A stretch of DNA of 64,000 nt from Bacteroidota bacterium (GTDB lineage Bacteria; Bacteroidota; Bacteroidia; Bacteroidales; JAADJA01): positions 736,817 to 800,816 of the forward strand of contig JAHLKX010000002.1 of NCBI GenBank assembly GCA_020444515.1. Direction: 5' to 3'. Position 1 is the stretch's first letter; each line of letters starts with the position of its first letter. Under the pieces are notes generated by a model. It was not told where the DNA came from and ran no database searches. It saw only the letters and a program-made list of their open reading frames with translations. The position numbers were made by a program, and so were the translations under genes. This document shows positions 1 through 64,000 of this stretch, piece after piece.

Positions 1-2039
1 TCCCTATCAAACCGGTGTATACCAAAGCGGACCTGAAAGAGATGGAGCACCTGCAATATGCTGCCGGTATTCCGCCTTTCTTGCGCGGGCCTTATAGCAG
101 CATGTATGTGATGCGTCCCTGGACCATTCGTCAGTATGCCGGTTTTTCGACGGCCGAAGAATCCAACGCATTTTACCGCCGCAACCTCGCGGCAGGTCAG
201 AAAGGACTTTCCATTGCTTTCGATCTGGCAACCCACCGCGGTTATGATTCCGATCACCCACGTGTAGAAGGAGATGTAGGAAAAGCAGGGGTGGCGGTTG
301 ATTCCATCCTGGATATGAACATCCTCTTCGATCAGATACCCCTGGATAAAATGTCTGTTTCGATGACCATGAATGGTGCTGTAATCCCGGTTTTAGCATT
401 TTATATCGTTGCTGCACTCGAGCAGGGTGTAAAATATGAAGAGATGACCGGAACCATCCAAAACGATATTTTGAAAGAGTTCATGGTTCGGAATACCTAT
501 ATATACCCACCGCAACCTTCCATGCGGATCATTGCCGATATTTTTGAATTCACCTCGAAAAAAATGCCACGCTTCAATTCCATCAGCATCAGTGGTTATC
601 ATATGCAGGAAGCTGGTGCTCCAGCCGACATCGAACTGGCTTACACCCTCGCCGACGGACTCGAATATCTTCGTGCCGGTGTAAATGCCGGAATGGACAT
701 CGATTCTTTTGCTCCCAGGTTATCCTTCTTCTGGGGTATTGGAATGAATCATTTTATGGAAATTGCTAAAATGCGTGCTGCCCGGATGCTGTGGGCCAAA
801 CTGGTGAAACAATTCGATCCCAAAAACCCGAAATCACTGGCTTTGCGGACACACTGCCAGACTTCCGGCTGGAGTTTAACAGAGCAAGATCCGTTTAACA
901 ATGTTGCACGAACCTGCATTGAAGCGATGGGTGCAGTTTTGGGCCATACCCAATCATTGCATACCAACGCACTGGATGAAGCCATTGCATTGCCAACCGA
1001 TTTTTCGGCGCGGATTGCACGAAATACACAAATCTATATCCAGGACGAAACGCAGGTAACCCGCAGCGTTGATCCGTGGGCCGGCTCGTATTATGTGGAA
1101 AGCCTCACAAACGAGATCGCCCACAAAGCCTGGGAACACATTCAGGAAATTGAAAAACTGGGTGGTATGGCCAAAGCCATCGAAACCGGTTTGCCCAAAA
1201 TGCGGATTGAAGAAGCGGCCGCCCGCAAGCAGGCACGCATCGATTCCAATAAAGATACCATCGTAGGTGTGAATAAATACCGCCTCGAAAAAGAAGATCC
1301 TATTGAAACGTTGGAAGTGGACAACACGGCGGTTCGTGAATCGCAGATCCGAAGGTTGAAAGTGCTGCGCGAAAACCGCAACGAGCAGGAGGTACAGGCA
1401 GCTTTAATGGCTATCACGGAAGCTAGTAAAACCGGCAAGGGCAATTTACTCGAGCTGGCCGTAGACGCCGCCCAAAAGAGGGCCAGTCTGGGTGAGATAA
1501 GCTATGCCATGGAAGAGGTGTTTGGCAGGTATAAAGCAGAGATCCGGGCCATTTCGGGTGTTTATTCCTCCGAAAGCCGCGACGATGAAAGTTTCAAAAA
1601 GGCGTGTGAACTGGCCGATCAATTTGCCGAACTGGAAGGCCGTCGACCGAGGATCATGATAGCCAAGATGGGGCAGGATGGCCACGACCGTGGAGCCAAG
1701 GTAGTTTCTACCGGATTTGCCGATATCGGTTTTGATGTGGATATCGGACCTTTATTTCAAACCCCAGAAGAATCAGCCCGCCAGGCTGTGGAGAATGATG
1801 TGCACATATTAGGCGTTTCCAGCCTGGCAGCCGGACATAAAACCCTTGTGCCGAAAGTAATTGCTGAATTGGAGAAATTGGGTCGCGAAGACATCATGGT
1901 GATCGTGGGTGGTGTAATTCCTGCACAGGATTATGATTATCTTTACAAAGCTGGTGTTCTGGCAATTTTCGGACCCGGTTCCGTAATTTCTGATGCCGGT
2001 ATTAAATTGCTGGAATTGATGATTGATTCCAGAAATTGA
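1..2039 (+). CDS. mutB: Methylmalonyl-CoA mutase large (B12-binding) subunit, 5' end cut by window
   Basis: Interconverts succinyl-CoA and (R)-methylmalonyl-CoA using adenosylcobalamin, in propionate production or use. The open frame runs from the first bases of the window with no start codon, so about 678 residues are visible of a family that is usually 700-720 long; the start lies upstream. The N-terminal part is the (beta/alpha)8 substrate domain ([40 protein letters not shown]). The C-terminal part is the cobalamin-binding fold, with the DxHxxG motif as DGHDRG (the His that ligates cobalt is at bases 1683-1685) followed by GVSSLAAGH and a GG segment. The small subunit, if there is one, should lie just upstream. 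A GTG at base 15 is in frame but lies inside the conserved N-terminus and is not the start. Confidence 0.96.
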
Positions 2040-2110
2040 TCATTCATAAGTCTTTTTTATACCCAATACAATATTTTTAATTTAGATCGATTATATATTA
2101 TGCAAGTAAG

Positions 2111-2160
2111 TATGTTATATTGAAATATGTATATATATTTGCATCGTTATTTGATTAACA
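2111..2160 (+). promoter_or_regulatory. Candidate Bacteroidota promoter with half-conserved palindrome
   Basis: TATATTTG at 2134-2141 matches the Bacteroidota -7 element TAnnTTTG, and TATG at 2111-2114 lies 19 bases upstream, where a TTTG -33 element is expected (one mismatch). Just downstream, 2145-2160 reads CGTTAT-TTGA-TTAACA, a degenerate form of the TGTTAA-N4-TTAACA palindrome seen at the acetate genes. It would drive the gene at 2171. This is inference from consensus only. Confidence 0.4.
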
Positions 2161-2170
2161 GTTCCGGTAG

Positions 2171-2536
2171 ATGAACATTTTAAAGAACATATTTCGCAGT
2201 ATTGCCATAGCACTCGTCTCTTTTGGAGTGTTTTGGATCATTACGGGCTCAACCATTGAGTTCCACCAGAAATATGTTTATCACCAATTTACCGACTTAT
2301 GGCAATCACAGGTAGCCCAGGTTGGGAAGGATATCAAAAAAAGTTTAAAGCTATTTCCGAAATGTAATTTTGGAAGCAGCGGATTTGATTCCCTCATTCC
2401 CGATCAAAACCTGGCTTCTAAGTTTGCAACACTCAACCTGAGTCGAAAAAATATTTATTCCCGTTATCTCTTCGATTTGATAACGGCCGAATACCACTCT
2501 GTTAATGTGCTCCGGGGACCTCCCGCTTGCGCTTAA
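2171..2536 (+). CDS. Small membrane-anchored protein of unknown function
   Basis: 121 residues, not recognised. One N-terminal hydrophobic segment (about residues 9-27, IAIALVSFGVFWIITGS) could be a signal anchor. The rest looks like a small periplasmic domain, and the protein ends in the distinctive VLRGPPACA. Reasons to believe it is real: a good promoter candidate 30-60 bases upstream, an intact frame in a clear gap, and its position directly before the HmuY/TonB receptor group. Nothing in it points to a function. A shadow frame on the other strand (2351-2554) has no such support. Confidence 0.55.
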   Translation: MNILKNIFRSIAIALVSFGVFWIITGSTIEFHQKYVYHQFTDLWQSQVAQVGKDIKKSLKLFPKCNFGSSGFDSLIPDQNLASKFATLNLSRKNIYSRYLFDLITAEYHSVNVLRGPPACA

Positions 2537-2651
2537 TTCCTTTTTCTTATACATAAAATCTTAGTGTTTTTTTGACTTTACTTTAAATTAAAGTCCTGTT
2601 TACAATTACATAATTATTCAATTTACTTTTTACTTATTTAAATATTTCAAA

Positions 2652-3890
2652 ATGAAAAAATTATATCTTTTTTGCATCAGTGCATTGATGCTAACTTTAA
2701 CAACTAACCTTACAAATGCACAAACAGAAGCAGATTCGATTACGATGGGTGCATCCTATGCCAATGATGTTTACTACAGCTTTGCTGACGGGGAGATACT
2801 CTCTGTCGATCGCAGCAACTGGGACATCGGATTTTATACCCTCACCTGGTCGGCCGGCGTAATCGTAAATGATGGTAAAGGCATCGAACTCCGTGTTTAT
2901 CCTTTTGCCGATACCAACGGATGGAATGCTATCGATACTACTGGATTGAGTGCCTACCCGATACTTTATAATTCAGTGGAGAGCTGGGAAGAGGGTGCAT
3001 TTAATGTGGGTTCAACCGGACATCCTGACTATGGATGGGGAAAATACAATACCATTACCCACTCTGTAGTTGGTGATTCCATTTACATCATTAAACTGGC
3101 TGACGGAACCCTCAAAAAATTCTGGATTATTCAAAAAATTTCCACCGAAAACATCTATCAATTCCGATATGCAAACCTGGATGGTTCGAATGAAATGAAC
3201 GTTACCCTTGACTGTAATGATTATACCGATAAAAACTTCGTTTACTATTCAATTGAATCGGATGAAGTCCTCGATCGCGAGCCAAATTCTGATACCTGGG
3301 ATGTGCTGTTTACAAAGTACATGGGCGTGCTGGATGGTGGCGTCAGGTACCCGGTTACCGGCGTACTGAACAATGTGGATGTTCCCGCCAACAGGTTTGA
3401 TATGGTTGCTCCTGATTTTGTAGACTGGACCGCCGCACCCATGGATTCCACCAAGGCACCCATCGGCCATGACTGGAAATATTTCGATATGAATCAGTTT
3501 ACTTATGTGGTCGAAGATTCGTTGGTATTTTTTGTTCGCAATTTTAACAAAGACGTATATAAATTAGTGTTCAGTTCTTTCGATTATACGGTCGGAAAAG
3601 CTGTTTTCGATAAATCAATGGTTCATGCTTCGTCAGTGTCAGAAGTGTCACAAAACCACCAGTTTGTTGTTTTTCCAAATCCGGCGACAGATTTTGTTAA
3701 TATAAAACCTGTCAATGGATTTGAAGGTGGTGAGGTTTTGATAACTGATTTTTCAGGCAGAACTGTTTATAAGGGTAGTATGGGGACTGAAAATACCCGC
3801 ATTGCCCTTGACCGTATGAAATCCGGAATGTATATGATAACCATTTATTCCGGAAGTGAAACAGCGGTTCAAAAACTACTGATCAATTAA
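2652..3890 (+). CDS. HmuY-like haem-binding protein with T9SS C-terminal sorting domain
   Basis: 412 residues. A signal peptide (about 1-23, ending TNAQ) is followed by a HmuY-type all-beta domain (about 30-325) and a type A T9SS sorting domain (about 340-412: FVVFPNPATDFVNIKP, then SGMYMITIYS and a final KLLIN). HmuY proteins are haem scavengers that pass haem to a TonB receptor. The family call rests on shared segments with the lipoprotein at 6135: DTWDVLFTKY here and DTWDLLFTQY there, each followed by PVTGVL or LVTGVL, plus GHDWK and GYDWK near the end of the domain. The sorting domain suggests this copy is released or attached outside the cell through T9SS. It is 5 bases from the receptor gene, so one operon. 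Confidence 0.85.
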   Translation: MKKLYLFCISALMLTLTTNLTNAQTEADSITMGASYANDVYYSFADGEILSVDRSNWDIGFYTLTWSAGVIVNDGKGIELRVYPFADTNGWNAIDTTGLSAYPILYNSVESWEEGAFNVGSTGHPDYGWGKYNTITHSVVGDSIYIIKLADGTLKKFWIIQKISTENIYQFRYANLDGSNEMNVTLDCNDYTDKNFVYYSIESDEVLDREPNSDTWDVLFTKYMGVLDGGVRYPVTGVLNNVDVPANRFDMVAPDFVDWTAAPMDSTKAPIGHDWKYFDMNQFTYVVEDSLVFFVRNFNKDVYKLVFSSFDYTVGKAVFDKSMVHASSVSEVSQNHQFVVFPNPATDFVNIKPVNGFEGGEVLITDFSGRTVYKGSMGTENTRIALDRMKSGMYMITIYSGSETAVQKLLIN

Positions 3891-3895
3891 CTTGG

Positions 3896-6133
3896 ATGAC
3901 TCGATTTCATAGTATAACTTTTTTTATTTGGATGATTGGTTTGCTGACCGTATTTCAAACATACGGTCAGCAGGCAGTCATTAAAGTGCTGGATGCAAAA
4001 ACAGGCGAGCCGGTTCCTTATGCGCATGTTTGTTTTGAATCGTTGGTTGACGGACAGCAAAAGCACGGTTTGACCAATGATGATGGTCAGGTTACCAACC
4101 TGGCTAATGACAGAGCTTTGGTAGCGATCTCTTTTGTGGGTTATGAAACTTTATTTGATACCATTGTTCCCGGTGAAAGCAAAATCCTCTCTTTTGAGCC
4201 GGCTATTTTTAACATGAATGAGTTGGTTGTTACTGCTCAATTTACGCCTCAACGCGTGGATAAATCAATATATAAGGTTAAAGTGATCGGTGCCAAAGAA
4301 ATTGAACAAAAAGCCGCCAGTAATCTATCAGAATTATTTTCGAATGAACTGGGTATCCGTATCAACCAGGATGGAGCCTTGGGTTCGAGTATGAGTATCC
4401 GCGGATTAAGCGGAGAAAATGTAAAGTTCCTGGTCAATGGCGTGCCTGTTATCGGAAGATTGAATGGAAACATTGATCTCGGACAGCTCAACCTGAGCAA
4501 CGTGGAGCATGTGGAGATGATTGAAGGACCCATGTCGGTGGTTTATGGCAGCAATGCTCTGGCAGGCGTGGTCAATATCATTACCAAGGAAAATAAGAAT
4601 ACCCCTTTCACCGCCTCTGCCAATGCTTATGTTGAGTCAGTGGGCACCTATAACTTCAGCGGTTCTGCTTCAGTGAAGCAAAAAAATAACATCTTTGGGA
4701 TATCTGGCACCCGTAATTTTTTCGGTGGGTATGCCGAAAATGGATTCCGGTCTTCATCGGAAGATTTGGTTTGGGATCCCAAAAGGCAATATATCATTGA
4801 TGGTTATTATATTTACGATCGTGACAACTTAAAATTCAAATACACTTCCCAGTTTTTTGATGAGCTTCTCCAAAACAAAGGTGAGATTATCCAGCCCCAT
4901 TATGCCCGTGATAGTTATTTCAATACCACAAGGTTCAACAACAGCATTGACTTTTCGACAAAGGTGGGAGATAAAAGATATTTTAAACTGCTGGCAGCTT
5001 ATTCTATTTACGATCGCACAAAAACCACGTATTTCAAAAACCTGCATACCCTCGAAGAAAACCTCACTGAAAATGACGGTGATCAGGATACAACCAGTTT
5101 CAATAGCATTAACATCAGAACAGAGCTCAGTAAAAGTACCACAAGCAGCTGGTATAACTACCAGGCTGGACTGGATGTGAATGTCGAAAACGGAACCGGT
5201 AAAAGAATATCGGATGAAAAACAATCCATTGGTGATTATGCCGCCTACTTCAGCCTGAAACTGGATCCCATTCCTACGCTCACCATTCAGCCGGGTATGC
5301 GACTGATCTATAATACCAAATACAATGCTCCCCTGGTATATTCTTTAAATGTTAAATGGAATTTGCTTGAAAATACAAATTTAAGGGCTTCCTATTCCAG
5401 GGGTTTTAGGGCTCCATCCCTCAAGGAACTTTACCTCTTTTTTGTTGATGTCAACCATAACATCCAGGGAAATCCTGATCTGAAAGCTGAAAACTCGCAC
5501 AACGTCGTGATGGCATTCAACTATTTAAACGAAAAAGGAAAAGCCAATTTTGGTTTGAATATGGACGTGTTTTATAATGACATCGAAAATATCATCACCA
5601 TCGCACTGGTCGAAGGCGACCTATATTCATATATCAACATTGATAGTTACATCAGTAAGGGCGGACAGGCTGAATTGTTTTACAATCTTTATCCACAATT
5701 TAAGTGGAAAGTGGGCGTGGTATATACTGGCAGAAAAAATGTTTTGGAAGGCGAGCAGGCTGATCTTAAGAAGTTCTTATACAGCACTGATGTCAATACC
5801 AGTGTGACCTACAGCTTTCAACGTATCAAAACGGATCTATCAGTATACTATAAATTCACTGGTCGCCTACCTCAATATTATCAAACGGCACCCGATGAAT
5901 TTATAGAAGGATTCATTGATTCTTACAACACGATGGATATTACAGCCAATAAGCGTCTTTTCAAAGGAAACCTGAAGCTTTCGGCCGGGGTGAAAAACCT
6001 GTTTGATGTAAAAACGCTCAATGCAACCGGTGGGACATCCGGTGGTAGCGTTCATGGTGGATCTGGGAGTACCCTTGTGGGGTATGGCCGTTCTTATTTT
6101 GCGGCCCTTACCTGGTTATTTAATAAGTTTTAA
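3896..6133 (+). CDS. TonB-dependent outer-membrane receptor, HmuR-like
   Basis: 745 residues. After a signal peptide (ending about residue 24, TYGQ) comes a CarboxypepD_reg-like beta-sandwich (about 27-105), a plug domain (about 115-225, with SIRGLSGENVKFLVNG and NIITKENKN) and a 22-strand beta-barrel to the C-terminal Phe (WLFNKF), typical of outer-membrane proteins. The TonB-box-like region lies between the sandwich and the plug. It is flanked on both sides by HmuY-like genes (5 bases before, 1 base after), so haem or a haem-protein complex is the most likely substrate. The barrel itself was assigned by family resemblance, and another iron-containing ligand remains possible. Confidence 0.9.
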   Translation: MTRFHSITFFIWMIGLLTVFQTYGQQAVIKVLDAKTGEPVPYAHVCFESLVDGQQKHGLTNDDGQVTNLANDRALVAISFVGYETLFDTIVPGESKILSFEPAIFNMNELVVTAQFTPQRVDKSIYKVKVIGAKEIEQKAASNLSELFSNELGIRINQDGALGSSMSIRGLSGENVKFLVNGVPVIGRLNGNIDLGQLNLSNVEHVEMIEGPMSVVYGSNALAGVVNIITKENKNTPFTASANAYVESVGTYNFSGSASVKQKNNIFGISGTRNFFGGYAENGFRSSSEDLVWDPKRQYIIDGYYIYDRDNLKFKYTSQFFDELLQNKGEIIQPHYARDSYFNTTRFNNSIDFSTKVGDKRYFKLLAAYSIYDRTKTTYFKNLHTLEENLTENDGDQDTTSFNSINIRTELSKSTTSSWYNYQAGLDVNVENGTGKRISDEKQSIGDYAAYFSLKLDPIPTLTIQPGMRLIYNTKYNAPLVYSLNVKWNLLENTNLRASYSRGFRAPSLKELYLFFVDVNHNIQGNPDLKAENSHNVVMAFNYLNEKGKANFGLNMDVFYNDIENIITIALVEGDLYSYINIDSYISKGGQAELFYNLYPQFKWKVGVVYTGRKNVLEGEQADLKKFLYSTDVNTSVTYSFQRIKTDLSVYYKFTGRLPQYYQTAPDEFIEGFIDSYNTMDITANKRLFKGNLKLSAGVKNLFDVKTLNATGGTSGGSVHGGSGSTLVGYGRSYFAALTWLFNKF

Positions 6134-6134
6134 T

Positions 6135-7139
6135 ATGCGAAAAAATCTCTTTTATATCATAGTGCTGATCTTTATTCTCACTTCCTGTTTTAAGGAGGAC
6201 GATCCTATGCCTGCTTTTCCCATGCAAACCACCACCATCGAAATGGGTAAATATTACCTGTATCAGGTTTATTTTGATCTGGCATCCAATGAAAAAGTGC
6301 TTGTACAAGAAAAAAACGATTATGATCTTGCTTTTGAGTGCGGCGATTCTTCATGGCATATTCAGTTAAATACGGCTGCATTCATGTTTGCCGGGAATAC
6401 CGGTATGAAGGACTTCGAAATGGTAAATGATACAACAGGACTCGACTGGCAGTTTGATAAATCCGATGGAGATCCTGACTCAACCGCCATTGGGCAGTGG
6501 CTCACTTTTAATGTTAATGATACGGTTTATTCCAATCATGTTTATGTGCTGAATCGTGGATATGATCACCTTGGAAAAGTGAGGGGTTTAAAGAAGATAA
6601 AATTCACAAAAGTGGACTCTACCGTATATCTCTTTGAGTATTCCGACATGAACAATGAGAATTATAATGCTTTTGAAATCCGGAAAATGCCCGGCGTCAG
6701 TTATACCTATTTTTCCTTTAATGATGGCGGGAAGCAACTGGAAATGGAGCCGTTCACTGATACCTGGGATTTGCTATTTACCCAGTATACGACCTTACTC
6801 TTTACCAATGATGGTATTCCCTATCCCTATCTCGTAACCGGTGTTTTATCCAATTATGGCCATGTAGAAATGGCAATGGACTCCTTAACCAGTTATGAGG
6901 ATATCGATTTGAATATTGCACTTTCAAAAAGCTTTTCTAAAGCCAAAGATTTTATGGGATACGACTGGAAAGATGTGCAGGGGGATGTCAATTCGGGTAA
7001 TGTGTATTATGAAATTGTAGCCGGACGCAATTATCTGATTCGCACACAGGAGGGCTTATATTTCAAACTCCGTTTTATCAATTTTTACAGTGATGAAGGG
7101 GAGAAGGGATTCCCGACTTTTCAGTATGATGTACTATAG
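6135..7139 (+). CDS. HmuY family haem-binding lipoprotein
   Basis: 334 residues. I chose the ATG at 6135, one base after the receptor stop, because it gives a proper lipoprotein signal peptide (LIFILTSC, lipid Cys at residue 18) followed by acidic residues (KEDD). In Bacteroidota an acidic stretch there often goes with surface export. A longer open frame from 6021 overlaps the receptor and was rejected. The mature part matches the HmuY fold of the gene at 2652 in repeated segments (DTWDLLFTQY, LVTGVLSN, GYDWKD). It probably holds haem at the outer membrane for the receptor. Unlike the 2652 protein it has no T9SS domain. The 224 bases after it show nothing I can identify. Confidence 0.86.
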   Translation: MRKNLFYIIVLIFILTSCFKEDDPMPAFPMQTTTIEMGKYYLYQVYFDLASNEKVLVQEKNDYDLAFECGDSSWHIQLNTAAFMFAGNTGMKDFEMVNDTTGLDWQFDKSDGDPDSTAIGQWLTFNVNDTVYSNHVYVLNRGYDHLGKVRGLKKIKFTKVDSTVYLFEYSDMNNENYNAFEIRKMPGVSYTYFSFNDGGKQLEMEPFTDTWDLLFTQYTTLLFTNDGIPYPYLVTGVLSNYGHVEMAMDSLTSYEDIDLNIALSKSFSKAKDFMGYDWKDVQGDVNSGNVYYEIVAGRNYLIRTQEGLYFKLRFINFYSDEGEKGFPTFQYDVL

Positions 7140-7363
7140 AGTTAAGCGCAATGGGCAAAGAGCAAAGAGCTGAGGAGTCAACTTCGTTAAAACTAAGGTG
7201 CCTGATAGTGCAGAGCTTATGGACTTGGAGTTTAGGTTAGAGAGCTATCTTAAGCGTAAACTTCGGTTGCTGAACGTTGGGAGATTTGAGAAAAGGGTTT
7301 TAGATTGGAGAGAAAAATTGAGATTTTGACTTCATGATCCAGTTTCGAATAAAAAACCAAAAA

Positions 7364-8080
7364 TTAAAAATCCAGATTATACTGCACCTTGTATTTCAAT
7401 GAGTTCAGTTCCAGCGCCACCAGGTTGCCGAATCCTTCCCGTTTGGTCATATAGCAGCCGTTGTCAAGGTCAATGAATTTGTAGCCTTTGTTGTTGATGC
7501 TTAGATCAATGAACTCCAGGCTTACCGGCACGTGACCGTGAATGATCCTTTTATTCTGGACTTTTTCGGGAATGATATCAAAATCTCGGATCCAGAGCAT
7601 GGAATCTTTATCGTCGAAAGGATTTTCAGTCCGGAAGTTTAAACCGGCATGCACCAGGATGAAATTATCAAGTTCAATGTAATACTCCAGTTTCCGCATC
7701 CAGTCGATGTATTCCATGGGGAACTGTTTCAGATCCGTCACCTGGAAACTCTCCATGGTTTGTTTTCCGCCGTGGAAAAGCCACTCCTTTTTTCTTTTGT
7801 TTTTTTGTTTAAAACCCAACACCGATTTGAGGTTGAGTTCGTCTTCGTAGGATTTCACCAGGTAATCTTCATGATTGCCGAGGAGTAGCCTAAGGTTATA
7901 ATCCTCCCGTTGCAAAAACATCAGGTAATCCACCACATCCTTTGATGAGGGTCCACGATCGATATAATCGCCTAAAAAGTAAAGCCAGTCGTGTTTGCTG
8001 GGTTTAATCAGATCTTCGATCAAGGCGCGGAGGGTTTTGGCGCAACCATGTATGTCGGGAATTACCCAGTGTTCTCTCAT
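7364..8080 (-). CDS. Calcineurin-like metallophosphatase (serine/threonine phosphatase type)
   Basis: 238 residues. It has the metal-binding signatures of the PPP-type phosphoesterases in order: DIHGC near residue 9 (D-x-H-G), GDYIDRG near 37-43, and GNHE near 68-71, followed by a later HAG and HGH. These bind two metal ions at the active site. Bacterial relatives act on phosphoproteins or diadenosine tetraphosphate; the sequence does not decide which. No signal peptide, so cytoplasmic. It is on the same strand as gpmA with a 73-base gap and may be co-transcribed with it. Confidence 0.88.
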   Translation of the reverse strand: MREHWVIPDIHGCAKTLRALIEDLIKPSKHDWLYFLGDYIDRGPSSKDVVDYLMFLQREDYNLRLLLGNHEDYLVKSYEDELNLKSVLGFKQKNKRKKEWLFHGGKQTMESFQVTDLKQFPMEYIDWMRKLEYYIELDNFILVHAGLNFRTENPFDDKDSMLWIRDFDIIPEKVQNKRIIHGHVPVSLEFIDLSINNKGYKFIDLDNGCYMTKREGFGNLVALELNSLKYKVQYNLDF

Positions 8081-8153
8081 TTTTTAATTTATCCGTCAAT
8101 CGTCCGGGTCCCCGGCCAGGATGATTATACTTGTTTTTGTTATTGATTAATAA

Positions 8154-8900
8154 TTATTTTTTTTTCGCCTGGTTGGCGACCTGCTCCATTAATTTTTTGA
8201 TTTCTTCAGGGTCGCCAATAAAGTAATCTTTTAAGAGTTTTAAATCATCATCAAACTCAAATACATACGGTATCCCTGTTGGTATGTTGAATTTCAGAAT
8301 TTCATCTTCACCCATATCCTTGAGGTATTTCACGATTCCGCGGAGGCTGTTGCCATGAGCTGATACCAGTACTTCTTTATGTTCCTTTAAAGATTTAGAA
8401 ATATCGCTTTTCCAGTAAGGAACGATCCTTTCCTCCGTATTTTTCAGCGCTTCAGTAGCCGGGATATCTTCGGGTTTGAGGTCCGCATAACGCGGGTCGT
8501 ATTTTGGATGACGGGAATCATCATCAGGGATGGGCGGTGGCGGTGCATCATAACTTCTTCTCCACAATAAAACTTGCTCATCACCGAATTTTTCAGCCAT
8601 TTCTGCTTTATTGAGACCCTGCAGATTCCCATAATGTTTTTCATTCAACCGCCAGGTTTTATAAACCGGTATCCACATCATGTCCATTTCCTCGAGGGCC
8701 AGCCACAGGGTTTTAATGGCACGATCAAGATAGGATGTATAAGCCAGTTTAGGTTTAAATCCTTTATCTTTCAATAATTTTCCGGCATCTTTGGCTTCTT
8801 TCACCCCTTTATCAGAAAGGGGAACATTGGTCCAGCCGGTAAATTTATTTTCCCGGTTCCAAACGCTTTCTCCGTGTCGTAATAAAACAAGTTTCAGCAT
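8154..8900 (-). CDS. gpmA: 2,3-bisphosphoglycerate-dependent phosphoglycerate mutase
   Basis: 248 residues, the normal length. It interconverts 3- and 2-phosphoglycerate in glycolysis and gluconeogenesis. The phosphohistidine motif LVLLRHGESVWN is at the N-terminus (RHGE, His at about residue 9), the second catalytic His is in VSAHGNSLR, and the substrate loop includes RRSYDAPPPP. A TATTTTTG on the minus strand (8930 to 8923), 22 bases before the start, fits a -7 element. Confidence 0.96.
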   Translation of the reverse strand: MLKLVLLRHGESVWNRENKFTGWTNVPLSDKGVKEAKDAGKLLKDKGFKPKLAYTSYLDRAIKTLWLALEEMDMMWIPVYKTWRLNEKHYGNLQGLNKAEMAEKFGDEQVLLWRRSYDAPPPPIPDDDSRHPKYDPRYADLKPEDIPATEALKNTEERIVPYWKSDISKSLKEHKEVLVSAHGNSLRGIVKYLKDMGEDEILKFNIPTGIPYVFEFDDDLKLLKDYFIGDPEEIKKLMEQVANQAKKK

Positions 8901-9026
8901 AATTGTCAGGTTTTTTACGGTGCAAAAATATTCATTTATTTCAATTTATCCGCTTTTGACCCGGAGAATTCGGCATGGGCTAAAGCATATTATTTGTTAT
9001 TTTCGCAGAGATATAAATCCGCATTC

Positions 9027-12000
9027 ATGAATAATTATTCAAAACTTAACAATATTCTTGGCTGGATTGTTTTCGCCATTGCCTCTTTCGTCTATATTTC
9101 AACGGCTGAACCCACTGCCAGTTTCTGGGATTGTGGCGAATACATTGCCACAGCTTATAAATTGCAGGTCGGTCATCCGCCGGGAGCCCCACTATTTCAG
9201 CTCATCGGTCGTTTTTTCAGCTTGTTTGCTTTTGGTGATACCAGCCAGGTTGCGCATATGGTCAACATCATGTCGGGGCTATCCAGTAGCTTTACCATTC
9301 TTTTTTTATTCTGGACCCTTACCATGCTGGGTCGGAAACTGGCCATAAAATCCGGAGAAATGACCGAAGGGAAAATGTTGGCTGTTTTCGGAAGTGCTGC
9401 TGTCGGGTCTCTGGCCTATACATTTTCCGATTCTTTCTGGTTCTCCGCCGTTGAGGGTGAAGTTTATGCCATGTCTTCTTTTTTTACGGCCCTGGTTTTT
9501 TGGGCCATCCTCAAATGGGATCAGCATGCCGATGAACCCCATTCATTTCGGTGGCTGATTTTTATTTTTTACCTGATCGGACTTTCTATTGGCGTGCATT
9601 TGCTTAACCTGCTGGCCATACCGGCCATTTCTTTTGTGTTTTATTTACGGAAATATAAAAATCCGACAACCAAAGGATTGCTCATCACTTTTGTGTTGTC
9701 CATCGTGTTGCTTGGTATCATCATGAATGGCATTATCCCGCTTGTTGTAAAGCTGGCAGGAGGATTTGAGCTGTTTTTTGTCAATACCATTGGCCTTCCC
9801 TTTAATTCGGGGACGATCATTTATTTTATCCTTTTACTGAGTGGTATAGTTTATGGGATCAGGTATACCCGTAAGAAGCAAAAAGTTATCTGGAATACTG
9901 TAATCTGGGCCTTTGCGGTCATACTGATCGGGTATTCCTCTTTCTTTTTACTGATCATCCGTTCAAATGCCAATACACCCATTGATGAAAATAATCCGGA
10001 AGATTCCATCAGTCTGCTGGCCTATTTGAATCGCGAACAATATGGTGACTGGCCGATATTATATGGCAATTATTTCAATGCTCCCATTGTCGATCGCAAT
10101 GATGGCAATCCTGTTTACCGTAAAAGCAAGGAAGAGGGCAAGTACATTGTCATCAATGAGCGGATTGGTACCGAGCCGGTTTATGATCCTGAATTTTCAA
10201 CCATTTTCCCACGGATGTGGAATAACCAGGAACAGCGATACATCAATGATTATAAAACCTGGAGTGATTTTAAGGGCATACCGACTCAGGTTGAGGATGA
10301 AATGGGCGAACCCAAAACTTTATACAAACCAACATTCAAAGAAAATCTGCGGTATTTTTTCAGGTATCAGCTTAACCATATGTACCTCCGCTATTTTATG
10401 TGGAATTTTTCAGGAAGACAGGATGATCTTCAGGGTTTTTCCGATCGAAAAAATGGCAATTGGATTACCGGCATTCCTTTCCTGGATGAGGCCCGATTAG
10501 GACCTGTTCTCGATGTTCCCAAAAGTCTTGAGAATGATGCCCAGAATAAATTTTACATGTTCCCTTTGCTATTGGGATTGATTGGCTTAATCTATCAAAT
10601 CCAGAAGGACCGGAATAATTTCCTGGTGGTGATGCTCCTCTTCATTATGACCGGCCTGGCCATTGTTGTATACCTTAATCAACATTCCCCTCAACCCCGT
10701 GAGCGGGATTATGCCTATGCCGCATCCTTCTATGCTTTTTCGATTTGGATAGGGCTGGGGGTTTATGCGCTTTTTGACATGCTCAGCAAGAAACTGGATC
10801 CAAAGATCTCTGCCTTTGTGATAACGGGTCTTTCACTTTTACTGGTCCCCACCATCATGGCCAAAGAGGGATGGGATGATCATGATCGCTCCGGTCGTTA
10901 TACGGCGCTGGCCATGGCCAATAATTATCTCAATTCCTGCGCCCCGAATGCCATTTTATTTACCAATGGTGACAATGATACTTTTCCGCTCTGGTATGCC
11001 CAGGAAGTAGAAGGAATTCGAACTGATGTGCGTGTTGTTAATCTAAGCCTGCTCAACACGGAATGGTATATCGATCAAATGAAACGGAAGGCTTATGACT
11101 CCGATCCGGTCCCCTTTAGTTTGCCATGGGATCAATACAAAGATGGCACCCGCAATTTTACCTATTTTGTCGAAAATGAAAATATTAAAGGACATGTGGA
11201 GGTGAAAGAGCTCTTTAACCTGCTCAAAAATCAACCGGATCGACTCACCATGCAAACCCGTTTCGGTCCGATTGAATTTTTCCCTTCGAAAAAAATGAAG
11301 ATCACCATTGATTCGGCACAGGTCATGAAAACAGGAACGGTTAAGCCGGATCAGGCAGAACAAATTGTGAAAGAGATCAAATGGAATCTCCGGGGAAGCG
11401 GCATCACCAAAAACCACTTAATGGTGCTCGATCTGTTGGCTAACAATAATTGGGAAAGACCGGTCTATTTTGCCATTACCACTGGTAGTTCGTCTTATAT
11501 TGGTCTGGAGGATTATTTTCAGATTGAAGGCCTGACTTATCGGTTGGTGCCCATTAAAACCACCCGTTTTGATGCAATGATTGGGAGTACCCGTACTGAC
11601 GTAATGTTCGATAATCTGATGCATAAATATGAGTTTGGCAATATGAATGATCCGGATGTTTTTCTGGATGAGACCAATGTCAGGATGGCGATGAACATGC
11701 GGAACAATTTTAGCCGTCTGGCCGAAGCGCTAGCTGATGAAGGAAAAGCCGATTCAGCACGACAGGTAATTGAAAGATGCATGGAAATGGTACCCAATGA
11801 CAAAATACCTTTCAATTATTTTTCGATTTCATTCGGTGAAACCTATTTTAAAATCGGTGATGATGAGCGGGGCAGAGAGATCTATGATCAATTAATTACC
11901 AATCTCGATGAGCAGCTGGCTTTTTATTTTGAATTCAGAGGCGAAAGAGCCAAAGCCTATGAAACCGATAAACAGCAAAACATGGCTATGCTCAATCGGG

Positions 12001-12095
12001 TCATTAAAGTCACTGAAAAATATAAGCAGGAAGAGCTTGCTGACAGGGCTAATCAGGTATTTGAGACTTATTATCCATTATTTAGTGGAAGATAA
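9027..12095 (+). CDS. DUF2723 (GT117-type) multi-pass membrane glycosyltransferase-like protein
   Basis: 1022 residues from the ATG at 9027; an upstream TTG at 8994 is in frame but less likely. The N-terminal DUF2723 domain carries the family block SFWDCGEY and [15 protein letters not shown], in a region with about a dozen hydrophobic helices to roughly residue 600. A soluble C-terminal part of about 400 residues ends in helices with a TPR-like look. The eukaryotic relative TMEM260 is a protein O-mannosyltransferase, so a lipid-linked sugar transferase in the inner membrane is plausible, perhaps serving Bacteroidota O-glycosylation; the substrate is inference. It is transcribed divergently from gpmA. 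Confidence 0.85.
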
Positions 12096-12175
12096 TATGC
12101 CCATCACACCACCTCATTTCACAAATATGGGTATTTACTTTCATTTATATATGTTTGACCATTAAGTTTAGCCTC

Positions 12176-12613
12176 ATGTTAAAAGGAATTTCCCATCTAT
12201 TCAGCCCGGAACTGCTCGCCACCCTTTACGAAATGGGCCATGGTGATGAGATCGTACTGGCCGATGCTCATTTCCCTGCAGCATCCTTAAATTTGAATGT
12301 GATCCGTGCTGACGGACTGCGCATTCCGGATTTACTGGATGCTATTTTACCCTTATTCGAACTGGATGCTTATGATGATCGTCCGATTATCATGATGGAT
12401 GCAATGGCAGGTGATCAGCTCGATCCTGGCATGATTGAAGAATACCTTAAAGTATTTGATAAACATGTTCCCCATTCTCCGGCCATTCATCGTATGGAGC
12501 GATACGAATTCTATAGCAGGGCAGAAGAAGCCTTCGCGATTGTTGCAACCGGCGAACTGGCTAAATATGGTAACATCATCCTGAAAAAAGGCGTTACACC
12601 GGTTTCATTCTGA
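12176..12613 (+). CDS. fucU: RbsD/FucU family sugar mutarotase, probably L-fucose mutarotase
   Basis: 145 residues from the ATG at 12176; an upstream in-frame ATG at 12155 adds residues not seen in the family. It interconverts alpha and beta anomers of L-fucose (FucU) or ribose/pyranose forms (RbsD). Diagnostic segments are [20 protein letters not shown] (with the catalytic His), the MERYEFY segment typical of FucU, and the C-terminal [16 protein letters not shown]. FucU rather than RbsD is favoured by that C-terminal block and by the FucP-type transporter starting 13 bases downstream. Confidence 0.9.
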
Positions 12614-12626
12614 TTGCTGTAAATTT

Positions 12627-13913
12627 ATGTCAACGAATAAAATTGCCCAAAGTCCGGTCGTATCCCGCTCCTTGCTAGTCCCGTTTATCTTGGTCACAAC
12701 TTGTTTTGCGCTGTGGGGATTTGCCAATGACATCACCAATCCCATGGTGAAAGCTTTCAGCCGGATTTTAATGATGTCCAATTTCGAAGGCTCTTTGGTA
12801 CAATTTGCTTTTTACGGAGGCTATTTTGTGATGGCTTTTCCGGCGGCCATGTTCATCAAACGATATACTTATAAATCGGGAATTTTGATGGGACTGGGAC
12901 TGTATGCCGCAGGAGCGTTATTGTTTTTCCCGGCCAGTCTTTCCTCCCAGTTTTGGCCCTTTCTGTTTGCTTATTTCATCCTTACCTGTGGATTATCCTT
13001 CCTTGAAACCAGTGCCAATCCTTATATTCTTTCTATGGGATCAGTGGAGACTTCAACCCGAAGACTGAATTTAGCACAGGCTTTTAATCCATTGGGTTCT
13101 TTAATGGGAATGTTTACTGCTCAGCAATTGATCCTGGCCAAACTGAATATGGCCACTGCAACCGAACGTGCTACCATGAATCCTGCTGAACTGGCTATGG
13201 TTACTTCTTCCGACCTCGCCATTATTCGATTTCCTTATATCGCCATTGCCATCGTAATCCTGATCATGTTTGTGCTGATCGCCATTACAAAAATGCCGCG
13301 CCTGCAGGAGTCGGATCATCAATTGCATGTAGGTGTTACGCTAAGGAGGTTGCTGAAAAACAAACGTTATTACGAAGGGGTGATCGCACAGTTTTTTTAT
13401 GTGGGGGCCCAGATCATGTGCTGGACCTTCATCATTCACTACGCAACCATGGAGCTGGGCATGGATGAGGCCACGGCACAAGGATACAACATCGTGGCTA
13501 TGATTATTTTTGCCTCTTCCAGGTTCATCGCAACCTTTTTATTAAAATATATTAGTCCCGGAAAATTATTGATGGTTTTGGCCATCGGTGGAATTTTACT
13601 TTCTCTTGGAACTATATTTATTCAGGGGATCACCGGATTGTATTGCCTCGTAGGCATTTCAGCCTGCATGTCGCTGATGTTCCCAACCATTTATGGTATT
13701 GCACTAAAAGGATTGGGTGAGGATGCTAAGATCGGTGCTGCAGGTCTGATCATGGCCATTCTGGGTGGCTCCGTGATGCCTCCACTGCAAGGTGCCATTA
13801 TCGATATGGGAACCGTGTTTGATTTTTCAGCCGTGCGGGTTTCGTTTGTACTGCCACTGCTGAGTTTTATGGTGATCTCGGTTTTTGGGTATCGGGCGTT
13901 TAGGGTTTATTGA
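12627..13913 (+). CDS. fucP: FucP-type sugar:H+ symporter (MFS)
   Basis: 428 residues with about 12 membrane helices. The first helix has the FHS-family signature CFALWGFANDITNPMVKAF, and FLETSANPYILSMG follows in the N-terminal half, with conserved acidic and Asn residues used in proton-coupled fucose uptake. It lies 13 bases after the FucU-like gene, so the two probably form a small fucose-import operon. No fucose isomerase or fuculokinase is seen here. The exact sugar is inferred from this pairing; other FHS members carry glucose or galactose. Confidence 0.87.
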   Translation: MSTNKIAQSPVVSRSLLVPFILVTTCFALWGFANDITNPMVKAFSRILMMSNFEGSLVQFAFYGGYFVMAFPAAMFIKRYTYKSGILMGLGLYAAGALLFFPASLSSQFWPFLFAYFILTCGLSFLETSANPYILSMGSVETSTRRLNLAQAFNPLGSLMGMFTAQQLILAKLNMATATERATMNPAELAMVTSSDLAIIRFPYIAIAIVILIMFVLIAITKMPRLQESDHQLHVGVTLRRLLKNKRYYEGVIAQFFYVGAQIMCWTFIIHYATMELGMDEATAQGYNIVAMIIFASSRFIATFLLKYISPGKLLMVLAIGGILLSLGTIFIQGITGLYCLVGISACMSLMFPTIYGIALKGLGEDAKIGAAGLIMAILGGSVMPPLQGAIIDMGTVFDFSAVRVSFVLPLLSFMVISVFGYRAFRVY

Positions 13914-13994
13914 AATTTAATCGAAAGTTTGTCAGTGGCACTCCCCTTAGGATATCGGCAAAAGACACTGAAAAACCTGAATGTCATCTGCTCA

Positions 13995-14064
13995 TTCGGA
14001 TTTGCAAATCCGAAAATAATTAACCCGGGATTCCTGCCCGACATCTCATGCGGGTCAAATCCCG
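13995..14064. repeat. Two adjacent inverted repeats between convergent genes
   Basis: The first is a perfect 20-base palindrome at 13995-14014 (TTCGGATTTGCAAATCCGAA). The second runs 14026-14064: outer arms CGGGATT (14026-14032) and AATCCCG (14058-14064) enclose inner arms CCCG (14037-14040) and CGGG (14051-14054). They sit between the 3' ends of two convergent transporter genes, so both may end transcription, but there is no clear T-run. A dispersed REP-like element is the alternative. Confidence 0.45.
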
Positions 14065-14078
14065 ATAGCCAGTAAAAA

Positions 14079-15254
14079 TTATTTCTTCCTAACGTATATC
14101 GAAATCAAAAATAAATAAAGTGTGCATGCCAGCAGGACAACCATCCCGCCATTGATGTTCATGCTCATGGCATAACCGGTGATAAATGGTATTACGGCAC
14201 CACCTGAAATGGCCATCATCATCAGGCCGGAGATCTCATTGGAACGGGTTGGCATTTTTTCAACGGCGATGGAAAAGATCAACGGGAAGATATTGCTTAC
14301 CCCCAGGCTGATCACCCCGATGAGTATCCAGGCGGTGATTTCATGGTTGGTCATCATGATCAATATTAAACCAATTCCAGCCAGGATGGAAGAGCCAGTC
14401 AGGAACTTCCTGGATGACCATACGGTCAGCAATCCTGCTCCTATCAATGTTCCGGTCATTTTTGCAAAGAAATAGACCGATTTCCCGTATTTGGCGGTTT
14501 CTAAATCCACACCCAGTTTTTCGGTGAGAAAGGTGGCAATATTGGAATTAATGGCTACATCAATGCCCACAACCACAAAAATGCCAATCACCAGTAAAAA
14601 GATAAACCCATTTCCAAGCAATTTGAAACAGGAGGCCATGGAGGCACGCTGACCTTCTGAGCGGGTTTCTTCCACTTTCACCGATGTGAGCCACAGTGAT
14701 GTAAGTACAGAAATGATTGCAAACAGGTAAAGTCCCCATCGCCATGAACCTTCTGATTCATCTCCAAAAAGGTTGGCCAGGAATGGTCCGATCATACCGG
14801 CAATAAAAGGTCCCAGGATTGATCCGACCGATTTTATGGATTGTGAAAGACTGAGAAAGCTTGAAGAACGACCCGGTGGAACTACATCCACAAGCAATGG
14901 ATTGGCAGCTACTTGCAGGATGGTATTTCCGATCCCCAACAGCGAAAATGCAATGAGAATGATGGGAAAGGAATTGCCGAACACAGGGAAAAATAATCCA
15001 ATGGCCGTTATGATGATCGCAACATTCAATGCCTTTTTCTTTCCCACTTTATCCTGCCAAATACCCACCGGCACCGAAAGAATAAAAAACCAGATAAAAG
15101 CCACAAAGGGGATCAGTTGCAGGATATAGGTTGGAACCGATGCATCTTTCTTGAGTTCATCAACGCCAGTACCAACCAGGTCGATGAAACTCATTACAAA
15201 AAACGACATCAATACGGGAATGATAATGGAAATCTCGAATTTTTTTTCACGCAT
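14079..15254 (-). CDS. MFS transporter, sugar-porter-like
   Basis: 391 residues with about 12 hydrophobic segments in two halves. The loop after helix 2 carries an MFS-like GIWQDKVGKKKAL (motif A position), and GIGNTILQVAANPLL in the first half resembles the FHS/FucP pattern of Asn-Pro around helix 5. It faces the FucP gene tail to tail. I cannot name the substrate; a sugar or sugar derivative is inferred from the neighbours (FucU, FucP, and the sugar-kinase fusion just upstream of it on the other strand). Confidence 0.8.
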   Translation of the reverse strand: MREKKFEISIIIPVLMSFFVMSFIDLVGTGVDELKKDASVPTYILQLIPFVAFIWFFILSVPVGIWQDKVGKKKALNVAIIITAIGLFFPVFGNSFPIILIAFSLLGIGNTILQVAANPLLVDVVPPGRSSSFLSLSQSIKSVGSILGPFIAGMIGPFLANLFGDESEGSWRWGLYLFAIISVLTSLWLTSVKVEETRSEGQRASMASCFKLLGNGFIFLLVIGIFVVVGIDVAINSNIATFLTEKLGVDLETAKYGKSVYFFAKMTGTLIGAGLLTVWSSRKFLTGSSILAGIGLILIMMTNHEITAWILIGVISLGVSNIFPLIFSIAVEKMPTRSNEISGLMMMAISGGAVIPFITGYAMSMNINGGMVVLLACTLYLFLISIYVRKK

Positions 15255-15342
15255 GGTATATCGATTTGGGATAAACTATAATTTTCAAATATTCATTTAA
15301 TCCGTAAAAATAACGCAATTTATTATCAGAGATCGGTTTTCA

Positions 15343-15373
15343 TTCGTTCACCTTGTCAATTTTTCTATATTTG
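15343..15373 (+). promoter_or_regulatory. Candidate -33/-7 promoter for the nucleotidyltransferase-kinase fusion
   Basis: TTCG at 15343-15346 and TATATTTG at 15366-15373 are 19 bases apart, close to the Bacteroidota TTTG / TAnnTTTG pattern (one mismatch in the first element). The start codon follows 17 bases later. Consensus match only. Confidence 0.42.
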
Positions 15374-15390
15374 TTTTTTACACAAATGGT

Positions 15391-16536
15391 ATGGCGATAA
15401 AAAAGGTATTTGTCAGTGGCTGTTTCGATATACTGCACAGTGGGCACGTAACATTTTTTGAGGAGGCAGCTTCCTATGGTGAACTTTATGTTGGTCTTGG
15501 TTCCGATCGTACCATTTATCGGTTAAAGAACCGCAAAACAGTTTACAATGAGCAGGAACGCCTATATATGGTAAAGTCCTTAAAATTTGTACATCAGGCC
15601 TGGATCAATTCGGGAAGTGGTACCATGGACTTCATGGAGGAGATAAAAAAACTGCAGCCGGATATTTTATTTGTAAATGAAGATGGAGATGCTGATGCCA
15701 AGAAAGATCTGTGCAAACAACTGGGTATCGAGTATGTTGTTAGCAAAAGGAAGCCCAAAGACAATCTTCCGGGAAGATCCACCACCCGGCTCCGTCAAAA
15801 GAGCACCATTCCATATCGCCTGGACCTTGCAGGTGGCTGGCTTGATCAACCCTTTGTTTCAAAATATTATCCCGGATCGGTAATCACCATTTCCATTGAG
15901 CCTACACATAATTTCAATAATCGCAGTGGAATGTCATCAAGCACCCGAAAAAAAGCTTTGGAGATATGGGGTTATAGCTTGCCACAAGACGACCCTGAAA
16001 AACTGGCCAGGATCCTTTTTAGTTTTGAAAATCCCCCGGGCAAGTCAGAGATCAGTGGCTCACAGGATTCCATTGGGATTGTTTTTCCGGGATTGAACAG
16101 GTTGAATTACAATGGGGAGTACTGGCCTGAATCCATTGAAAGTTGTCTGGACGATACGGTATTAAACTGGATTGAATCCCATCTTAATTTTTTACCGTTG
16201 TCTCCCCGGGAGCGTCACTATGATGTACTGGCTGATACCCATATTAACACTGCCGGTGCAAAAGCCCTGGCTGGCGCTGCTGAGGATGTTTGGAATTCCA
16301 TTCAAGATATGAATGCCCCGGAATTTGGAAAAGCATTTACCCGGTCTTTTGAAGCGCAGGTTGACATGTTCCCCAACATGGTCAATCAAACTATTCGGGA
16401 TATGATCGAAAGATATCGCAATAAAGCCCTGGGCTGGAAATTATCCGGTGCAGGAGGAGGTGGTTATCTGGTTCTTGTTTCGGAAACCCCCATCCCTGAT
16501 TCCATGCAGATAAAGATCCGGCGGGTTTTTCATTAA
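15391..16536 (+). CDS. Nucleotidyltransferase-GHMP kinase fusion, probable sugar activation enzyme
   Basis: 381 residues with two catalytic domains. Residues 1 to about 133 form a cytidylyltransferase-like domain: VSGCFDILHSGH with the HxGH motif at 16-19, and RSTT near 130 where the family has an STT-type motif. Residues about 137-381 form a GHMP kinase: IPYRLDLAGGWLDQP at its start, a degenerate phosphate loop SGMSSSTR at about 179-186, GSQDSIG, and the closing motif LSGAGGGGYL from 351. The kinase looks closest to the heptose-7-phosphate kinase (HddA) and fucokinase branch. By analogy with HldE, which joins a ribokinase-fold kinase to a nucleotidyltransferase in the opposite order, this enzyme may phosphorylate a sugar and then activate it. 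The substrate is unknown; fucose or a heptose are guesses from context. Confidence 0.8.
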   Translation: MAIKKVFVSGCFDILHSGHVTFFEEAASYGELYVGLGSDRTIYRLKNRKTVYNEQERLYMVKSLKFVHQAWINSGSGTMDFMEEIKKLQPDILFVNEDGDADAKKDLCKQLGIEYVVSKRKPKDNLPGRSTTRLRQKSTIPYRLDLAGGWLDQPFVSKYYPGSVITISIEPTHNFNNRSGMSSSTRKKALEIWGYSLPQDDPEKLARILFSFENPPGKSEISGSQDSIGIVFPGLNRLNYNGEYWPESIESCLDDTVLNWIESHLNFLPLSPRERHYDVLADTHINTAGAKALAGAAEDVWNSIQDMNAPEFGKAFTRSFEAQVDMFPNMVNQTIRDMIERYRNKALGWKLSGAGGGGYLVLVSETPIPDSMQIKIRRVFH

Positions 16537-16542
16537 AGTGTT

Positions 16543-17403
16543 TTATTCCCTGGGTTCAATGTGGATGGTTGTTTCAATATTCATCTGTTGATGGATCTCT
16601 TTTTCTATTTGAGTGGCAATGGTATGTCCCGTTTTGATGTCTGTATTTTCATCGAGTTTAATATGAAAAGTTAACTCAGTATGCGTACCGTAGTTGTGGA
16701 TATGAAAATGATGGGGTTGCAATTCTGAACCATGAACCCGTATAATGGTTTTTTGAATCTCTTCCATCAATCCATCAGAAGGTTTTTCACCCAGTATTTT
16801 TGTAATGGCTTCCTTCAGGATCTCATATACGGCGTATAATAGCATGATGGAAATGACAATTCCAAGGGCTCCATCGATCCACCACCAGTACCTGCCTAAA
16901 AATATCCCCACCAGAACCACAACAGAGGATAGTGCATCGCTTCTGTGATGCCAGCCATCTGCTTTGAGGGTTGGGTTTCCGGTTTTACGGTGAGTCCAAA
17001 AGGAATATTGGGCCAGGCCCTCCTTTACCAGGATGGAGGCCAACGTGACGAGTATGGCAATCAACCCATAGTTAGCGGATTCCCTGGTTTCCAATTTTAC
17101 GATCGATTCACGAACAAATTCATAAGCAACAATGGCCAGGAGGAATGCAATAAAAAAAGCAGCGATCTGTTCCCATCGTCCATATCCGAATGGATGTTTT
17201 TTGGTGGGTTTTTTGGAAGCCAGTTTCACCCCTCCTATGACAATGACTGAACTGAGTGAATCGGAAAGGGTATGCCAGGCATCGGCAATGATGGCTACGG
17301 AACCCGAAACAATGCCGGCCCAGTATTTCAGGAGGAATAACAGGGTGTTGACGATGATCGAAACAATGCCTTGCTGATAACCGATTTTGTCACGCTGGTT
17401 CAT
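16543..17403 (-). CDS. Cation diffusion facilitator (CDF) metal exporter
   Basis: 286 residues. Six membrane helices are followed by a C-terminal cytoplasmic domain of about 85 residues with several His (HHFHIHNYGTH). The transport-site motifs are HTLSDS in helix 2 and HHRSDALSS in helix 5, the HxxxD pair that binds Zn(II) in ZitB-like members or Fe(II)/Mn(II) when the first residue is Asp. This predicts zinc-type efflux from the cytoplasm, but metal choice is inference. Its 3' end is 6 bases from the 3' end of the fusion kinase gene (convergent). Confidence 0.92.
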   Translation of the reverse strand: MNQRDKIGYQQGIVSIIVNTLLFLLKYWAGIVSGSVAIIADAWHTLSDSLSSVIVIGGVKLASKKPTKKHPFGYGRWEQIAAFFIAFLLAIVAYEFVRESIVKLETRESANYGLIAILVTLASILVKEGLAQYSFWTHRKTGNPTLKADGWHHRSDALSSVVVLVGIFLGRYWWWIDGALGIVISIMLLYAVYEILKEAITKILGEKPSDGLMEEIQKTIIRVHGSELQPHHFHIHNYGTHTELTFHIKLDENTDIKTGHTIATQIEKEIHQQMNIETTIHIEPRE

Positions 17404-17510
17404 AAGGTTTTTGTTTTTGGTTTGGCAAAAATACCAAAAGTAAGATCAGGAATGATTCTAAAAAAGGACTGATATGGTACCCAAAAATGTTTCCTGATGG
17501 CGATGAAGAA

Positions 17511-18056
17511 TTAAGATTCAGATTCAGGTCTGCTGAATCTTTGCAACCAGCGTTCAAAACTGACAACCACCTTTAAAATCAATTGAAGATTGATGATGAG
17601 GAATACCAGCCAAACCCCAAACCATATGATGGTCTCTGTTAAATTGAGCATGAAGCGATGATTTAATTCCAGAGCCAGCCAGCTACTTAATATCCCTGTT
17701 AGAATACTTGTAATGATAGCTGGCGTATATTGTCGGAGTACCATAGTTTGTATGATATGGATTACCAGATGGAAAACAAAGGCCAGGACCATACCGGTCC
17801 AAAGTGCATAATAGTTGTATTCGACTGCTATAAACGTGATAATCGCGACAACAAGAAATTCTTCAAAAATGGCCAAAGAAAAGGATGCCGTAGAAAGTTT
17901 CGTGTAATGGCCGATCATTTTGCCACCGATTTTTGGGAACCGGGTGGTAATGGAATTTTTGTTTCGCTGAACCCATGCCTGCATCATGATGATCTCTTCA
18001 AATTCATGGATCATGAAGAAAACTGGAAAAAGCCAGAGTAGTGTTTCTGTTTTCAT
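17511..18056 (-). CDS. HXXEE domain membrane protein
   Basis: 181 residues with about five hydrophobic segments. The family motif appears as IHEFEE near residue 17 (H-x-x-E-E) in the first helix, with further conserved His in later helices (VIHIIQ). Such His/Glu patterns in membrane helices could bind a metal, but no function is established that I can state. Its ATG overlaps the TGA of the upstream cyclase gene (ATGA, shared bases 18053-18056), implying translational coupling with that protein. Confidence 0.75.
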   Translation of the reverse strand: MKTETLLWLFPVFFMIHEFEEIIMMQAWVQRNKNSITTRFPKIGGKMIGHYTKLSTASFSLAIFEEFLVVAIITFIAVEYNYYALWTGMVLAFVFHLVIHIIQTMVLRQYTPAIITSILTGILSSWLALELNHRFMLNLTETIIWFGVWLVFLIINLQLILKVVVSFERWLQRFSRPESES

Positions 18057-19102
18057 GATGGGTTAAAAAATTGATTCGCTGATTCTATGCCATAAAGGAC
18101 CAATTCTTTTTCTTTACCCCTAAGTTTAATCGGGCCAACCTCCCTAAAATTATAATTTGATTTTCCTTTCAATTGATCAACAATGGATTTGGATATCAAC
18201 AACGGTTCGTTTAGTGTTTTACAGGTCTCCTCTATGCGTGAGGTTGTATTCAGTATATCGCCCATAAAGGCGATCTCTCGTTTGGTGTAACCCAGTTCAC
18301 CGGTGATAACCAACCCACCATGGATGCCGGCTTTAAAATCTGGAACAACACCATATTTTGACTGGTAGTGGTCGATTTTGGTCTGAATCCTGTCCTGAAT
18401 GTTCAGGAAGCACTGAATACAATTGCCCTTTAACAGAGCGTCCTGTGAATTCCAGGTAATGATTGCTTCATCCCCAACATATTTATAGATCTCTCCCCGG
18501 GTATTTCGAACCGGTTCGGCAAGATCAAAGAAAAAATCATTGACCATCGACATGAATTTTAAATGCCCAATCTTTTCAGCGATGGCGGTGGAGTTATTGA
18601 TGTCTATAAACATAAAAACACGATCAACCTCCCTTGGATGCCGGTACATGCCAATGAACAGCCGACCAAGAATGTGTTTCCCGATGAGGGTATTTAGGAT
18701 GGCGAAGAAGTTAAAAGCCAGGCTGAGAAATACCCCAAAACTAATCCCGATCGCAAAAAATCGGTTGAAAATATGATCAGGATTGGAAAACATGTATTTG
18801 AAATCAGCTTTCATATAGAAGATCCCCACGAAGAGAGTTGAAATAACCACTATAATTATAAGATGAGCAAGGGTATTGACAATCAACATGACGATCAAAT
18901 GTGTGCGGATCAGGTATCGCTTGAAAAAATTTTCTGTGTAAAGTGATATGGCCAGTGGAATACTGAACCCTATGGATAAACCTGCACCGATGGATTGCCA
19001 GCCCCTGTAATAAATAAAATACATAAATATAGCGGTAATCACTGCAGAAATGACTCCTATCTCCAACAATCCATAAAGTTGCCTTTTTTCAAATTTTTTC
19101 AT
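18053..19102 (-). CDS. Membrane-bound class III nucleotide cyclase
   Basis: 349 residues from the ATG at 19102; an in-frame start 13 codons upstream is possible. The N-terminal half (to about residue 150) has four or five membrane helices. The C-terminal half is a class III adenylate/guanylate cyclase domain: FIDINNSTAIAEKIG supplies the first metal Asp, YKYVGDEAIITW the second, then GIHGGLVITGELG and FMGDILNTTSRIE near the end with the transition-state Asn/Arg region. It would make cAMP or cGMP at the inner face of the membrane. The overlapping HXXEE gene is probably its functional partner. The substrate-selecting residues cannot be assigned safely by eye. Confidence 0.85.
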   Translation of the reverse strand: MKKFEKRQLYGLLEIGVISAVITAIFMYFIYYRGWQSIGAGLSIGFSIPLAISLYTENFFKRYLIRTHLIVMLIVNTLAHLIIIVVISTLFVGIFYMKADFKYMFSNPDHIFNRFFAIGISFGVFLSLAFNFFAILNTLIGKHILGRLFIGMYRHPREVDRVFMFIDINNSTAIAEKIGHLKFMSMVNDFFFDLAEPVRNTRGEIYKYVGDEAIITWNSQDALLKGNCIQCFLNIQDRIQTKIDHYQSKYGVVPDFKAGIHGGLVITGELGYTKREIAFMGDILNTTSRIEETCKTLNEPLLISKSIVDQLKGKSNYNFREVGPIKLRGKEKELVLYGIESANQFFNPS

Positions 19103-19285
19103 GATCAAATCATTATCTTGCGATAAAAGTAGGGTTTTCAAGATAACAGATTGATATGAATTTTATTTTTTTCTTTGTTTCCAGTTTGGCAGGATCGATT
19201 TTTTTAAACAGGCAAAAGATTTTAGGAAACACCCAAATGGAATTTTCTTAAATTTGAATGGCTAGATAATGACTAAATCACTCTT

Positions 19286-19654
19286 GTGAAAATCTATTCA
19301 ACCATATTAAAACTTATCGCTGCGCTGTTTATCCTGGGAGGCGTAATACGATTAATGGCCGGAGAGTCTGCTTTCGGGTTGTTTGGTATGACAAACCTTT
19401 GGAGCGACCATTTTTACTTTGTCTACATCTATCGTGTTTTAGGGGCATTTGTAATCCTGACCGGACTGTTATTATTCGTCATTGCTACCAATTTGGAAAA
19501 GTACAGACCTGTTTTGATGGTGATGAAATGGGGTTTTTTGTTAATAGGAATGACAATGCTGTTAGCCGGGTATTTCACAGGGCTGCCCGTATTATTTTAT
19601 GCACCCGACTTTGTTTTTTGCTTTGCCCTTTCGCTCTATTTGCAATTTAACTGA
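19286..19654 (+). CDS. Small four-helix membrane protein, unknown function
   Basis: 122 residues starting at a GTG. Four predicted membrane helices (about 5-24, 45-68, 75-95 and 100-119) with little outside them. It resembles the general look of DUF4345-type proteins, but I am not certain of the family. It stands alone: divergent from the cyclase gene and followed by 377 bases without a gene. The start is weakly supported; the next in-frame Met is well inside the second predicted helix region. Confidence 0.6.
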   Translation: MKIYSTILKLIAALFILGGVIRLMAGESAFGLFGMTNLWSDHFYFVYIYRVLGAFVILTGLLLFVIATNLEKYRPVLMVMKWGFLLIGMTMLLAGYFTGLPVLFYAPDFVFCFALSLYLQFN

Positions 19655-20031
19655 ATCTTTTAAGCCCCGTTTTAAATACTGGTTTAAAATAAACAATGGA
19701 CCTGATACTCCGACAATCATTTAATATTAAAATGCCCGGAACAATCAGAATTTTAAAAGTGATATAAACACTTCTCGAAAATGTTGAAAAATGAGGTCCG
19801 TGAAATGTCAGCAATGGCCACTGGTCTTGATGCAAAGAGGATAAGTGACCGATGGGTTAAATGTCTTCTTTCCAGTTTTATTATAGATAGAATGTACAAA
19901 TTCAAAAGGTGAGAATGGTTGTTGAAATTATCTTTCATTGAGAATGATGGTGAGTTTAAACAAATATCCCGGTTCATTGTTGAGAAATTGCCTCAACATC
20001 GAAAAAATATATTTAAAGACATAATCCTGAT
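19655..20031. other. Intergenic region, no gene seen
   Basis: 377 bases between the small membrane protein and purK. Short frames on both strands have no recognisable protein. There is no tRNA-like cloverleaf, no clear terminator and no strong -33/-7 pair, although the purK promoter must be near its 3' end. Confidence 0.5.
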
Positions 20032-21201
20032 ATGGAAAATCTTGTCATTTCTGATTTCAAACTGGGCATCATTGCCGGTGGACAATTGGGTAAAATGCTG
20101 GTGCTAGCCGCAGCTAACTGGGACATACAAACTTTTGTGATGGACCGCGAAGATCATTGCCCTGCTGCATCAGTCTGCAACGGGTTTTTTAAGGGTGATC
20201 CGCTTAATTTTGAAGATGTATACCGTTTTGGTAAAAAAGTGGATATGCTCACCTTCGAGATAGAAAATGTGAACATCGAAGCAGTAAAAAAGTTGAAAGC
20301 TGAAGGATTGCGGATCAATCCCGATCCTGACGTTTTGGAGATTATCCAGGATAAAGGTTTACAAAAGCAGTTTTACGCTGACAAAGATATTCCTACATCA
20401 CCATTCCGGTTGTTTGAAACGGTAGAAGAGATCAGGGAAGCAGTTAAAAATAAAAACCTAACCCTACCTTTCGTTCAGAAACTCCGAACCGGTGGATATG
20501 ATGGTCGCGGGGTGGAAGTGATAAAAACCGCTTCCAACCTTGATCATTTACTTGAAGGGCCTTCTATGGTGGAGGATTTGGTGCAGATCGATAAAGAGAT
20601 CTCGGTGATCGCTGCACGAAACGGTCAGGGAGAGATCAAATGCTTCCCCGTTGTAGAGATGATCTTCAATGAAAAGGCTAACCTAGTCGAGAAACTCATA
20701 TGTCCTTCATCCATTGATGATCAGCAACAACAAGAAGCGATCGCAATAGCCACCAGGGTGATCAGTGCGCTTAAATTACAAGGTTTGCTGGCCGTTGAAA
20801 TGTTCCTCGATCAGGACGGGAAAATTTGGGTGAATGAGTCGGCACCACGCACGCACAACAGTGGTCACCATACCATTGAGAGTGTGATCACTTCACAGTT
20901 CGAACAACAATTGCGGGCCATCTTTAATTTTTCACTGGGCAGCACCCATTTAAAATTACCAGCCGTGATGATCAACCTGTTGGGAGAACCAGGTTATGAA
21001 GGTGAGGTTAAATACGAAGGACTAACAGAAAGCATGAGCGTAGAAGGCGTGAAATTTCATTTTTATGGTAAAAAAATAAGTAAGCCTTTCCGTAAAATGG
21101 GCCATGCCACCATCCTGGCGTCGAATATAGACAAGGCGATTGAGAAGGCCGATATTGTTAAAAATAAACTAAAAATAACAGCATGGAAAAAGCAGCCGTA
21201 A
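20032..21201 (+). CDS. purK: N5-carboxyaminoimidazole ribonucleotide synthase
   Basis: 389 residues, typical length. It makes N5-CAIR from AIR, ATP and bicarbonate in purine synthesis. The N-terminal motif is LGIIAGGQLGKMLVLAA, the ATP-grasp region includes KLRTGGYDGRGV, and the metal-binding segment is VNESAPRTHNSGHHT. Its end overlaps purE by 19 bases, so the two are translationally coupled. An alternative start 10 codons downstream (TTG region) is unlikely. Confidence 0.97.
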   Translation: MENLVISDFKLGIIAGGQLGKMLVLAAANWDIQTFVMDREDHCPAASVCNGFFKGDPLNFEDVYRFGKKVDMLTFEIENVNIEAVKKLKAEGLRINPDPDVLEIIQDKGLQKQFYADKDIPTSPFRLFETVEEIREAVKNKNLTLPFVQKLRTGGYDGRGVEVIKTASNLDHLLEGPSMVEDLVQIDKEISVIAARNGQGEIKCFPVVEMIFNEKANLVEKLICPSSIDDQQQQEAIAIATRVISALKLQGLLAVEMFLDQDGKIWVNESAPRTHNSGHHTIESVITSQFEQQLRAIFNFSLGSTHLKLPAVMINLLGEPGYEGEVKYEGLTESMSVEGVKFHFYGKKISKPFRKMGHATILASNIDKAIEKADIVKNKLKITAWKKQP

Positions 21202-21674
21202 GCATCATTATGGGATCCGATTCCGACCTGCCTGTAATGGAAGCAGCAGCCAGAATATTAGAATCATTCAATATTCTGCATGAAGTAACCATTGTTTCAG
21301 CACATCGCACACCAAAACGACTTTTTGAATTTGCTGAAAACGCCCACAAGCGCGGTATCGAAGTCGTGATTGCCGGGGCAGGTGGAGCCGCGCATCTTCC
21401 GGGTATGGTTGCAGCCATCTCTCCGCTACCGGTCATTGGGGTGCCGGTAAAATCTTCCAATTCCATTGATGGATGGGACTCCGTTTTATCTATTTTGCAA
21501 ATGCCGGGTGGGGTGCCTGTAGCCACAGTAGCCCTGAACGGTGCAAAAAATGCCGGACTGCTTGCTGCCCAGATCATCTCAGTGAAAGATCCCGCTATCC
21601 GGGATCGAATCATTACCTACAAAAAAGAGTTGAATGATAAGGTGATGGAAAAGGTGCAAAAGATGAGCAGTTAA
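21183..21674 (+). CDS. purE: N5-carboxyaminoimidazole ribonucleotide mutase
   Basis: 163 residues. It moves the carboxylate of N5-CAIR to C4 to give CAIR, using the PurK product directly. The signature SIIMGSDSDLPVMEAAA opens the protein, followed by VSAHRTP (catalytic His) and IAGAGGAAHLPGMVA, the class I PurE pattern. The purKE overlap and order are standard for bacteria using the two-step route. Confidence 0.97.
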   Translation: MEKAAVSIIMGSDSDLPVMEAAARILESFNILHEVTIVSAHRTPKRLFEFAENAHKRGIEVVIAGAGGAAHLPGMVAAISPLPVIGVPVKSSNSIDGWDSVLSILQMPGGVPVATVALNGAKNAGLLAAQIISVKDPAIRDRIITYKKELNDKVMEKVQKMSS

Positions 21675-21715
21675 TTTTCTGTTCACCGACAATATTCATC
21701 CTTTCACCGAAAATT

Positions 21716-21747
21716 TTTGTAAAGCCGCGTTGGGTGCCGTTTCTTTG
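21716..21747 (+). promoter_or_regulatory. Candidate -33/-7 promoter before the lipoprotein-LytS-LytTR genes
   Basis: TTTG at 21716-21719 and TTTCTTTG at 21740-21747 are separated by 20 bases, near the Bacteroidota consensus (one mismatch in the -7 element). The lipoprotein start lies 29 bases downstream. It would let the lipoprotein and sensor genes be transcribed independently of purKE. Confidence 0.42.
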
Positions 21748-21776
21748 TTTTCAGAAAATCATAAAACATTTTAATC

Positions 21777-22412
21777 ATGAAAACTCGAAGCGTAATATTC
21801 ATCGGAATCCTTGCCTTGCTCCTCAGCAGTTGCCTGGTAAAATCCTTGCACCCCTTTTTCAAAGAGCAAGATGTGGTATATAACCCAAAACTTTTAGGAA
21901 CTTACCTTGATGGAGATTCGGCAACATGGAACATCAAACAACATGTTTTTTCCAGGGGATTTATGAAAGGGGATACCGCTGATAATTCATACCTGGTAGA
22001 AATGATCGATGAAGATGGAGTTCAGTCGAACTTTAATGCGCACATGTTCGACCTGAATGGAATGCTGTTCCTCGATTTTTTCCCGATCCTTGATGACCGT
22101 TATGATAACTTCAGTGGTTACCATTTGGTACCGGTCCATTCACTGGCGAGGATCCAGATAGAATCAGCTAACCGCCTGGTCATTTCCTGGTTTGATGAAG
22201 AATGGCTCAATACACTTTTTGAAGAGAACCGTGTGAAGATCTCCCATGAGGTGATACAGGTCGGGGATTATAAAGAAACCAAAGAGTATGTGTTGACTGC
22301 CTCGACCAATGAGCTGCAAAAATTTATCAGTAAGTATGGAAAAGAAAACCTTCCGGAAGATTGTAATGAGAGCAGTGATGGCGTTTGTGTGACCCTCAAT
22401 CGTGTAAAATGA
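21777..22412 (+). CDS. Lipoprotein of unknown function linked to a LytS-type sensor
   Basis: 211 residues. The signal peptide ends in a lipobox (LLLSSC, lipid Cys at residue 19). The rest is a soluble beta-rich domain without a motif I recognise. Its TGA overlaps the ATG of the histidine kinase gene (ATGA at 22409-22412), so it is translationally coupled to the sensor and may be a cell-envelope input to it or a target of the system. Family unassigned. Confidence 0.75.
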   Translation: MKTRSVIFIGILALLLSSCLVKSLHPFFKEQDVVYNPKLLGTYLDGDSATWNIKQHVFSRGFMKGDTADNSYLVEMIDEDGVQSNFNAHMFDLNGMLFLDFFPILDDRYDNFSGYHLVPVHSLARIQIESANRLVISWFDEEWLNTLFEENRVKISHEVIQVGDYKETKEYVLTASTNELQKFISKYGKENLPEDCNESSDGVCVTLNRVK

Positions 22413-23464
22413 TAACAATCACAAATAAAATCCGCAACCTCTTCCTTCGCAATACCTTGCTTCAACATTTGCTGTTTTGGAGTGTGTCAGGCTATGTACT
22501 GCTTAATATTTTTACTTTATCAAGCAGTTATCAGCAAATTGACTACATCTACACCGTTATTTTTATGTTATCGCTTGCAATTCCCGTTGAACTCAACCTG
22601 ATTGTGTTTATTCCGCGATTTCTGAATCAAAAAAAATATGCTGCCTATCTTTTGGTGTTTGTTAGTAGTCTGTTTATATTCAGTCTTTTCAACCAGGTTC
22701 TGTTCAGTCGTTGGATTGACTTCTTGTTGCCTGGATATTATTTTATTTCATACTTCAGCTTTTCCGATATCCTGAAATTCTTCCTGGTATTCATGGTGAT
22801 TACAACGCTCCTGCACTTATCGAAGGAATGGTTTGAATTGAAGGATGCAAGTCAAAAAATGATGTTCCTGGAAAAAGAGAAAATAGATGCAGAATTGAAA
22901 GCTCTGGCCAACCAGGTGAATCCCCACTTTCTTTTCAATAGCCTCAATGTGCTCTATTCGCTCACCATGAACAATCGCAAGGAGGCTCCCGAGGCCATCC
23001 TGAAGCTTTCTGATTTACTCCGATATGTAATCTATGATTCGTCTACAGAACAAGTGACGGTGGATGCAGAAGTGAAAATGATCCACGATTTCATTGACTT
23101 GCAACGTTTCCGCACCAATCCTGATGCAGCCATTCATTTTGATACAGACATTGATGACGGACAAATGAAGATCGCTCCCATGTTATGCTTACCTTTGGTG
23201 GAGAATAGTTTTAAGCACGGATTGAAGGGCGATGTGAAAGATACATTTGTAAAAATTAACCTGATAACCAGTGACGATCAATTCCGGATTATCGTTGAGA
23301 ATAATAAAGGGACCGTTGATCGTGTTGGTGGAAACGGATCAGGTGGTGTTGGACTCAAAAATATCAGGAATCGCTTGGAGTTAATCTACCCCGGAAAGCA
23401 CAGTCTGCTAATCATTGAGTCGGGTGTCACATTCCGTGTTGAGATGGAAATCAATTTGGGGTGA
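22409..23464 (+). CDS. LytS/YehU-type sensor histidine kinase
   Basis: 351 residues from the ATG at 22409. Four membrane helices fill the first 140 residues or so. A short coiled segment leads to the His_kinase domain: NQVNPHFLFNSLN holds the phosphorylated His (residue 173), and the ATPase region has PLVENSFKHGL (N-box) and GSGGVGLKNIRNRL (G-box). No periplasmic sensing domain is evident, so the signal may be membrane state or the coupled lipoprotein. The cognate regulator gene follows after about 60 bases. Confidence 0.93.
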   Translation: MITITNKIRNLFLRNTLLQHLLFWSVSGYVLLNIFTLSSSYQQIDYIYTVIFMLSLAIPVELNLIVFIPRFLNQKKYAAYLLVFVSSLFIFSLFNQVLFSRWIDFLLPGYYFISYFSFSDILKFFLVFMVITTLLHLSKEWFELKDASQKMMFLEKEKIDAELKALANQVNPHFLFNSLNVLYSLTMNNRKEAPEAILKLSDLLRYVIYDSSTEQVTVDAEVKMIHDFIDLQRFRTNPDAAIHFDTDIDDGQMKIAPMLCLPLVENSFKHGLKGDVKDTFVKINLITSDDQFRIIVENNKGTVDRVGGNGSGGVGLKNIRNRLELIYPGKHSLLIIESGVTFRVEMEINLG

Positions 23465-23525
23465 CAGTTTGCAGCAGGCAGTTGGGCAAAATGTTGCCGA
23501 ATCATTTAATACTAATCTTTAGGTT

Positions 23526-24221
23526 TTGAACATCCATTGCATCATCATCGAAGACGAGCCGGTATCGCAGGACATCCTGAAACGATATGTCACTGATACC
23601 CCGCAATTGAAGCTCGTGGGGCTGTGTAACAACGCTTTCGAAGCACAGGCATTGCTGCTGGAGGAAGAGGTACAGCTGATGTTCCTCGATATCAACATGC
23701 CCAAACTATCGGGGATGAGTTTTTTAAAATCGCTGATGAATCCACCACTGGTCATTTTCACCACCGCCTATCCTGAATATGCCCTGGAAGGTTATGAGGT
23801 GGATGCTGTTGATTATTTACTCAAGCCTTTCTCATTCGATCGTTTTATCAAAGCAGTGAATAAGGCTGTTGAAAGGTTGAGGTCGATTGAAAAACCAACA
23901 GGCCAGGAGGGGTTTGTCATGCTTCGTGCCGATAAAAAGATCTTCAAAGTTCCAATTAACGATATTACACATCTGGAGGCGATGGGCGACTATGTAAAGG
24001 TATTTTATGATAATTCATTCATTATGGTGCACGACACCCTGCAAAATCTGCTTCAGGAGATTGGATCGAAAGAACTGGTAAGGGTGCACAGATCATGGTC
24101 GGTTTCTCTGAAACACATCAGCTATGTGGAGGGAAACACGGTGATGATCGGTGATCGTGAGATCCCGGTGGGCAAGAGTTACCGGCAAGGGTTTTTTAAA
24201 AAATTAATTATCAATCATTGA
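23526..24221 (+). CDS. LytTR-family response regulator
   Basis: 231 residues, starting at a TTG. The receiver domain (1 to about 120) has the acidic pocket EDE near residues 9-11, the phosphorylated Asp at 55 (FLDINMP) and the Lys in LLKPF. The LytTR DNA-binding domain (about 135-231) has the typical DITHLEAMGDYVKVF start and RVHRSWSVSL. It should bind direct repeats near its target promoters. The TTG start is accepted because it begins exactly at the conserved receiver strand and no upstream ATG is in frame. Confidence 0.93.
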   Translation: MNIHCIIIEDEPVSQDILKRYVTDTPQLKLVGLCNNAFEAQALLLEEEVQLMFLDINMPKLSGMSFLKSLMNPPLVIFTTAYPEYALEGYEVDAVDYLLKPFSFDRFIKAVNKAVERLRSIEKPTGQEGFVMLRADKKIFKVPINDITHLEAMGDYVKVFYDNSFIMVHDTLQNLLQEIGSKELVRVHRSWSVSLKHISYVEGNTVMIGDREIPVGKSYRQGFFKKLIINH

Positions 24222-24258
24222 TCATATAATGGAGTCATTGAATCCAATGTTTCGATTT

Positions 24259-25572
24259 TCACTCCGAAATCCGCTCCTGGTAACGGAATAATTTTGGGCG
24301 AATGAGCACCCGCAGTGATTGATCATACAACACATAATTCCACCACCAGTTCATGAATACGAAAAAGCGATTTTTAATACCAACGAGCTGCATCAGGTGG
24401 ACGAAGAGCCACAGCAGCCAGGCTGTAAATCCTCTCAGCTTGAACCAGGGTAGGTCGGCTACGGCTAATTTTCTTCCCACCGTGGCCATTGAACCTTTGT
24501 CCTTGTATTCAAAAGGTTGTATTGTTTTGTTTTGGGCCAATTTTTTAAAATTAGTTGCCAGTAATTTCGCCTGTTGAATCGCTACCTGCGCTACCTGGGG
24601 ATGACCCTCCGGGTATTTTTCGGTCTCCATATAAGCCAAATCGCCAATCACAAAGATATCCTCATAGGCAGGAATCCGGTTATAACGATCGGTTTGGATT
24701 CTTTTGGAAGGGGTAAAAAGGGATTCGGGCAATCCCTCAATGACCTCTCCCGACACACCGGCAGCCCAGATCACCGTGCTGGTGTGGATAGGATCCATAT
24801 CCTTGATTTTAATTGAGTCTTCTTCATATCCGGTAACCATGGCATTGAGTTTAACCTTCACACCGAGTTTGCCAAGATACTTCAAGGCATTATCATGGGC
24901 ACGATCCGACATACCCGATAGCAGATTTGGTGAAGCCTCCAGTAAATAAATATTCATCCGACTGAAATCGAGTTCTGGAAAATCTTTGGGCAGTACATAT
25001 TTTTTCATCTCAGCCAATGCTCCTGCGAGTTCCACTCCGGTAGGGCCACCCCCTACAATGACAAAGTTCAACAGGGGGTCAATATCCTGTCGCTGGGATT
25101 CGTTCAACGCTTTTTCGAAATTCATCAGGATCCGGTTGCGCAGGTATATGGCTTCTGAAACGGATTTCATGGGAATGGTTTTATTTTTCACGGTTTCCAT
25201 TCCGAAATAGTTAGTGACAACCCCCAGTGCCAAAACCAGGTAATCGTAATTCATGAGGCCGATGTCGGTTTCAATGGTTTTTGAAATCGGATCTACGCGC
25301 AACAAGGAAGCCATGCGAAAATGGATATTGGGCAAATTTTGAAGGATTTTGCGCAAAGGAAATGAAATGCTGGTGGGTTCCAGACCTGCTGTGGCTACCT
25401 GGTAAAACAATGGCTGGAACTGATGATAATTGTGGCTGTCGATCAATATCACCTGGTAAGGGCTTCCAGCCAGCTTTCGGGCCAATTTTAATCCGCCGAA
25501 GCCACCGCCCACTATGATGATACGCTTTTTATCGGTTTCGGGAATATACGCTTGTTTTACCATGTTTTTCAT
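24259..25572 (-). CDS. ndh: Type II NADH:quinone oxidoreductase (NDH-2)
   Basis: 437 residues. It oxidises NADH and reduces the quinone pool without pumping protons. Two dinucleotide-binding motifs are present: IIIVGGGFGGLKLARKL (FAD) near the N-terminus and FVIVGGGPTGVELAGAL (NADH) near residue 170. The quinone-site region has the AQVAIQQAK block common in NDH-2, and the C-terminal segment with Trp-rich hydrophobic helices (LLWLFVHLMQLVGI) suits membrane attachment. Start: Met4 is an alternative. A palindrome overlaps the region just before the start codon and may control it. Confidence 0.93.
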   Translation of the reverse strand: MKNMVKQAYIPETDKKRIIIVGGGFGGLKLARKLAGSPYQVILIDSHNYHQFQPLFYQVATAGLEPTSISFPLRKILQNLPNIHFRMASLLRVDPISKTIETDIGLMNYDYLVLALGVVTNYFGMETVKNKTIPMKSVSEAIYLRNRILMNFEKALNESQRQDIDPLLNFVIVGGGPTGVELAGALAEMKKYVLPKDFPELDFSRMNIYLLEASPNLLSGMSDRAHDNALKYLGKLGVKVKLNAMVTGYEEDSIKIKDMDPIHTSTVIWAAGVSGEVIEGLPESLFTPSKRIQTDRYNRIPAYEDIFVIGDLAYMETEKYPEGHPQVAQVAIQQAKLLATNFKKLAQNKTIQPFEYKDKGSMATVGRKLAVADLPWFKLRGFTAWLLWLFVHLMQLVGIKNRFFVFMNWWWNYVLYDQSLRVLIRPKLFRYQERISE

Positions 25573-25924
25573 TTATAACAATTCATAATTGTTAATGTTT
25601 TAACAACGATTGAATATTGTTGCGATCCCATTAAATCAAGCAGATCAACAATCATGCATAAGCCTTTGAGCTTGTCTCCAAAAACAACTGCCTTTGTTAT
25701 CCTGCCGGCATGCTGAAAATCATAAATATTCATTTCTTCAGTATAATAAATCAGTTCATTTTCGTGTTGGGTTTCAATAATTTGTTAATTTAGCCCATGG
25801 CGTGCGAACAAAACAATGGTCTATTTTTAAAAAATTCAATTTATTGTTGAATATTTAAAAAATAATTCCGTTCTTTGCACTCCTTTTTGAAAATTTGATT
25901 CAATAATCTGAAAAACACGAAGTG
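25573..25924. other. Divergent intergenic region between ndh and rpmB
   Basis: 352 bases, A+T-rich. It holds the 19-base palindrome next to ndh and a candidate rpmB promoter: TTG at 25847-25849 and GTTCTTTG at 25870-25877, 20 bases apart, with TTTG of the -7 element intact but TA missing. No gene or RNA structure was recognised in the rest. Confidence 0.45.
25576..25594 (-). promoter_or_regulatory. Operator-like palindrome just upstream of ndh
   Basis: TAACAATT-CAT-AATTGTTA has perfect 8-base arms around a 3-base centre. It ends 3 bases before the ndh start codon (25572), where a bound repressor or a hairpin would block translation start or early transcription. No known regulator can be named from this. 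Confidence 0.4.
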
Positions 25925-26161
25925 ATGGCAAATGTATGTCAGATAACCGGTAAGAAGCTGATGGTTGGTAACAACGTATCGCATGCAAATAACAGGAGCA
26001 AAAGAAGGTTTTACCCCAACCTGCAGAAAAAGAGATTTTATATTCCAGAAGAAGATAAATTTATTACCCTGAAAGTTTCTACATCAGGCATTCGCACGAT
26101 CAATAAGAAAGGGATCACGGCTGCCTTAAAAGAAGCCAAAGAAAAGGGATATTATAAATAA
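25925..26161 (+). CDS. rpmB: 50S ribosomal protein L28
   Basis: 78 residues from the ATG at 25925 (a GTG one codon upstream is in frame). Conserved L28 features: CQITGKKLMVGNNVSHANN at the N-terminus, KRRFYPNLQKKRFY, and KVSTSGIRTINKKGI. The GKK segment lacks the second pair of Cys, so it is a Zn-independent form. In many Bacteroidota rpmB is followed by rpmG and a DUF4295 gene; here a terminator follows at once instead. Confidence 0.97.
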   Translation: MANVCQITGKKLMVGNNVSHANNRSKRRFYPNLQKKRFYIPEEDKFITLKVSTSGIRTINKKGITAALKEAKEKGYYK

Positions 26162-26183
26162 TCAAAAAAAGATTCAAAATAGA

Positions 26184-26215
26184 TGCTGTTGCTTCAGGGT
26201 AACAGCATTTTTTTT
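26184..26215 (+). terminator. Rho-independent terminator after rpmB
   Basis: Arms TGCTGTT (26184-26190) and AACAGCA (26201-26207) flank a 10-base loop and run into eight T residues (26208-26215). It sits 22 bases after the rpmB stop. Confidence 0.8.
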
Positions 26216-26311
26216 ATCTGGTACAAAGTAGCTTTTCGAAATAAATTGAAAAACATCCCGTTAACAATAATTAACCTCTGGGTAAAGGAAAGTCGATTAT
26301 TTTTGCGTGTA

Positions 26312-26959
26312 ATGGAAATCAGAAATTTACTCCTCATTTTTCTATTGGTATCGGTACCTTTTGTTTTGTTGCATGCGCAGGAAGAGGATGATGATCCCTT
26401 TGTCCAGTTCTCCGGCATAGTCGTATCCGGTGATAGCATATCTTCAGTGCCCTTTACCAATATCGTGATTAAGAATACCTGGCGGGGCACAGTAGCCGAT
26501 TATTATGGCTATTTTTCCTTTGTGGCCAGAAAACTGGATACCATTGTTTTTTCAGCCATGGGTTATAAAAAGGCAAGTTTTGTGATTCCCGATACCATTC
26601 ATGAGGACCGTTACTCTTTGATTCAGGTGATGACCTCCGATACCATTTTACTCCCTCAAACCGTGATATACCCCTGGCCGACCCGAGAGGAGTTTGTGGA
26701 TGCTTTTCTTAATTTTGATGTCCCGGATGATGATTTTGAACGGGCCAAAAAAAACCTGGAAGCTTCACAGATACGTGAAATGGCCGAGCAAATGCCAATG
26801 GATGGAGATATGAATTTCAACTGGTCGATGCAACAGCATCAAAACAGGCTGTATTATATAGGACAAACACAACCCATTACAGTGTTGAACCCTTTTGCAT
26901 GGGCTCAGTTTATCAAGGCCTGGAAGGAAGGAAAATTTAAACGTGACAAAGACAAATAG
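26312..26959 (+). CDS. Exported CarboxypepD_reg-like domain protein
   Basis: 215 residues from the ATG at 26312, which starts a clean signal peptide ending HAQ (about residue 22). The open frame extends upstream through the rpmB terminator, so that longer version was rejected. Residues about 35-115 form a CarboxypepD_reg-like beta-sandwich (VPFTNIVIKN, ADYYGYFSFVA, DTIVFSAMGYKKASF) like the front part of TonB receptors but standing alone. The C-terminal 90 residues are charged and helical. It lies 18 bases before a TonB receptor gene and probably works with it at the outer membrane. Confidence 0.8.
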   Translation: MEIRNLLLIFLLVSVPFVLLHAQEEDDDPFVQFSGIVVSGDSISSVPFTNIVIKNTWRGTVADYYGYFSFVARKLDTIVFSAMGYKKASFVIPDTIHEDRYSLIQVMTSDTILLPQTVIYPWPTREEFVDAFLNFDVPDDDFERAKKNLEASQIREMAEQMPMDGDMNFNWSMQQHQNRLYYIGQTQPITVLNPFAWAQFIKAWKEGKFKRDKDK

Positions 26960-26977
26960 CGTAATTTTAGGTAAAGC

Positions 26978-29449
26978 ATGAGAGTTGTTTTTCTGATTTT
27001 AAGTCTTGGATTTTTAGCATCTGCTTTCGGACAGGAAAAAGCAACTGTTTACGGACGTGTAACAGATGAATACGGAAGACCACTCGAATTTGTCAATGTT
27101 GCTATATCAGGATTGTCTGGTGGTACCTCCACTGACACCAGGGGTCGTTTTGAGCTTGATGTCCCGGCCAACCGATCAGTTTATCTGGCCTTCTCATTTG
27201 TCGGTTATGAAAAACATGTTGAAGAGATCAGCCTCAATCCAGGGGATAAAATTCGCATTGACAAGGTGATGGTACAGAGCAGTACCCAACTTCCACAGTT
27301 TGAAGTGGCAGATGATCAGATACGGACCTCGAACCTGCAGCGAATCGATCCTAAAGTGGCTGTGAATGTGCCTACGTCATCCGATCGTATTTCAACACTG
27401 ATCAAAACGCAACCCGGTGTTGCTTCATCCAACGAACTCAGTTCCCAGTATTCGGTGAGGGGTGGTAATTTTGATGAAAACCTGGTTTATGTTAATGATA
27501 TTGAAATTTATCGTCCATTCCTGATCCGCTCAGGACAGCAAGAAGGATTGAGTTTTGTCAATTCCGACCTGGTTTCATCCCTGCTTTTTTCTGCCGGTGG
27601 TTTTGATGCCAAATACGGCGATAAAATGTCATCGGTGCTGGATATGCAATATAAAAAGCCAACTGAATTCGGAGGTTCCTTTTCAGCCAGTTTATTGGGT
27701 AGTTCGGTCCATCTGGAAGGAACGGCCGATCAAAAACGGTTTACCTACCTGATGGGCGTTCGATATAAAACAACGCAGTATTTATTGAATGCTTTAGAAA
27801 CCAAAGGCGATTATCAACCTACCTTCATTGATGTGCAGGGTTTATTCACCTATGCGGTATCTAAAAAACTGGAGTTCTCATTTCTGGGCAACATTGCTCG
27901 CAATAAATACCAGTTGATTCCTGAAACCCGTGAAACCGATTTTGGGACTGTACAGCAAGCGCAGCGTCTTACCATATATTTCGATGGACAGGAGGTGGAT
28001 GACTACCTAACATATTTGGGTGGATTTACCACGACTTATCTGCCCGATAAAAGAACCCGTCTGAAACTGATCGCTTCTGGTTATAATTCGCAGGAATCAG
28101 AAAATTATGACGTGCAAGGTCAATATTGGATCGGGCGAATTGATAATGATCTGGGCAGTGAAAACTTTGGAGAAGTGGTTGAATCACAGGGAGTGGGTTC
28201 ATACCTCGAACATGCCCGTAATGACCTGGACGTTCGCGTATTCAACCTGGCGCACAAAGGCACTCGGGAAGCCGGAAACAATTTGATCCAATGGGGTGTT
28301 AAGTTTCAGCATGAAGATATTGATGACCGCATGAATGAATGGATCCTCATCGATTCAGCCGGTTATTCACTTCCCCGGCCACCCGACTCGGTGGGTTATG
28401 TTGATCCGGGTGCACAGCCACCCAATCCATTTGACCTGTATGAGTTGATAAAAACCTCTGCCAGGATCAACTCCAATCGTTATACTGCCTATATTCAGAA
28501 TACATGGAATGCTGCCTTCGATACGGCAAAGTTTACACTAACGGCTGGTGTCCGGGCCAACTACTGGGATTACAATCAGCAACTGGTTGTCAGTCCGCGG
28601 GCTACTGTTTCTTTTAAACCCAATTGGAAAAGGGATATTCTGTTCCGCTTTTCTGCAGGCGTTTATTATCAACCTCCATTTTATCGGGAATTAAAAGACC
28701 TTGACGGAACCATCAATCCTGATCAAAAAGCTCAATCGTCTTATCATTTTGTAGCCGCCAGCGACTGGAATTTCAAAGCCTGGGATCGACCTTTTAAGTT
28801 TGTTTCAGAAGTGTATTATAAGTATCTGGCCAATCTCGTCCCTTACCTGGTGGATAATGTCCGGATCCGCTATTATTCTTTTGAACAGTCGGTTGGCTAT
28901 TCTGCCGGTGTCGATTTTAAAGTGAACGGAGAGTTTGTCAGGGGTGTTGAATCCTGGGCCAGCCTCTCCTTTCTCACAACCAAAGAAGATATCCGAAATG
29001 ACTCCTACATCAATTCAGCCGGGCAGCTTGTTGAGCCGGGCTTTATCCCAAGGCCTACCGATCAGCATGTACAATTCAGTATATTCTTCCAGGATTACTT
29101 GCCCATGAATCCTACCTATAAAATGAGTCTGACTTTGTTGTTTGGAAGCAGCCTGCCTTTTGGACCGCCTAATTCTCCAAAATATCAGCATACACTCAGG
29201 ATGCCACCTTACCGCCGGGTGGATATCGGGTTTTCAAAGGAACTCATCGGGGCACATTCACGGTTTAATCCCAAAAATCCCTTCAGGTTCTTTAAAACCA
29301 TGTGGATCACTGCAGAGATCCTGAACCTGCTGCAGGTCAATAATACTGTATCTTATGTTTGGGTCACCGATATCTATGGCAGGCAATATGCTGTTCCCAA
29401 TTACTTAACCCCGCGACAACTGAATATAAAACTGGTAGCGGAGTTTTAG
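26978..29449 (+). CDS. TonB-dependent outer-membrane receptor with CarboxypepD_reg-like domain
   Basis: 823 residues. Signal peptide (ending AFGQ), then a CarboxypepD_reg-like domain (about 22-105: VYGRVTDEYGRPLEFVNVAI), a plug (about 130-240: QYSVRGGNFDENLVYVNDIE, FDAKYGDKMSSVL) and a long beta-barrel to VAEF-COOH. The plug RGGNFDEN form is common in Bacteroidota receptors whose ligand is not known. No SusD-like partner follows, so it is not a polysaccharide (SusCD) pair. The substrate cannot be told from the sequence. Probably co-transcribed with the 26312 gene. Confidence 0.9.
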   Translation: MRVVFLILSLGFLASAFGQEKATVYGRVTDEYGRPLEFVNVAISGLSGGTSTDTRGRFELDVPANRSVYLAFSFVGYEKHVEEISLNPGDKIRIDKVMVQSSTQLPQFEVADDQIRTSNLQRIDPKVAVNVPTSSDRISTLIKTQPGVASSNELSSQYSVRGGNFDENLVYVNDIEIYRPFLIRSGQQEGLSFVNSDLVSSLLFSAGGFDAKYGDKMSSVLDMQYKKPTEFGGSFSASLLGSSVHLEGTADQKRFTYLMGVRYKTTQYLLNALETKGDYQPTFIDVQGLFTYAVSKKLEFSFLGNIARNKYQLIPETRETDFGTVQQAQRLTIYFDGQEVDDYLTYLGGFTTTYLPDKRTRLKLIASGYNSQESENYDVQGQYWIGRIDNDLGSENFGEVVESQGVGSYLEHARNDLDVRVFNLAHKGTREAGNNLIQWGVKFQHEDIDDRMNEWILIDSAGYSLPRPPDSVGYVDPGAQPPNPFDLYELIKTSARINSNRYTAYIQNTWNAAFDTAKFTLTAGVRANYWDYNQQLVVSPRATVSFKPNWKRDILFRFSAGVYYQPPFYRELKDLDGTINPDQKAQSSYHFVAASDWNFKAWDRPFKFVSEVYYKYLANLVPYLVDNVRIRYYSFEQSVGYSAGVDFKVNGEFVRGVESWASLSFLTTKEDIRNDSYINSAGQLVEPGFIPRPTDQHVQFSIFFQDYLPMNPTYKMSLTLLFGSSLPFGPPNSPKYQHTLRMPPYRRVDIGFSKELIGAHSRFNPKNPFRFFKTMWITAEILNLLQVNNTVSYVWVTDIYGRQYAVPNYLTPRQLNIKLVAEF

Positions 29450-29473
29450 ATAATTTAATGTTTTTGGCAGTTA

Positions 29474-31981
29474 TCAAAGTTTAATCAATTTATGGCTTTC
29501 GCTAAAACCTGACTGTGTTCTAACTTGATAAAAATAGACTCCGGGTTGAAGGTCAATCCCATCGATTAAAATTTCAAGAAGATTTGGTTCTACTTTAACA
29601 GACTTCATTATACGGCCATGCTGATCAAAGAGGATTAAAGTTTTATGCTCTTTAAGATCGGATGAAAGTTGGATTGTTGTTTTATCTGAAAATGGATTGG
29701 GTTGACAGCTTATTATTGATCCTTCAAAAGAATTATCTTCAACATCTGTTAAATACCATCCACATTCTACATTTGAACCACCTGACTCGCCTTGAGGATT
29801 GCTGTAAACGGCTGTAATGTAATAGCAAACATTCCAGCACCCTGGGGGCGGTCCTGAGGGTGGAATGGTATCCACATACCCTTGCGAAGCATTTCCATTG
29901 TAGGGGACGAATTTTTCAAATTCATCACACATATAAATATTGTAACCTTCCAGATCAGGTGTATTTGCAGTCGAAGGTGCATCCCAGCTTAATGTCATTA
30001 TATTCCAGCCGGGTGGGTATATATATTCTTGTTCTAATTGAAGATTTTCCGGAGGATTCAATTCTAAAAATTCTCCTGTTTTCATCACCAGCCCGTTTCT
30101 GCCGACTACCATTCCTTTTTGGGTATTGAAGAAATGCAAGTCTAATAATCCGGAAGTGGCAGGAACATCAACCGGGTTCCAGGTTTCACCCTGATCGGTG
30201 GTTTTCAGCAGGGTTTCATAATCGCCCTCTGCAACAGCATAGCCGGTATTGTTATCCACAAAACTGACTTTATAGATGGGTGTCCAATCACTTGCAGTTA
30301 CAAAAGTGGGTTGCCAGTTTTCACCACCATCTAAGGTCTTCAGGATCATGCTATTTTCACAAGCCATAAATCCTGTATCTGCGTTGATAAATTCCAGGTC
30401 AAAACCATGGCCATAGTTGTCGGGCATAAGATATTCCCATGTGTCTCCACCATCCGCACTTTTAAGTATATAAGTCTGCATAATGAAGGAACCACTTACC
30501 AGGATATCATTTTCAGACAGGAATTGAATATCCCAGTGATCATCGGTGAAAACACCGTCATACACCAGTTCCCATGTGTCTCCACCATCCTGGGTACGAA
30601 TAATATCATTGGTGCCACAGATAAATCCCAATAATTCATTATAAAAATTTATACTCATCGGATGGAAGTCCCAGGTCCCGCTTTCAACTTGATCCCAGTT
30701 ATCACCACCATCAATGGTCTTGTATATTGTCAGATCAAAATCACGTACCGCATAAATCCCGGTTTGGTTATTGATGAAATGCATAGCTGCCTCACTGTAT
30801 GTTTCACCCCAGCCCACTGTTTCCCATGTGAGTCCTCCATTGGTGGTTTTAAGCAGATCATGAGCCGATAAACCTCCTGTATAATTACTCGCAAGGGCAT
30901 ATCCTGTATTTTCGTCAGTAAATTGCATACTGAAAATATCTCCCATAAAGGATCGGTGGGTGATCAATTCCCAGTTTTCGCCAAAATTGAATGCCTTGAA
31001 TATAAGCCCAAGATGACCGGCCATAATGGCTTCATCATATGCGGTCATAATGATGGCCCGCTCGTCATTCCACGAAAACTGACCCATCTCAACTTCATTC
31101 CAGGTATCTCCACCGTCGGTTGTGATCAAAATACCACTTTCATACATATTCCGACCGCAACTAACCATACCATGCATATCATCAAAAAAGTCTATTTTGT
31201 AAGGGAAATAGCTGTATCCTGACCAAACAATTTGCCAGGTCACACCTCCATTGTAAGTTTTCAAAACCTGGTGTGTACCGGAACTACTTAAAGTAATAAT
31301 CCCTTCGTCGTCTGAGATAAAATGAATGTCATGCATATGACCGGTTATCGCTGCGGCAAGGGTTTGTGTGGCCCAGTTTACACCGTTATCCGTGCTTTTT
31401 ACAATCACATTGTCTCCATTGCCAATGGCATAAATGGTATTGTTTGTTTTTGCAATGGCGTTCAGGGTAAAATCAACTCCAGAATTCATTTCGATCCAGT
31501 CCTGGCCTGAGCCTCCTCTCCTCATAATTTTCCCATTCGTTCCAATGGCAATAGCACTTCCATCAATTAATTTGAGTAGATCGTTAAATGTATTATTGAT
31601 ATTAGTTTGAGGATCGAAATAGCTTAATTCCCAGGTTAGACCTTCATCTATCGATTCAAATATACTGAAATGACTGCCCGTCATCAATCCTTCTCCGATA
31701 TCATCAAAATATACTGAAACCAGATCATAAGAGTTGGTTGCGCTTCCGGGATTTGTATATACTTCCCAACTTTGCCCATAGTTATCGGAAATCATATAAG
31801 TTGCGTTTTCACATACCGCAATGATCTTATCTGTTCCGAGAATCTTTGCAAAATCATTGATCGCATTTTCCTGCGGAACAGGTTCCATTCGCTGCCAATC
31901 GAACTGGCCAAAACCTGAAATGGTAAAAAAGGAAACAATGACAAAACTAAACAAGCAACAGTTTTGGTTAAACTTTTTCAT
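29474..31981 (-). CDS. Secreted Ycf48/BNR-repeat protein with T9SS sorting domain
   Basis: 835 residues. A signal peptide (to about 25) is followed by a long series of Ycf48/BNR-like beta-propeller repeats to about residue 640, recognisable by recurrent DGGDTW, NGGLTW and DNGVNW turns. A fibronectin type III-like segment (about 645-735: NLQLEQEY, MTLSWDAPS, GYNIYM) comes next, and a type A sorting domain closes the protein (about 755-835: ISCQPNPFSDKTTIQLSS, LQPGVYFYQV, KLIKL). It should be exported by T9SS and attached to the surface or released. Propellers of this type bind or assemble other proteins or glycans; the target is unknown. It is convergent with the receptor gene (24 bases apart). 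Confidence 0.9.
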   Translation of the reverse strand: MKKFNQNCCLFSFVIVSFFTISGFGQFDWQRMEPVPQENAINDFAKILGTDKIIAVCENATYMISDNYGQSWEVYTNPGSATNSYDLVSVYFDDIGEGLMTGSHFSIFESIDEGLTWELSYFDPQTNINNTFNDLLKLIDGSAIAIGTNGKIMRRGGSGQDWIEMNSGVDFTLNAIAKTNNTIYAIGNGDNVIVKSTDNGVNWATQTLAAAITGHMHDIHFISDDEGIITLSSSGTHQVLKTYNGGVTWQIVWSGYSYFPYKIDFFDDMHGMVSCGRNMYESGILITTDGGDTWNEVEMGQFSWNDERAIIMTAYDEAIMAGHLGLIFKAFNFGENWELITHRSFMGDIFSMQFTDENTGYALASNYTGGLSAHDLLKTTNGGLTWETVGWGETYSEAAMHFINNQTGIYAVRDFDLTIYKTIDGGDNWDQVESGTWDFHPMSINFYNELLGFICGTNDIIRTQDGGDTWELVYDGVFTDDHWDIQFLSENDILVSGSFIMQTYILKSADGGDTWEYLMPDNYGHGFDLEFINADTGFMACENSMILKTLDGGENWQPTFVTASDWTPIYKVSFVDNNTGYAVAEGDYETLLKTTDQGETWNPVDVPATSGLLDLHFFNTQKGMVVGRNGLVMKTGEFLELNPPENLQLEQEYIYPPGWNIMTLSWDAPSTANTPDLEGYNIYMCDEFEKFVPYNGNASQGYVDTIPPSGPPPGCWNVCYYITAVYSNPQGESGGSNVECGWYLTDVEDNSFEGSIISCQPNPFSDKTTIQLSSDLKEHKTLILFDQHGRIMKSVKVEPNLLEILIDGIDLQPGVYFYQVRTQSGFSESHKLIKL

Positions 31982-32066
31982 GATTGGGTAATGTTAAATC
32001 TCACCCAAAGTTAATAAAGCTAATCCTGAATTGCAAGCTTGTTTGGCTTGAACCGGCTAATTGATA

Positions 32067-33263
32067 TTATTTAACTAACATGTAGGTATCCTGTGCAATG
32101 GCCAGCTCCTCATTGGTGGGAACCACCATTACCCTGACTTTCGAGTGGTCCATGCTGATGACAGCCTCTTTCGAGCGCAGGCCTTTGTTGGCTTCGGCAT
32201 CAAATTCAAGACCGAGGTATTCAAATCCACTGCAAATGGCTTCCCTTGTCAGGTCTCCGTTTTCACCGATACCGCCGGCAAACACGATCAGATCAACACC
32301 ACCCATCGCAGCCGCATAAGCACCAATGTATTTTCTAACCCGATAGTGAAACATATCAAGGGCCAGTTGTGCCCGTTCGTTGTGCTCAGCAGCGGCTTGC
32401 TCCAGCTCCCGCATATCGGGTGAAATACCGGAGATCCCGTAGACACCGCTTTCCTTATTGATGAGTTTATTCATCTGGTCGATGCTGAGGTCCTCTTTGT
32501 CTGCAACAAACAACAAAGCACCTGCATCGATATCGCCGGTTCGGGTTCCCATGATCAGACCCTCATTGGGCGTCAATCCCATGGAAGTATCTACCGACTG
32601 GCCATGATGAATGGCGGTGATGGAAGAGCCATTGCCCAGGTGGCAGGTAATGATCTTCATTTGATGGATATCCCTGCCCAGAATTTCACAGGCTCTGTTG
32701 GCCACATATTGATGACTGGTACCATGAAATCCATACCGGCGGATTTTGTATTTATCATAAAGCCGGTACGGAAGGGCATACAGGTAGGCATGCCTGGGCA
32801 TGGTTTGATGATAGGCGGTATCAAAAACTCCAACCTGCGGAACATCGGGGAGTAATTCGTTGATGGCGTATATCCCCTCAAGATTGGGTGGATTGTGCAA
32901 AGGAGCCAGGTCGATGTTATGTTCCATGGCTTTGATAACTTCGGCGGTTATAGGAACACTGCCACTGAAATCTTCACCGCCATGAACGACCCGATGACCA
33001 ACAGCCTCTATTTCGTTAACATTTTTCAGGATACCGACCTCCTCATTGGTCAGGATTTCAATTACGGTTTTAATCCCGCTGGTATGGTCCTGAATCGTTT
33101 TTTCAAACTTGACTTTTTCACTGCCGTTTTTGGTGTGGATCACACCCGAACCTTCCAACCCGATTTTATCCACCAATCCTTTGGCCAAAACCTCCTGTTG
33201 AGGCATTTCAATCAACTGATACTTGATGGATGAGCTTCCGCAGTTCAATATAAAAACTTTCAT
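32067..33263 (-). CDS. ackA: Acetate kinase
   Basis: 398 residues, standard length. It interconverts acetyl phosphate plus ADP and acetate plus ATP. The N-terminal ILNCGSSSIKYQ is the ASKHA-fold phosphate motif, VGHRVVHGGEDF and FDTAYHQTMP carry substrate-site residues, and GFHGTSHQYV, HLGNGSSI and FAGGIGEN complete the family pattern. No phosphotransacetylase gene is adjacent, which is unusual since ackA and pta are often paired. It diverges from the porin-acs operon across a region with a repeated palindrome. Confidence 0.97.
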   Translation of the reverse strand: MKVFILNCGSSSIKYQLIEMPQQEVLAKGLVDKIGLEGSGVIHTKNGSEKVKFEKTIQDHTSGIKTVIEILTNEEVGILKNVNEIEAVGHRVVHGGEDFSGSVPITAEVIKAMEHNIDLAPLHNPPNLEGIYAINELLPDVPQVGVFDTAYHQTMPRHAYLYALPYRLYDKYKIRRYGFHGTSHQYVANRACEILGRDIHQMKIITCHLGNGSSITAIHHGQSVDTSMGLTPNEGLIMGTRTGDIDAGALLFVADKEDLSIDQMNKLINKESGVYGISGISPDMRELEQAAAEHNERAQLALDMFHYRVRKYIGAYAAAMGGVDLIVFAGGIGENGDLTREAICSGFEYLGLEFDAEANKGLRSKEAVISMDHSKVRVMVVPTNEELAIAQDTYMLVK

Positions 33264-33291
33264 ATCCGATGTTTCAAAATTTTATGGGTGG

Positions 33292-33322
33292 CGAAATTAT
33301 ACACCCTTTTTAAGTAAACCAA
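33292..33322 (-). promoter_or_regulatory. Candidate ackA promoter
   Basis: On the minus strand, TTG (33322 to 33320) and TAATTTCG (33299 to 33292) are 20 bases apart, one mismatch from the Bacteroidota -7 consensus. The ackA start is 29 bases further on. A TGTTAA-N4-TTAACA palindrome lies 9 bases upstream of the -33 element. Confidence 0.38.
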
Positions 33323-33330
33323 GAAAGTGT

Positions 33331-33346
33331 TGTTAATTTTTTAACA
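33331..33346. promoter_or_regulatory. TGTTAA-N4-TTAACA palindrome, copy 1 (ackA side)
   Basis: A perfect 6-4-6 inverted repeat, TGTTAA-TTTT-TTAACA. The geometry is that of Crp/Fnr-family sites (two 5-6 base half sites, 4-6 base spacer). The same half sites recur at 33446-33461 in this intergenic region and, less perfectly, at 38267-38282. Confidence 0.42.
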
Positions 33347-33430
33347 TATGTTCAAATCTGCATCTATCACTGGGTTATTTAGACTGCCAATAAATTAGCA
33401 AAACCATTCTTTAAAAGGAAAAAATTATTA

Positions 33431-33461
33431 TAATTTTGCGGCCGTTGTTAATTGATTAACA
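33431..33461 (+). promoter_or_regulatory. Porin-acs promoter -7 element with palindrome copy 2
   Basis: TAATTTTG at 33431-33438 is an exact TAnnTTTG match, although no good -33 element precedes it. At 33446-33461 TGTTAA-TTGA-TTAACA is a second perfect palindrome (arms extend one base each side, 33445-33462). Its place just after the -7 element, near the likely transcription start, suits repression, whereas copy 1 lies upstream of the ackA promoter. Confidence 0.42.
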
Positions 33462-33497
33462 ATTGAGTTACAGTCAAATTAAATAACCAAAAAGTAT

Positions 33498-34772
33498 ATG
33501 AAAAAACTGGTCATTTTTCTGGTTTTGGTAATTCCCGTTCTCAGTTCTGCACAGGATAAGAGTAAGTTTGGAATTAAATTCAGCGGATTCGTTAATTCGG
33601 ATCTCTATTTTGACTCGCGGCAAACCATCGACGCCCGTGATGGATTCTTTTTACTTTATCCCTCTGGGGAAAATCTGGATATTAACGGAGATGATATCAA
33701 TGCCAAAAGCAAAATGAATTTATTGTCAATCCAAACGCGTCTGACGGGGAAAATTACAGGACCCGATGCTTTTGGTGCGAAAACATCAGGTATGATCGAA
33801 GGTGCCTTCTTTGGAAATATCGGGACCGATATCAATGGTTTTCGTTTGCGACATGCTTTTGTAAAGTTGAACTGGACCAACACGGAATTGCTGGTTGGAC
33901 AATTTTGGCATCCCATGTTTGTAACCGCCTGTTTCCCGGGTACTGTTTCATTTAACACCGGTGCCCCTTTCCAGCCCTTTTCCCGTAATCCACAAATCCG
34001 ATTATCGCAAAAATTAGGAGATTTTAAATTGATCCTGACAGCCATGGAGCAGGTCGACTTTGTTGATTCAGGACCATTGAACAACATTGGAACTGTGGGT
34101 GCTGCATCACCCCGATATTTAATCAATTCTGCTATGCCCGAGTTTAATCTCAGATTCGAATATTACGGGAAATGGGATAATGATCAGGAGTTTTTGATTG
34201 GCCTTGGAGGGAATTATAAAATGCTTACTCCAAGACTTTCTGCAGGTTATATTGATTCCGCATCAACCGTGCAAAGTTATAAAGTTGATGAGCAGGTTTC
34301 TGGTATCTCAAGCATGGTTTACCTAAAATATGCTGGAAAATCAGTCACCTTTAAACTAGAAGGAGTTATGGGCCAGATGATGCAAAGTATGACCATGCTG
34401 GGTGGATATGCAGTAAAATCAATCGATCAGGAAACCTATAAGCAAGATTACAGTCCCTTAAACACCCTGTCCGTCTGGACAGAAATTCACACCAACGGAC
34501 CCAAAACGCAGGTGGGGATTTTTGGCGGTTTCACCAAGAACAATGGTGCAGGAGAGGATATCCTGGGTACCTATTATGCCCGTTCACCCAATATTGATTA
34601 TGTTTACCGGATTGCACCCCGGGTGATCATTAATTCAGGAAAATTCAGGGTCGCACCTGAAATCGAATATACTGTTGCTGCTTATGGTAGCAATGATGTG
34701 GATGGCAAAGTGCTGGATGCAAAAGAAGTGGCCAATTTCCGCTTCCTGGTGGGGGTATTTTATTTCTTTTAA
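33498..34772 (+). CDS. Outer-membrane porin-like protein upstream of acs
   Basis: 424 residues. A signal peptide (ending SSAQ, about residue 19) is followed by alternating amphipathic strands to a final aromatic run (GVFYFF), as in outer-membrane beta-barrels. The pattern (KFSGFVNSDLYFDSRQ, RLRHAFVKLNW, LLVGQFWHPMF) resembles DcaP-like trimeric porins that pass small organic acids. It is 57 bases before acs and likely in one operon, so uptake of acetate or similar acids across the outer membrane is a reasonable inference. The exact family needs a profile search. Confidence 0.75.
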   Translation: MKKLVIFLVLVIPVLSSAQDKSKFGIKFSGFVNSDLYFDSRQTIDARDGFFLLYPSGENLDINGDDINAKSKMNLLSIQTRLTGKITGPDAFGAKTSGMIEGAFFGNIGTDINGFRLRHAFVKLNWTNTELLVGQFWHPMFVTACFPGTVSFNTGAPFQPFSRNPQIRLSQKLGDFKLILTAMEQVDFVDSGPLNNIGTVGAASPRYLINSAMPEFNLRFEYYGKWDNDQEFLIGLGGNYKMLTPRLSAGYIDSASTVQSYKVDEQVSGISSMVYLKYAGKSVTFKLEGVMGQMMQSMTMLGGYAVKSIDQETYKQDYSPLNTLSVWTEIHTNGPKTQVGIFGGFTKNNGAGEDILGTYYARSPNIDYVYRIAPRVIINSGKFRVAPEIEYTVAAYGSNDVDGKVLDAKEVANFRFLVGVFYFF

Positions 34773-34829
34773 AGATGAAATTCAAAGTGTATAATTTTAA
34801 TAAAATCTAAAATTTTTAAACATTTAGCT

Positions 34830-36752
34830 ATGACAAATAAAATCACAAGTTTTTCTGAGTATTTGGAAAAATACAGGGACAGTGTGGCTGATCCTGATGC
34901 CTTTTGGGCAAACATTGCAGAAACCCATTATTGGCGTAAAAAATGGGACCAGGTTGTTGACTGGTACTTTGAAGGTAAAGATGCGCCCCATGTTAAATGG
35001 TTTGTGAATGGAAAGCTGAACATTACCGAAAATATTTTTGAACGGAATATGTTCCAGCGCCAGGACCAGTATGCCATTATCTGGGAGCCGAATGATCCTA
35101 AAGAAAAGGAAGTAAAAATCACCTACAAAGAACTCTATGATAAGGTTCAGCAGTTTGCCAATGCTTTATTGAAAGCCGGTGCAAAAAAAGGGGATAGGAT
35201 TGCATTGTATCTACCGATGATCCCGGAGCTGGCCATCGCTATGTTGGCCTGTGCCCGAATCGGAGCCATTCACTCCATTATTTTTGCCGGTTTTTCTGCA
35301 AACGCTTTGGCCGACAGGATCAACGATGCCGAATCAAATATCGTGATTACATCGGATGGAGGCTATCGCGGTACCAAGAGCATCCCACTGAAAGCCATTG
35401 TTGATGAAGCTATTGAAACATGTCCATCAGTTAAAACGACCATCGTATACAAAAGAACAGGCGAAGACATTAATTTCGTTGAAGGAAGAGATATCTGGTG
35501 GCATGATCTGATTGAAGGCGTTAGCAAGGAAAACAAAGCCGAGGTCATGGATTCTGAAGACACCCTTTTTATTCTTTATACCTCGGGATCAACCGGAAAA
35601 CCCAAAGGGGTATTGCACACCATCGGTGGATACATGGTTTATGCCGAATACACCTTCAAAAATGTTTTCCAGTATAACGATGGGGATATTTATTGGTGTA
35701 CTGCTGATATTGGTTGGGTCACAGGTCACTCTTACATTGTCTATGGTCCACTGTTAGCGGGCGCAACCAGTGTTATGTTTGAAGGCGTACCCACCTGGCC
35801 TGATGCAGGACGGTTCTGGGATATTGTTGAAAAGTATAAAGTCAATCAATTCTACACAGCTCCTACAGCCATCCGTGCACTTGTTCCGCATGGTGAAGAA
35901 ATCGTTAGAAAACATGACCTGAGTTCACTGAAAGTGCTGGGAACCGTGGGTGAGCCCATTAATGAAGAAGCGTGGAGATGGTATCATGATACCGTGGGTG
36001 GCGGACGTTGCCCTATCGTAGATACATGGTGGCAAACAGAAACCGGGGGGATCATGATTTCCCCACTGGCTGGTATCACACCTACCAAACCCTCTTTTGC
36101 AACATTGCCATTACCGGGTATTCAGCCTATCCTGGTTGATCCTGAAGGCAAAGAGCTGAAAGGCAATAGTGTGGAAGGCATTCTTTGTATAAAATATCCC
36201 TGGCCTGGTATGCTCAGGACCACTTATGGTGATCATCAGCGTTGCTATCAGACATACTTCTCCTCCTTCAAAGGTTTATATCTGACAGGCGACGGCGCCA
36301 AACGTGACGAAGAAGGTTATTACCGGATCATTGGGCGTATCGATGATGTAATCAATGTTTCCGGCCACAGGATCGGTACCGCAGAGGTGGAAGATGCCAT
36401 CAACCAGCATCCCAAAGTAAACGAATCTGCTGTAGTTGGTTATCCTCATGAGATTAAAGGATCAGGGATTTATGCCTATGTCACCTGTGAGGAACTTTCC
36501 GATAAGGAAATGGAAACCATTGAAAAAGAGATCAGGGATACGGTTACCAAGGTAATTGGTCCAATCGCGAAACCCGATATGATCCAGATCGTCAGCGGTT
36601 TGCCTAAAACACGTTCAGGTAAGATCATGCGTCGTATCCTTCGGAAAATCGGTGAAGGAGATGCTACAAACCTGGGTGATACCTCTACTTTGCTCGATCC
36701 GGGTGTTGTAGATGAGATCATTAATGGTGCAAAGGTTACAGTGAAACGCTAA
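34830..36752 (+). CDS. acs: AMP-forming acetyl-CoA synthetase
   Basis: 640 residues, usual length. It activates acetate with ATP and CoA through acetyl-AMP. The P-loop-like motif YTSGSTGKPKG is near residue 250, the A5 region WWQTETGG near 400, and GDGAKRDEEGYYRIIGRIDD near 490. The catalytic Lys lies in the C-terminal RSGKIMRRIL (about residue 599). That Lys is the one known to be acetylated by GNAT enzymes in other bacteria, and a GNAT-fused synthetase is encoded at 38321. It is followed by a terminator. Confidence 0.97.
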   Translation: MTNKITSFSEYLEKYRDSVADPDAFWANIAETHYWRKKWDQVVDWYFEGKDAPHVKWFVNGKLNITENIFERNMFQRQDQYAIIWEPNDPKEKEVKITYKELYDKVQQFANALLKAGAKKGDRIALYLPMIPELAIAMLACARIGAIHSIIFAGFSANALADRINDAESNIVITSDGGYRGTKSIPLKAIVDEAIETCPSVKTTIVYKRTGEDINFVEGRDIWWHDLIEGVSKENKAEVMDSEDTLFILYTSGSTGKPKGVLHTIGGYMVYAEYTFKNVFQYNDGDIYWCTADIGWVTGHSYIVYGPLLAGATSVMFEGVPTWPDAGRFWDIVEKYKVNQFYTAPTAIRALVPHGEEIVRKHDLSSLKVLGTVGEPINEEAWRWYHDTVGGGRCPIVDTWWQTETGGIMISPLAGITPTKPSFATLPLPGIQPILVDPEGKELKGNSVEGILCIKYPWPGMLRTTYGDHQRCYQTYFSSFKGLYLTGDGAKRDEEGYYRIIGRIDDVINVSGHRIGTAEVEDAINQHPKVNESAVVGYPHEIKGSGIYAYVTCEELSDKEMETIEKEIRDTVTKVIGPIAKPDMIQIVSGLPKTRSGKIMRRILRKIGEGDATNLGDTSTLLDPGVVDEIINGAKVTVKR

Positions 36753-36766
36753 ATCAAAATGAACTT

Positions 36767-36798
36767 AAAAGACATCAGCCAGACGGTTGATGTCTTTT
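36767..36798 (+). terminator. Rho-independent terminator after acs
   Basis: Arms AAAAGACATCA (36767-36777) and TGATGTCTTTT (36788-36798) with a 10-base loop. The T-run is short and forms part of the stem. Confidence 0.75.
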
Positions 36799-36857
36799 AG
36801 TTTAATCGCTTTCCTACATATACAGTAATTTACTTTCGTTAATAAAAAACAAGTGTT

Positions 36858-38105
36858 ATGGAAAATCAAAAAGTTATGAACCGGGGACTGGTTGTTCTTG
36901 GCGCTATTCTCATTCAGCTGGCTCTTGGTGCAATTTACGCTTGGTCAGTATTCACTCCTTCATTGGTTACAGAAGGGTGGACGAAAGCGGATACCCAATG
37001 GGTATTTGCTGTAGGACTGGCATCGTTTGCCGTTTTTATGGTTTTTGCAGGTAAAAAATTGAAATCGTGGGGCCCACAGCGGCTATCCTGGATCGGTGGT
37101 ATTATCCTGGGTCTGGGTTATTTCCTGGCCGGTTTGCTGGGCGGATCCAGCTTCTGGTCCCTGGTGATCCTGGTCGGACTGGTGGGTGGAGCCGGTATCG
37201 GTTTTGCCTATGTCGTGCCCATTGCCGTGGGTATGCGCTGGTTCCCCGACAAAAAGGGGATGATCACCGGACTGGCTGTGGCCGGTTTTGGTTTTGGAGC
37301 CCTGCTGTGGGTGAAGCTTGCCGGATCATGGGGCCACCTAATTGATAGCGTTGGCCTCTCCGCAACATTTATTTATTACGGAATTGCTTTTGCTGCAATG
37401 GTCATTATTGGTGGTTTGTGGATGAAGTTCCCGCCAACTGGCTGGAAACCCGAAGGATATGTTGAGGCAGCCCCTGCTCCCGGTAAAACTGCTGATGATC
37501 GGGAATTTACAAGCAATGAAATGCTTACAAAAATCCAGTTTTATCTTATTTTCCTAACTTTCGTTTTCAGTGCTGGTGCCGGACTCATGTCTATCGGCTT
37601 GATGAAACTTTACCCCATGGAAGCTCTGGTAGCGAATGGATTTACAGAAATTGAAGCCAGTGCTATTTCTGGAACGGCAATGGCTGTTTTCTTTAGTCTC
37701 GCTAACGGTTTGGGTCGTATTTTATGGGGTATACTCAGTGATAAACTGGGAAGGAAAACCTCCATCATTACCATGACGGCCATTCAGGGCATAGTCGTAA
37801 TCCTCTTCACCTATATGGCAGGCAGTGAGTATCTTCTTTACCTGGGGGCTACCTTAATCGGATTCAACTTTGGTGGTAACTTTGCACTGTTCCCGACCAT
37901 TACTGCCGATACCTTCGGCGCTAAAAATGTCGGACAAAATTATCCCTGGGTTTTCCTTGCTTATGGATTTGGTGGTATTATAGGACCTATCCTGGGTGGT
38001 AAGCTGGGAGATATCGGTAACTTCCCACTGGCATTTACCATTGCTGGTATTGCTGTGCTGGTTGGAACCGTTCTGACCATTATGGTGAAACCGGCCAAGA
38101 AATAA
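36858..38105 (+). CDS. OFA-family MFS carrier (oxalate/formate antiporter-like)
   Basis: 415 residues with 12 membrane helices. The first helix carries the OFA pattern ALGAIYAWSVFTPSL, helix 4-5 has GIGFAYVVPIAVGMRWFPDKKG and the second half FSLANGLGRILWGILSDKLGRK, the MFS motif A repeat. Members move small carboxylates such as oxalate, formate or lactate. Its place between acs and the ADP-forming synthetase suggests a carboxylate connected with acetate metabolism, but the substrate is not determined. Own terminators lie on both sides, so it is probably monocistronic. Confidence 0.87.
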   Translation: MENQKVMNRGLVVLGAILIQLALGAIYAWSVFTPSLVTEGWTKADTQWVFAVGLASFAVFMVFAGKKLKSWGPQRLSWIGGIILGLGYFLAGLLGGSSFWSLVILVGLVGGAGIGFAYVVPIAVGMRWFPDKKGMITGLAVAGFGFGALLWVKLAGSWGHLIDSVGLSATFIYYGIAFAAMVIIGGLWMKFPPTGWKPEGYVEAAPAPGKTADDREFTSNEMLTKIQFYLIFLTFVFSAGAGLMSIGLMKLYPMEALVANGFTEIEASAISGTAMAVFFSLANGLGRILWGILSDKLGRKTSIITMTAIQGIVVILFTYMAGSEYLLYLGATLIGFNFGGNFALFPTITADTFGAKNVGQNYPWVFLAYGFGGIIGPILGGKLGDIGNFPLAFTIAGIAVLVGTVLTIMVKPAKK

Positions 38106-38119
38106 AAAATGTTTGATTG

Positions 38120-38149
38120 AATAAAGGCGCTCTGCGGGGCGCCTTTATT
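38120..38149 (+). terminator. Rho-independent terminator after the OFA carrier
   Basis: Perfect 11-base arms AATAAAGGCGC (38120-38130) and GCGCCTTTATT (38139-38149) around an 8-base loop, 15 bases after the stop codon. Confidence 0.85.
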
Positions 38150-38237
38150 AATGATTATTTTTATCCTATGGGTTGTTTGCTTTCTCTGTTTGGCTGTATT
38201 AAATAATTCTTAATTTTCTGGTTCCCAAAATTCATAG

Positions 38238-38282
38238 CTTGAGTTTCCAATTTTGTTTTCTACTTTTGTGAAACAATTAACA
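38238..38282 (+). promoter_or_regulatory. Candidate promoter and third palindrome before the acyl-CoA synthetase-GNAT gene
   Basis: CTTG at 38238-38241, a 19-base spacer and an exact TAnnTTTG match, TACTTTTG, at 38261-38268. Overlapping its end, 38267-38282 reads TGTGAA-ACAA-TTAACA, 11 of 12 half-site positions matching the TGTTAA-N4-TTAACA palindromes at the ackA/acs region. Confidence 0.45.
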
Positions 38283-38320
38283 GGCTTATTTCCTGTTATG
38301 ATCTTCTAAGATACTCGCAT

Positions 38321-41005
38321 ATGCCCATTAAGAAACTTGACAGCATTTTCAGACCCAAGCGGATCGCCCTGATCGGCGTATCTAATGATGCCAACAGTGT
38401 TGGTGGTATTACCCTTCGCAATTTGGTTGGTGGAGGATATAACGGTGTGGTTTACCCCGTGAATCCCAAGCGGGAAGCGGTATTCGGAATTCCTTGTTAT
38501 CCGGATGTTGCCAGCTTGCCTAAAGTGCCCGACCTGGCCGTGATCATGACGGCTGCCAAGTTTGTTCCCCAGATCATCACTGAATGTGGTGAAGCCGGCG
38601 TGCATGGGATCATCATTATGTCCGCGGGATTTAAAGAAACCGGTCCGGATGGAGCCAAACTCGAAGAGCAGGTGAAGGCCGAAGTAAAAAAATATCCAGA
38701 CATGCGCGTCATCGGGCCCAATTGTTTGGGGATCATCGTACCGGGATTCAGCATGAATGTGAGTTTTTCGTCAAGTATGCCCAAAAAGGGCCACGTAGCG
38801 TTCATTTCCCAATCGGGTGCTTTATGCACCTCTGTCCTCGACTGGGCCAATGAAGCCAATATCGGTTTTTCCTATTTTGTCTCTATCGGTAACTCGATGG
38901 ATGTCAACTTCGGCGATCTGATTGATTATTTTGGACAGGATCCCAATACCAGGTCAATTGTGTTGTATGTGGAATCGATCATCAATGCCCGTGCCTTTAT
39001 GTCGGCAGCTCGTGCCTTTGCCCGTAAGAAACCCATTATCGTTTATAAATCAGGGCGATATCCTGAATCGGCTAAAGCGGCTGCTTCTCATACCGGTGCC
39101 CTTGCTTCTGAAGATGCTATTTATGATGCGGTATTCAGGAGAGCCGGGCTGGCAAGGGTATACAATTTTGGTAATATTTTCGATTTTACCGATTTGATCG
39201 GACGAAAGCGTGCACCAAAAGGAAGTGCACTGGCCATTGTTACAAATGCAGGTGGCCCGGGTGTTATGGCTACGGATACGCTGATTTCAATGGGCGGTCG
39301 CATTGTGCAATTATCCGATGAAACCATGCAGAAACTGGATGATTACCTGCCTCCTTTCTGGTCGCACGGAAATCCGGTTGACGTTTTGGGAGATGCTACC
39401 CCAGAGCGCTTTGCCCATGCAACGGAGCTGGTATTGCAAGATAAAAATGTGGATGCTGTTTTAGTGATATTGACTCCTCAAGCCATGACGGCTCCTACCG
39501 AAACGGCAAAAGCCATTACCCAACTGGCAGAAAATTCGACCAAACCCATCATGGCTGCCTGGTTAGGCGGCGCCTCCATGCGCGATGGTGTTCAAATCTT
39601 TAATAATTCCGGTATCGCAGCATATGATACACCGGAGCAGGCGATACGTGCCTTTATGACCCTGTCTTATTACTCAAAGAATCTTGAGTTATTATTTGAA
39701 ACGCCAGAAGAGGTTCCCCTTGAATTCAGCTATGACCGTGATGAATTGCGAAAAAAATACCTGGAGAAAGTGTTCCCGAAAATGCGGATCCTTTCGGAAG
39801 ATGATTCAAAGATGCTGATCAATGATTATGGCATCGATACTACACATCCCGAAATCGCCACCAATGAAGATGAAGCAGTGGAGATTGCCGAGCGAAAAAA
39901 TTATCCGGTCGTATTGAAAATCCATTCACCTGATATCATTCATAAAACGGACGTGGGGGGTGTAGCCCTCAATATCGAAAATGAGGAGATGGTGCGGATT
40001 ACTTTTCGCAATATCATGGAAACCGTAACAAAAAATGTCCCGGATGCTAAAATTGATGGCATCACTGTTCAAAAAATGATTCGGTCTAAAGATTCTGTCG
40101 AACTCATCCTTGGAATCAAAAAAGATCCGATTTTCGGTACCGTAATGTTAGTGGGAATGGGGGGTGTTACCGCAGAGCTTTTTAATGACCGTAGATTGGA
40201 GTTTCCCCCTTTAAACGAACAACTGGCGCATCAGATGTTAAAGTCATTGCAGATTTACCCCTTGCTTACCGGATACAGAGGAAGTGAACGCAAAAACTTG
40301 GAGAAGTTAATCGAGGTACTCATTCGCCTTTCATATCTTGCTGCCGACTATCCTGAAATTGAGGAATTGGATATCAATCCATTGATCGTGACAAATGAAG
40401 ATGTCATAGCCCTCGATGCCCGCATTGTGGTTGACCAGGAGGCACTGGATAAATCGGTAAAGGATTATTCTCATTTGATCCTTCGTCCTTACCCTGAGCG
40501 GCTCATGAAAAATGCTGAGCTAAGCGATGGCACCCATGTTTTACTCCGACCAATCAAACCGGAGGATGAACCACTATGGCTGGAGCTTTTGGGGAGCTGT
40601 TCCAAGCAATCCATCTATTCCCGTTTCAGGTACGACTTTTATTACGATTCGCATGAAGTAGCAACCCAGTTTTGTTTTATTGATTATGACCGGGAGATTG
40701 CCATCGTAGCAGAGGTGGAGGATGAAGGCCGTAAAAAGCTGATCGGTGTTGGCAGGTTAATCGCGGATCCGGATGTGGTTATTGCTGAATATGCAGTGCT
40801 GATAACCGATGCATGGCAACATAAAGACCTGGGTCAGATCCTGACCAGTTTCTGTGTGGATATTGCTCGTCAGTCGGGTATACGAAAAGTAAGTGCCGAA
40901 ACCACAAAGGACAACAAAGCGATGATCGCCGTTTTTAAGAAACTGGGATTCAAGGTGTTTTTTAATGAGGATACGACGGTAACCGTAGCCAAGGAACTTG
41001 AATAA
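38321..41005 (+). CDS. ADP-forming acyl-CoA synthetase fused to GNAT acetyltransferase
   Basis: 894 residues. Order: CoA-binding domain (about 1-130: KRIALIGVSNDANSVGG), succinyl-CoA-ligase-like domains (about 140-450) with the phosphorylated His in ASHTGA at residue 257, an ATP-grasp domain (about 490-700: PVVLKIHSPDIIHKTDVGGV), and a GNAT domain (about 725-894: LRPIKPEDE, then VSAETTKDNKAMIAVFKKLGF). The same architecture occurs in the Pat lysine acetyltransferase of Salmonella, where the synthetase part is reported to be inactive and to lack the catalytic His. Here the His and the ATP-grasp core are present, so it may both make ATP from acyl-CoA and acetylate proteins such as Acs. The dual role is inference. 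Confidence 0.9.
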   Translation: MPIKKLDSIFRPKRIALIGVSNDANSVGGITLRNLVGGGYNGVVYPVNPKREAVFGIPCYPDVASLPKVPDLAVIMTAAKFVPQIITECGEAGVHGIIIMSAGFKETGPDGAKLEEQVKAEVKKYPDMRVIGPNCLGIIVPGFSMNVSFSSSMPKKGHVAFISQSGALCTSVLDWANEANIGFSYFVSIGNSMDVNFGDLIDYFGQDPNTRSIVLYVESIINARAFMSAARAFARKKPIIVYKSGRYPESAKAAASHTGALASEDAIYDAVFRRAGLARVYNFGNIFDFTDLIGRKRAPKGSALAIVTNAGGPGVMATDTLISMGGRIVQLSDETMQKLDDYLPPFWSHGNPVDVLGDATPERFAHATELVLQDKNVDAVLVILTPQAMTAPTETAKAITQLAENSTKPIMAAWLGGASMRDGVQIFNNSGIAAYDTPEQAIRAFMTLSYYSKNLELLFETPEEVPLEFSYDRDELRKKYLEKVFPKMRILSEDDSKMLINDYGIDTTHPEIATNEDEAVEIAERKNYPVVLKIHSPDIIHKTDVGGVALNIENEEMVRITFRNIMETVTKNVPDAKIDGITVQKMIRSKDSVELILGIKKDPIFGTVMLVGMGGVTAELFNDRRLEFPPLNEQLAHQMLKSLQIYPLLTGYRGSERKNLEKLIEVLIRLSYLAADYPEIEELDINPLIVTNEDVIALDARIVVDQEALDKSVKDYSHLILRPYPERLMKNAELSDGTHVLLRPIKPEDEPLWLELLGSCSKQSIYSRFRYDFYYDSHEVATQFCFIDYDREIAIVAEVEDEGRKKLIGVGRLIADPDVVIAEYAVLITDAWQHKDLGQILTSFCVDIARQSGIRKVSAETTKDNKAMIAVFKKLGFKVFFNEDTTVTVAKELE

Positions 41006-41013
41006 AAAAAGGT

Positions 41014-41586
41014 TCAGATTTTTTTATCAATTTGCTGGCAAATATTATCAAAGATTTCATCCACACCCCCTATGCCATTGACGGATGTAAACAGTCCTTT
41101 TTCTTTGTAAAAGTCAATTAAAGGTTGTGTTTGGTTGTTGTACACAAGGATGCGGTTTTCAATTACTTCGCGGGTGTCGTCTTTACGGCCTTCCAGTTGA
41201 GCACGATTCAACAAACGACCAATGATCTCTTCATCATTCACTTCGAGGGCCAGCACCAGGGATACTGCATCACCCCTTTTTGTCAATATTACATCAAGAT
41301 CTTTTGCCTGTTGTATTGTCCGCGGAAATCCGTCGAAAACAAAACCATCAACATCTGTGTGCTGATCCAGGGCATCCTCAAGGATGGCAACCAGGAGTTC
41401 ATCGGGTACCAGATCCCCTTTTTCAATAATACTTTGAACTTTGAGTCCGAGATCTGTTTTTTCACGGATATTTTTCCGGAAGATATCCCCGGTAGAAATA
41501 TGGGCAAGGTTATATTTTTTAGCAATTTTAACAGACTGGGTTCCTTTACCCGAACCGGGGGGGCCAAAAAGAATAAAATTAAACAT
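41014..41586 (-). CDS. adk: Adenylate kinase (short form)
   Basis: 190 residues from the ATG at 41586; the frame extends 28 codons upstream, but those residues precede the conserved start MFNFILFGPPGSGKGTQ, which is the P-loop at the very N-terminus in this family. It converts ATP and AMP to two ADP. Other motifs: ISTGDIFRKNI, GFVFDGFPRT and a short lid region (LEGRKDDTREVIENR) without the zinc-binding Cys of long forms. Convergent with the synthetase-GNAT gene, 8 bases apart. Confidence 0.96.
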   Translation of the reverse strand: MFNFILFGPPGSGKGTQSVKIAKKYNLAHISTGDIFRKNIREKTDLGLKVQSIIEKGDLVPDELLVAILEDALDQHTDVDGFVFDGFPRTIQQAKDLDVILTKRGDAVSLVLALEVNDEEIIGRLLNRAQLEGRKDDTREVIENRILVYNNQTQPLIDFYKEKGLFTSVNGIGGVDEIFDNICQQIDKKI

Positions 41587-41690
41587 GGGCATTGTATTAA
41601 GTGGATCAATAATGTTGCTATCGCTACAAATATAAATGAATGGTGATGATTTATCACTAATTTTGTCCATAGATTCATTACAAATTATCG

Positions 41691-42533
41691 GTGCAACAGC
41701 AAAATGAAAATACTCGGTTTAACGATTCCTTGCTTTCGGTTAAACCCTTCATGCCTCCCGGTGATTCTGGCATGTCATCTGATTCCATGGTAGTTAACAG
41801 TGCTGCAAAACCGTTACCGGTAACATCTGTTTTATCAGGTTCGGAATTACAGGTGACCCAATTGAAAGAACGGGAACTTCCCACCAGTAACATTGACTGG
41901 ATCACGGTTCACCTTTTGATTGTGCTTGCATTTGTGGGATGGATCCGGGTTTTTGCCGGGAAACGACTAAGGCAGGTGATAAAATCATTTTTTGCGGAGC
42001 GAAATATGAACATATTGATCCGGGAAGGGAATATATTCACCGAAAGGATTTCCATTGCCCTAATCATCATTTACCTGATATCCATTTCGTTGTTTTGCTA
42101 TCTGATACTGGTCCGGCTTTTACCCTTCGAAGAACTGCCCTATCAGGGATTCAGGTTGTTTGCCCTGGTGTTGCTGGTTATTTTGGTGGCATGGGTTCTG
42201 AAAAATGTTATATTGACCCTGACGGGGATTATTTTTCGCAATCAATTGTTATTGTCGGAATATATTCTGATGAATTTTGTTTTCAGTGTTAACCTTGGAA
42301 TTTTTTTAATTCCTTTTATTATTCTTACCGTTTATTTACCCTCCGATGAAGTGCTCTACGCAGCCATTGGGCTGTGGCTTATAGCGTTTATTTACAGAAC
42401 TTTCAGACAATTTTTTACGGGTTTGGAATACACAAAATTTTCGTATGTGAACAGATTTTTATATCTTTGCACCTTCGAAATCGTACCCATTTTGGTACTT
42501 ACAAAGTTGATTTTGAATGAATTAGCTTTCTAA
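41691..42533 (+). CDS. DUF4271 membrane protein
   Basis: 280 residues starting at a GTG. The first 70 residues are polar, then about six or seven membrane helices follow (from residue 68 to the end). DUF4271 proteins are found in Bacteroidota directly upstream of hemD, as here (49 bases). No activity is known to me. The position suggests a role linked to tetrapyrrole synthesis or only shared transcription. Confidence 0.83.
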   Translation: MQQQNENTRFNDSLLSVKPFMPPGDSGMSSDSMVVNSAAKPLPVTSVLSGSELQVTQLKERELPTSNIDWITVHLLIVLAFVGWIRVFAGKRLRQVIKSFFAERNMNILIREGNIFTERISIALIIIYLISISLFCYLILVRLLPFEELPYQGFRLFALVLLVILVAWVLKNVILTLTGIIFRNQLLLSEYILMNFVFSVNLGIFLIPFIILTVYLPSDEVLYAAIGLWLIAFIYRTFRQFFTGLEYTKFSYVNRFLYLCTFEIVPILVLTKLILNELAF

Positions 42534-42582
42534 TTGATAATTAATTAAATACGGGAAATTAAAAATTAGGGGGAAACAGAAG

Positions 42583-43335
42583 GTGAAACTAAAGAACATA
42601 CTCGTGTCGCAACCCGAACCGGTTGATGTAGAAAAATCTCCATACCATGATTTGATCCATAAATATAAAGTAAACATTGATTTCCGTAAATTCATCAAAA
42701 TCGAAGGTGTTACAGCCAGTGATTTCCGGAAGGATAAAGTTTATCTTAAGGATTATACAGCCATTATTTTTACCAGTCGCAATGCGGTGGATCATTTTTT
42801 CCGCATTGCCAAAGAGATGCGCGTTGAAATTCCCGATACCATGAAATATTTCTGTATTTCAGAAGCTACTGCTTTTTATCTTCAGAAATATGTTCAGTTC
42901 AGGAAACGGAAGATATTCCATGGCCAGCAAAATTTTGATGATCTGGTAGAAATTATAAAGAAACATAAGGATGAAAAATTCCTGCTACCTTGTTCCGATA
43001 TTTACAAATTGAGCTTGATCAAAGCCCTTGATGATAACAAGGTGAATTATACCAAAGCGGTCATTTATAAAACTACAGCCAGCGATCTTTCGGATATAAA
43101 AATCAATGATTACGACTTACTGGTATTTTTCAGCCCTGCCGGTGTTAAGTCGCTCTTTAAAAATTTTCCGAATTTTCAACAAAATAGTACCATGATTGGT
43201 GCATTTGGTCCATCAACTCACAAAGCTGTTGAAGATTCAGGTTTGAAAGTTGACATTGCTGCCCCTACCAAAACAGCACTTTCAATGACGGTAGCCATTG
43301 AACAGTTTATTCAAAATATAAACAGAAAGAAATAG
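42583..43335 (+). CDS. hemD: Uroporphyrinogen-III synthase
   Basis: 250 residues, starting at a GTG. It closes hydroxymethylbilane with inversion of ring D, leading to haem, which the multihaem cytochromes of this window consume in quantity. Family features are weak as usual: IIFTSRNAVDHFF, KFLLPCSDIYK, and LLVFFSPAGVKSLFKN near the C-terminus with AFGPSTHKAVEDSG. The DUF4271-hemD-rnpA order is typical of Bacteroidota and supports the call. Confidence 0.9.
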   Translation: MKLKNILVSQPEPVDVEKSPYHDLIHKYKVNIDFRKFIKIEGVTASDFRKDKVYLKDYTAIIFTSRNAVDHFFRIAKEMRVEIPDTMKYFCISEATAFYLQKYVQFRKRKIFHGQQNFDDLVEIIKKHKDEKFLLPCSDIYKLSLIKALDDNKVNYTKAVIYKTTASDLSDIKINDYDLLVFFSPAGVKSLFKNFPNFQQNSTMIGAFGPSTHKAVEDSGLKVDIAAPTKTALSMTVAIEQFIQNINRKK

Positions 43336-43361
43336 CGTGTGCCGTTTCTTTTAAAACTTTA

Positions 43362-43757
43362 ATGCAAACGCAATCCTTCAAAAAGGACGAACGGTTATCA
43401 TCAGAAAAAATCATTGAACGGTTATTTGCTGACGGAAATCGGTTTACTGTATTCCCAATTGGCGTTGTCTGGTTATTTGCTTCACTGGATTCGTCTTCAC
43501 CGGTCCAGGTTTTGATTTCAGTTTCACGCAGGAAATTTAAACGTGCTGTCGATCGCAACCTCCTTAAACGAAGAATGCGGGAAGCTTACAGACGAAATAA
43601 ACAACCTTTTATTGAAAGTTTGGCTAAGGGAGGAAGACAATGTGCCCTTGGATTGATTTACAACGGCAGTGAATTGGCGGACTTTAATGAAATCGAGGAA
43701 AAAATAATATTAGTTTTGCAGCGTTTACAAAAGGAATATGAAAAAGATACTGGGTAA
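43362..43757 (+). CDS. rnpA: Ribonuclease P protein component
   Basis: 131 residues. It supports the catalytic RNA of RNase P in tRNA 5' processing. The RNR motif block is [20 protein letters not shown], with the basic helix expected. It overlaps yidD by 20 bases, as is common. Confidence 0.95.
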
Positions 43758-43959
43758 GTTTTTTATCTTGTTGATACGGTTTTATCAGGGAGCCATTTCT
43801 CCTTATTTTCTGCCGACCTGCAGGTATACACCCACTTGCTCGGCTTATGGCGTGGAAGCCATACAAAAACATGGGCCGTTCAAAGGTGGCTGGCTTACTC
43901 TAAAACGCTTTTTATCATGTCATCCCTGGGGAGGAAGCGGTTACGATCCCGTTCCCTGA
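43738..43959 (+). CDS. yidD: Membrane protein insertion efficiency factor YidD
   Basis: 73 residues. Signature: [24 protein letters not shown] in two adjoining parts (the Cys-containing [12 protein letters not shown] box) and the C-terminal [13 protein letters not shown]. It is a small peripheral membrane protein that aids insertion by YidC. It overlaps rnpA, the standard pairing. Confidence 0.95.
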
Positions 43960-43988
43960 TCCACATTCATAACTAAAATGACCATACT

Positions 43989-45680
43989 ATGAAAATGAAA
44001 ACAAATACCAGGATTGTAACCTTCCTGACAGCTTTCATCCTGCTCCTGACCACCACAACCACCGGTCAGAATAGCAATAACTTTGAAATTTCCAAAAACC
44101 TCGAAATTTATGCTACCCTATTTCGTGAATTGAATAAAAACTATGTGGATGAAATCAGTCCCGGTGAATTGATGAAAACTGGCATAGATGCTATGTTAGA
44201 ATCCCTTGATCCCTATACCGTTTATATTTCAGAAGCAGAAGTTGAAGATTATCGTTTTATAACTACCGGTCAATATGGAGGTATCGGTGCCCTGATCCAC
44301 AAAAAAGATGATTATGTTGTTATCTCAGAACCCTATGAAAATAATCCAGCTCAAAAAGCCGGTTTAATTGCGGGGGATGTTTTACTCGAAGTGGATGGAA
44401 AATCAGTGAAGGGTAAATCCACCGGAGAAGTGAGTACACTGCTCAAAGGTCAGCCCGGAACCGAAGTCACCTTGCTTATTAAACGGGAAGGTATGTCTGA
44501 ACCTTTCGAACTGGACCTGGAGCGCAAAAATGTTTCAATCGACAATGTGCCCTACTATAGCATCCTAAAAGATAATGTAGGTTATATAAAATTAACCGGA
44601 TTTACCCAGGAAGCAGGTAAGGAGGTCAAAGAGGCCTTTAACAAGTTGCGCAGTGAAAATGAATTGTCCGGATTGATCCTTGACCTGCGGGGAAATGGAG
44701 GAGGATTGCTTCAGGAGGCGGTTAATGTCACCAATATTTTTGTAGACAAAGGTGAGATGGTTGTTAGTACAAAGGGAAAGATGGCCATTAAAAATCATAC
44801 ATATCGAACGACGGAAGCTGCTGTTGATACCGAAATTCCTGTCATTGTGCTGGTGGATAATCATAGTGCCTCAGCATCAGAGATTGTGGCTGGTGCCTTG
44901 CAGGATCATGATCGGGCCGTGATCGTTGGTCAGACGACCTTTGGTAAGGGTCTGGTTCAGAATGTTATCCCATTGGCATATAATTCACAGGTTAAAATAA
45001 CAGTGGCCAAATATTACATACCAAGTGGCCGGTGTATTCAGGAAATCGATTATGCTCATAAAGATGATAATGGAAATGCACCTAAAATTCCCGATTCGCT
45101 TATCATGGCTTATAAAACCCGGAATGGAAGGGTGGTTTTCGATGGGCATGGAATAGAACCGGATGTGACAATTGACCTGCCTTCCCTGAGCAATATAGGT
45201 TATACACTGGTGAGTGATTTTCTGATTTTTGATTATGCCAGTCAATTTGCTCGTGAGCATGATACCATTGCTCCTGCTGATTCTTTTGAGATCACGGATG
45301 AGATATACAATGATTTTATCAGTTTTATCAATGAGCAGGGGTATGAATATACAACCCGGTGTGAAGAAGCACTTGAAAAATTGAAAAAAAGCGCGGAGAA
45401 AGAAAATTATTTTGACGAAATTGAATCTGATTTTAATGCGCTTGCCGATAAACTTGCCATTATCAAAACCAACGATATTAATAAGCACGAAGAGGAGATC
45501 AAAGAGATATTGAAAATTGAGATCATATCACGTTATTATTACCAAACGGGAAAAATAATTGCATCACTGGCTTCTGATAAGGAGATCGAAAAGGCTATTG
45601 AACTTTTCAACGAGCGTGATTCCTACCTGGCCATTCTGGATGGTACCCAGCAAAAAGAGAAAAAAGAAACACGGAACTAG
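43989..45680 (+). CDS. S41 family C-terminal processing peptidase
   Basis: 563 residues. Signal peptide (to about residue 26, TTGQ), an N-terminal helical part, a PDZ domain (about 95-180: GGIGALIHKKDDYVVI, AGDVLLEVDGKSVKG) and the S41 protease core (about 190-370) with the nucleophile Ser in NHSASASEIV and the Lys in FGKGLVQ. A C-terminal extension of about 170 residues is helical and charged. It should act in the periplasm, trimming or degrading proteins from their C-terminus, like CtpA/Prc. Confidence 0.92.
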   Translation: MKMKTNTRIVTFLTAFILLLTTTTTGQNSNNFEISKNLEIYATLFRELNKNYVDEISPGELMKTGIDAMLESLDPYTVYISEAEVEDYRFITTGQYGGIGALIHKKDDYVVISEPYENNPAQKAGLIAGDVLLEVDGKSVKGKSTGEVSTLLKGQPGTEVTLLIKREGMSEPFELDLERKNVSIDNVPYYSILKDNVGYIKLTGFTQEAGKEVKEAFNKLRSENELSGLILDLRGNGGGLLQEAVNVTNIFVDKGEMVVSTKGKMAIKNHTYRTTEAAVDTEIPVIVLVDNHSASASEIVAGALQDHDRAVIVGQTTFGKGLVQNVIPLAYNSQVKITVAKYYIPSGRCIQEIDYAHKDDNGNAPKIPDSLIMAYKTRNGRVVFDGHGIEPDVTIDLPSLSNIGYTLVSDFLIFDYASQFAREHDTIAPADSFEITDEIYNDFISFINEQGYEYTTRCEEALEKLKKSAEKENYFDEIESDFNALADKLAIIKTNDINKHEEEIKEILKIEIISRYYYQTGKIIASLASDKEIEKAIELFNERDSYLAILDGTQQKEKKETRN

Positions 45681-45714
45681 ACCTTTGTTTTTAAACAGTC
45701 TGGCAGGAACACCA

Positions 45715-47319
45715 ATGAAAAAATTAACCTCGTATTTTGATTTTAATCAGCTTTATTTATTGTTCCTGCTGCTGCTGGTGGTGAGTTTGCCTTTTGCGCG
45801 CTTTGGAATGAGTGTAGCCCAGTTTGGTTTGCTCGGCCTTTGGTTTTTGGAAGGTGAGTTCAAACGAAAGATCCAGGATCTTATGCACAGTAAAGCGGCC
45901 CTGGTGCTGATTTCATTTTATGTTTTGCATATGGTGGGGATCATTTACTCCAATGACCTGGAATATGCACTTAAGGACCTGCGCATCAAATTACCATTGT
46001 TGTTCCTACCTGTTGTATTTGCTACATCACCGAGGTTGCGAAAACAAAATATGGATTTGATTTTGAAAGTTTATATTGTTTCTGTTTTGGTGGCGACATT
46101 GATTAGTTTATATATTTCGCTCACACGGGATATAAAGGATTTCAGGGAATTGTCCCCATTTATTTCGCATATCCGGCTCAGTTTGAATGTATGTCTGGCC
46201 TTCTTCTTTACCATGTATTTTGCTCATAAAAAGTATCAGGGTAAAATCGTTTATCAATTGGGTTTGGTAGGTATTTCAATCTGGTTAGTAGCATTTCTGG
46301 TCATGATCGAATCTGCCACAGGGATTATCATACTGATTGTCACTGGTTTTTTCTTGCTTTTATATGCTTTTATCCTGGAACGGCATATCACGCAAAAAAT
46401 AGCCGCTTTGGTTTTTATAATCGCCATACCCGTAATGGTAACCTATTATCTCAATCAAACCATCAAACAGTATTTTGTGCCCCAAAATGACTCACTGGAA
46501 ATGATTGATCGTGAAACAGCTCAAGGTAATCCCTATTGGCACGATACCATCAACCAGCCCGTTGAGAATGGGTCACGGATTGGGCTGTATATCTGCGAAC
46601 AAGAATTGAGAAAGGAGTGGAATCTGCGCAGTGAGCTGGATTATGACGGTCCGGATAAAAAAGGGCAGGATTTGAAGTATACATTGTTCAGGTACATGAA
46701 TTCCAAAGGCTTAAGAAAGGATGCGCAGGGGATGCAACAGATGAATTCGAATGACATTCGCAATGTGGAAAAGGGGATTGCCAATGTGGCCTATACGCGT
46801 AAATTCAGTCTTAAATCGAGATTGTATAAAATTTTTTGGGAATATCAGGTCATGCAGCAGGGATTGAATCCAGGCGGTCATTCCGTGATTCAGCGACTGG
46901 AATATTGGAAAGCCTCACTGGGCATTATCAGCGACCATTTAATTTTTGGGGTTGGGACCGGCGATGTCCGAAATGCTTTTACAAATGAATACCAATCCAA
47001 TCAAACCGTTTTAGCACCGCAATATCAGCACCGGGCACATAATCAGTTCCTGGCTGTATTTGTCGCCTTCGGACTCATAGGTTTCATTTGTTTTGTCACA
47101 TCGCTTATCTATCCACCCCTGATTCTTCGAAAATTTTTCACATATCATTATTTTGTTTTCTGGATCACCATGGTGATCTCCATGCTGGTGGAAGACAGCC
47201 TTGAAACCCAGGTGGGTGTAACCCTGTTTGCCTTTTTCAATACGTTCCTGTTATTCGCCGAAGAAAAAGATAAAAACCAGCCGAATAAAGGTCTTTTTCG
47301 TATATTCGCCTCTTCATAA
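45715..47319 (+). CDS. O-antigen ligase family membrane protein
   Basis: 534 residues from the ATG at 45715; the frame extends upstream over the protease gene and was trimmed. About a dozen membrane helices with a large loop of roughly 150 residues (about 260-410), after which QHRAHNQFLAVFVAFGLIGF carries the His of the Wzy_C/WaaL-type active site. It may join a polysaccharide to lipid A or polymerise repeat units. WaaL, Wzy and protein O-oligosaccharyltransferases cannot be told apart by eye. Confidence 0.8.
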   Translation: MKKLTSYFDFNQLYLLFLLLLVVSLPFARFGMSVAQFGLLGLWFLEGEFKRKIQDLMHSKAALVLISFYVLHMVGIIYSNDLEYALKDLRIKLPLLFLPVVFATSPRLRKQNMDLILKVYIVSVLVATLISLYISLTRDIKDFRELSPFISHIRLSLNVCLAFFFTMYFAHKKYQGKIVYQLGLVGISIWLVAFLVMIESATGIIILIVTGFFLLLYAFILERHITQKIAALVFIIAIPVMVTYYLNQTIKQYFVPQNDSLEMIDRETAQGNPYWHDTINQPVENGSRIGLYICEQELRKEWNLRSELDYDGPDKKGQDLKYTLFRYMNSKGLRKDAQGMQQMNSNDIRNVEKGIANVAYTRKFSLKSRLYKIFWEYQVMQQGLNPGGHSVIQRLEYWKASLGIISDHLIFGVGTGDVRNAFTNEYQSNQTVLAPQYQHRAHNQFLAVFVAFGLIGFICFVTSLIYPPLILRKFFTYHYFVFWITMVISMLVEDSLETQVGVTLFAFFNTFLLFAEEKDKNQPNKGLFRIFASS

Positions 47320-47330
47320 GCTTTGTTAAC

Positions 47331-47819
47331 ATGAAAAAAGCGGAAATCGTTATCAAGTATTTCAAATACAATTCTATCGATGAGCTTTCCGAAACGGATC
47401 GGCAATTACTGGTCAAAGCGAGAGAAGCAATCAATGGATCCTATGCTCCTTACTCGGCTTTTCAGGTGGGAGCAGCCGTTTTGCTGAAAAATGGTGAGGT
47501 CATACTGGGAAGCAATCAGGAAAACGTAGCCTATCCTTCAGGGCTGTGTGCCGAACGTGTGGCATTATTTTATGCCTCTGCTCGTTATTCCGATGTGCCG
47601 GTAGAAGCCATTGCCATTACTGCCCGATCCACCGATTTTGAAATTGAGGAACCGGTAACACCATGTGGATCATGCCGGCAGGTGATGGCTGAGACGGAAA
47701 ACCGCTTTGGAAATGACATCAGGGTGATCATGCAGGGGTATTCGGGTCAAATATACATGGTAACCGGAATAAACAATATGTTGCCGCTCATGTTTCATGC
47801 TGAAAAGTTAAAGAAATAG
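47331..47819 (+). CDS. cdd: Cytidine deaminase
   Basis: 162 residues. It deaminates cytidine and deoxycytidine in pyrimidine salvage. The zinc site is CAERVALFYA (C-A-E) and PCGSCRQ (PCxxC), and substrate binding uses YAPYSAFQVGAAV and NQENVAYPSG. It is the homotetrameric short type. Probably co-transcribed with the thioesterase gene 8 bases downstream. Confidence 0.95.
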   Translation: MKKAEIVIKYFKYNSIDELSETDRQLLVKAREAINGSYAPYSAFQVGAAVLLKNGEVILGSNQENVAYPSGLCAERVALFYASARYSDVPVEAIAITARSTDFEIEEPVTPCGSCRQVMAETENRFGNDIRVIMQGYSGQIYMVTGINNMLPLMFHAEKLKK

Positions 47820-47827
47820 TCTAAAAC

Positions 47828-48220
47828 ATGCAATTGATTTCAACTAAAATTTGCAAAACCAGTGATATTGGCGTCAATGACAATTTATTTGGCGGAACAT
47901 TACTTTCCTGGATGGATGAAGCCGGCGGATCTTTTGCTGCCACCAAATGTTGCTCACCCAACATGATTACCCTCAAGATTGATGAGGTTCTGTTTAAAGA
48001 ACCTGTAAAGGTTAAGGAACATATTAAGATTTATGGAAAAATTTTAGGTATTGGGAAAAGTTCGATAAAAATTTTGGTTGAAGCCCGTCGGGTTGATTTT
48101 GAGCACAAAGACGAAGTGCTGGTTTGTTCTACGGAAATGCTTTTTGTTAGAATTGATGAAAATGGAACCGCCATCCCTATCAAGGAAGATGTAAGGATTA
48201 ATATTGTTAAATCATTGTAA
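47828..48220 (+). CDS. Hotdog-fold acyl-CoA thioesterase
   Basis: 130 residues with one hotdog domain. The central helix carries GGTLLSWMDEAGGSFAATKC, the YciA/BACH-type pattern with the catalytic Asp, and the next strands give KVKEHIKIYGKILGIGKSSI. Members hydrolyse fatty acyl-CoA or other acyl-CoA. The chain-length preference cannot be read from the sequence. Confidence 0.87.
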   Translation: MQLISTKICKTSDIGVNDNLFGGTLLSWMDEAGGSFAATKCCSPNMITLKIDEVLFKEPVKVKEHIKIYGKILGIGKSSIKILVEARRVDFEHKDEVLVCSTEMLFVRIDENGTAIPIKEDVRINIVKSL

Positions 48221-48339
48221 ATACGCGTGGTCATTCATCTACCCATTATTGAGCGTGAACTTTAAAATACAAAGAATAAAAGTTTTGATGGAAAAGCGAT
48301 AACCAACCTGCAACAATAAATCAGATAAATATTTAAAAT

Positions 48340-49233
48340 ATGAAAAATGTAACAAAACTAAGCCTGGTGATGGTAGCCTTCATGTTAATGTCGATGAAAG
48401 GAGATCTGCCGGCCTATAAATTATTTGATGCCAAAGGTGATAATACCAAGTACAAAAACCTGGTTAAAGATGCCGCTAAAGCTGACATTGTTCTGTTTGG
48501 AGAACTTCATGATAACCCCGTCTGTCATTGGATGCAATTTGAACTGACCAGCGATCTTTATGCTGAAAAGAAAGATAATCTGGTATTGGGTGCTGAAATG
48601 TTTGAAACCGATAATCAGTTGTTGTTGGATGAGTATACAAGCGGCAAGATTAAAGAACGAAATTTTGAGGCTGAGGCCAAGCTCTGGAAAAATTATAAAA
48701 CCGATTATAAACCATTGGTCGACTTTGCAAAGGATCACAACTTGAAGTTTGTCGGGACCAATATTCCCCGCAGGTATGCCTCTGTAGTCCACAGCCAGGG
48801 ATTCGAAGGGCTGGATAGCCTTGACAATGCAGCAAAACTATTTTTTGCACCCCTGCCAATGGCTTATGATCCCGAACTTCCGGGGTATGCAGGAATGCTT
48901 GAAATGATGAGCGAAATGGGAGGGGGGCATACCAATGACAATCTTCCCAAAGCGCAGGCAGTGAAAGATGCGACCATGGCCTATTTCATCCTTCAGAACT
49001 GGGAACCGGGTAAAACTTTTCTCCACTATAACGGCTCCTTTCATTCTGAAAACTATGAGGGAATTGTCTGGTATCTGCGTCAGGCAAATCCTGATTTAAA
49101 CATTCTAACGATCTCAACGGTTGAACAGGATACCATCTCTGCACTTTCGGATGCCAACAAAGGACTGGCCGATTATATACTATGCATCCCCTCAACCATG
49201 ACAAAAACTTACAGCAGCTCCGGTGGATTCTAG
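48340..49233 (+). CDS. ChaN-like haem-binding exported protein
   Basis: 297 residues. An N-terminal hydrophobic stretch (about 1-20) acts as signal or anchor, without a Cys lipobox. The core is the ChaN (DUF399) domain: DIVLFGELHDNPVCHW and VLGAEMFETDNQ, then YNGSFHSENYEGIVWYLR, with His and Tyr residues that bind haem in the Campylobacter ChaN structure. The family relates to iron or haem handling in the envelope. Its terminator separates it from the convergent cytochrome gene at 49344, and it may be linked to that haem-rich region. Confidence 0.85.
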   Translation: MKNVTKLSLVMVAFMLMSMKGDLPAYKLFDAKGDNTKYKNLVKDAAKADIVLFGELHDNPVCHWMQFELTSDLYAEKKDNLVLGAEMFETDNQLLLDEYTSGKIKERNFEAEAKLWKNYKTDYKPLVDFAKDHNLKFVGTNIPRRYASVVHSQGFEGLDSLDNAAKLFFAPLPMAYDPELPGYAGMLEMMSEMGGGHTNDNLPKAQAVKDATMAYFILQNWEPGKTFLHYNGSFHSENYEGIVWYLRQANPDLNILTISTVEQDTISALSDANKGLADYILCIPSTMTKTYSSSGGF

Positions 49234-49294
49234 GATGTGTGGATAATTAAGTTGATTTTGTGTCAACTTATTTTAGGACGGGACAGACAAAATA

Positions 49295-49325
49295 AAAAAG
49301 CCTTCGGATATCCGAAGGCTTTTTT
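49295..49325. terminator. Bidirectional terminator between convergent genes
   Basis: A near-perfect palindrome, AAAAAGCCTTCGGAT then ATCCGAAGGCTTTTT, with A-run on the left and T-run on the right, so it can stop transcription from both the ChaN-like gene (+) and the tetrahaem cytochrome (-). Confidence 0.9.
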
Positions 49326-49343
49326 CGTTCTTTATGTGTCCGA

Positions 49344-49880
49344 TTAATTACCTGCATTTACAGGATGTGCAATTTTTTTCACTGCTTCAGCATAATTAAA
49401 CTCCTTGTAAGTTGGGCTTTCTTCATTGTGGCATTCTTTACACAGTTTTTCATCAGGAACAATCAAGCCATTCTCAATTGATTTGGCCTGGTCTTTCATG
49501 ATGGTGTTTGATTTATACTTGCTGCCAGGGCCATGACACGTTTCACACGAAATCCCTTCATCCTCTTTGAGGCTAATATTTAAACTTTGGTCTATCCTGG
49601 CATAAGTGGAGTGGCACTTGAGGCAGCTTGCATCTTTAGAAGGATCAGCAATACCCTTTTCTTTGGCGATGGCCATCGCTTTTTCACTGGTAAGACTTTT
49701 CAGTGCATTGGCATGTGGTCCTTCTGACCAAATTTTGTATTGTTGCCCGGTTGCAGGCTTGTTATGACACATTTTACACTTTGTAGCTCCGATGTATTCG
49801 AAGTCCTGGGCAGTAGCTGAACCACCTGCAAATAATGCAAGACAAAAAACGAAAACTAAACTTTTACTTAACATAATCAT
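49344..49880 (-). CDS. Tetrahaem cytochrome c, c554-like
   Basis: 178 residues. Signal peptide to about residue 24 (ATAQ), then four CXXCH motifs: CKMCH, CLKCH, CETCH and CKECH. The layout, with a helix between the first and second sites containing WSEGPHANALKSL, matches the cytochrome c554/c-prime-type family domain. It is a periplasmic electron carrier. It is the first of the cytochrome genes in this window but is on the opposite strand and separated from the others by a 368-base divergent region, so it may be regulated with them from there. Confidence 0.88.
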   Translation of the reverse strand: MIMLSKSLVFVFCLALFAGGSATAQDFEYIGATKCKMCHNKPATGQQYKIWSEGPHANALKSLTSEKAMAIAKEKGIADPSKDASCLKCHSTYARIDQSLNISLKEDEGISCETCHGPGSKYKSNTIMKDQAKSIENGLIVPDEKLCKECHNEESPTYKEFNYAEAVKKIAHPVNAGN

Positions 49881-50248
49881 TTATTTTTAAGATTAATAAT
49901 AATATATTTTTTTGCGATTTATTCAATGCTCAATTTAGTGTCAAATAAACAATAAATTTTTCAAATTACGAATAGCAACAATATTTCTTTATTTACAATA
50001 GTGGCTTAATAACTGCAAAAAACAAGCCAGTATTTTGAAAATTGAATGGACAAAAATTTATTCTAATGCTTAAAGCTGTTAGAGATCATTGGCAAATAAC
50101 CCATTCAATTCATCAAATTTATAATAGATTTTATTAATAATACAATATTAATGATAATTTTAACAAATTAAAAATAATTGTTTGCTATGAAATTTACTTT
50201 ACACTCAGTATTAACATAAATGTTCTTTAATGCATAAGCCACTGATTC
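49881..50248. other. Divergent, A+T-rich regulatory gap in the cytochrome cluster
   Basis: 368 bases between the tetrahaem cytochrome (-) and the first NHL gene (+). It is strongly A+T-rich with many AATA/TAAT runs. I found no convincing TAnnTTTG promoter, no RNA gene and no open frame. Promoters for both flanking genes must lie here. Confidence 0.5.
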
Positions 50249-51301
50249 ATGCATATTAATAGCAATCTTATATATGATCTGAGAATTTCGTTGAAGCAAA
50301 GTGCAGTTTTATTGCTTCTTTTTATCAAACTGAGCCTGTTCGGGCAGGAATCCTCTCATACCTCACTGAATAATGTTGTTGAATCCTATGACATCGAATG
50401 GGTTTGTTCGATACCACAAGAAAAGAAGGAAGATGATCAAAGTTGGTTAAATAGGATCGGTGAATTTATCTTCGGTAAAAAACAGGTTATTTCCTTGAGT
50501 AAACCGATTTCTGTTTTTGCAAAAAACCTGGATTCTATATATGTTTTGGATCAGGGAGTTGGGGCCCTTGTATTCTTGCAGATGAATGTTGGCGAAATCC
50601 CCTACCAGGTAACAGAGAAATATTCTTCCATTGTTGGAATTTGTTCCGGACCTGATAATGAGCTTTTTTTTACGGAATCAAGATTTAATAGTATTTTTAA
50701 GTTTCTTCCGCACAAAAACGAACTATATGAATTTAAGTGCTCAAATAAATTGAATCAACCAACTGGAATCGCATTTTCAAATGACGAAAAAGAGATATGG
50801 GTTGTGGAAACAGGGGCACATCGAATTACAGTTTTTGACTTGTATGGAAATGAAATCAGGCAGATTGGGAAAAGGGGTAAAGGTGCTGGTGAGTTTAATT
50901 ATCCCACTTTCATCTGGATTGATGCTTCTGGTTTAGTTTACATTGTGGATTCTATGAATTTCAGAATTCAAATATTGAATAGTGATGGAGAAATGATCAG
51001 TTCTTTTGGCGAAGCAGGAGATGCAACAGGATTTTTCTCACGGCCGAAAGGTATAGCAACCGATTCACATGGCAATATTTATGTTGTGGATGCCTTATTT
51101 CACGCAGTCCAGGTTTTTGACCAAAGGGGCACTTTACTCTATCATTTTGGTCATCAGGGTAGAGAAGACGGCCAATTTTGGATGCCTACAGGGATTTATG
51201 TTGATCATCACGATTTAATATATATAGCTGATAGCTACAATTCAAGAATTCAGGTTTTTCAATTAATAACCAAGGGTCATGATGAACATAAGAATTATTA
51301 G
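50249..51301 (+). CDS. NHL-repeat six-bladed beta-propeller protein, exported
   Basis: 350 residues. Hydrophobic signal segment (about 16-32, KQSAVLLLLFIKLSLFGQ), then NHL repeats from about residue 130 onward: each blade has a pattern like GIAFSNDEKEIWVVETGAHRI, GLVYIVDSMNFRIQILNSDG and GIATDSHGNIYVVDALFHAV. NHL propellers usually bind other proteins. Its last 23 bases overlap the start of the 12-haem cytochrome gene, so the two are translationally coupled and probably act together, for example as an assembly or docking partner. A related propeller is at 54086. No lipobox Cys is seen here. Confidence 0.83.
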   Translation: MHINSNLIYDLRISLKQSAVLLLLFIKLSLFGQESSHTSLNNVVESYDIEWVCSIPQEKKEDDQSWLNRIGEFIFGKKQVISLSKPISVFAKNLDSIYVLDQGVGALVFLQMNVGEIPYQVTEKYSSIVGICSGPDNELFFTESRFNSIFKFLPHKNELYEFKCSNKLNQPTGIAFSNDEKEIWVVETGAHRITVFDLYGNEIRQIGKRGKGAGEFNYPTFIWIDASGLVYIVDSMNFRIQILNSDGEMISSFGEAGDATGFFSRPKGIATDSHGNIYVVDALFHAVQVFDQRGTLLYHFGHQGREDGQFWMPTGIYVDHHDLIYIADSYNSRIQVFQLITKGHDEHKNY

Positions 51302-52970
51302 ACTCAGTATACTATTTTTAATTCCTGCTGGTATTTATTCCCAATCAATTGTAAATACAGTTCATAATCTTTCAGTTAGTGGCCCGGGACAAATAAAGGC
51401 CAGCAGTGAATCGGAGATTTGTATTTTTTGTCATACACCACATAATAGTGGCCCGGTTAGCCCTCTTTGGAACAGAAATGATCCGGGATTAAATTACACC
51501 TTATATAACAGTACCACCATACAGGCTACCATCGGCCAACCTGATGGAGCTTCCCTATTATGTCTTTCATGCCATGATGGGACCATTGCATTGGGGAATG
51601 TCTTAAGCCGACCGGTAGATATTGATTTTACTTCCGGAATTACAACCCTGCCCCCGGGTGTCTCAAATCTAACTACCGATTTGACCAATGATCACCCGGT
51701 TTCATTTGTTTACAACTCTTCTTTGGCTGCCGCTGATGGTGAATTGGTTGATCCGATAAACCTGACATGGCCAATAAAATTAGAGAATGAAAAATTACAA
51801 TGCACCGCCTGTCATGATCCGCATAAAAATATTTATACTGATTTTTTAATTCTTACCACGCAGTTCTCTAATTTGTGCACCGAATGTCACGATAAAAATT
51901 ATTGGGTGACGACAAGCCATCGAAACTCCAATGCAATTTGGAATGGATCAGGGATTGATCCCTGGTTTCATACTCCTTATTCAAGTGTTGCGGAAAATGC
52001 TTGTGAAAATTGCCATAATCCTCACAATGCTGGTCTTGATCAGCGACTCATGAACTACCAGGCTGAAGAAAGCAATTGCCTGAATTGTCATAATAGCAAT
52101 GTTGCTGTTGAAAATATATTGGTCCAGTTAAATAAGCCTTACAGTCATAATGTTTATGGATATAATTTGGTTCATGATGCTTCTGAAGATGAACTGGTAC
52201 TGACTCAGCATGTAGAATGTGAAGACTGTCATAATCCGCATGCAGCCCGGAATCTTGCTGCAAATGCACCCTTTGTTAGTGGATTTCTCGAAGGAGTAAA
52301 AGGAATCAATCAAAATGGCGGACCTGTTAATCCGGCTCAGTATGAATATGAATTGTGTTACAGATGCCATGCTGATAGCCCTGATAAGCCGGCAAGTCCC
52401 ACAAGTCGTCAGATCGAGCAAAACAATGTTAGATTTGAGTTTGATTTGAGTAATCCATCCTATCATCCTGTTGTGGGAGTTGGTAAAAATCCTGATTGCC
52501 CAAGTCTGATATCACCCCTTACCGAAAGCAGCATTATTTATTGTTCCCATTGTCATGCCAGCGATGGTACCAATTCTCCAGCTGGTCCACATGGATCCAT
52601 GTATCCACAAATATTGAAGTTTAATTATACAACAGCTGATAATACTCAAGAGTCTTATCAAGCCTATCGGTTGTGTTATGAGTGTCATGATCGTGCGACA
52701 GTCATCAGTGACGAGCCAAATAATTTTCAAAATAGGGTCCACCATCGGCATATTGTTGAGGAAAATACCCCCTGCAATGCCTGTCATGATCCGCATGGGA
52801 TCAGCAGTTCACAGGGTAATTCGACCAACAATACGCATTTGATTAATTTTGACTTAAGTATTGTTGAGCCAAGCTTTAATGGTCAATTAAGATTTGAAGA
52901 TCAGGGTTCATATGCTGGTCGCTGTTATTTAAATTGCCATGGTAAAAACCATAGTCCAAGGTGGTATTAG
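51279..52970 (+). CDS. Exported 12-haem cytochrome c
   Basis: 563 residues. Signal peptide to about residue 21 (GIYSQ). Eleven CXXCH motifs (CIFCH, CLSCH, CTACH, CTECH, CENCH, CLNCH, CEDCH, CYRCH, CSHCH, CYECH, CNACH) and a final CX3CH (CYLNCH) give twelve likely c-type haems. The first four sites (from residue 48) form a module also seen alone in the protein at 53369: SEICIFCHTPHN, PLWNR, CLSCHDG, NDHPVSF, CTACHDPH. Many motifs are followed by PH, as in doubled-CXXCH cytochromes. No T9SS domain or lipobox, so location (periplasm, outer face or released) is open. It is coupled to the NHL gene before it. Confidence 0.9.
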   Translation: MMNIRIIRLSILFLIPAGIYSQSIVNTVHNLSVSGPGQIKASSESEICIFCHTPHNSGPVSPLWNRNDPGLNYTLYNSTTIQATIGQPDGASLLCLSCHDGTIALGNVLSRPVDIDFTSGITTLPPGVSNLTTDLTNDHPVSFVYNSSLAAADGELVDPINLTWPIKLENEKLQCTACHDPHKNIYTDFLILTTQFSNLCTECHDKNYWVTTSHRNSNAIWNGSGIDPWFHTPYSSVAENACENCHNPHNAGLDQRLMNYQAEESNCLNCHNSNVAVENILVQLNKPYSHNVYGYNLVHDASEDELVLTQHVECEDCHNPHAARNLAANAPFVSGFLEGVKGINQNGGPVNPAQYEYELCYRCHADSPDKPASPTSRQIEQNNVRFEFDLSNPSYHPVVGVGKNPDCPSLISPLTESSIIYCSHCHASDGTNSPAGPHGSMYPQILKFNYTTADNTQESYQAYRLCYECHDRATVISDEPNNFQNRVHHRHIVEENTPCNACHDPHGISSSQGNSTNNTHLINFDLSIVEPSFNGQLRFEDQGSYAGRCYLNCHGKNHSPRWY

Positions 52971-53368
52971 TAAGTTGAACATGAAAATTCATTCATTGAG
53001 TTAATGATAACAATTGTATATATTCCACGGCATTCTCAATTGATTGATAAAATAGAAGAGAATAGAATTAAATTGTCAAATTGAAAATTCTGATATTCAA
53101 ATAATATTCATATATTTGGAAGATGATTTTATTTCACTACTTTCCAATTTTTATGATCATTGTGAATTTCTTTGTTGCCAATTTCTTAAGAAATTAAGTT
53201 GAATCTGTTGAAATCTAAAGCGTTCTGATCTTATTTGAAAATTGAAATAATCGTTTGACGAAAATATTATACCCATGGATTTTTTAAACAAATATTCAAA
53301 AAGTGGCCATATTTGCGGTTGGGTATATTGTTTGAGAAGGAATCCCTTATTCATCAAATACAATTCGT
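52971..53368. other. Intergenic region, A+T-rich
   Basis: 398 bases before the 4-haem cytochrome. TATATTG and CATATTTG stretches near 53310-53335 could belong to a promoter but none fits TTTG/TAnnTTTG well. A short frame at 53275-53472 is an overlap shadow. Nothing else was recognised. Confidence 0.45.
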
Positions 53369-53989
53369 ATGAAAACATTTACAAATTTTTTTACAGGTTT
53401 AATGTTACTATGTGCCACCCAATTTGTTATGGGGCAAACCATTATTGGTTCAGCGCACGATTTTTCAAATGAAAGCTGGAATACTTCGGGTGAGATATGC
53501 ATTGTTTGCCATACACCTCATAATGCAGATATCTCGGTAGGTGATGCTCCTTTGTGGAATCACGAAACAACACTGGCGACATTTACGCCTTATGCTTCAC
53601 CAACGATGGATGCCACTGTCGGACAGCCATCAGCCAGTTCAAAACTGTGCCTGAGTTGCCATGATGGGACCGTCGCCCTTGACAATTTTGGAGGGACAAC
53701 TGGTGGAACAAATTTTATTATTGGCGATGCATTAATAGGCACAGACCTATTGGATGACCATCCAATTTCCTTTACGTATGATGCCGCCCTGGCCATTACC
53801 GATAACGGTTTATATGATCCAACCACCACCAGTTCCGGACTGGGTGGCACGATCAACGATGATTTACTGTTTGCTGGTCAAATGCAATGTGCATCATGTC
53901 ATGATGTACATAATGGCTCCGGCGAAAACAATCTGCTTCGTTTAAACAATGATGCCAGCGCATTGTGTTTGACCTGTCATAATAAATAA
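53369..53989 (+). CDS. Exported tetrahaem cytochrome c, OmcE-sized
   Basis: 206 residues. Signal peptide to about residue 23 (VMGQ). Four CXXCH motifs: CIVCH, CLSCH, CASCH and CLTCH. It matches the first quarter of the 12-haem protein at 51279 over its whole length: SGEICIVCHTPHN, PLWNHE, SSKLCLSCHDGTVAL, DDHPISFTYDAAL, CASCHDVHN. Four haems in about 180 mature residues is the format of OmcE, the subunit of one type of cytochrome nanowire in Geobacter. That it polymerises is only a hypothesis. It stands between a 398-base gap and a terminator, so it is expressed alone, as expected for an abundant subunit. Confidence 0.88.
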   Translation: MKTFTNFFTGLMLLCATQFVMGQTIIGSAHDFSNESWNTSGEICIVCHTPHNADISVGDAPLWNHETTLATFTPYASPTMDATVGQPSASSKLCLSCHDGTVALDNFGGTTGGTNFIIGDALIGTDLLDDHPISFTYDAALAITDNGLYDPTTTSSGLGGTINDDLLFAGQMQCASCHDVHNGSGENNLLRLNNDASALCLTCHNK

Positions 53990-54010
53990 GACAAATGCTA
54001 GATTTCAGGT

Positions 54011-54039
54011 AAAAGAGGCGATTTTAAATCGCCTCTTTT
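54011..54039 (+). terminator. Rho-independent terminator after the tetrahaem cytochrome
   Basis: Arms AAAAGAGGCGATTT (54011-54024) and AAATCGCCTCTTTT (54026-54039), nearly perfect and symmetrical, 21 bases after the stop. It ends in a T-run and could also work in the other direction. Confidence 0.85.
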
Positions 54040-54085
54040 AGTAGCGCTTTTAATATTGATTGGCATTTTTGATAATTCAAAATTC

Positions 54086-55159
54086 ATGCATAAAAAAACA
54101 TTTTCAGTTTGTTTTTTCTGTGGATTGCTCTTTTTGGTACTGATATCATGTTCAAAGCAATTGCATAAGGGTTCATCGGTTAATGACATTGTGATTTATC
54201 CTCCACCTCCTGATGTTGCACGCATACAATATCTTACAAGCATTAGCAGTTCGCTTGACATTACCGGGAAACGATCGGCTTTCGGACGATTCATCCTGGG
54301 TGATAATCAGGAAATTCCCATTGCTAAGCCTTATGGCATTGCAACTCATAATGGGAAAATTTACATATGTGATACAGGTTTGAACGGAATTGAGATCATC
54401 GATCTGGAGAATAACAATTTCGAATATTTTTCCCCAACCGGAAGAGGGCAATTGCAGAAACCCATTAATTGTTTTGTCGATGAGGATGGAAACCTCTATA
54501 TAGCAGATGGCGACAGAAAGCAAATTGTAATTTTTGATTCCAGAGGTGAATTTTTAGCAACGATCAGTGATACGGCTGACTTTAAACCAACTGATGTTTA
54601 TGTTAAGTCAGATAAAATATGGGTGGCGAATTTTGTGAATAACAAAATCCATGTTTATGATAAGGGTAATTATGAATTACTTTATAAGCTTCCTGAGGCG
54701 AAATCAGGAAATGAAGATTTTTTATATTCGCCCACAAATATTTATGTAACGGATGAAAGGGTTTATGTTAGTGACTTTGGTGATTTCAAGGTTAAAGTTT
54801 ATAACCATCAGGGAGATTTTATCATGTCAGTTGGGAGCTATGGTAATAAAATTGGTCAGTTTGTCCGACCCAAAGGCATTGCAGTTGATCGGGAATCGAA
54901 CCTATATGTAATTGATGCAGGATTTGAAAATGTGCAGATCTTTAATGACCAGGGTAAATTGCTTATGTTTTTCGGAGGGCCCTATCAGAAACCCGGCGAT
55001 ATGTGGTTACCGGCAAAAGTGGCCATTGATTACGAAAATCTTGAATATTTCAAAGAATACGTGGATGAAAGTTTTAATCTGAAGTACCTCATTTTTGTTT
55101 CCAATCAATACGGCCCGGATAAGATCAGTGTTTACGGTTATGTGGAGTCCAGACCATAA
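54086..55159 (+). CDS. NHL-repeat beta-propeller lipoprotein
   Basis: 357 residues from the ATG at 54086, which gives a lipoprotein signal peptide with lipobox LISC (Cys at residue 22). NHL-type blades follow: GIATHNGKIYICDTGLNGI, CFVDEDGNLYIADGDRKQI, GIAVDRESNLYVIDAGFENV. It resembles the propeller at 50249 but is lipid-anchored, probably at the outer membrane. It is 11 bases before the 5-haem lipoprotein gene and so opens a four-gene run (propeller, 5-haem lipoprotein, barrel, 15-haem-OmpA). Role as scaffold or docking site for the cytochromes is inference. Confidence 0.83.
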   Translation: MHKKTFSVCFFCGLLFLVLISCSKQLHKGSSVNDIVIYPPPPDVARIQYLTSISSSLDITGKRSAFGRFILGDNQEIPIAKPYGIATHNGKIYICDTGLNGIEIIDLENNNFEYFSPTGRGQLQKPINCFVDEDGNLYIADGDRKQIVIFDSRGEFLATISDTADFKPTDVYVKSDKIWVANFVNNKIHVYDKGNYELLYKLPEAKSGNEDFLYSPTNIYVTDERVYVSDFGDFKVKVYNHQGDFIMSVGSYGNKIGQFVRPKGIAVDRESNLYVIDAGFENVQIFNDQGKLLMFFGGPYQKPGDMWLPAKVAIDYENLEYFKEYVDESFNLKYLIFVSNQYGPDKISVYGYVESRP

Positions 55160-55170
55160 ACTCTGAATGG

Positions 55171-55734
55171 ATGGATTTCAAAAACAAAATACGATACTTT
55201 GTCCTTGCTTTCCTGGCTGCATCTCTCTATTCATGTTCGCCCAGATCGAATTATAAAGTACTTTCCACATTATTTGATGGCGTTCCAAATCCTTATACCA
55301 TAGATAGTGCTGAAAATGTTAATGTTCAGAATAGAGAGCCGGATGCGGTTAATAGTGCGGTAACCCCACAGAAACCTGATTATGTAGTTCATCCACCTTA
55401 TCAGGAGAAAGATTGTGCATTGTGTCATGATCAAAGGGTCATGGGTAGGTTACTGGCTACCCTCCCGGGATTATGCTATCAATGTCATGAGAATTTTGCG
55501 GATCAATACCAGGTTTTGCATGGTCCGGTTGAAGCAGGCTTCTGCTCAGAATGTCATAATCCCCATTTGACAAAAAACAGGATGTTGCTTAAAAAAGTAG
55601 GCCAGGAGTTATGCTTTCAATGTCATACTTCTCAAAATATCCTGGAAGGCGAAATCCATTCTGAAATAGGAGAGACGGATTGTATTGATTGCCATAATCC
55701 TCATGGAGGAGAGGACCGATTTATTTTTAATTGA
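55171..55734 (+). CDS. Pentahaem cytochrome c lipoprotein
   Basis: 187 residues. Lipobox LYSC with the lipidated Cys at residue 22, then a stretch of about 60 residues without haem sites, and five CXXCH motifs: CALCH, CYQCH, CSECH, CFQCH, CIDCH. The last three follow the doubled-CXXCH pattern (CSECHNPH, LCFQCH, CIDCHNPH) shared with the 15-haem protein. A lipid anchor at the outer membrane next to a barrel gene suits either the inner or outer end of a porin-cytochrome conduit. The barrel start lies 16 bases after its stop. Confidence 0.9.
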   Translation: MDFKNKIRYFVLAFLAASLYSCSPRSNYKVLSTLFDGVPNPYTIDSAENVNVQNREPDAVNSAVTPQKPDYVVHPPYQEKDCALCHDQRVMGRLLATLPGLCYQCHENFADQYQVLHGPVEAGFCSECHNPHLTKNRMLLKKVGQELCFQCHTSQNILEGEIHSEIGETDCIDCHNPHGGEDRFIFN

Positions 55735-55750
55735 CAAGCGGTATAGTGCT

Positions 55751-57706
55751 TTGAAGTTATCATGGATTATATATGGTTTCATTTTATTAACAGGTGAGTG
55801 TCTTGCACAGAACACCTTGGGTCCATATAAGTTCTGGAATCAAAAATCACTTTCGGGTGCGGTTGGTTTTCAGGCCAAGTATCGCAACCAGCAGCAAGTC
55901 TTCAGTTCTGGTTTTGAAGAAAATACGGTAGGTTCCCTGATTTCAGGTAAATTTCTCCTTGAATCGCGTAGTTATATTGTTCATCCCAATTTAATGGCCC
56001 TTGACATCGATGCCGAATACAATCCTGAAAAACTGGATCGGCAGTTTCTGGTTGTTCCTGACCGATCGGAAGTCAGAACATTGAGCAGACTTAATTTACG
56101 ATCAACGTTTTTTCAGGAAAAGGATTTAACGTTGAATGCCTTTTTAAACCTTAATCAAAACTACATTAATCGGGAAAATTTTACCAATTCCAGGACCAAC
56201 AGAAAATTTTGGGGTGGAGGGCTTTTCTATAAGAATAAAGTTTTGCCGTTTTCGCTTACCTATCAAGAAGGGAATTGGAACCAGAAAGAAATAGAAACAG
56301 ATAGAACATTCAAATATTGGCAAAGAAATATCAGAGGCAGAATATCCAAATCATTCTTCTCACGGGACAAGCATATAGTAAGTTATTCTCACGATAATTA
56401 TATCCGAAAAGAGACCAATATTGAGGCCCGTCAAAATATTGTGGATTTTATAGAGCTTAATAGCAATGTGGCTTTTGACGCCCAAAAGAATTATAATCTG
56501 AGTACCATCATTTCCCATTTGGATCAGTATGGTGCTGATGATTTAAAAAGATTTCAGGTCTATACAAACCTTGTATTTAAATTGCCTCAAAACTTTCGAC
56601 TACTTGGAAATTACAATTTTTCCGATAATCAATACCCATTATATAAATTGAAACAACACAGGGCAAAGCTTGATTTGGGCCACCAATTGTTTAAAAGTTT
56701 AAAAACCAATATATACGCTGAATATGCCAATAATAGCCATTCGCTTTACCGGGAAATTGATTACAGGGCTGGTTTTTACATCAATTATACCAAGAAAATC
56801 CCGACCGGAGTCTTAAATATTGGCTATCATTATTACAACCGTGAATTTATTCGGGAAAGCGGTCCTGTTTCACTCAAAGTGATAAATGAAGAACACATCC
56901 TTTCGGATGATGAGATTTTGTTGCTGAACAAACCTTCAGTCGATCCGGAATCAATTGTCGTAAAGGATCTTACCGGGACGATTATCTACCAGGTTGATTT
57001 TGATTATTTGATTTTTGAGCAAAATGATTATATTGAAATAAAACGAATTCCGGGGGGAGAGATTCCCAATAATGCTGCAATTTTGGTTGATTATTCAACA
57101 ATTTTACCAGGCGATTATAATTATAACCTGGATAACCAGATGTTTTTTTTACGGGTGATCCTTTTCAAACAGTTTCTAGAACTTTATTATCGGCGAGGGA
57201 AACAGAATTATAAAAACATTGATCAACCAGAACTAATAACCCTTAATTATTATGTGCAGAATGTATATGGTATACAGTTTACCTTTGATTTTGCGCGATT
57301 GGGTATTGAATATGATGATTATGCCAGCAGTATAGTCCCTTATCAATTGATTCGCTACTTTGCCGATCTACATTGGCGTTTTAATAATAAACTGCTACTT
57401 TCATTCATTGGAAATATCAGGGATTATCAAACCATTGGTGAACGGGAAAATGAATTGTATGCCGATCTTTCGGGGAAAGTGGCTTATCATTTTAGTTCTA
57501 AAACAAAATTGAATCTTGAGATGGGATACCGGGAGCAAAGAGGTTATCAAATAGATCTTAATATGTTAACCGCCCGCATGGAGTTGAATTGGGTGGTTAG
57601 AAAAATTTATTTAACAGTAGGGCTGGAAGTTTACCGGCGGAATTATTTAGACAGGGAAACCATCAATTTTAATGGTGCCTATTTCAATGTTATCAGAAAG
57701 TTTTAG
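55751..57706 (+). CDS. Outer-membrane beta-barrel protein, candidate conduit porin
   Basis: 651 residues from the TTG at 55751, which gives a signal peptide (LKLSWIIYGFILLTGECLAQ, cleavage about 20-21). The open frame continues upstream inside the cytochrome gene (ATG at 55703, TTG at 55685), but those starts put charged residues before the hydrophobic core. The mature part is a series of amphipathic strands rich in Tyr, Asn and Arg (NIYAEYANNSHSLYREIDY, ending NGAYFNVIRKF with a terminal Phe), typical of BamA-assembled barrels. A segment near residues 385-460 is less strand-like and may be a loop domain. No haem motif. I could not match it to MtrB/PioB or OmbB by eye; the conduit role rests on neighbours. 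Confidence 0.75.
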   Translation: MKLSWIIYGFILLTGECLAQNTLGPYKFWNQKSLSGAVGFQAKYRNQQQVFSSGFEENTVGSLISGKFLLESRSYIVHPNLMALDIDAEYNPEKLDRQFLVVPDRSEVRTLSRLNLRSTFFQEKDLTLNAFLNLNQNYINRENFTNSRTNRKFWGGGLFYKNKVLPFSLTYQEGNWNQKEIETDRTFKYWQRNIRGRISKSFFSRDKHIVSYSHDNYIRKETNIEARQNIVDFIELNSNVAFDAQKNYNLSTIISHLDQYGADDLKRFQVYTNLVFKLPQNFRLLGNYNFSDNQYPLYKLKQHRAKLDLGHQLFKSLKTNIYAEYANNSHSLYREIDYRAGFYINYTKKIPTGVLNIGYHYYNREFIRESGPVSLKVINEEHILSDDEILLLNKPSVDPESIVVKDLTGTIIYQVDFDYLIFEQNDYIEIKRIPGGEIPNNAAILVDYSTILPGDYNYNLDNQMFFLRVILFKQFLELYYRRGKQNYKNIDQPELITLNYYVQNVYGIQFTFDFARLGIEYDDYASSIVPYQLIRYFADLHWRFNNKLLLSFIGNIRDYQTIGERENELYADLSGKVAYHFSSKTKLNLEMGYREQRGYQIDLNMLTARMELNWVVRKIYLTVGLEVYRRNYLDRETINFNGAYFNVIRKF

Positions 57707-57708
57707 AC

Positions 57709-59511
57709 ATGGTAATCATGAAAAAATACCTGGTTTATATCTTATTGGGGTTGCCATGGTTCCAACCCGGTGCCCAGGGCCAGGACGATACAGAAAGTCT
57801 TTCATGCCTGGATTGTCACGAATCCCTTGTTTTAAAACAAGTCGTTCACGCCCCGGTGACTGAATCGTGTGATTATTGTCATACGGCAACAGGAAATGAA
57901 CATCCCGCTGAACAACAAAAAGGCTTTACCCTTTCAGAAAGTATGCCTGATCTGTGCTATATCTGTCATGACACTTACAATGAGGGTAATGTGCATGCCC
58001 CGATTGAGGCAGGAGAATGTGCAATTTGTCATTCACCCCATAGCAGCTCTTTTGACCATTTACTGGTTGCTCGAACAGATCATTTGTGTTTCGAATGTCA
58101 TGAGTCGGAAATTATGGAGAAAAAAATCATCCATCAGCCGGTTCAACAAGGAAATTGTCAAGCCTGTCATAATCCCCATCACTCCAGTGAACCCTCACTG
58201 CTTATTAAAGGCAGGCCTGCCCTCTGCTTTACTTGCCACGAAAAAACTGCTCAGCAAATAACCGAAGAATTTATTCATCCGCCCTTTGAAGATGATTGTA
58301 TGAATTGCCATAGCCCGCACAGTTCTGAAGAAGGTCAATTGATGGATCTTCCCGGAAATGGTTTATGTTTTGAATGTCATGACGATATAAGGGAATCTAT
58401 TGAGAGCAGCCATGTAATTCATAAAGTTATCAATGAAGACGGTGGATGTGCTCAATGTCATTCAGCCCATGCGTCGTCCAATCCAAAATACCTTCTGGAT
58501 AAACCCACTGAATTGTGTTTAAGTTGTCATAATAAATCCATTACCACATCTACAAGAAAATTAAGCAATATACGCCAGAAGCTGGATGAAGATCATTTTG
58601 TTCATGGAGCCATTGAATTTGACGGTTGCGCTGGTTGCCACACTGCCCACTTTTCTGAATTTCCTTCATTGTTAACAGATGCATACCCCGAAGGAAATTA
58701 TACCGAAGGGAAATCTGAGCGTTTTGCCCTTTGTTTCAATTGTCATGATCAGGAAATAATTGAGGTAGAGAAATCAACAAGCATTTCCAATTTTAGGAAT
58801 GGGGAAATAAATCTCCATTTTCTTCATATACATGGTGTTAAAGCAAGAAGTTGTGGTACATGCCATGATATGCACGGGTCCGCTTATGATCATCTCATTG
58901 CCGAAGAAGTTGTTTTCGGTAACTGGAATATGCCGGTGATATTTAAAGTAAATATAAACGGGGGATCATGTTTTACCGGTTGTCATAATGAAAAAAAATA
59001 TGATAGAGTCAATGCTGTAAATAACAGTTTAAAGAATGAACAGGTTCCCTTAAAAAAAATTGAAAAATACGTAACAATAAATGAGGATATGCAAGGGGAT
59101 AGCATACCATCGAAAAAGTTTGTTGCCAGTACTTTTAACTTGGAATTTAAGCAGTTAGAAGAAGAATTTAATCATTTGCATATTCCTCCCATTTACTTTA
59201 ATTCTCGCAAGACAACGATGGCCGAGGGTGCGGAAGGTGTCCTTAGAATGATCATCGATTTTTTGAATGATCATCCTGAAAGCAAAATTTTACTGGAAGG
59301 TCATGCAGATAAGTTTTCAGAAAAGGTATACGATCATGCATTATCTAAAAAGCGTGCTGATAGAGTAAAAAGTATCATCCTGAGTTTTGGCATTGAAAAT
59401 GACCGTGTCGAAATAGTCGGTTATGGTATCTCAAAACCGGCAACAACAGAAAACAACAAGAAAGGTCGGCAATTGAACCGCAGGGTGGAGGTTAGTTTAT
59501 TGAAAAAATAA
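57709..59511 (+). CDS. 15-haem cytochrome c fused to OmpA peptidoglycan-binding domain
   Basis: 600 residues; Met1 is 2 bases after the barrel stop, and Met4 at 57718 may be the true start. Signal peptide ends near GAQGQ. Fourteen CXXCH motifs and one CX3CH (CFTGCH, about residue 420) cover residues 33 to 425. Sites 4-13 form tandem doubled units: CxxCHxPH, then about 25 residues, then LCFxCH, for example CAICHSPH with LCFECH and CQACHNPH with LCFTCH. After a linker of about 65 residues, residues 494-600 are an OmpA C-terminal domain: ILLEGHADKFSEK, then ALSKKRADRVK and GRQLNRRVEV, the peptidoglycan-binding Asp/Arg pattern. The protein would be fixed to the cell wall while carrying electrons across the periplasm. 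Confidence 0.9.
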   Translation: MVIMKKYLVYILLGLPWFQPGAQGQDDTESLSCLDCHESLVLKQVVHAPVTESCDYCHTATGNEHPAEQQKGFTLSESMPDLCYICHDTYNEGNVHAPIEAGECAICHSPHSSSFDHLLVARTDHLCFECHESEIMEKKIIHQPVQQGNCQACHNPHHSSEPSLLIKGRPALCFTCHEKTAQQITEEFIHPPFEDDCMNCHSPHSSEEGQLMDLPGNGLCFECHDDIRESIESSHVIHKVINEDGGCAQCHSAHASSNPKYLLDKPTELCLSCHNKSITTSTRKLSNIRQKLDEDHFVHGAIEFDGCAGCHTAHFSEFPSLLTDAYPEGNYTEGKSERFALCFNCHDQEIIEVEKSTSISNFRNGEINLHFLHIHGVKARSCGTCHDMHGSAYDHLIAEEVVFGNWNMPVIFKVNINGGSCFTGCHNEKKYDRVNAVNNSLKNEQVPLKKIEKYVTINEDMQGDSIPSKKFVASTFNLEFKQLEEEFNHLHIPPIYFNSRKTTMAEGAEGVLRMIIDFLNDHPESKILLEGHADKFSEKVYDHALSKKRADRVKSIILSFGIENDRVEIVGYGISKPATTENNKKGRQLNRRVEVSLLKK

Positions 59512-59596
59512 GCGGATGGTATTTCGCGAAAATATAAATATATTTTGATGACCCAGTAGCGGAATATGAAACATTAAATATCGAAATAGTGAAATC

Positions 59597-60024
59597 ATGT
59601 TTCGGTATGGCATTTTATCTGTTTTTCTGAGCATCATGGCATCTCCGGCTTTCAGCCTGGGACTGGAAAATAATCATCATGATTTTAGAGGTTTGCAATG
59701 GAGTAATTTAGGTTTGTGTGCCCCTTGTCACCCTGAATCGGGTCAGCCTGGAACAAATTCTTCAACTCCGTTATGAAGCCATCAATTACCCTTTGATGCG
59801 GATATATTTTATATTCTGCGATCACCATGGACAGCTATTCTGGTTACCCCTCAGTTAATTCTAAACAGTGTCTTTCTTGCCATGATGTTCATTTGTCAAG
59901 AAATACGAAAGAATATCAGGGGTGTCGCTTGATCTATCAGGATGGTTTAGAAAAAATCGTGTTTCTATCCCTGTGTAAATCGAGTGCTGGAAGTTCTTTA
60001 TGTTTGACTTGTCATAAAAGATAA
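59597..60024 (+). pseudogene. Broken cytochrome c gene of the 53369 family
   Basis: The remains of a tetrahaem-type gene. From the ATG at 59597, 59 codons give a signal peptide and one haem site (LGLCAPCHPESG) ending at a TGA (59774-59776) where relatives have Trp: STPL-stop-SHQL against APLWNHE at 53369. In the next stretch the frame changes; reading from about 59827 gives TMDSYSGYPSVNSKQCLSCHD, which matches SPTMDATVGQPSASSKLCLSCHD, and it ends LCLTCHKR against LCLTCHNK. Only about 40 residues separate the last two sites against about 90 in the intact gene, so the third haem region is also lost. Nonsense, frameshift and deletion together mark it as decayed, unless a sequencing error is involved. 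Confidence 0.8.
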
Positions 60025-60092
60025 GTAAGTTTCATCTCTATCCTTTTTTAAAGAGCCTGTCATTTTGCAAGAAATCTCTGATTTTTCCTGAT

Positions 60093-60803
60093 CTATTCTT
60101 TCTGTAACTTTTCAATTTGGGTTTCTTCCATCAATATTTCATAAAAATAACCAAACCCAAAATCTTTATTAAGTAAGATTTTCCCTTCGAAAACAGCGAT
60201 TTCTCCAACTGAAATAAACTTCTCTGATGTAGCTACCAGATCAAAAACCCCATTGTATTCTGACCCATCCTGCATATGGATCCAGTTTTTACCCATGATA
60301 GAATCACTGAATTGTGTAACCTGTGCCCTTATCCTGACTATTTTATCAGCATATTTTTCTCTATTGGCATAGAGTTCATTTATTGAAATTTCATCCTCTA
60401 AGGGCATGATTTCAAGATCAATTTTCGTTCCCTTACTCGTTGATTTTTCTATAAATAGGATCCCCGATGGTTCACTTTTATTGGGATTTGCATTAACGAT
60501 GCCACCCAGGAAAAGCAACGAATCAAACGTCCTGCTCAATGTGGCACTTCTGAAATCTGTCATAACATTGCCACCCTGGTAAAAATATTCTTCACCTACC
60601 TGGGCATTAATTTTGGGAACTGCCAGCCATTGTGATTTGTCTCTCTCCCTGACATGCAGATAGGTATAAGATGTCGTTTGCAGTACTTCTTCTACCAGTA
60701 CACGGTGTATATCTGAATGATGCTCAATGAATTGCTTGTCATGCTGGCCATGGGTAAACTGCAAATTCAACAATAGGATAATTCCGGTTAGTGTGATTCT
60801 CAT
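60093..60803 (-). CDS. Exported protein with two OB-fold-like domains, cytochrome-associated
   Basis: 236 residues. Signal peptide to about 20 (FTHGQ). Residues about 30-110 resemble the NrfJ-like domain found beside cytochromes in Geobacter and relatives: SYTYLHVRERDKSQWLAVP, then QVGEEYFYQGGNVMTDFRS, TLSRTFDSLLFLGGI. Residues about 140-232 are an OB-fold: KIVRIRAQVTQFSDSIMGKN, WIHMQDGSEYNGVFDLV, then FEGKILLNKDFGFGYFYEI. The second form is common in proteins of the GK(V/I)xRVRG...NWxHxQDG type. It is the only minus-strand gene in this half of the cluster. A role in cytochrome maturation or as a binding partner is inferred from context. Confidence 0.75.
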   Translation of the reverse strand: MRITLTGIILLLNLQFTHGQHDKQFIEHHSDIHRVLVEEVLQTTSYTYLHVRERDKSQWLAVPKINAQVGEEYFYQGGNVMTDFRSATLSRTFDSLLFLGGIVNANPNKSEPSGILFIEKSTSKGTKIDLEIMPLEDEISINELYANREKYADKIVRIRAQVTQFSDSIMGKNWIHMQDGSEYNGVFDLVATSEKFISVGEIAVFEGKILLNKDFGFGYFYEILMEETQIEKLQKE

Positions 60804-61174
60804 TTCAAAAATTTCGTATATGATTTTCTATAATAACAAAAATAGCGAATCTTATAATCAGTGATTGCTTATATATGTAAAATTGAAGGTTATGAAATAC
60901 ATTTCTCTTTTAAAGTCACACCTGTTTTGTTATTTTGAAAGTGAGTTATTTTAAAAGAAATCAATGCTTTAGAATTTTATTTTGGATTGTTTGGGTCTTT
61001 AGAACCAGAATCTGATAGAATTTGTAGTTATATTTTTAATGTCATGAATCATAGGAAACGCATTACATCCAGATCAAAAGATATATTCTTCATCTATCTG
61101 TATTTTAGAATCTATATAAATTAACAAGTAGGTATCTATATTATTAAGTATTTATATAATTTCGAAGTGTTTTA
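60804..61174. other. Divergent intergenic region, A+T-rich
   Basis: 371 bases between the OB-fold gene (-) and the 19-haem gene (+). TAATTTCG at about 61158-61165 is one mismatch from a -7 element, 9 bases before the start of the 19-haem gene, so it is doubtful for that start. No RNA gene or other structure was recognised. Confidence 0.4.
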
Positions 61175-63985
61175 ATGCAAAATGACATGGTAAAGAAAAT
61201 ACTCTATAATACAAATTTTCAGCTACTTCTGATACTACTACCTTCTTTGGTATTTGTCAATCGTATCCAGTCTCAATCCAATGAAGATTGTATGATGTGC
61301 CACGAAGATCCTGAATTGACAACAGAAAGAAAAGGCCGTACCGTATCCATGTTTGTCAATCTCAATACACTTCAAAACTCCGTACATAAAGATGTGGATT
61401 GCATATTTTGCCACGAAGATGCAGAGGTAGAAGATTTTCCACATCCTGAGAACCTGGCTCCGGTTAAATGTGGTAATTGCCACGATGATTCCCAAATGCA
61501 ATTTGAAAAGGGTATTCATGGGCAGGCACTCCAGTTAAACGCATTGTATGCTCCCGATTGCCGGGAGTGCCATGGAGACCATAACGTATTACCATCCTCC
61601 AATCCAAGGTCGAGGACCTATAAAATGAACATACCAATATTGTGTGGAAAATGTCACCGGGAAGGAGCACCGGTTGCACGTACCTATAACATTGGTGAAC
61701 ACAATATCCTGGAAAATTACAGCCAGGGTATCCATGGCGAAGGTTTGTTCAAGAAGGGATTGATCGTTTCAGCTACATGTAATGATTGTCATGGCAATCA
61801 CCTTGTTCTGCCACATACCAGTCCCAATTCATCCATCTCGGTAAATAATATTGCCAATACCTGCATGAAATGCCATGCAGAGATTGAAGAGGTCCACACC
61901 AAAATTATTAAAAAAGAATTGTGGGAGAAAGAACCAGGTGCTATACCGGCTTGTACCGACTGTCACCCTCCTCATAAAGAAAATGTTCAGAATATTGTCA
62001 ATACCATTTCTGATAAGGCCTGTTTGAAATGTCATGATGATAATGATATCCATCGTATCGTGGATGGTGACACCCTTTCATTGAAAGTTACCAAGGATGA
62101 TATTTCGGAGTCAGTTCACAGGAATATTAATTGTGTTAAGTGTCACTCCGATGTTTCAACCCATTTGCGTCGCCCATGTGAAACAGCTGGCCCAGTTGAC
62201 TGTTCCAATTGCCATGCAGAGGTATCCAATGTTTATAATTCCAGTGGTCATGGAAAGGCCCATTTCAAAAAAATTGAAAATGCACCTTACTGCACAGACT
62301 GTCATGGTACGCACCGTGTTCAATCAAGGTATGATGACACAGCTCCAACTTACAGGGCTGCGATTCCGACTTTATGTGGCGAATGCCACAGGGAGGATGG
62401 TAAGGCTGTGGAAATGGCTGATCTGAAAGAGGTTGATGCTTTTCGTGATTATTCCTCCAGTGTGCATGGCAGGGGTCTTACAGAAAAAGGCCTCCTTCCC
62501 AGTGCGGTTTGTACGGATTGTCATACGACCCATTATATTTTAAAAGAATCGGACGAAAACTCCTCCATTAATCCCAAAAACATTCCTGCAACATGCGCAA
62601 CCTGCCACAAAGGTATCTATGATGACTATATTAGTAGCGACCACGCAATCAACCAGGATGAAGGCATGAAGAATTATCCTACCTGTGCGGATTGCCATAC
62701 GGCTCATATCATATCCGATATTACGCAGGATGCATTTATGAATGAGGTGACCCATCAGTGCGGAAATTGCCATGAGGATTTATCGGAGACTTATATGGAA
62801 ACATATCATGGAAAAGCATACCAGCTGGGTTATCTGGAAGCGGCAAAATGTTCGGATTGTCATGGAGCACATAGAATATATAATTCCAATAATCCCTTAT
62901 CTTCGGTCAGCAGTGCCAACATCGTTGAAACATGTAAACAATGTCATCCGGATGCCAATGTCAGATTTACGGGTTATCTTACCCATGCAACACACCATAA
63001 TAAGGATAAATACCCGGCCCTGTATTACACGTTCTGGGGTATGACTTCTTTGCTCGTGGGTGTATTTGGATTTTTTGGCATTCACCTCTTGCTTTGGTTA
63101 CCCCGCTCTATTCAGGGGATGAGGAAACGCAAAGAGCACCGAAAAATGGCTTCTAGCAATTACCACATTCGTCGTTTTAGCCGGAGTCAGCGAATTACCC
63201 ATATTTTTGTTATTCTGAGTTTTATCATGCTGGCACTGACAGGTATGATGCTGAAATTTGCCGGAATGCCCTGGGCAAACTGGTTGTCCCGCATCCTGGG
63301 AGGCGTTCATGTGGCTGGTAATATTCATCGCTTTGCGGCGGTCATCACTTTTGGCTATTTCATCTTCCATGTAGTATCCTTAATCCGTATGAAAATCAAA
63401 CGCCGCATCCCCATTGGCCGGTTTATTTTTGGTAAAAACTCACTGATGTTTAACGGGCAGGATATTAAAGATTTTTGGGGTACGATCAAGTGGTTTGTGG
63501 GAGCAGGACCCCGACCAAATTATGGCCGCTGGACTTACTGGGAAAAGTTCGATTATATGGCTGTATTCTGGGGGGTTGCCGTCATCGGATTCTCTGGTTT
63601 GATCCTTTGGTTTCCCGAATATTTTACAACTGTTTTGCCAGGCTGGGCCATTAATGTCGCCATGATCATTCACAGTGATGAGGCTTTGCTGGCCGTTGGA
63701 TTTATTTTTACCATTCACTTTTTCAATACGCACCTTCGTCCGGATGCCTTCCCGATGGATACGGTTATTTTTACCGGTACGGTACCTTTCGAGGAATACA
63801 AAGCTGACAGACCGCGCGAATATGAATTGCTGAAAGAAACCGGAAGACTTAAAAAAGTGGTCATCAAGCGCGAAAGCAGGCCTAAATGGGAAAAGATTGT
63901 CAAGATATTTGGCTATACTTTCCTTGGTCTTGGACTCACGTTGGTTGTATTGATCATTTATTCAATGTTGTTTGGATATGTTTAG
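61175..63985 (+). CDS. 19-haem cytochrome c fused to membrane cytochrome b (CbcL-like)
   Basis: 936 residues. Met5 is an alternative start. A signal peptide or anchor (about 15-34) is followed by 19 CXXCH motifs between residues 39 and 591 (CMMCH first, CKQCH last). After a first membrane helix (about 613-640) come several helices of the cytochrome b561/FdnI type with His pairs suited to two b haems: RITHIFVILSFIML, GGVHVAGNIHRFAA, FIFHVV, AMIIHSDEALLAVG and FTIHFFNTH. CbcL of Geobacter joins nine c haems to such a b domain and passes electrons from menaquinol to the periplasm. This protein has twice that number of c haems. The C-terminus is a last helix (FGYTFLGLGLTLVVLI). Confidence 0.92.
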   Translation: MQNDMVKKILYNTNFQLLLILLPSLVFVNRIQSQSNEDCMMCHEDPELTTERKGRTVSMFVNLNTLQNSVHKDVDCIFCHEDAEVEDFPHPENLAPVKCGNCHDDSQMQFEKGIHGQALQLNALYAPDCRECHGDHNVLPSSNPRSRTYKMNIPILCGKCHREGAPVARTYNIGEHNILENYSQGIHGEGLFKKGLIVSATCNDCHGNHLVLPHTSPNSSISVNNIANTCMKCHAEIEEVHTKIIKKELWEKEPGAIPACTDCHPPHKENVQNIVNTISDKACLKCHDDNDIHRIVDGDTLSLKVTKDDISESVHRNINCVKCHSDVSTHLRRPCETAGPVDCSNCHAEVSNVYNSSGHGKAHFKKIENAPYCTDCHGTHRVQSRYDDTAPTYRAAIPTLCGECHREDGKAVEMADLKEVDAFRDYSSSVHGRGLTEKGLLPSAVCTDCHTTHYILKESDENSSINPKNIPATCATCHKGIYDDYISSDHAINQDEGMKNYPTCADCHTAHIISDITQDAFMNEVTHQCGNCHEDLSETYMETYHGKAYQLGYLEAAKCSDCHGAHRIYNSNNPLSSVSSANIVETCKQCHPDANVRFTGYLTHATHHNKDKYPALYYTFWGMTSLLVGVFGFFGIHLLLWLPRSIQGMRKRKEHRKMASSNYHIRRFSRSQRITHIFVILSFIMLALTGMMLKFAGMPWANWLSRILGGVHVAGNIHRFAAVITFGYFIFHVVSLIRMKIKRRIPIGRFIFGKNSLMFNGQDIKDFWGTIKWFVGAGPRPNYGRWTYWEKFDYMAVFWGVAVIGFSGLILWFPEYFTTVLPGWAINVAMIIHSDEALLAVGFIFTIHFFNTHLRPDAFPMDTVIFTGTVPFEEYKADRPREYELLKETGRLKKVVIKRESRPKWEKIVKIFGYTFLGLGLTLVVLIIYSMLFGYV
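61289..62947 (+). repeat. Internal duplication of an 8-haem module in the 19-haem protein
   Basis: Haems 1-8 (residues 39-282, bases 61289-62020) and 9-16 (residues 283-528, bases 62021-62758) align motif by motif: SVHKDVDCIFCH with SVHRNINCVKCH, CRECHGDH with CTDCHGTH, LCGKCHREGAPV with LCGECHREDGKAV, and SQGIHGEGLFKKGL with SSSVHGRGLTEKGL. Haems 17-19 (529-591) repeat the haem 3-5 part: CGNCHED, YHGKAYQLGYLEAAKCSDCHGAH, CKQCH. So 8+8+3. Confidence 0.85.
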
Positions 63986-64000
63986 AATTTGAAGAGATGA

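Follow-up and report, generated by a model that had tools for sequence, protein, structure and literature searches.

A candidate extracellular electron conduit with OmcE-type cytochromes lies between two resident cytochrome genes in a Bacteroidota genome

Genes and haem motifs of the locus

Analysis of a 64,000-nucleotide stretch of a Bacteroidota genome (assembly GCA_020444515.1, contig JAHLKX010000002.1; hereafter the window) confirmed ten open reading frames (ORFs) within positions 49344-63985, which encode six multihaem cytochromes, two NHL proteins, a predicted barrel and a protein labelled 'OB'. The cytochromes carry 4, 11+1, 4, 5, 14+1 and 19 haem motifs, giving 57 CXXCH and two CX3CH motifs, 59 in total; after residue shuffling, chance CXXCH motifs amount on average to 0.016-0.13 per protein. 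One CX3CH motif is found in the 12-haem protein, where its residues are invariant in 26 aligned rows (window row included), and the other in the 15-haem protein, where they are invariant in 6 aligned rows of the 15-haem type. No CXXCH motif occurs in any other member of the window's non-overlapping set of ORFs of at least 100 amino acids, nor in the ORFs listed immediately downstream of 63985. The ORF check and the motif count bear out the six intact multihaem genes, 59 motifs and two NHL genes that a sequence-only reading had placed here; all six cytochrome genes are open and keep their motifs, but that count omits one more, broken gene at about 59573-60021.

OmcE-type cytochromes

The tetrahaem cytochrome 4h206 (53369-53989, plus strand) belongs to the OmcE family and is a putative filament subunit. 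It matches 9YUQ (E = 3.3e-23), which consists of 16 chains of one cytochrome, and the OmcE nanowire 7TFS (1.5e-22), with homology spanning residues 23-206 of 206, i.e. nearly the full length. In an alignment of 24 rows, four CXXCH motifs and four further conserved histidines supply the eight histidines that bis-His coordination of four haems would require; one row (L088) lacks the first of the further histidines. For OmcE-type polymers it is described that the interface haem is ligated from the next subunit (PMC12954529).

The 12-haem cytochrome (51279-52970, plus strand) has an OmcE-like N-terminal four-haem part, of which residues 11-206 match 7TFS at 2.4e-28. The remaining eight haems gave no match to a solved structure at E 0.1, and the AF2 model of the protein is of low confidence (pLDDT 42). 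The protein also matches the Pfam MtrC/MtrF domain II/IV (42.7 bits, cut-off 30). Both it and 4h206 have N-termini that look signal-like by eye, and it is in this sense that we call proteins exported. The broken gene (59573-60021, plus strand) is a second OmcE-like gene for four or five haems, recognized by tblastn pieces in two frames with an unmatched middle stretch; its intact counterpart follows the MtrA-like gene in L032, L033, L039 and L051.

The predicted barrel and neighbouring cytochromes

The predicted outer-membrane β-barrel (55703-57706, plus strand) is the candidate porin of the conduit. Its AF2 model has a pLDDT of 87.7 and, by our own count, 30 long strands. A fold search with this model returned MtrB (6r2q_B) at E = 2.7e-8, with TM-scores of 0.45/0.46 and a loose rmsd of 13.6; entries of the Cir receptor take ranks 1-3 by E-value and MtrB the fourth, whereas by TM-score MtrB is highest among the 50 matches listed. 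At the sequence level no family cut-off was reached in Pfam, no meaningful match was obtained in NCBIfam or PDB, and a 36-row profile gave no match to MtrB. Membership of an unrelated porin family had been named beforehand as a possible argument against a conduit; the only weak Pfam match, to the sugar-porin family LamB over 54 residues, stays below its cut-off (17.8 versus 25.1 bits). As is general for porin-cytochrome conduits, the barrel gene lies next to a gene for a periplasmic-type, MtrA-like multihaem protein.

The neighbouring gene (57709-59511, plus strand) encodes the 15-haem cytochrome, which has a C-terminal OmpA domain (Pfam OmpA, 3.8e-17, residues 496-591). Its family profile matches MtrA (6r2q_A) at 1.9e-15, and the protein matches the DmsE/MtrA model TIGR03508 at 3.1e-35, with 121.9 bits lying below the cut-off of 192.2; by sequence it qualifies as an MtrA homologue. 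Among the 47 proteins labelled MtrA-like, 18 have 9 haems in 291-339 amino acids, near the 333 amino acids of 6r2q_A.

The 5-haem lipoprotein (55171-55734, plus strand) has five CXXCH motifs and a lipobox cysteine that is invariant in 5 rows. It had been assigned to the barrel as a partner. Its gene is conserved (59 of 59 testable loci, see below), but a role at the cell surface is doubtful. Because the acidic surface-export signal (at least 2 acidic residues at +2 to +6) was found in 0/61 lipoproteins and an OmpA-like match is present in 8/60 lipoproteins of this family, the protein may sit at the inner face of the outer membrane.

NHL proteins and the 'OB' protein

NHL1 (50249-51301, plus strand; Pfam NHL, 1.4e-27) and NHL2 (54086-55159, plus strand; Pfam NHL, 5.1e-15) are NHL β-propellers. 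In 25 of 27 loci the NHL1 gene immediately precedes the 12-haem gene, and NHL2, which served as locus marker, has a lipobox cysteine that is invariant in 4 rows. The 'OB' protein (60093-60803, minus strand) belongs to a conserved family, established by alignment, and has a paralogue in the same genome, but the OB-fold label it had been given finds no Pfam or NCBIfam match at E 0.01. A role of this protein in cytochrome maturation was considered and dropped: a neighbouring gene that we take to be CcsB/ResB-like occurs beside it in just 5 of 22 cases, three of these being one contig (L024 twice, L074), and not beside the paralogue in the own genome.

Resident cytochromes and an intervening island

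The two outermost cytochrome genes have a different history. 4h178 (49344-49880, minus strand) is a c554-like tetrahaem cytochrome (Pfam Cytochrome_C554, 2.4e-18) that also matches the MtrC/MtrF domain II/IV just above the cut-off (31 versus 30 bits). The 19-haem protein (61175-63985, plus strand) carries six hydrophobic helices, placed by hydropathy plot after the last CXXCH; its b-type matches, Ni_hydr_CYTB (2.2e-5) and formate dehydrogenase gamma (2.6e-11), are both below cut-off. Judged from sequence, it has the CbcL/MtoC/MtrH architecture, with a putative link to quinone.

In 5/5 same-genus loci that were read, the 4h178 and 19-haem/cytochrome b genes are directly adjacent. The best alignments of the window to five relatives stop at 49887-49912 and restart at 61102-61103, with a few short matches of low significance (E 8e-4 to 0.014) extending to about 50202. 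The approximate extent of the intervening DNA, about 11 kb of low GC3, is 49913-61102. Since the resident pair adjoins in relatives and this island interrupts the alignments, the locus is by descent composed of two modules, with the island lying between 4h178 and the 19-haem gene. The sequence-only reading is supported in that the locus is of conduit type and has additional cytochromes and a fusion to cytochrome b, and it is modified by this two-module make-up. The island's barrel was found in 0/16 same-genus genomes searched, 8 of which do have the 19-haem gene, and a homologue of the 19-haem protein at 1e-20 was not found in 2 of 4 genomes that have the conduit; the 19-haem protein is therefore no fixed companion of the conduit.

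Occurrence in other genomes

With NHL2 as marker, 61 loci were obtained, from Bacteroidota to Geomonas. Conditional on NHL2, and counting for each gene the loci with enough DNA, the 5-haem gene is present in 59/59, the barrel in 51/52, the MtrA-like gene in 42/46, the OmcE-like gene in 38/48 and the 12-haem gene in 25/37; the MtrA-like gene was not found in 4 and the OmcE-like gene in 10 of their testable loci. The conserved synteny suggested earlier as a check is thus present, as gene order and content recur across the NHL2 loci. A single locus, L082, contains 4h178, NHL1, 12-haem, kinase, regulator, 4h206, NHL2, a 9-haem lipoprotein, barrel and 15-haem genes together with 16- and 19-haem cytochrome b fusions, and in L065 a 19-haem homologue adjoins the conduit. 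Whole-genome searches for the barrel gave matches in 5/295 genomes of the class, 4/395 of the phylum (two of the four being partial, at 25-27 bits, and treated as chance) and 2/60 relatives, in overlapping samples that each include the own genome. Similar blocks recur in distant bacteria, so that the locus is probably real, akin to known systems but distinct in its components.

Loci of relatives further carry a CXXCH-bearing kinase and a sigma-54-type regulator, a pair that is absent from the window's cluster. Kinase loci numbered 14 by regex, 22 by phmmer and 24 by clustering; in the 22 used, the kinase has CXXCH in 21. The best match to the locus kinase in the own genome has 28% identity and 108.8 bits, as compared to 179.8-470.5 bits for other locus kinases. 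Because relatives carry this regulator, sigma-54 promoters were sought. A loose pattern occurred in 1 of 43 upstream regions versus 0.6 expected from shuffles, and not upstream of the window's NHL1, 4h206 or 19-haem gene; a stricter pattern occurred in 0 of 11 relatives and once in the window (50029, minus strand, 149 bp upstream of 4h178), a count with no computed expectation.

Proposed function

We propose, with a probability of roughly 0.7, that the island specifies an electron conduit across the outer membrane, linked to cytochromes outside the cell that probably form a wire. Menaquinol would be oxidised at the cytochrome b domain of a CbcL-like protein, in this genome the resident 19-haem one, whose periplasmic haems would deliver the electrons to the 15-haem MtrA-like protein, directly or via 4h178 and the 5-haem lipoprotein. 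The MtrA-like protein, anchored to peptidoglycan through its OmpA domain, would thread the barrel, and outside the cell electrons would reach the 12-haem protein and OmcE-type tetrahaem subunits polymerising into a filament; for the NHL propellers we guess a role in assembly or docking. We infer this export, complex formation, carrier order and filament, as well as the direction: the sequence does not tell it, and outward flow is thought more likely. Reducers are the organisms in which OmcE and MtrCAB are best known.

An alternative that differs from this proposal in direction alone is that electrons enter the cell through this conduit, drawn from Fe(II), metal, a cathode or a partner cell, and reduce quinone via the CbcL/MtoC-type protein. 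CbcL/MtrH/MtoC homologues are described both in organisms that reduce Fe(III) and in those that oxidise Fe(II), with no direction-telling feature found in that account (PMC6295460), and a Geoalkalibacter locus has been proposed for Fe(II) oxidation (PMC12016550); no result here counts against inward flow, which we consider rather unlikely. A somewhat stronger contender, though still the less favoured one, is that the exported cytochromes are soluble or surface-bound redox proteins instead of filaments. Filament formation is unreadable from sequence, the OmcE-like gene was not found in 10/48 loci, and the role that cytochrome filaments play has been questioned in the literature (PMC11077965); however, 4h206 has near full-length OmcE homology and keeps its ligand histidines, and the 16 chains of 9YUQ fit assembly.

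The island could also have been acquired and now be decaying in this organism, with little function left, as its low GC3, the barrel's occurrence in 0/16 same-genus genomes, the broken OmcE-like gene and the weak best kinase match (28%, 108.8 bits) would allow. All ten listed ORFs are open, however, and the six cytochromes keep their motifs; we consider this reading improbable. The many haems and the CXXCH in the kinase of 21/22 kinase loci would suit a haem capacitor or sensor instead of a respiratory route, but conduits that span a membrane are typically recognised by a barrel beside an MtrA-like gene, and this explanation appears very improbable.

Returning to the conduit, it is tempting to speculate, with less than even confidence, that a horizontally moving 'wire cassette' (NHL1, 12-haem protein, haem-sensing kinase and regulator, OmcE-type subunit, NHL2, periplasm-facing cytochrome lipoprotein, barrel and MtrA-like protein) passes between numerous phyla and couples to whichever CbcL-type quinone enzyme its host already possesses, and that Bacteroidota thereby build true OmcE-type nanowires with export, docking and regulation in one locus. 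The pairing of an OmcE-type gene with a conduit, in similar order in Bacteroidota and several other phyla, provides a concrete parts list to test. If true, the likely reach of extracellular electron transfer would be extended in Bacteroidota, which are better known as fermenters and polymer degraders.

Comparison with known systems

Similar to MtrCAB and MtoAB, the island has a barrel gene beside a gene for an MtrA-homologous multihaem protein, and the 12-haem protein and 4h178 match MtrC/MtrF domain II/IV above cut-off; among the 50 matches listed, MtrB is nearest to the barrel fold by TM-score but fourth by E-value. Unlike these systems, the barrel has no MtrB sequence match and the MtrA-like protein has 15 haems and an OmpA domain; the OmcA/MtrC model TIGR03507 is far below cut-off where it appears. 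The OmcE nanowire (7TFS) is homologous to 4h206 and to the N-terminal part of the 12-haem protein, whereas here the filament is putative, and the OmcE-type gene sits in a conduit locus with NHL proteins, together with the gene for a 12-haem protein that incorporates this domain. The 19-haem protein resembles CbcL, MtoC and MtrH in its N-terminal CXXCH haems, six C-terminal helices and HydC/FdnI-like b-type domain, and its haem number falls within the published 3-23 (PMC6295460). A Geomonas homologue has 9 haems in 616 amino acids.

OetABI of ANME-partner sulfate reducers is described as a cassette that combines a porin with a periplasmic cytochrome and a cytochrome lipoprotein, often with filament-type cytochromes (PMC10553843). 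The island has the same three types of component in one cassette, but OetB is described as extracellular-facing (PMC10553843) and the 5-haem lipoprotein may not be. A four-gene operon that encodes a peptidyl-prolyl isomerase besides cytochromes of 16 and 26 haems (PMC5539420), and which in our reading equates with the Oet system, differs from the island as described, the latter having 15 and 5 haems and no isomerase match in Pfam among the ten ORFs scanned.

Related candidate conduits are already in print (PMC12016550, PMC6344600, PMC8258643), and the earlier statement that no such system is described in Bacteroidota was too strong, as Bacteroidetes porin-cytochrome candidates appear in the latter two. 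One of these, from the bioanode MAG Bacteroidetes_1, is described as a cluster of six multihaem genes and one predicted β-barrel (PMC8258643), and is likened to the island by this gene content. The locus Ga0056053_02426-02431 of Geoalkalibacter ferrihydriticus likewise resembles the island in its description, which lists homologues of MtoA and OmcE, a putative quinol cytochrome and a pair of NHL proteins (PMC12016550). This locus is said to lack mtoB (PMC12016550), whereas the Geomonas loci have a weakly matching barrel (39-42 bits) at the corresponding place.

Composition and conservation of the locus

The gene cluster at 49344-63985 is probably a real, conserved extracellular electron-transfer locus. 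The ten ORFs claimed for it by the sequence-only reading are all present as stated, and recounting its 59 haem motifs over six cytochromes gave the same total: four in the c554-like cytochrome 4h178 (178 amino acids), 12 in a protein of 563 amino acids (11 CXXCH and one CX3CH), four in the OmcE-family cytochrome 4h206 (206 amino acids), five in a lipoprotein (187 amino acids), 15 in a protein of 600 amino acids (14 CXXCH and one CX3CH) and 19 in a protein of 936 amino acids. Residue shuffles of these proteins gave CXXCH means of 0.016-0.13, and no CXXCH occurs in the other, non-overlapping ORFs of at least 100 amino acids in the window. A broken OmcE-like gene lies at 59573-60021, between the 15-haem and OB genes.

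In Pfam and NCBIfam, both propellers match the NHL model and the cytochromes match doubled-CXXCH and cytochrome c7/c3 models, with 4h178 matching cytochrome c554. MtrC/MtrF domain II/IV was found in the 12-haem protein (42.7 bits) and 4h178 (31 bits; cut-off 30), and the 15-haem protein has an OmpA domain (residues 496-591). The cytochrome b matches of the 19-haem C-terminus are sub-threshold, the sole match of the barrel is LamB (0.0036; 17.8 bits against a cut-off of 25.1), and the OB protein (60093-60803) gave none. The OB family, also seen at 8379-9104 of locus L128, is conserved without a Pfam match, has copies with an internal repeat in locus L024 and lies close to cytochrome genes in many loci seen.

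Conserved synteny, expected from the first reading, was borne out. The barrel was found in five of 295 same-class genomes, its own included, in the order 4h206, NHL2, lipoprotein cytochrome, barrel, MtrA-like gene as far as the contigs extend; the OB gene is nearby in two of the five. Scanning an NHL2 alignment against named genomes recovered 61 loci (L032-L092), assigned by genome title: 38 from Bacteroidota, four Calditrichota, three Chlorobiota, two KSB1, four labelled Desulfuromonadaceae, Geomonas or Deltaproteobacteria, one each from Melioribacter, Neomarinimicrobiota, Nitrospirae, Phycisphaerae and Verrucomicrobia, and five without a phylum name. With ORFs called by script, labelled by profiles and counted where the DNA of a locus extends far enough on the side concerned, a 5-haem gene lies at most two genes after NHL2 in 59 of 59 loci and a barrel at most four genes after it in 51 of 52. 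MtrA-like (42/46), OmcE-like (38/48) and 12-haem genes (25/37) are also frequent, and of 27 loci, 25 have NHL1 immediately 5' of the 12-haem gene. Profile labelling found no MtrA-like gene in L038, L086, L088 and L092 and no barrel in L087, where an unlabelled ORF of 661 amino acids occupies its place; the profiles were built from Bacteroidota, and misses in distant loci may reflect low sensitivity. Six distant barrels matched at 39-104 bits.

Earlier papers describe candidates for new porin-cytochrome clusters in bog MAGs of Bacteroidetes and Verrucomicrobia (He 2019, PMC6344600), a bioanode Bacteroidetes cluster, called uncharacterised, that has six multihaem genes and a single barrel (2021, PMC8258643), a Geoalkalibacter locus holding MtoA, OmcE and two NHL proteins (PMC12016550), Oet systems combining a conduit with filament cytochromes (PMC10553843), and CbcL-type proteins with 3-23 haems in 15 phyla, with five homologues counted in Bacteroidetes (PMC6295460). 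No description of the present locus as a cross-phylum unit was found in the open-licence literature searched.

The route proposed earlier, from menaquinol over the 19-haem protein, the 15-haem protein and the barrel to the exported cytochromes, appears right in outline; we infer the export, direction, filament and carrier order. Added to it, or corrected in it, are the OmcE link, the two-module make-up, a regulator pair, the broken gene and doubt over the side of the lipoprotein.

Probable outer-membrane conduit

A profile built on six proteins of the 15-haem type matched 6r2q_A (1.9e-15), which we take to be the MtrA chain; the entry is titled 'Structure of the Mtr complex', while the profile match carries another molecule name. 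The barrel model (pLDDT 87.7, from 36 sequences) has, by our count, 30 long strands and a small insert at about 401-457. In Foldseek, Cir receptor entries rank first and 6r2q_B fourth by E-value, the latter having the top TM-score (0.45, with a large rmsd) among the 50 best matches listed. This predicted fold supports a wide barrel without proving kinship to MtrB, which the sequence profile of the barrel did not find.

The 5-haem lipoprotein had been proposed as barrel partner; its side of the membrane is doubtful. The Bacteroidetes surface signal, an acidic run following the cysteine, was established in three species (PMC5080379). Two or more acidic residues between positions +2 and +6 occur in none of 61 lipoprotein cytochromes (60 from L032-L092 and that of the window) and in none of the 54 NHL2 proteins, among 56 looked at, in which a cysteine was located; the cysteine was chosen by a simple script, and two of seven printed examples (L088, L089) look mispicked. 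OmpA-like matches occur in eight of 60 lipoprotein cytochromes, near-complete in L064, L067, L068, L069 and L076 and partial in three others. Because the window and L064 supplied the sequences for this model, the L064 match arises by construction; Pfam confirmed OmpA in L064 and did not report it in L074, L077 and L083. Given the missing acidic signal and the OmpA-like matches, the lipoprotein may well face the periplasm. In the window the OmpA domain sits on the 15-haem protein, and it is found on none of 46 MtrA-like proteins of L032-L092; a peptidoglycan tether could thus sit on either partner.

Relation to OmcE

4h206 matches OmcE (7TFS, 1.5e-22) and 9YUQ (3.3e-23), whose 16 chains are all the same multihaem cytochrome. 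The 12-haem protein also matches 7TFS (2.4e-28) over its residues 11-206; its last eight haems found no match among solved structures. In 24 aligned rows of the 4h206 family, all four CXXCH are invariant, as are three of the four additional histidines; the remaining one (H30) is absent in L088 only. In OmcE, an interface haem takes a ligand from the next subunit (PMC12954529). 4h206 is a putative filament subunit.

Island and resident gene pair

Among 16 same-genus genomes, many incomplete, the 19-haem gene occurs in eight and the barrel in none. In all five loci read from the genus, 4h178 and the 19-haem gene lie side by side and point away from each other, their start codons 255-660 bp apart; the flanking genes of the window are found on both sides in two, on one side in two and on neither in one. 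Alignment of these loci to the window DNA breaks off at 49887-49912 and is picked up again at 61102-61103, and the stretch in between gave a few short, weak matches. This island of about 11 kb was more likely acquired here than lost from every relative. GC3 is 0.317-0.371 in island genes, 0.423 in the 19-haem gene and 0.455 +/- 0.046 in 35 upstream genes, a mark weakened because the short 4h178 gene (0.358) is as low as the island. The window holds no tRNA and the ten ORFs no recombinase domain; the nearest barrel found, that of L032, is 55% identical, so that no close donor was found.

Elsewhere, the L032 genome carries the conduit and the 19-haem/4h178 pair on separate contigs, a 19-haem homologue adjoins the conduit in L082 and L065, and a search of four conduit genomes for the 19-haem protein found no match at 1e-20 in two. 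In L065 (14795-20757) and L082 (15290-20537; by Pfam for the 16-haem fusion), a 16-haem and a 19-haem cytochrome b-type fusion stand in tandem immediately 3' of the conduit genes. In genome G658 (locus L116) the pair adjoins relatives of the second multihaem cluster of the window's genome. That cluster (L011, G000:C3, 5530-13778) encodes 37-haem and 20-haem proteins, a 4Fe-4S/pyridine-nucleotide oxidoreductase of 444 amino acids and proteins of 289 and 534 amino acids without Pfam matches.

Regulatory genes

In relatives, a histidine kinase and a sigma-54-type response regulator lie between the 12-haem gene and 4h206, each in 22 loci (the regulator at >250 bits) and both in 21; in L032 they occupy 5745-8605 within the conduit locus. 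The kinase contains CXXCH in 21 of 22 loci, the exception being a cut ORF of 288 amino acids, and in the L032 kinase, the one read, the motif lies outside the kinase domains. Both genes are absent from the window's cluster, and the best kinase match in its genome (28% identical) lies elsewhere, adjoining another regulator. One sigma-54-like -24/-12 match was seen at 50029 on the minus strand, 149 bp ahead of where 4h178 starts. In L129 (G000:C16, 2678-8647), a regulator and a further kinase, which has two haem-type motifs, adjoin ORFs that by their N-termini resemble iron-sulfur and membrane oxidoreductase subunits.
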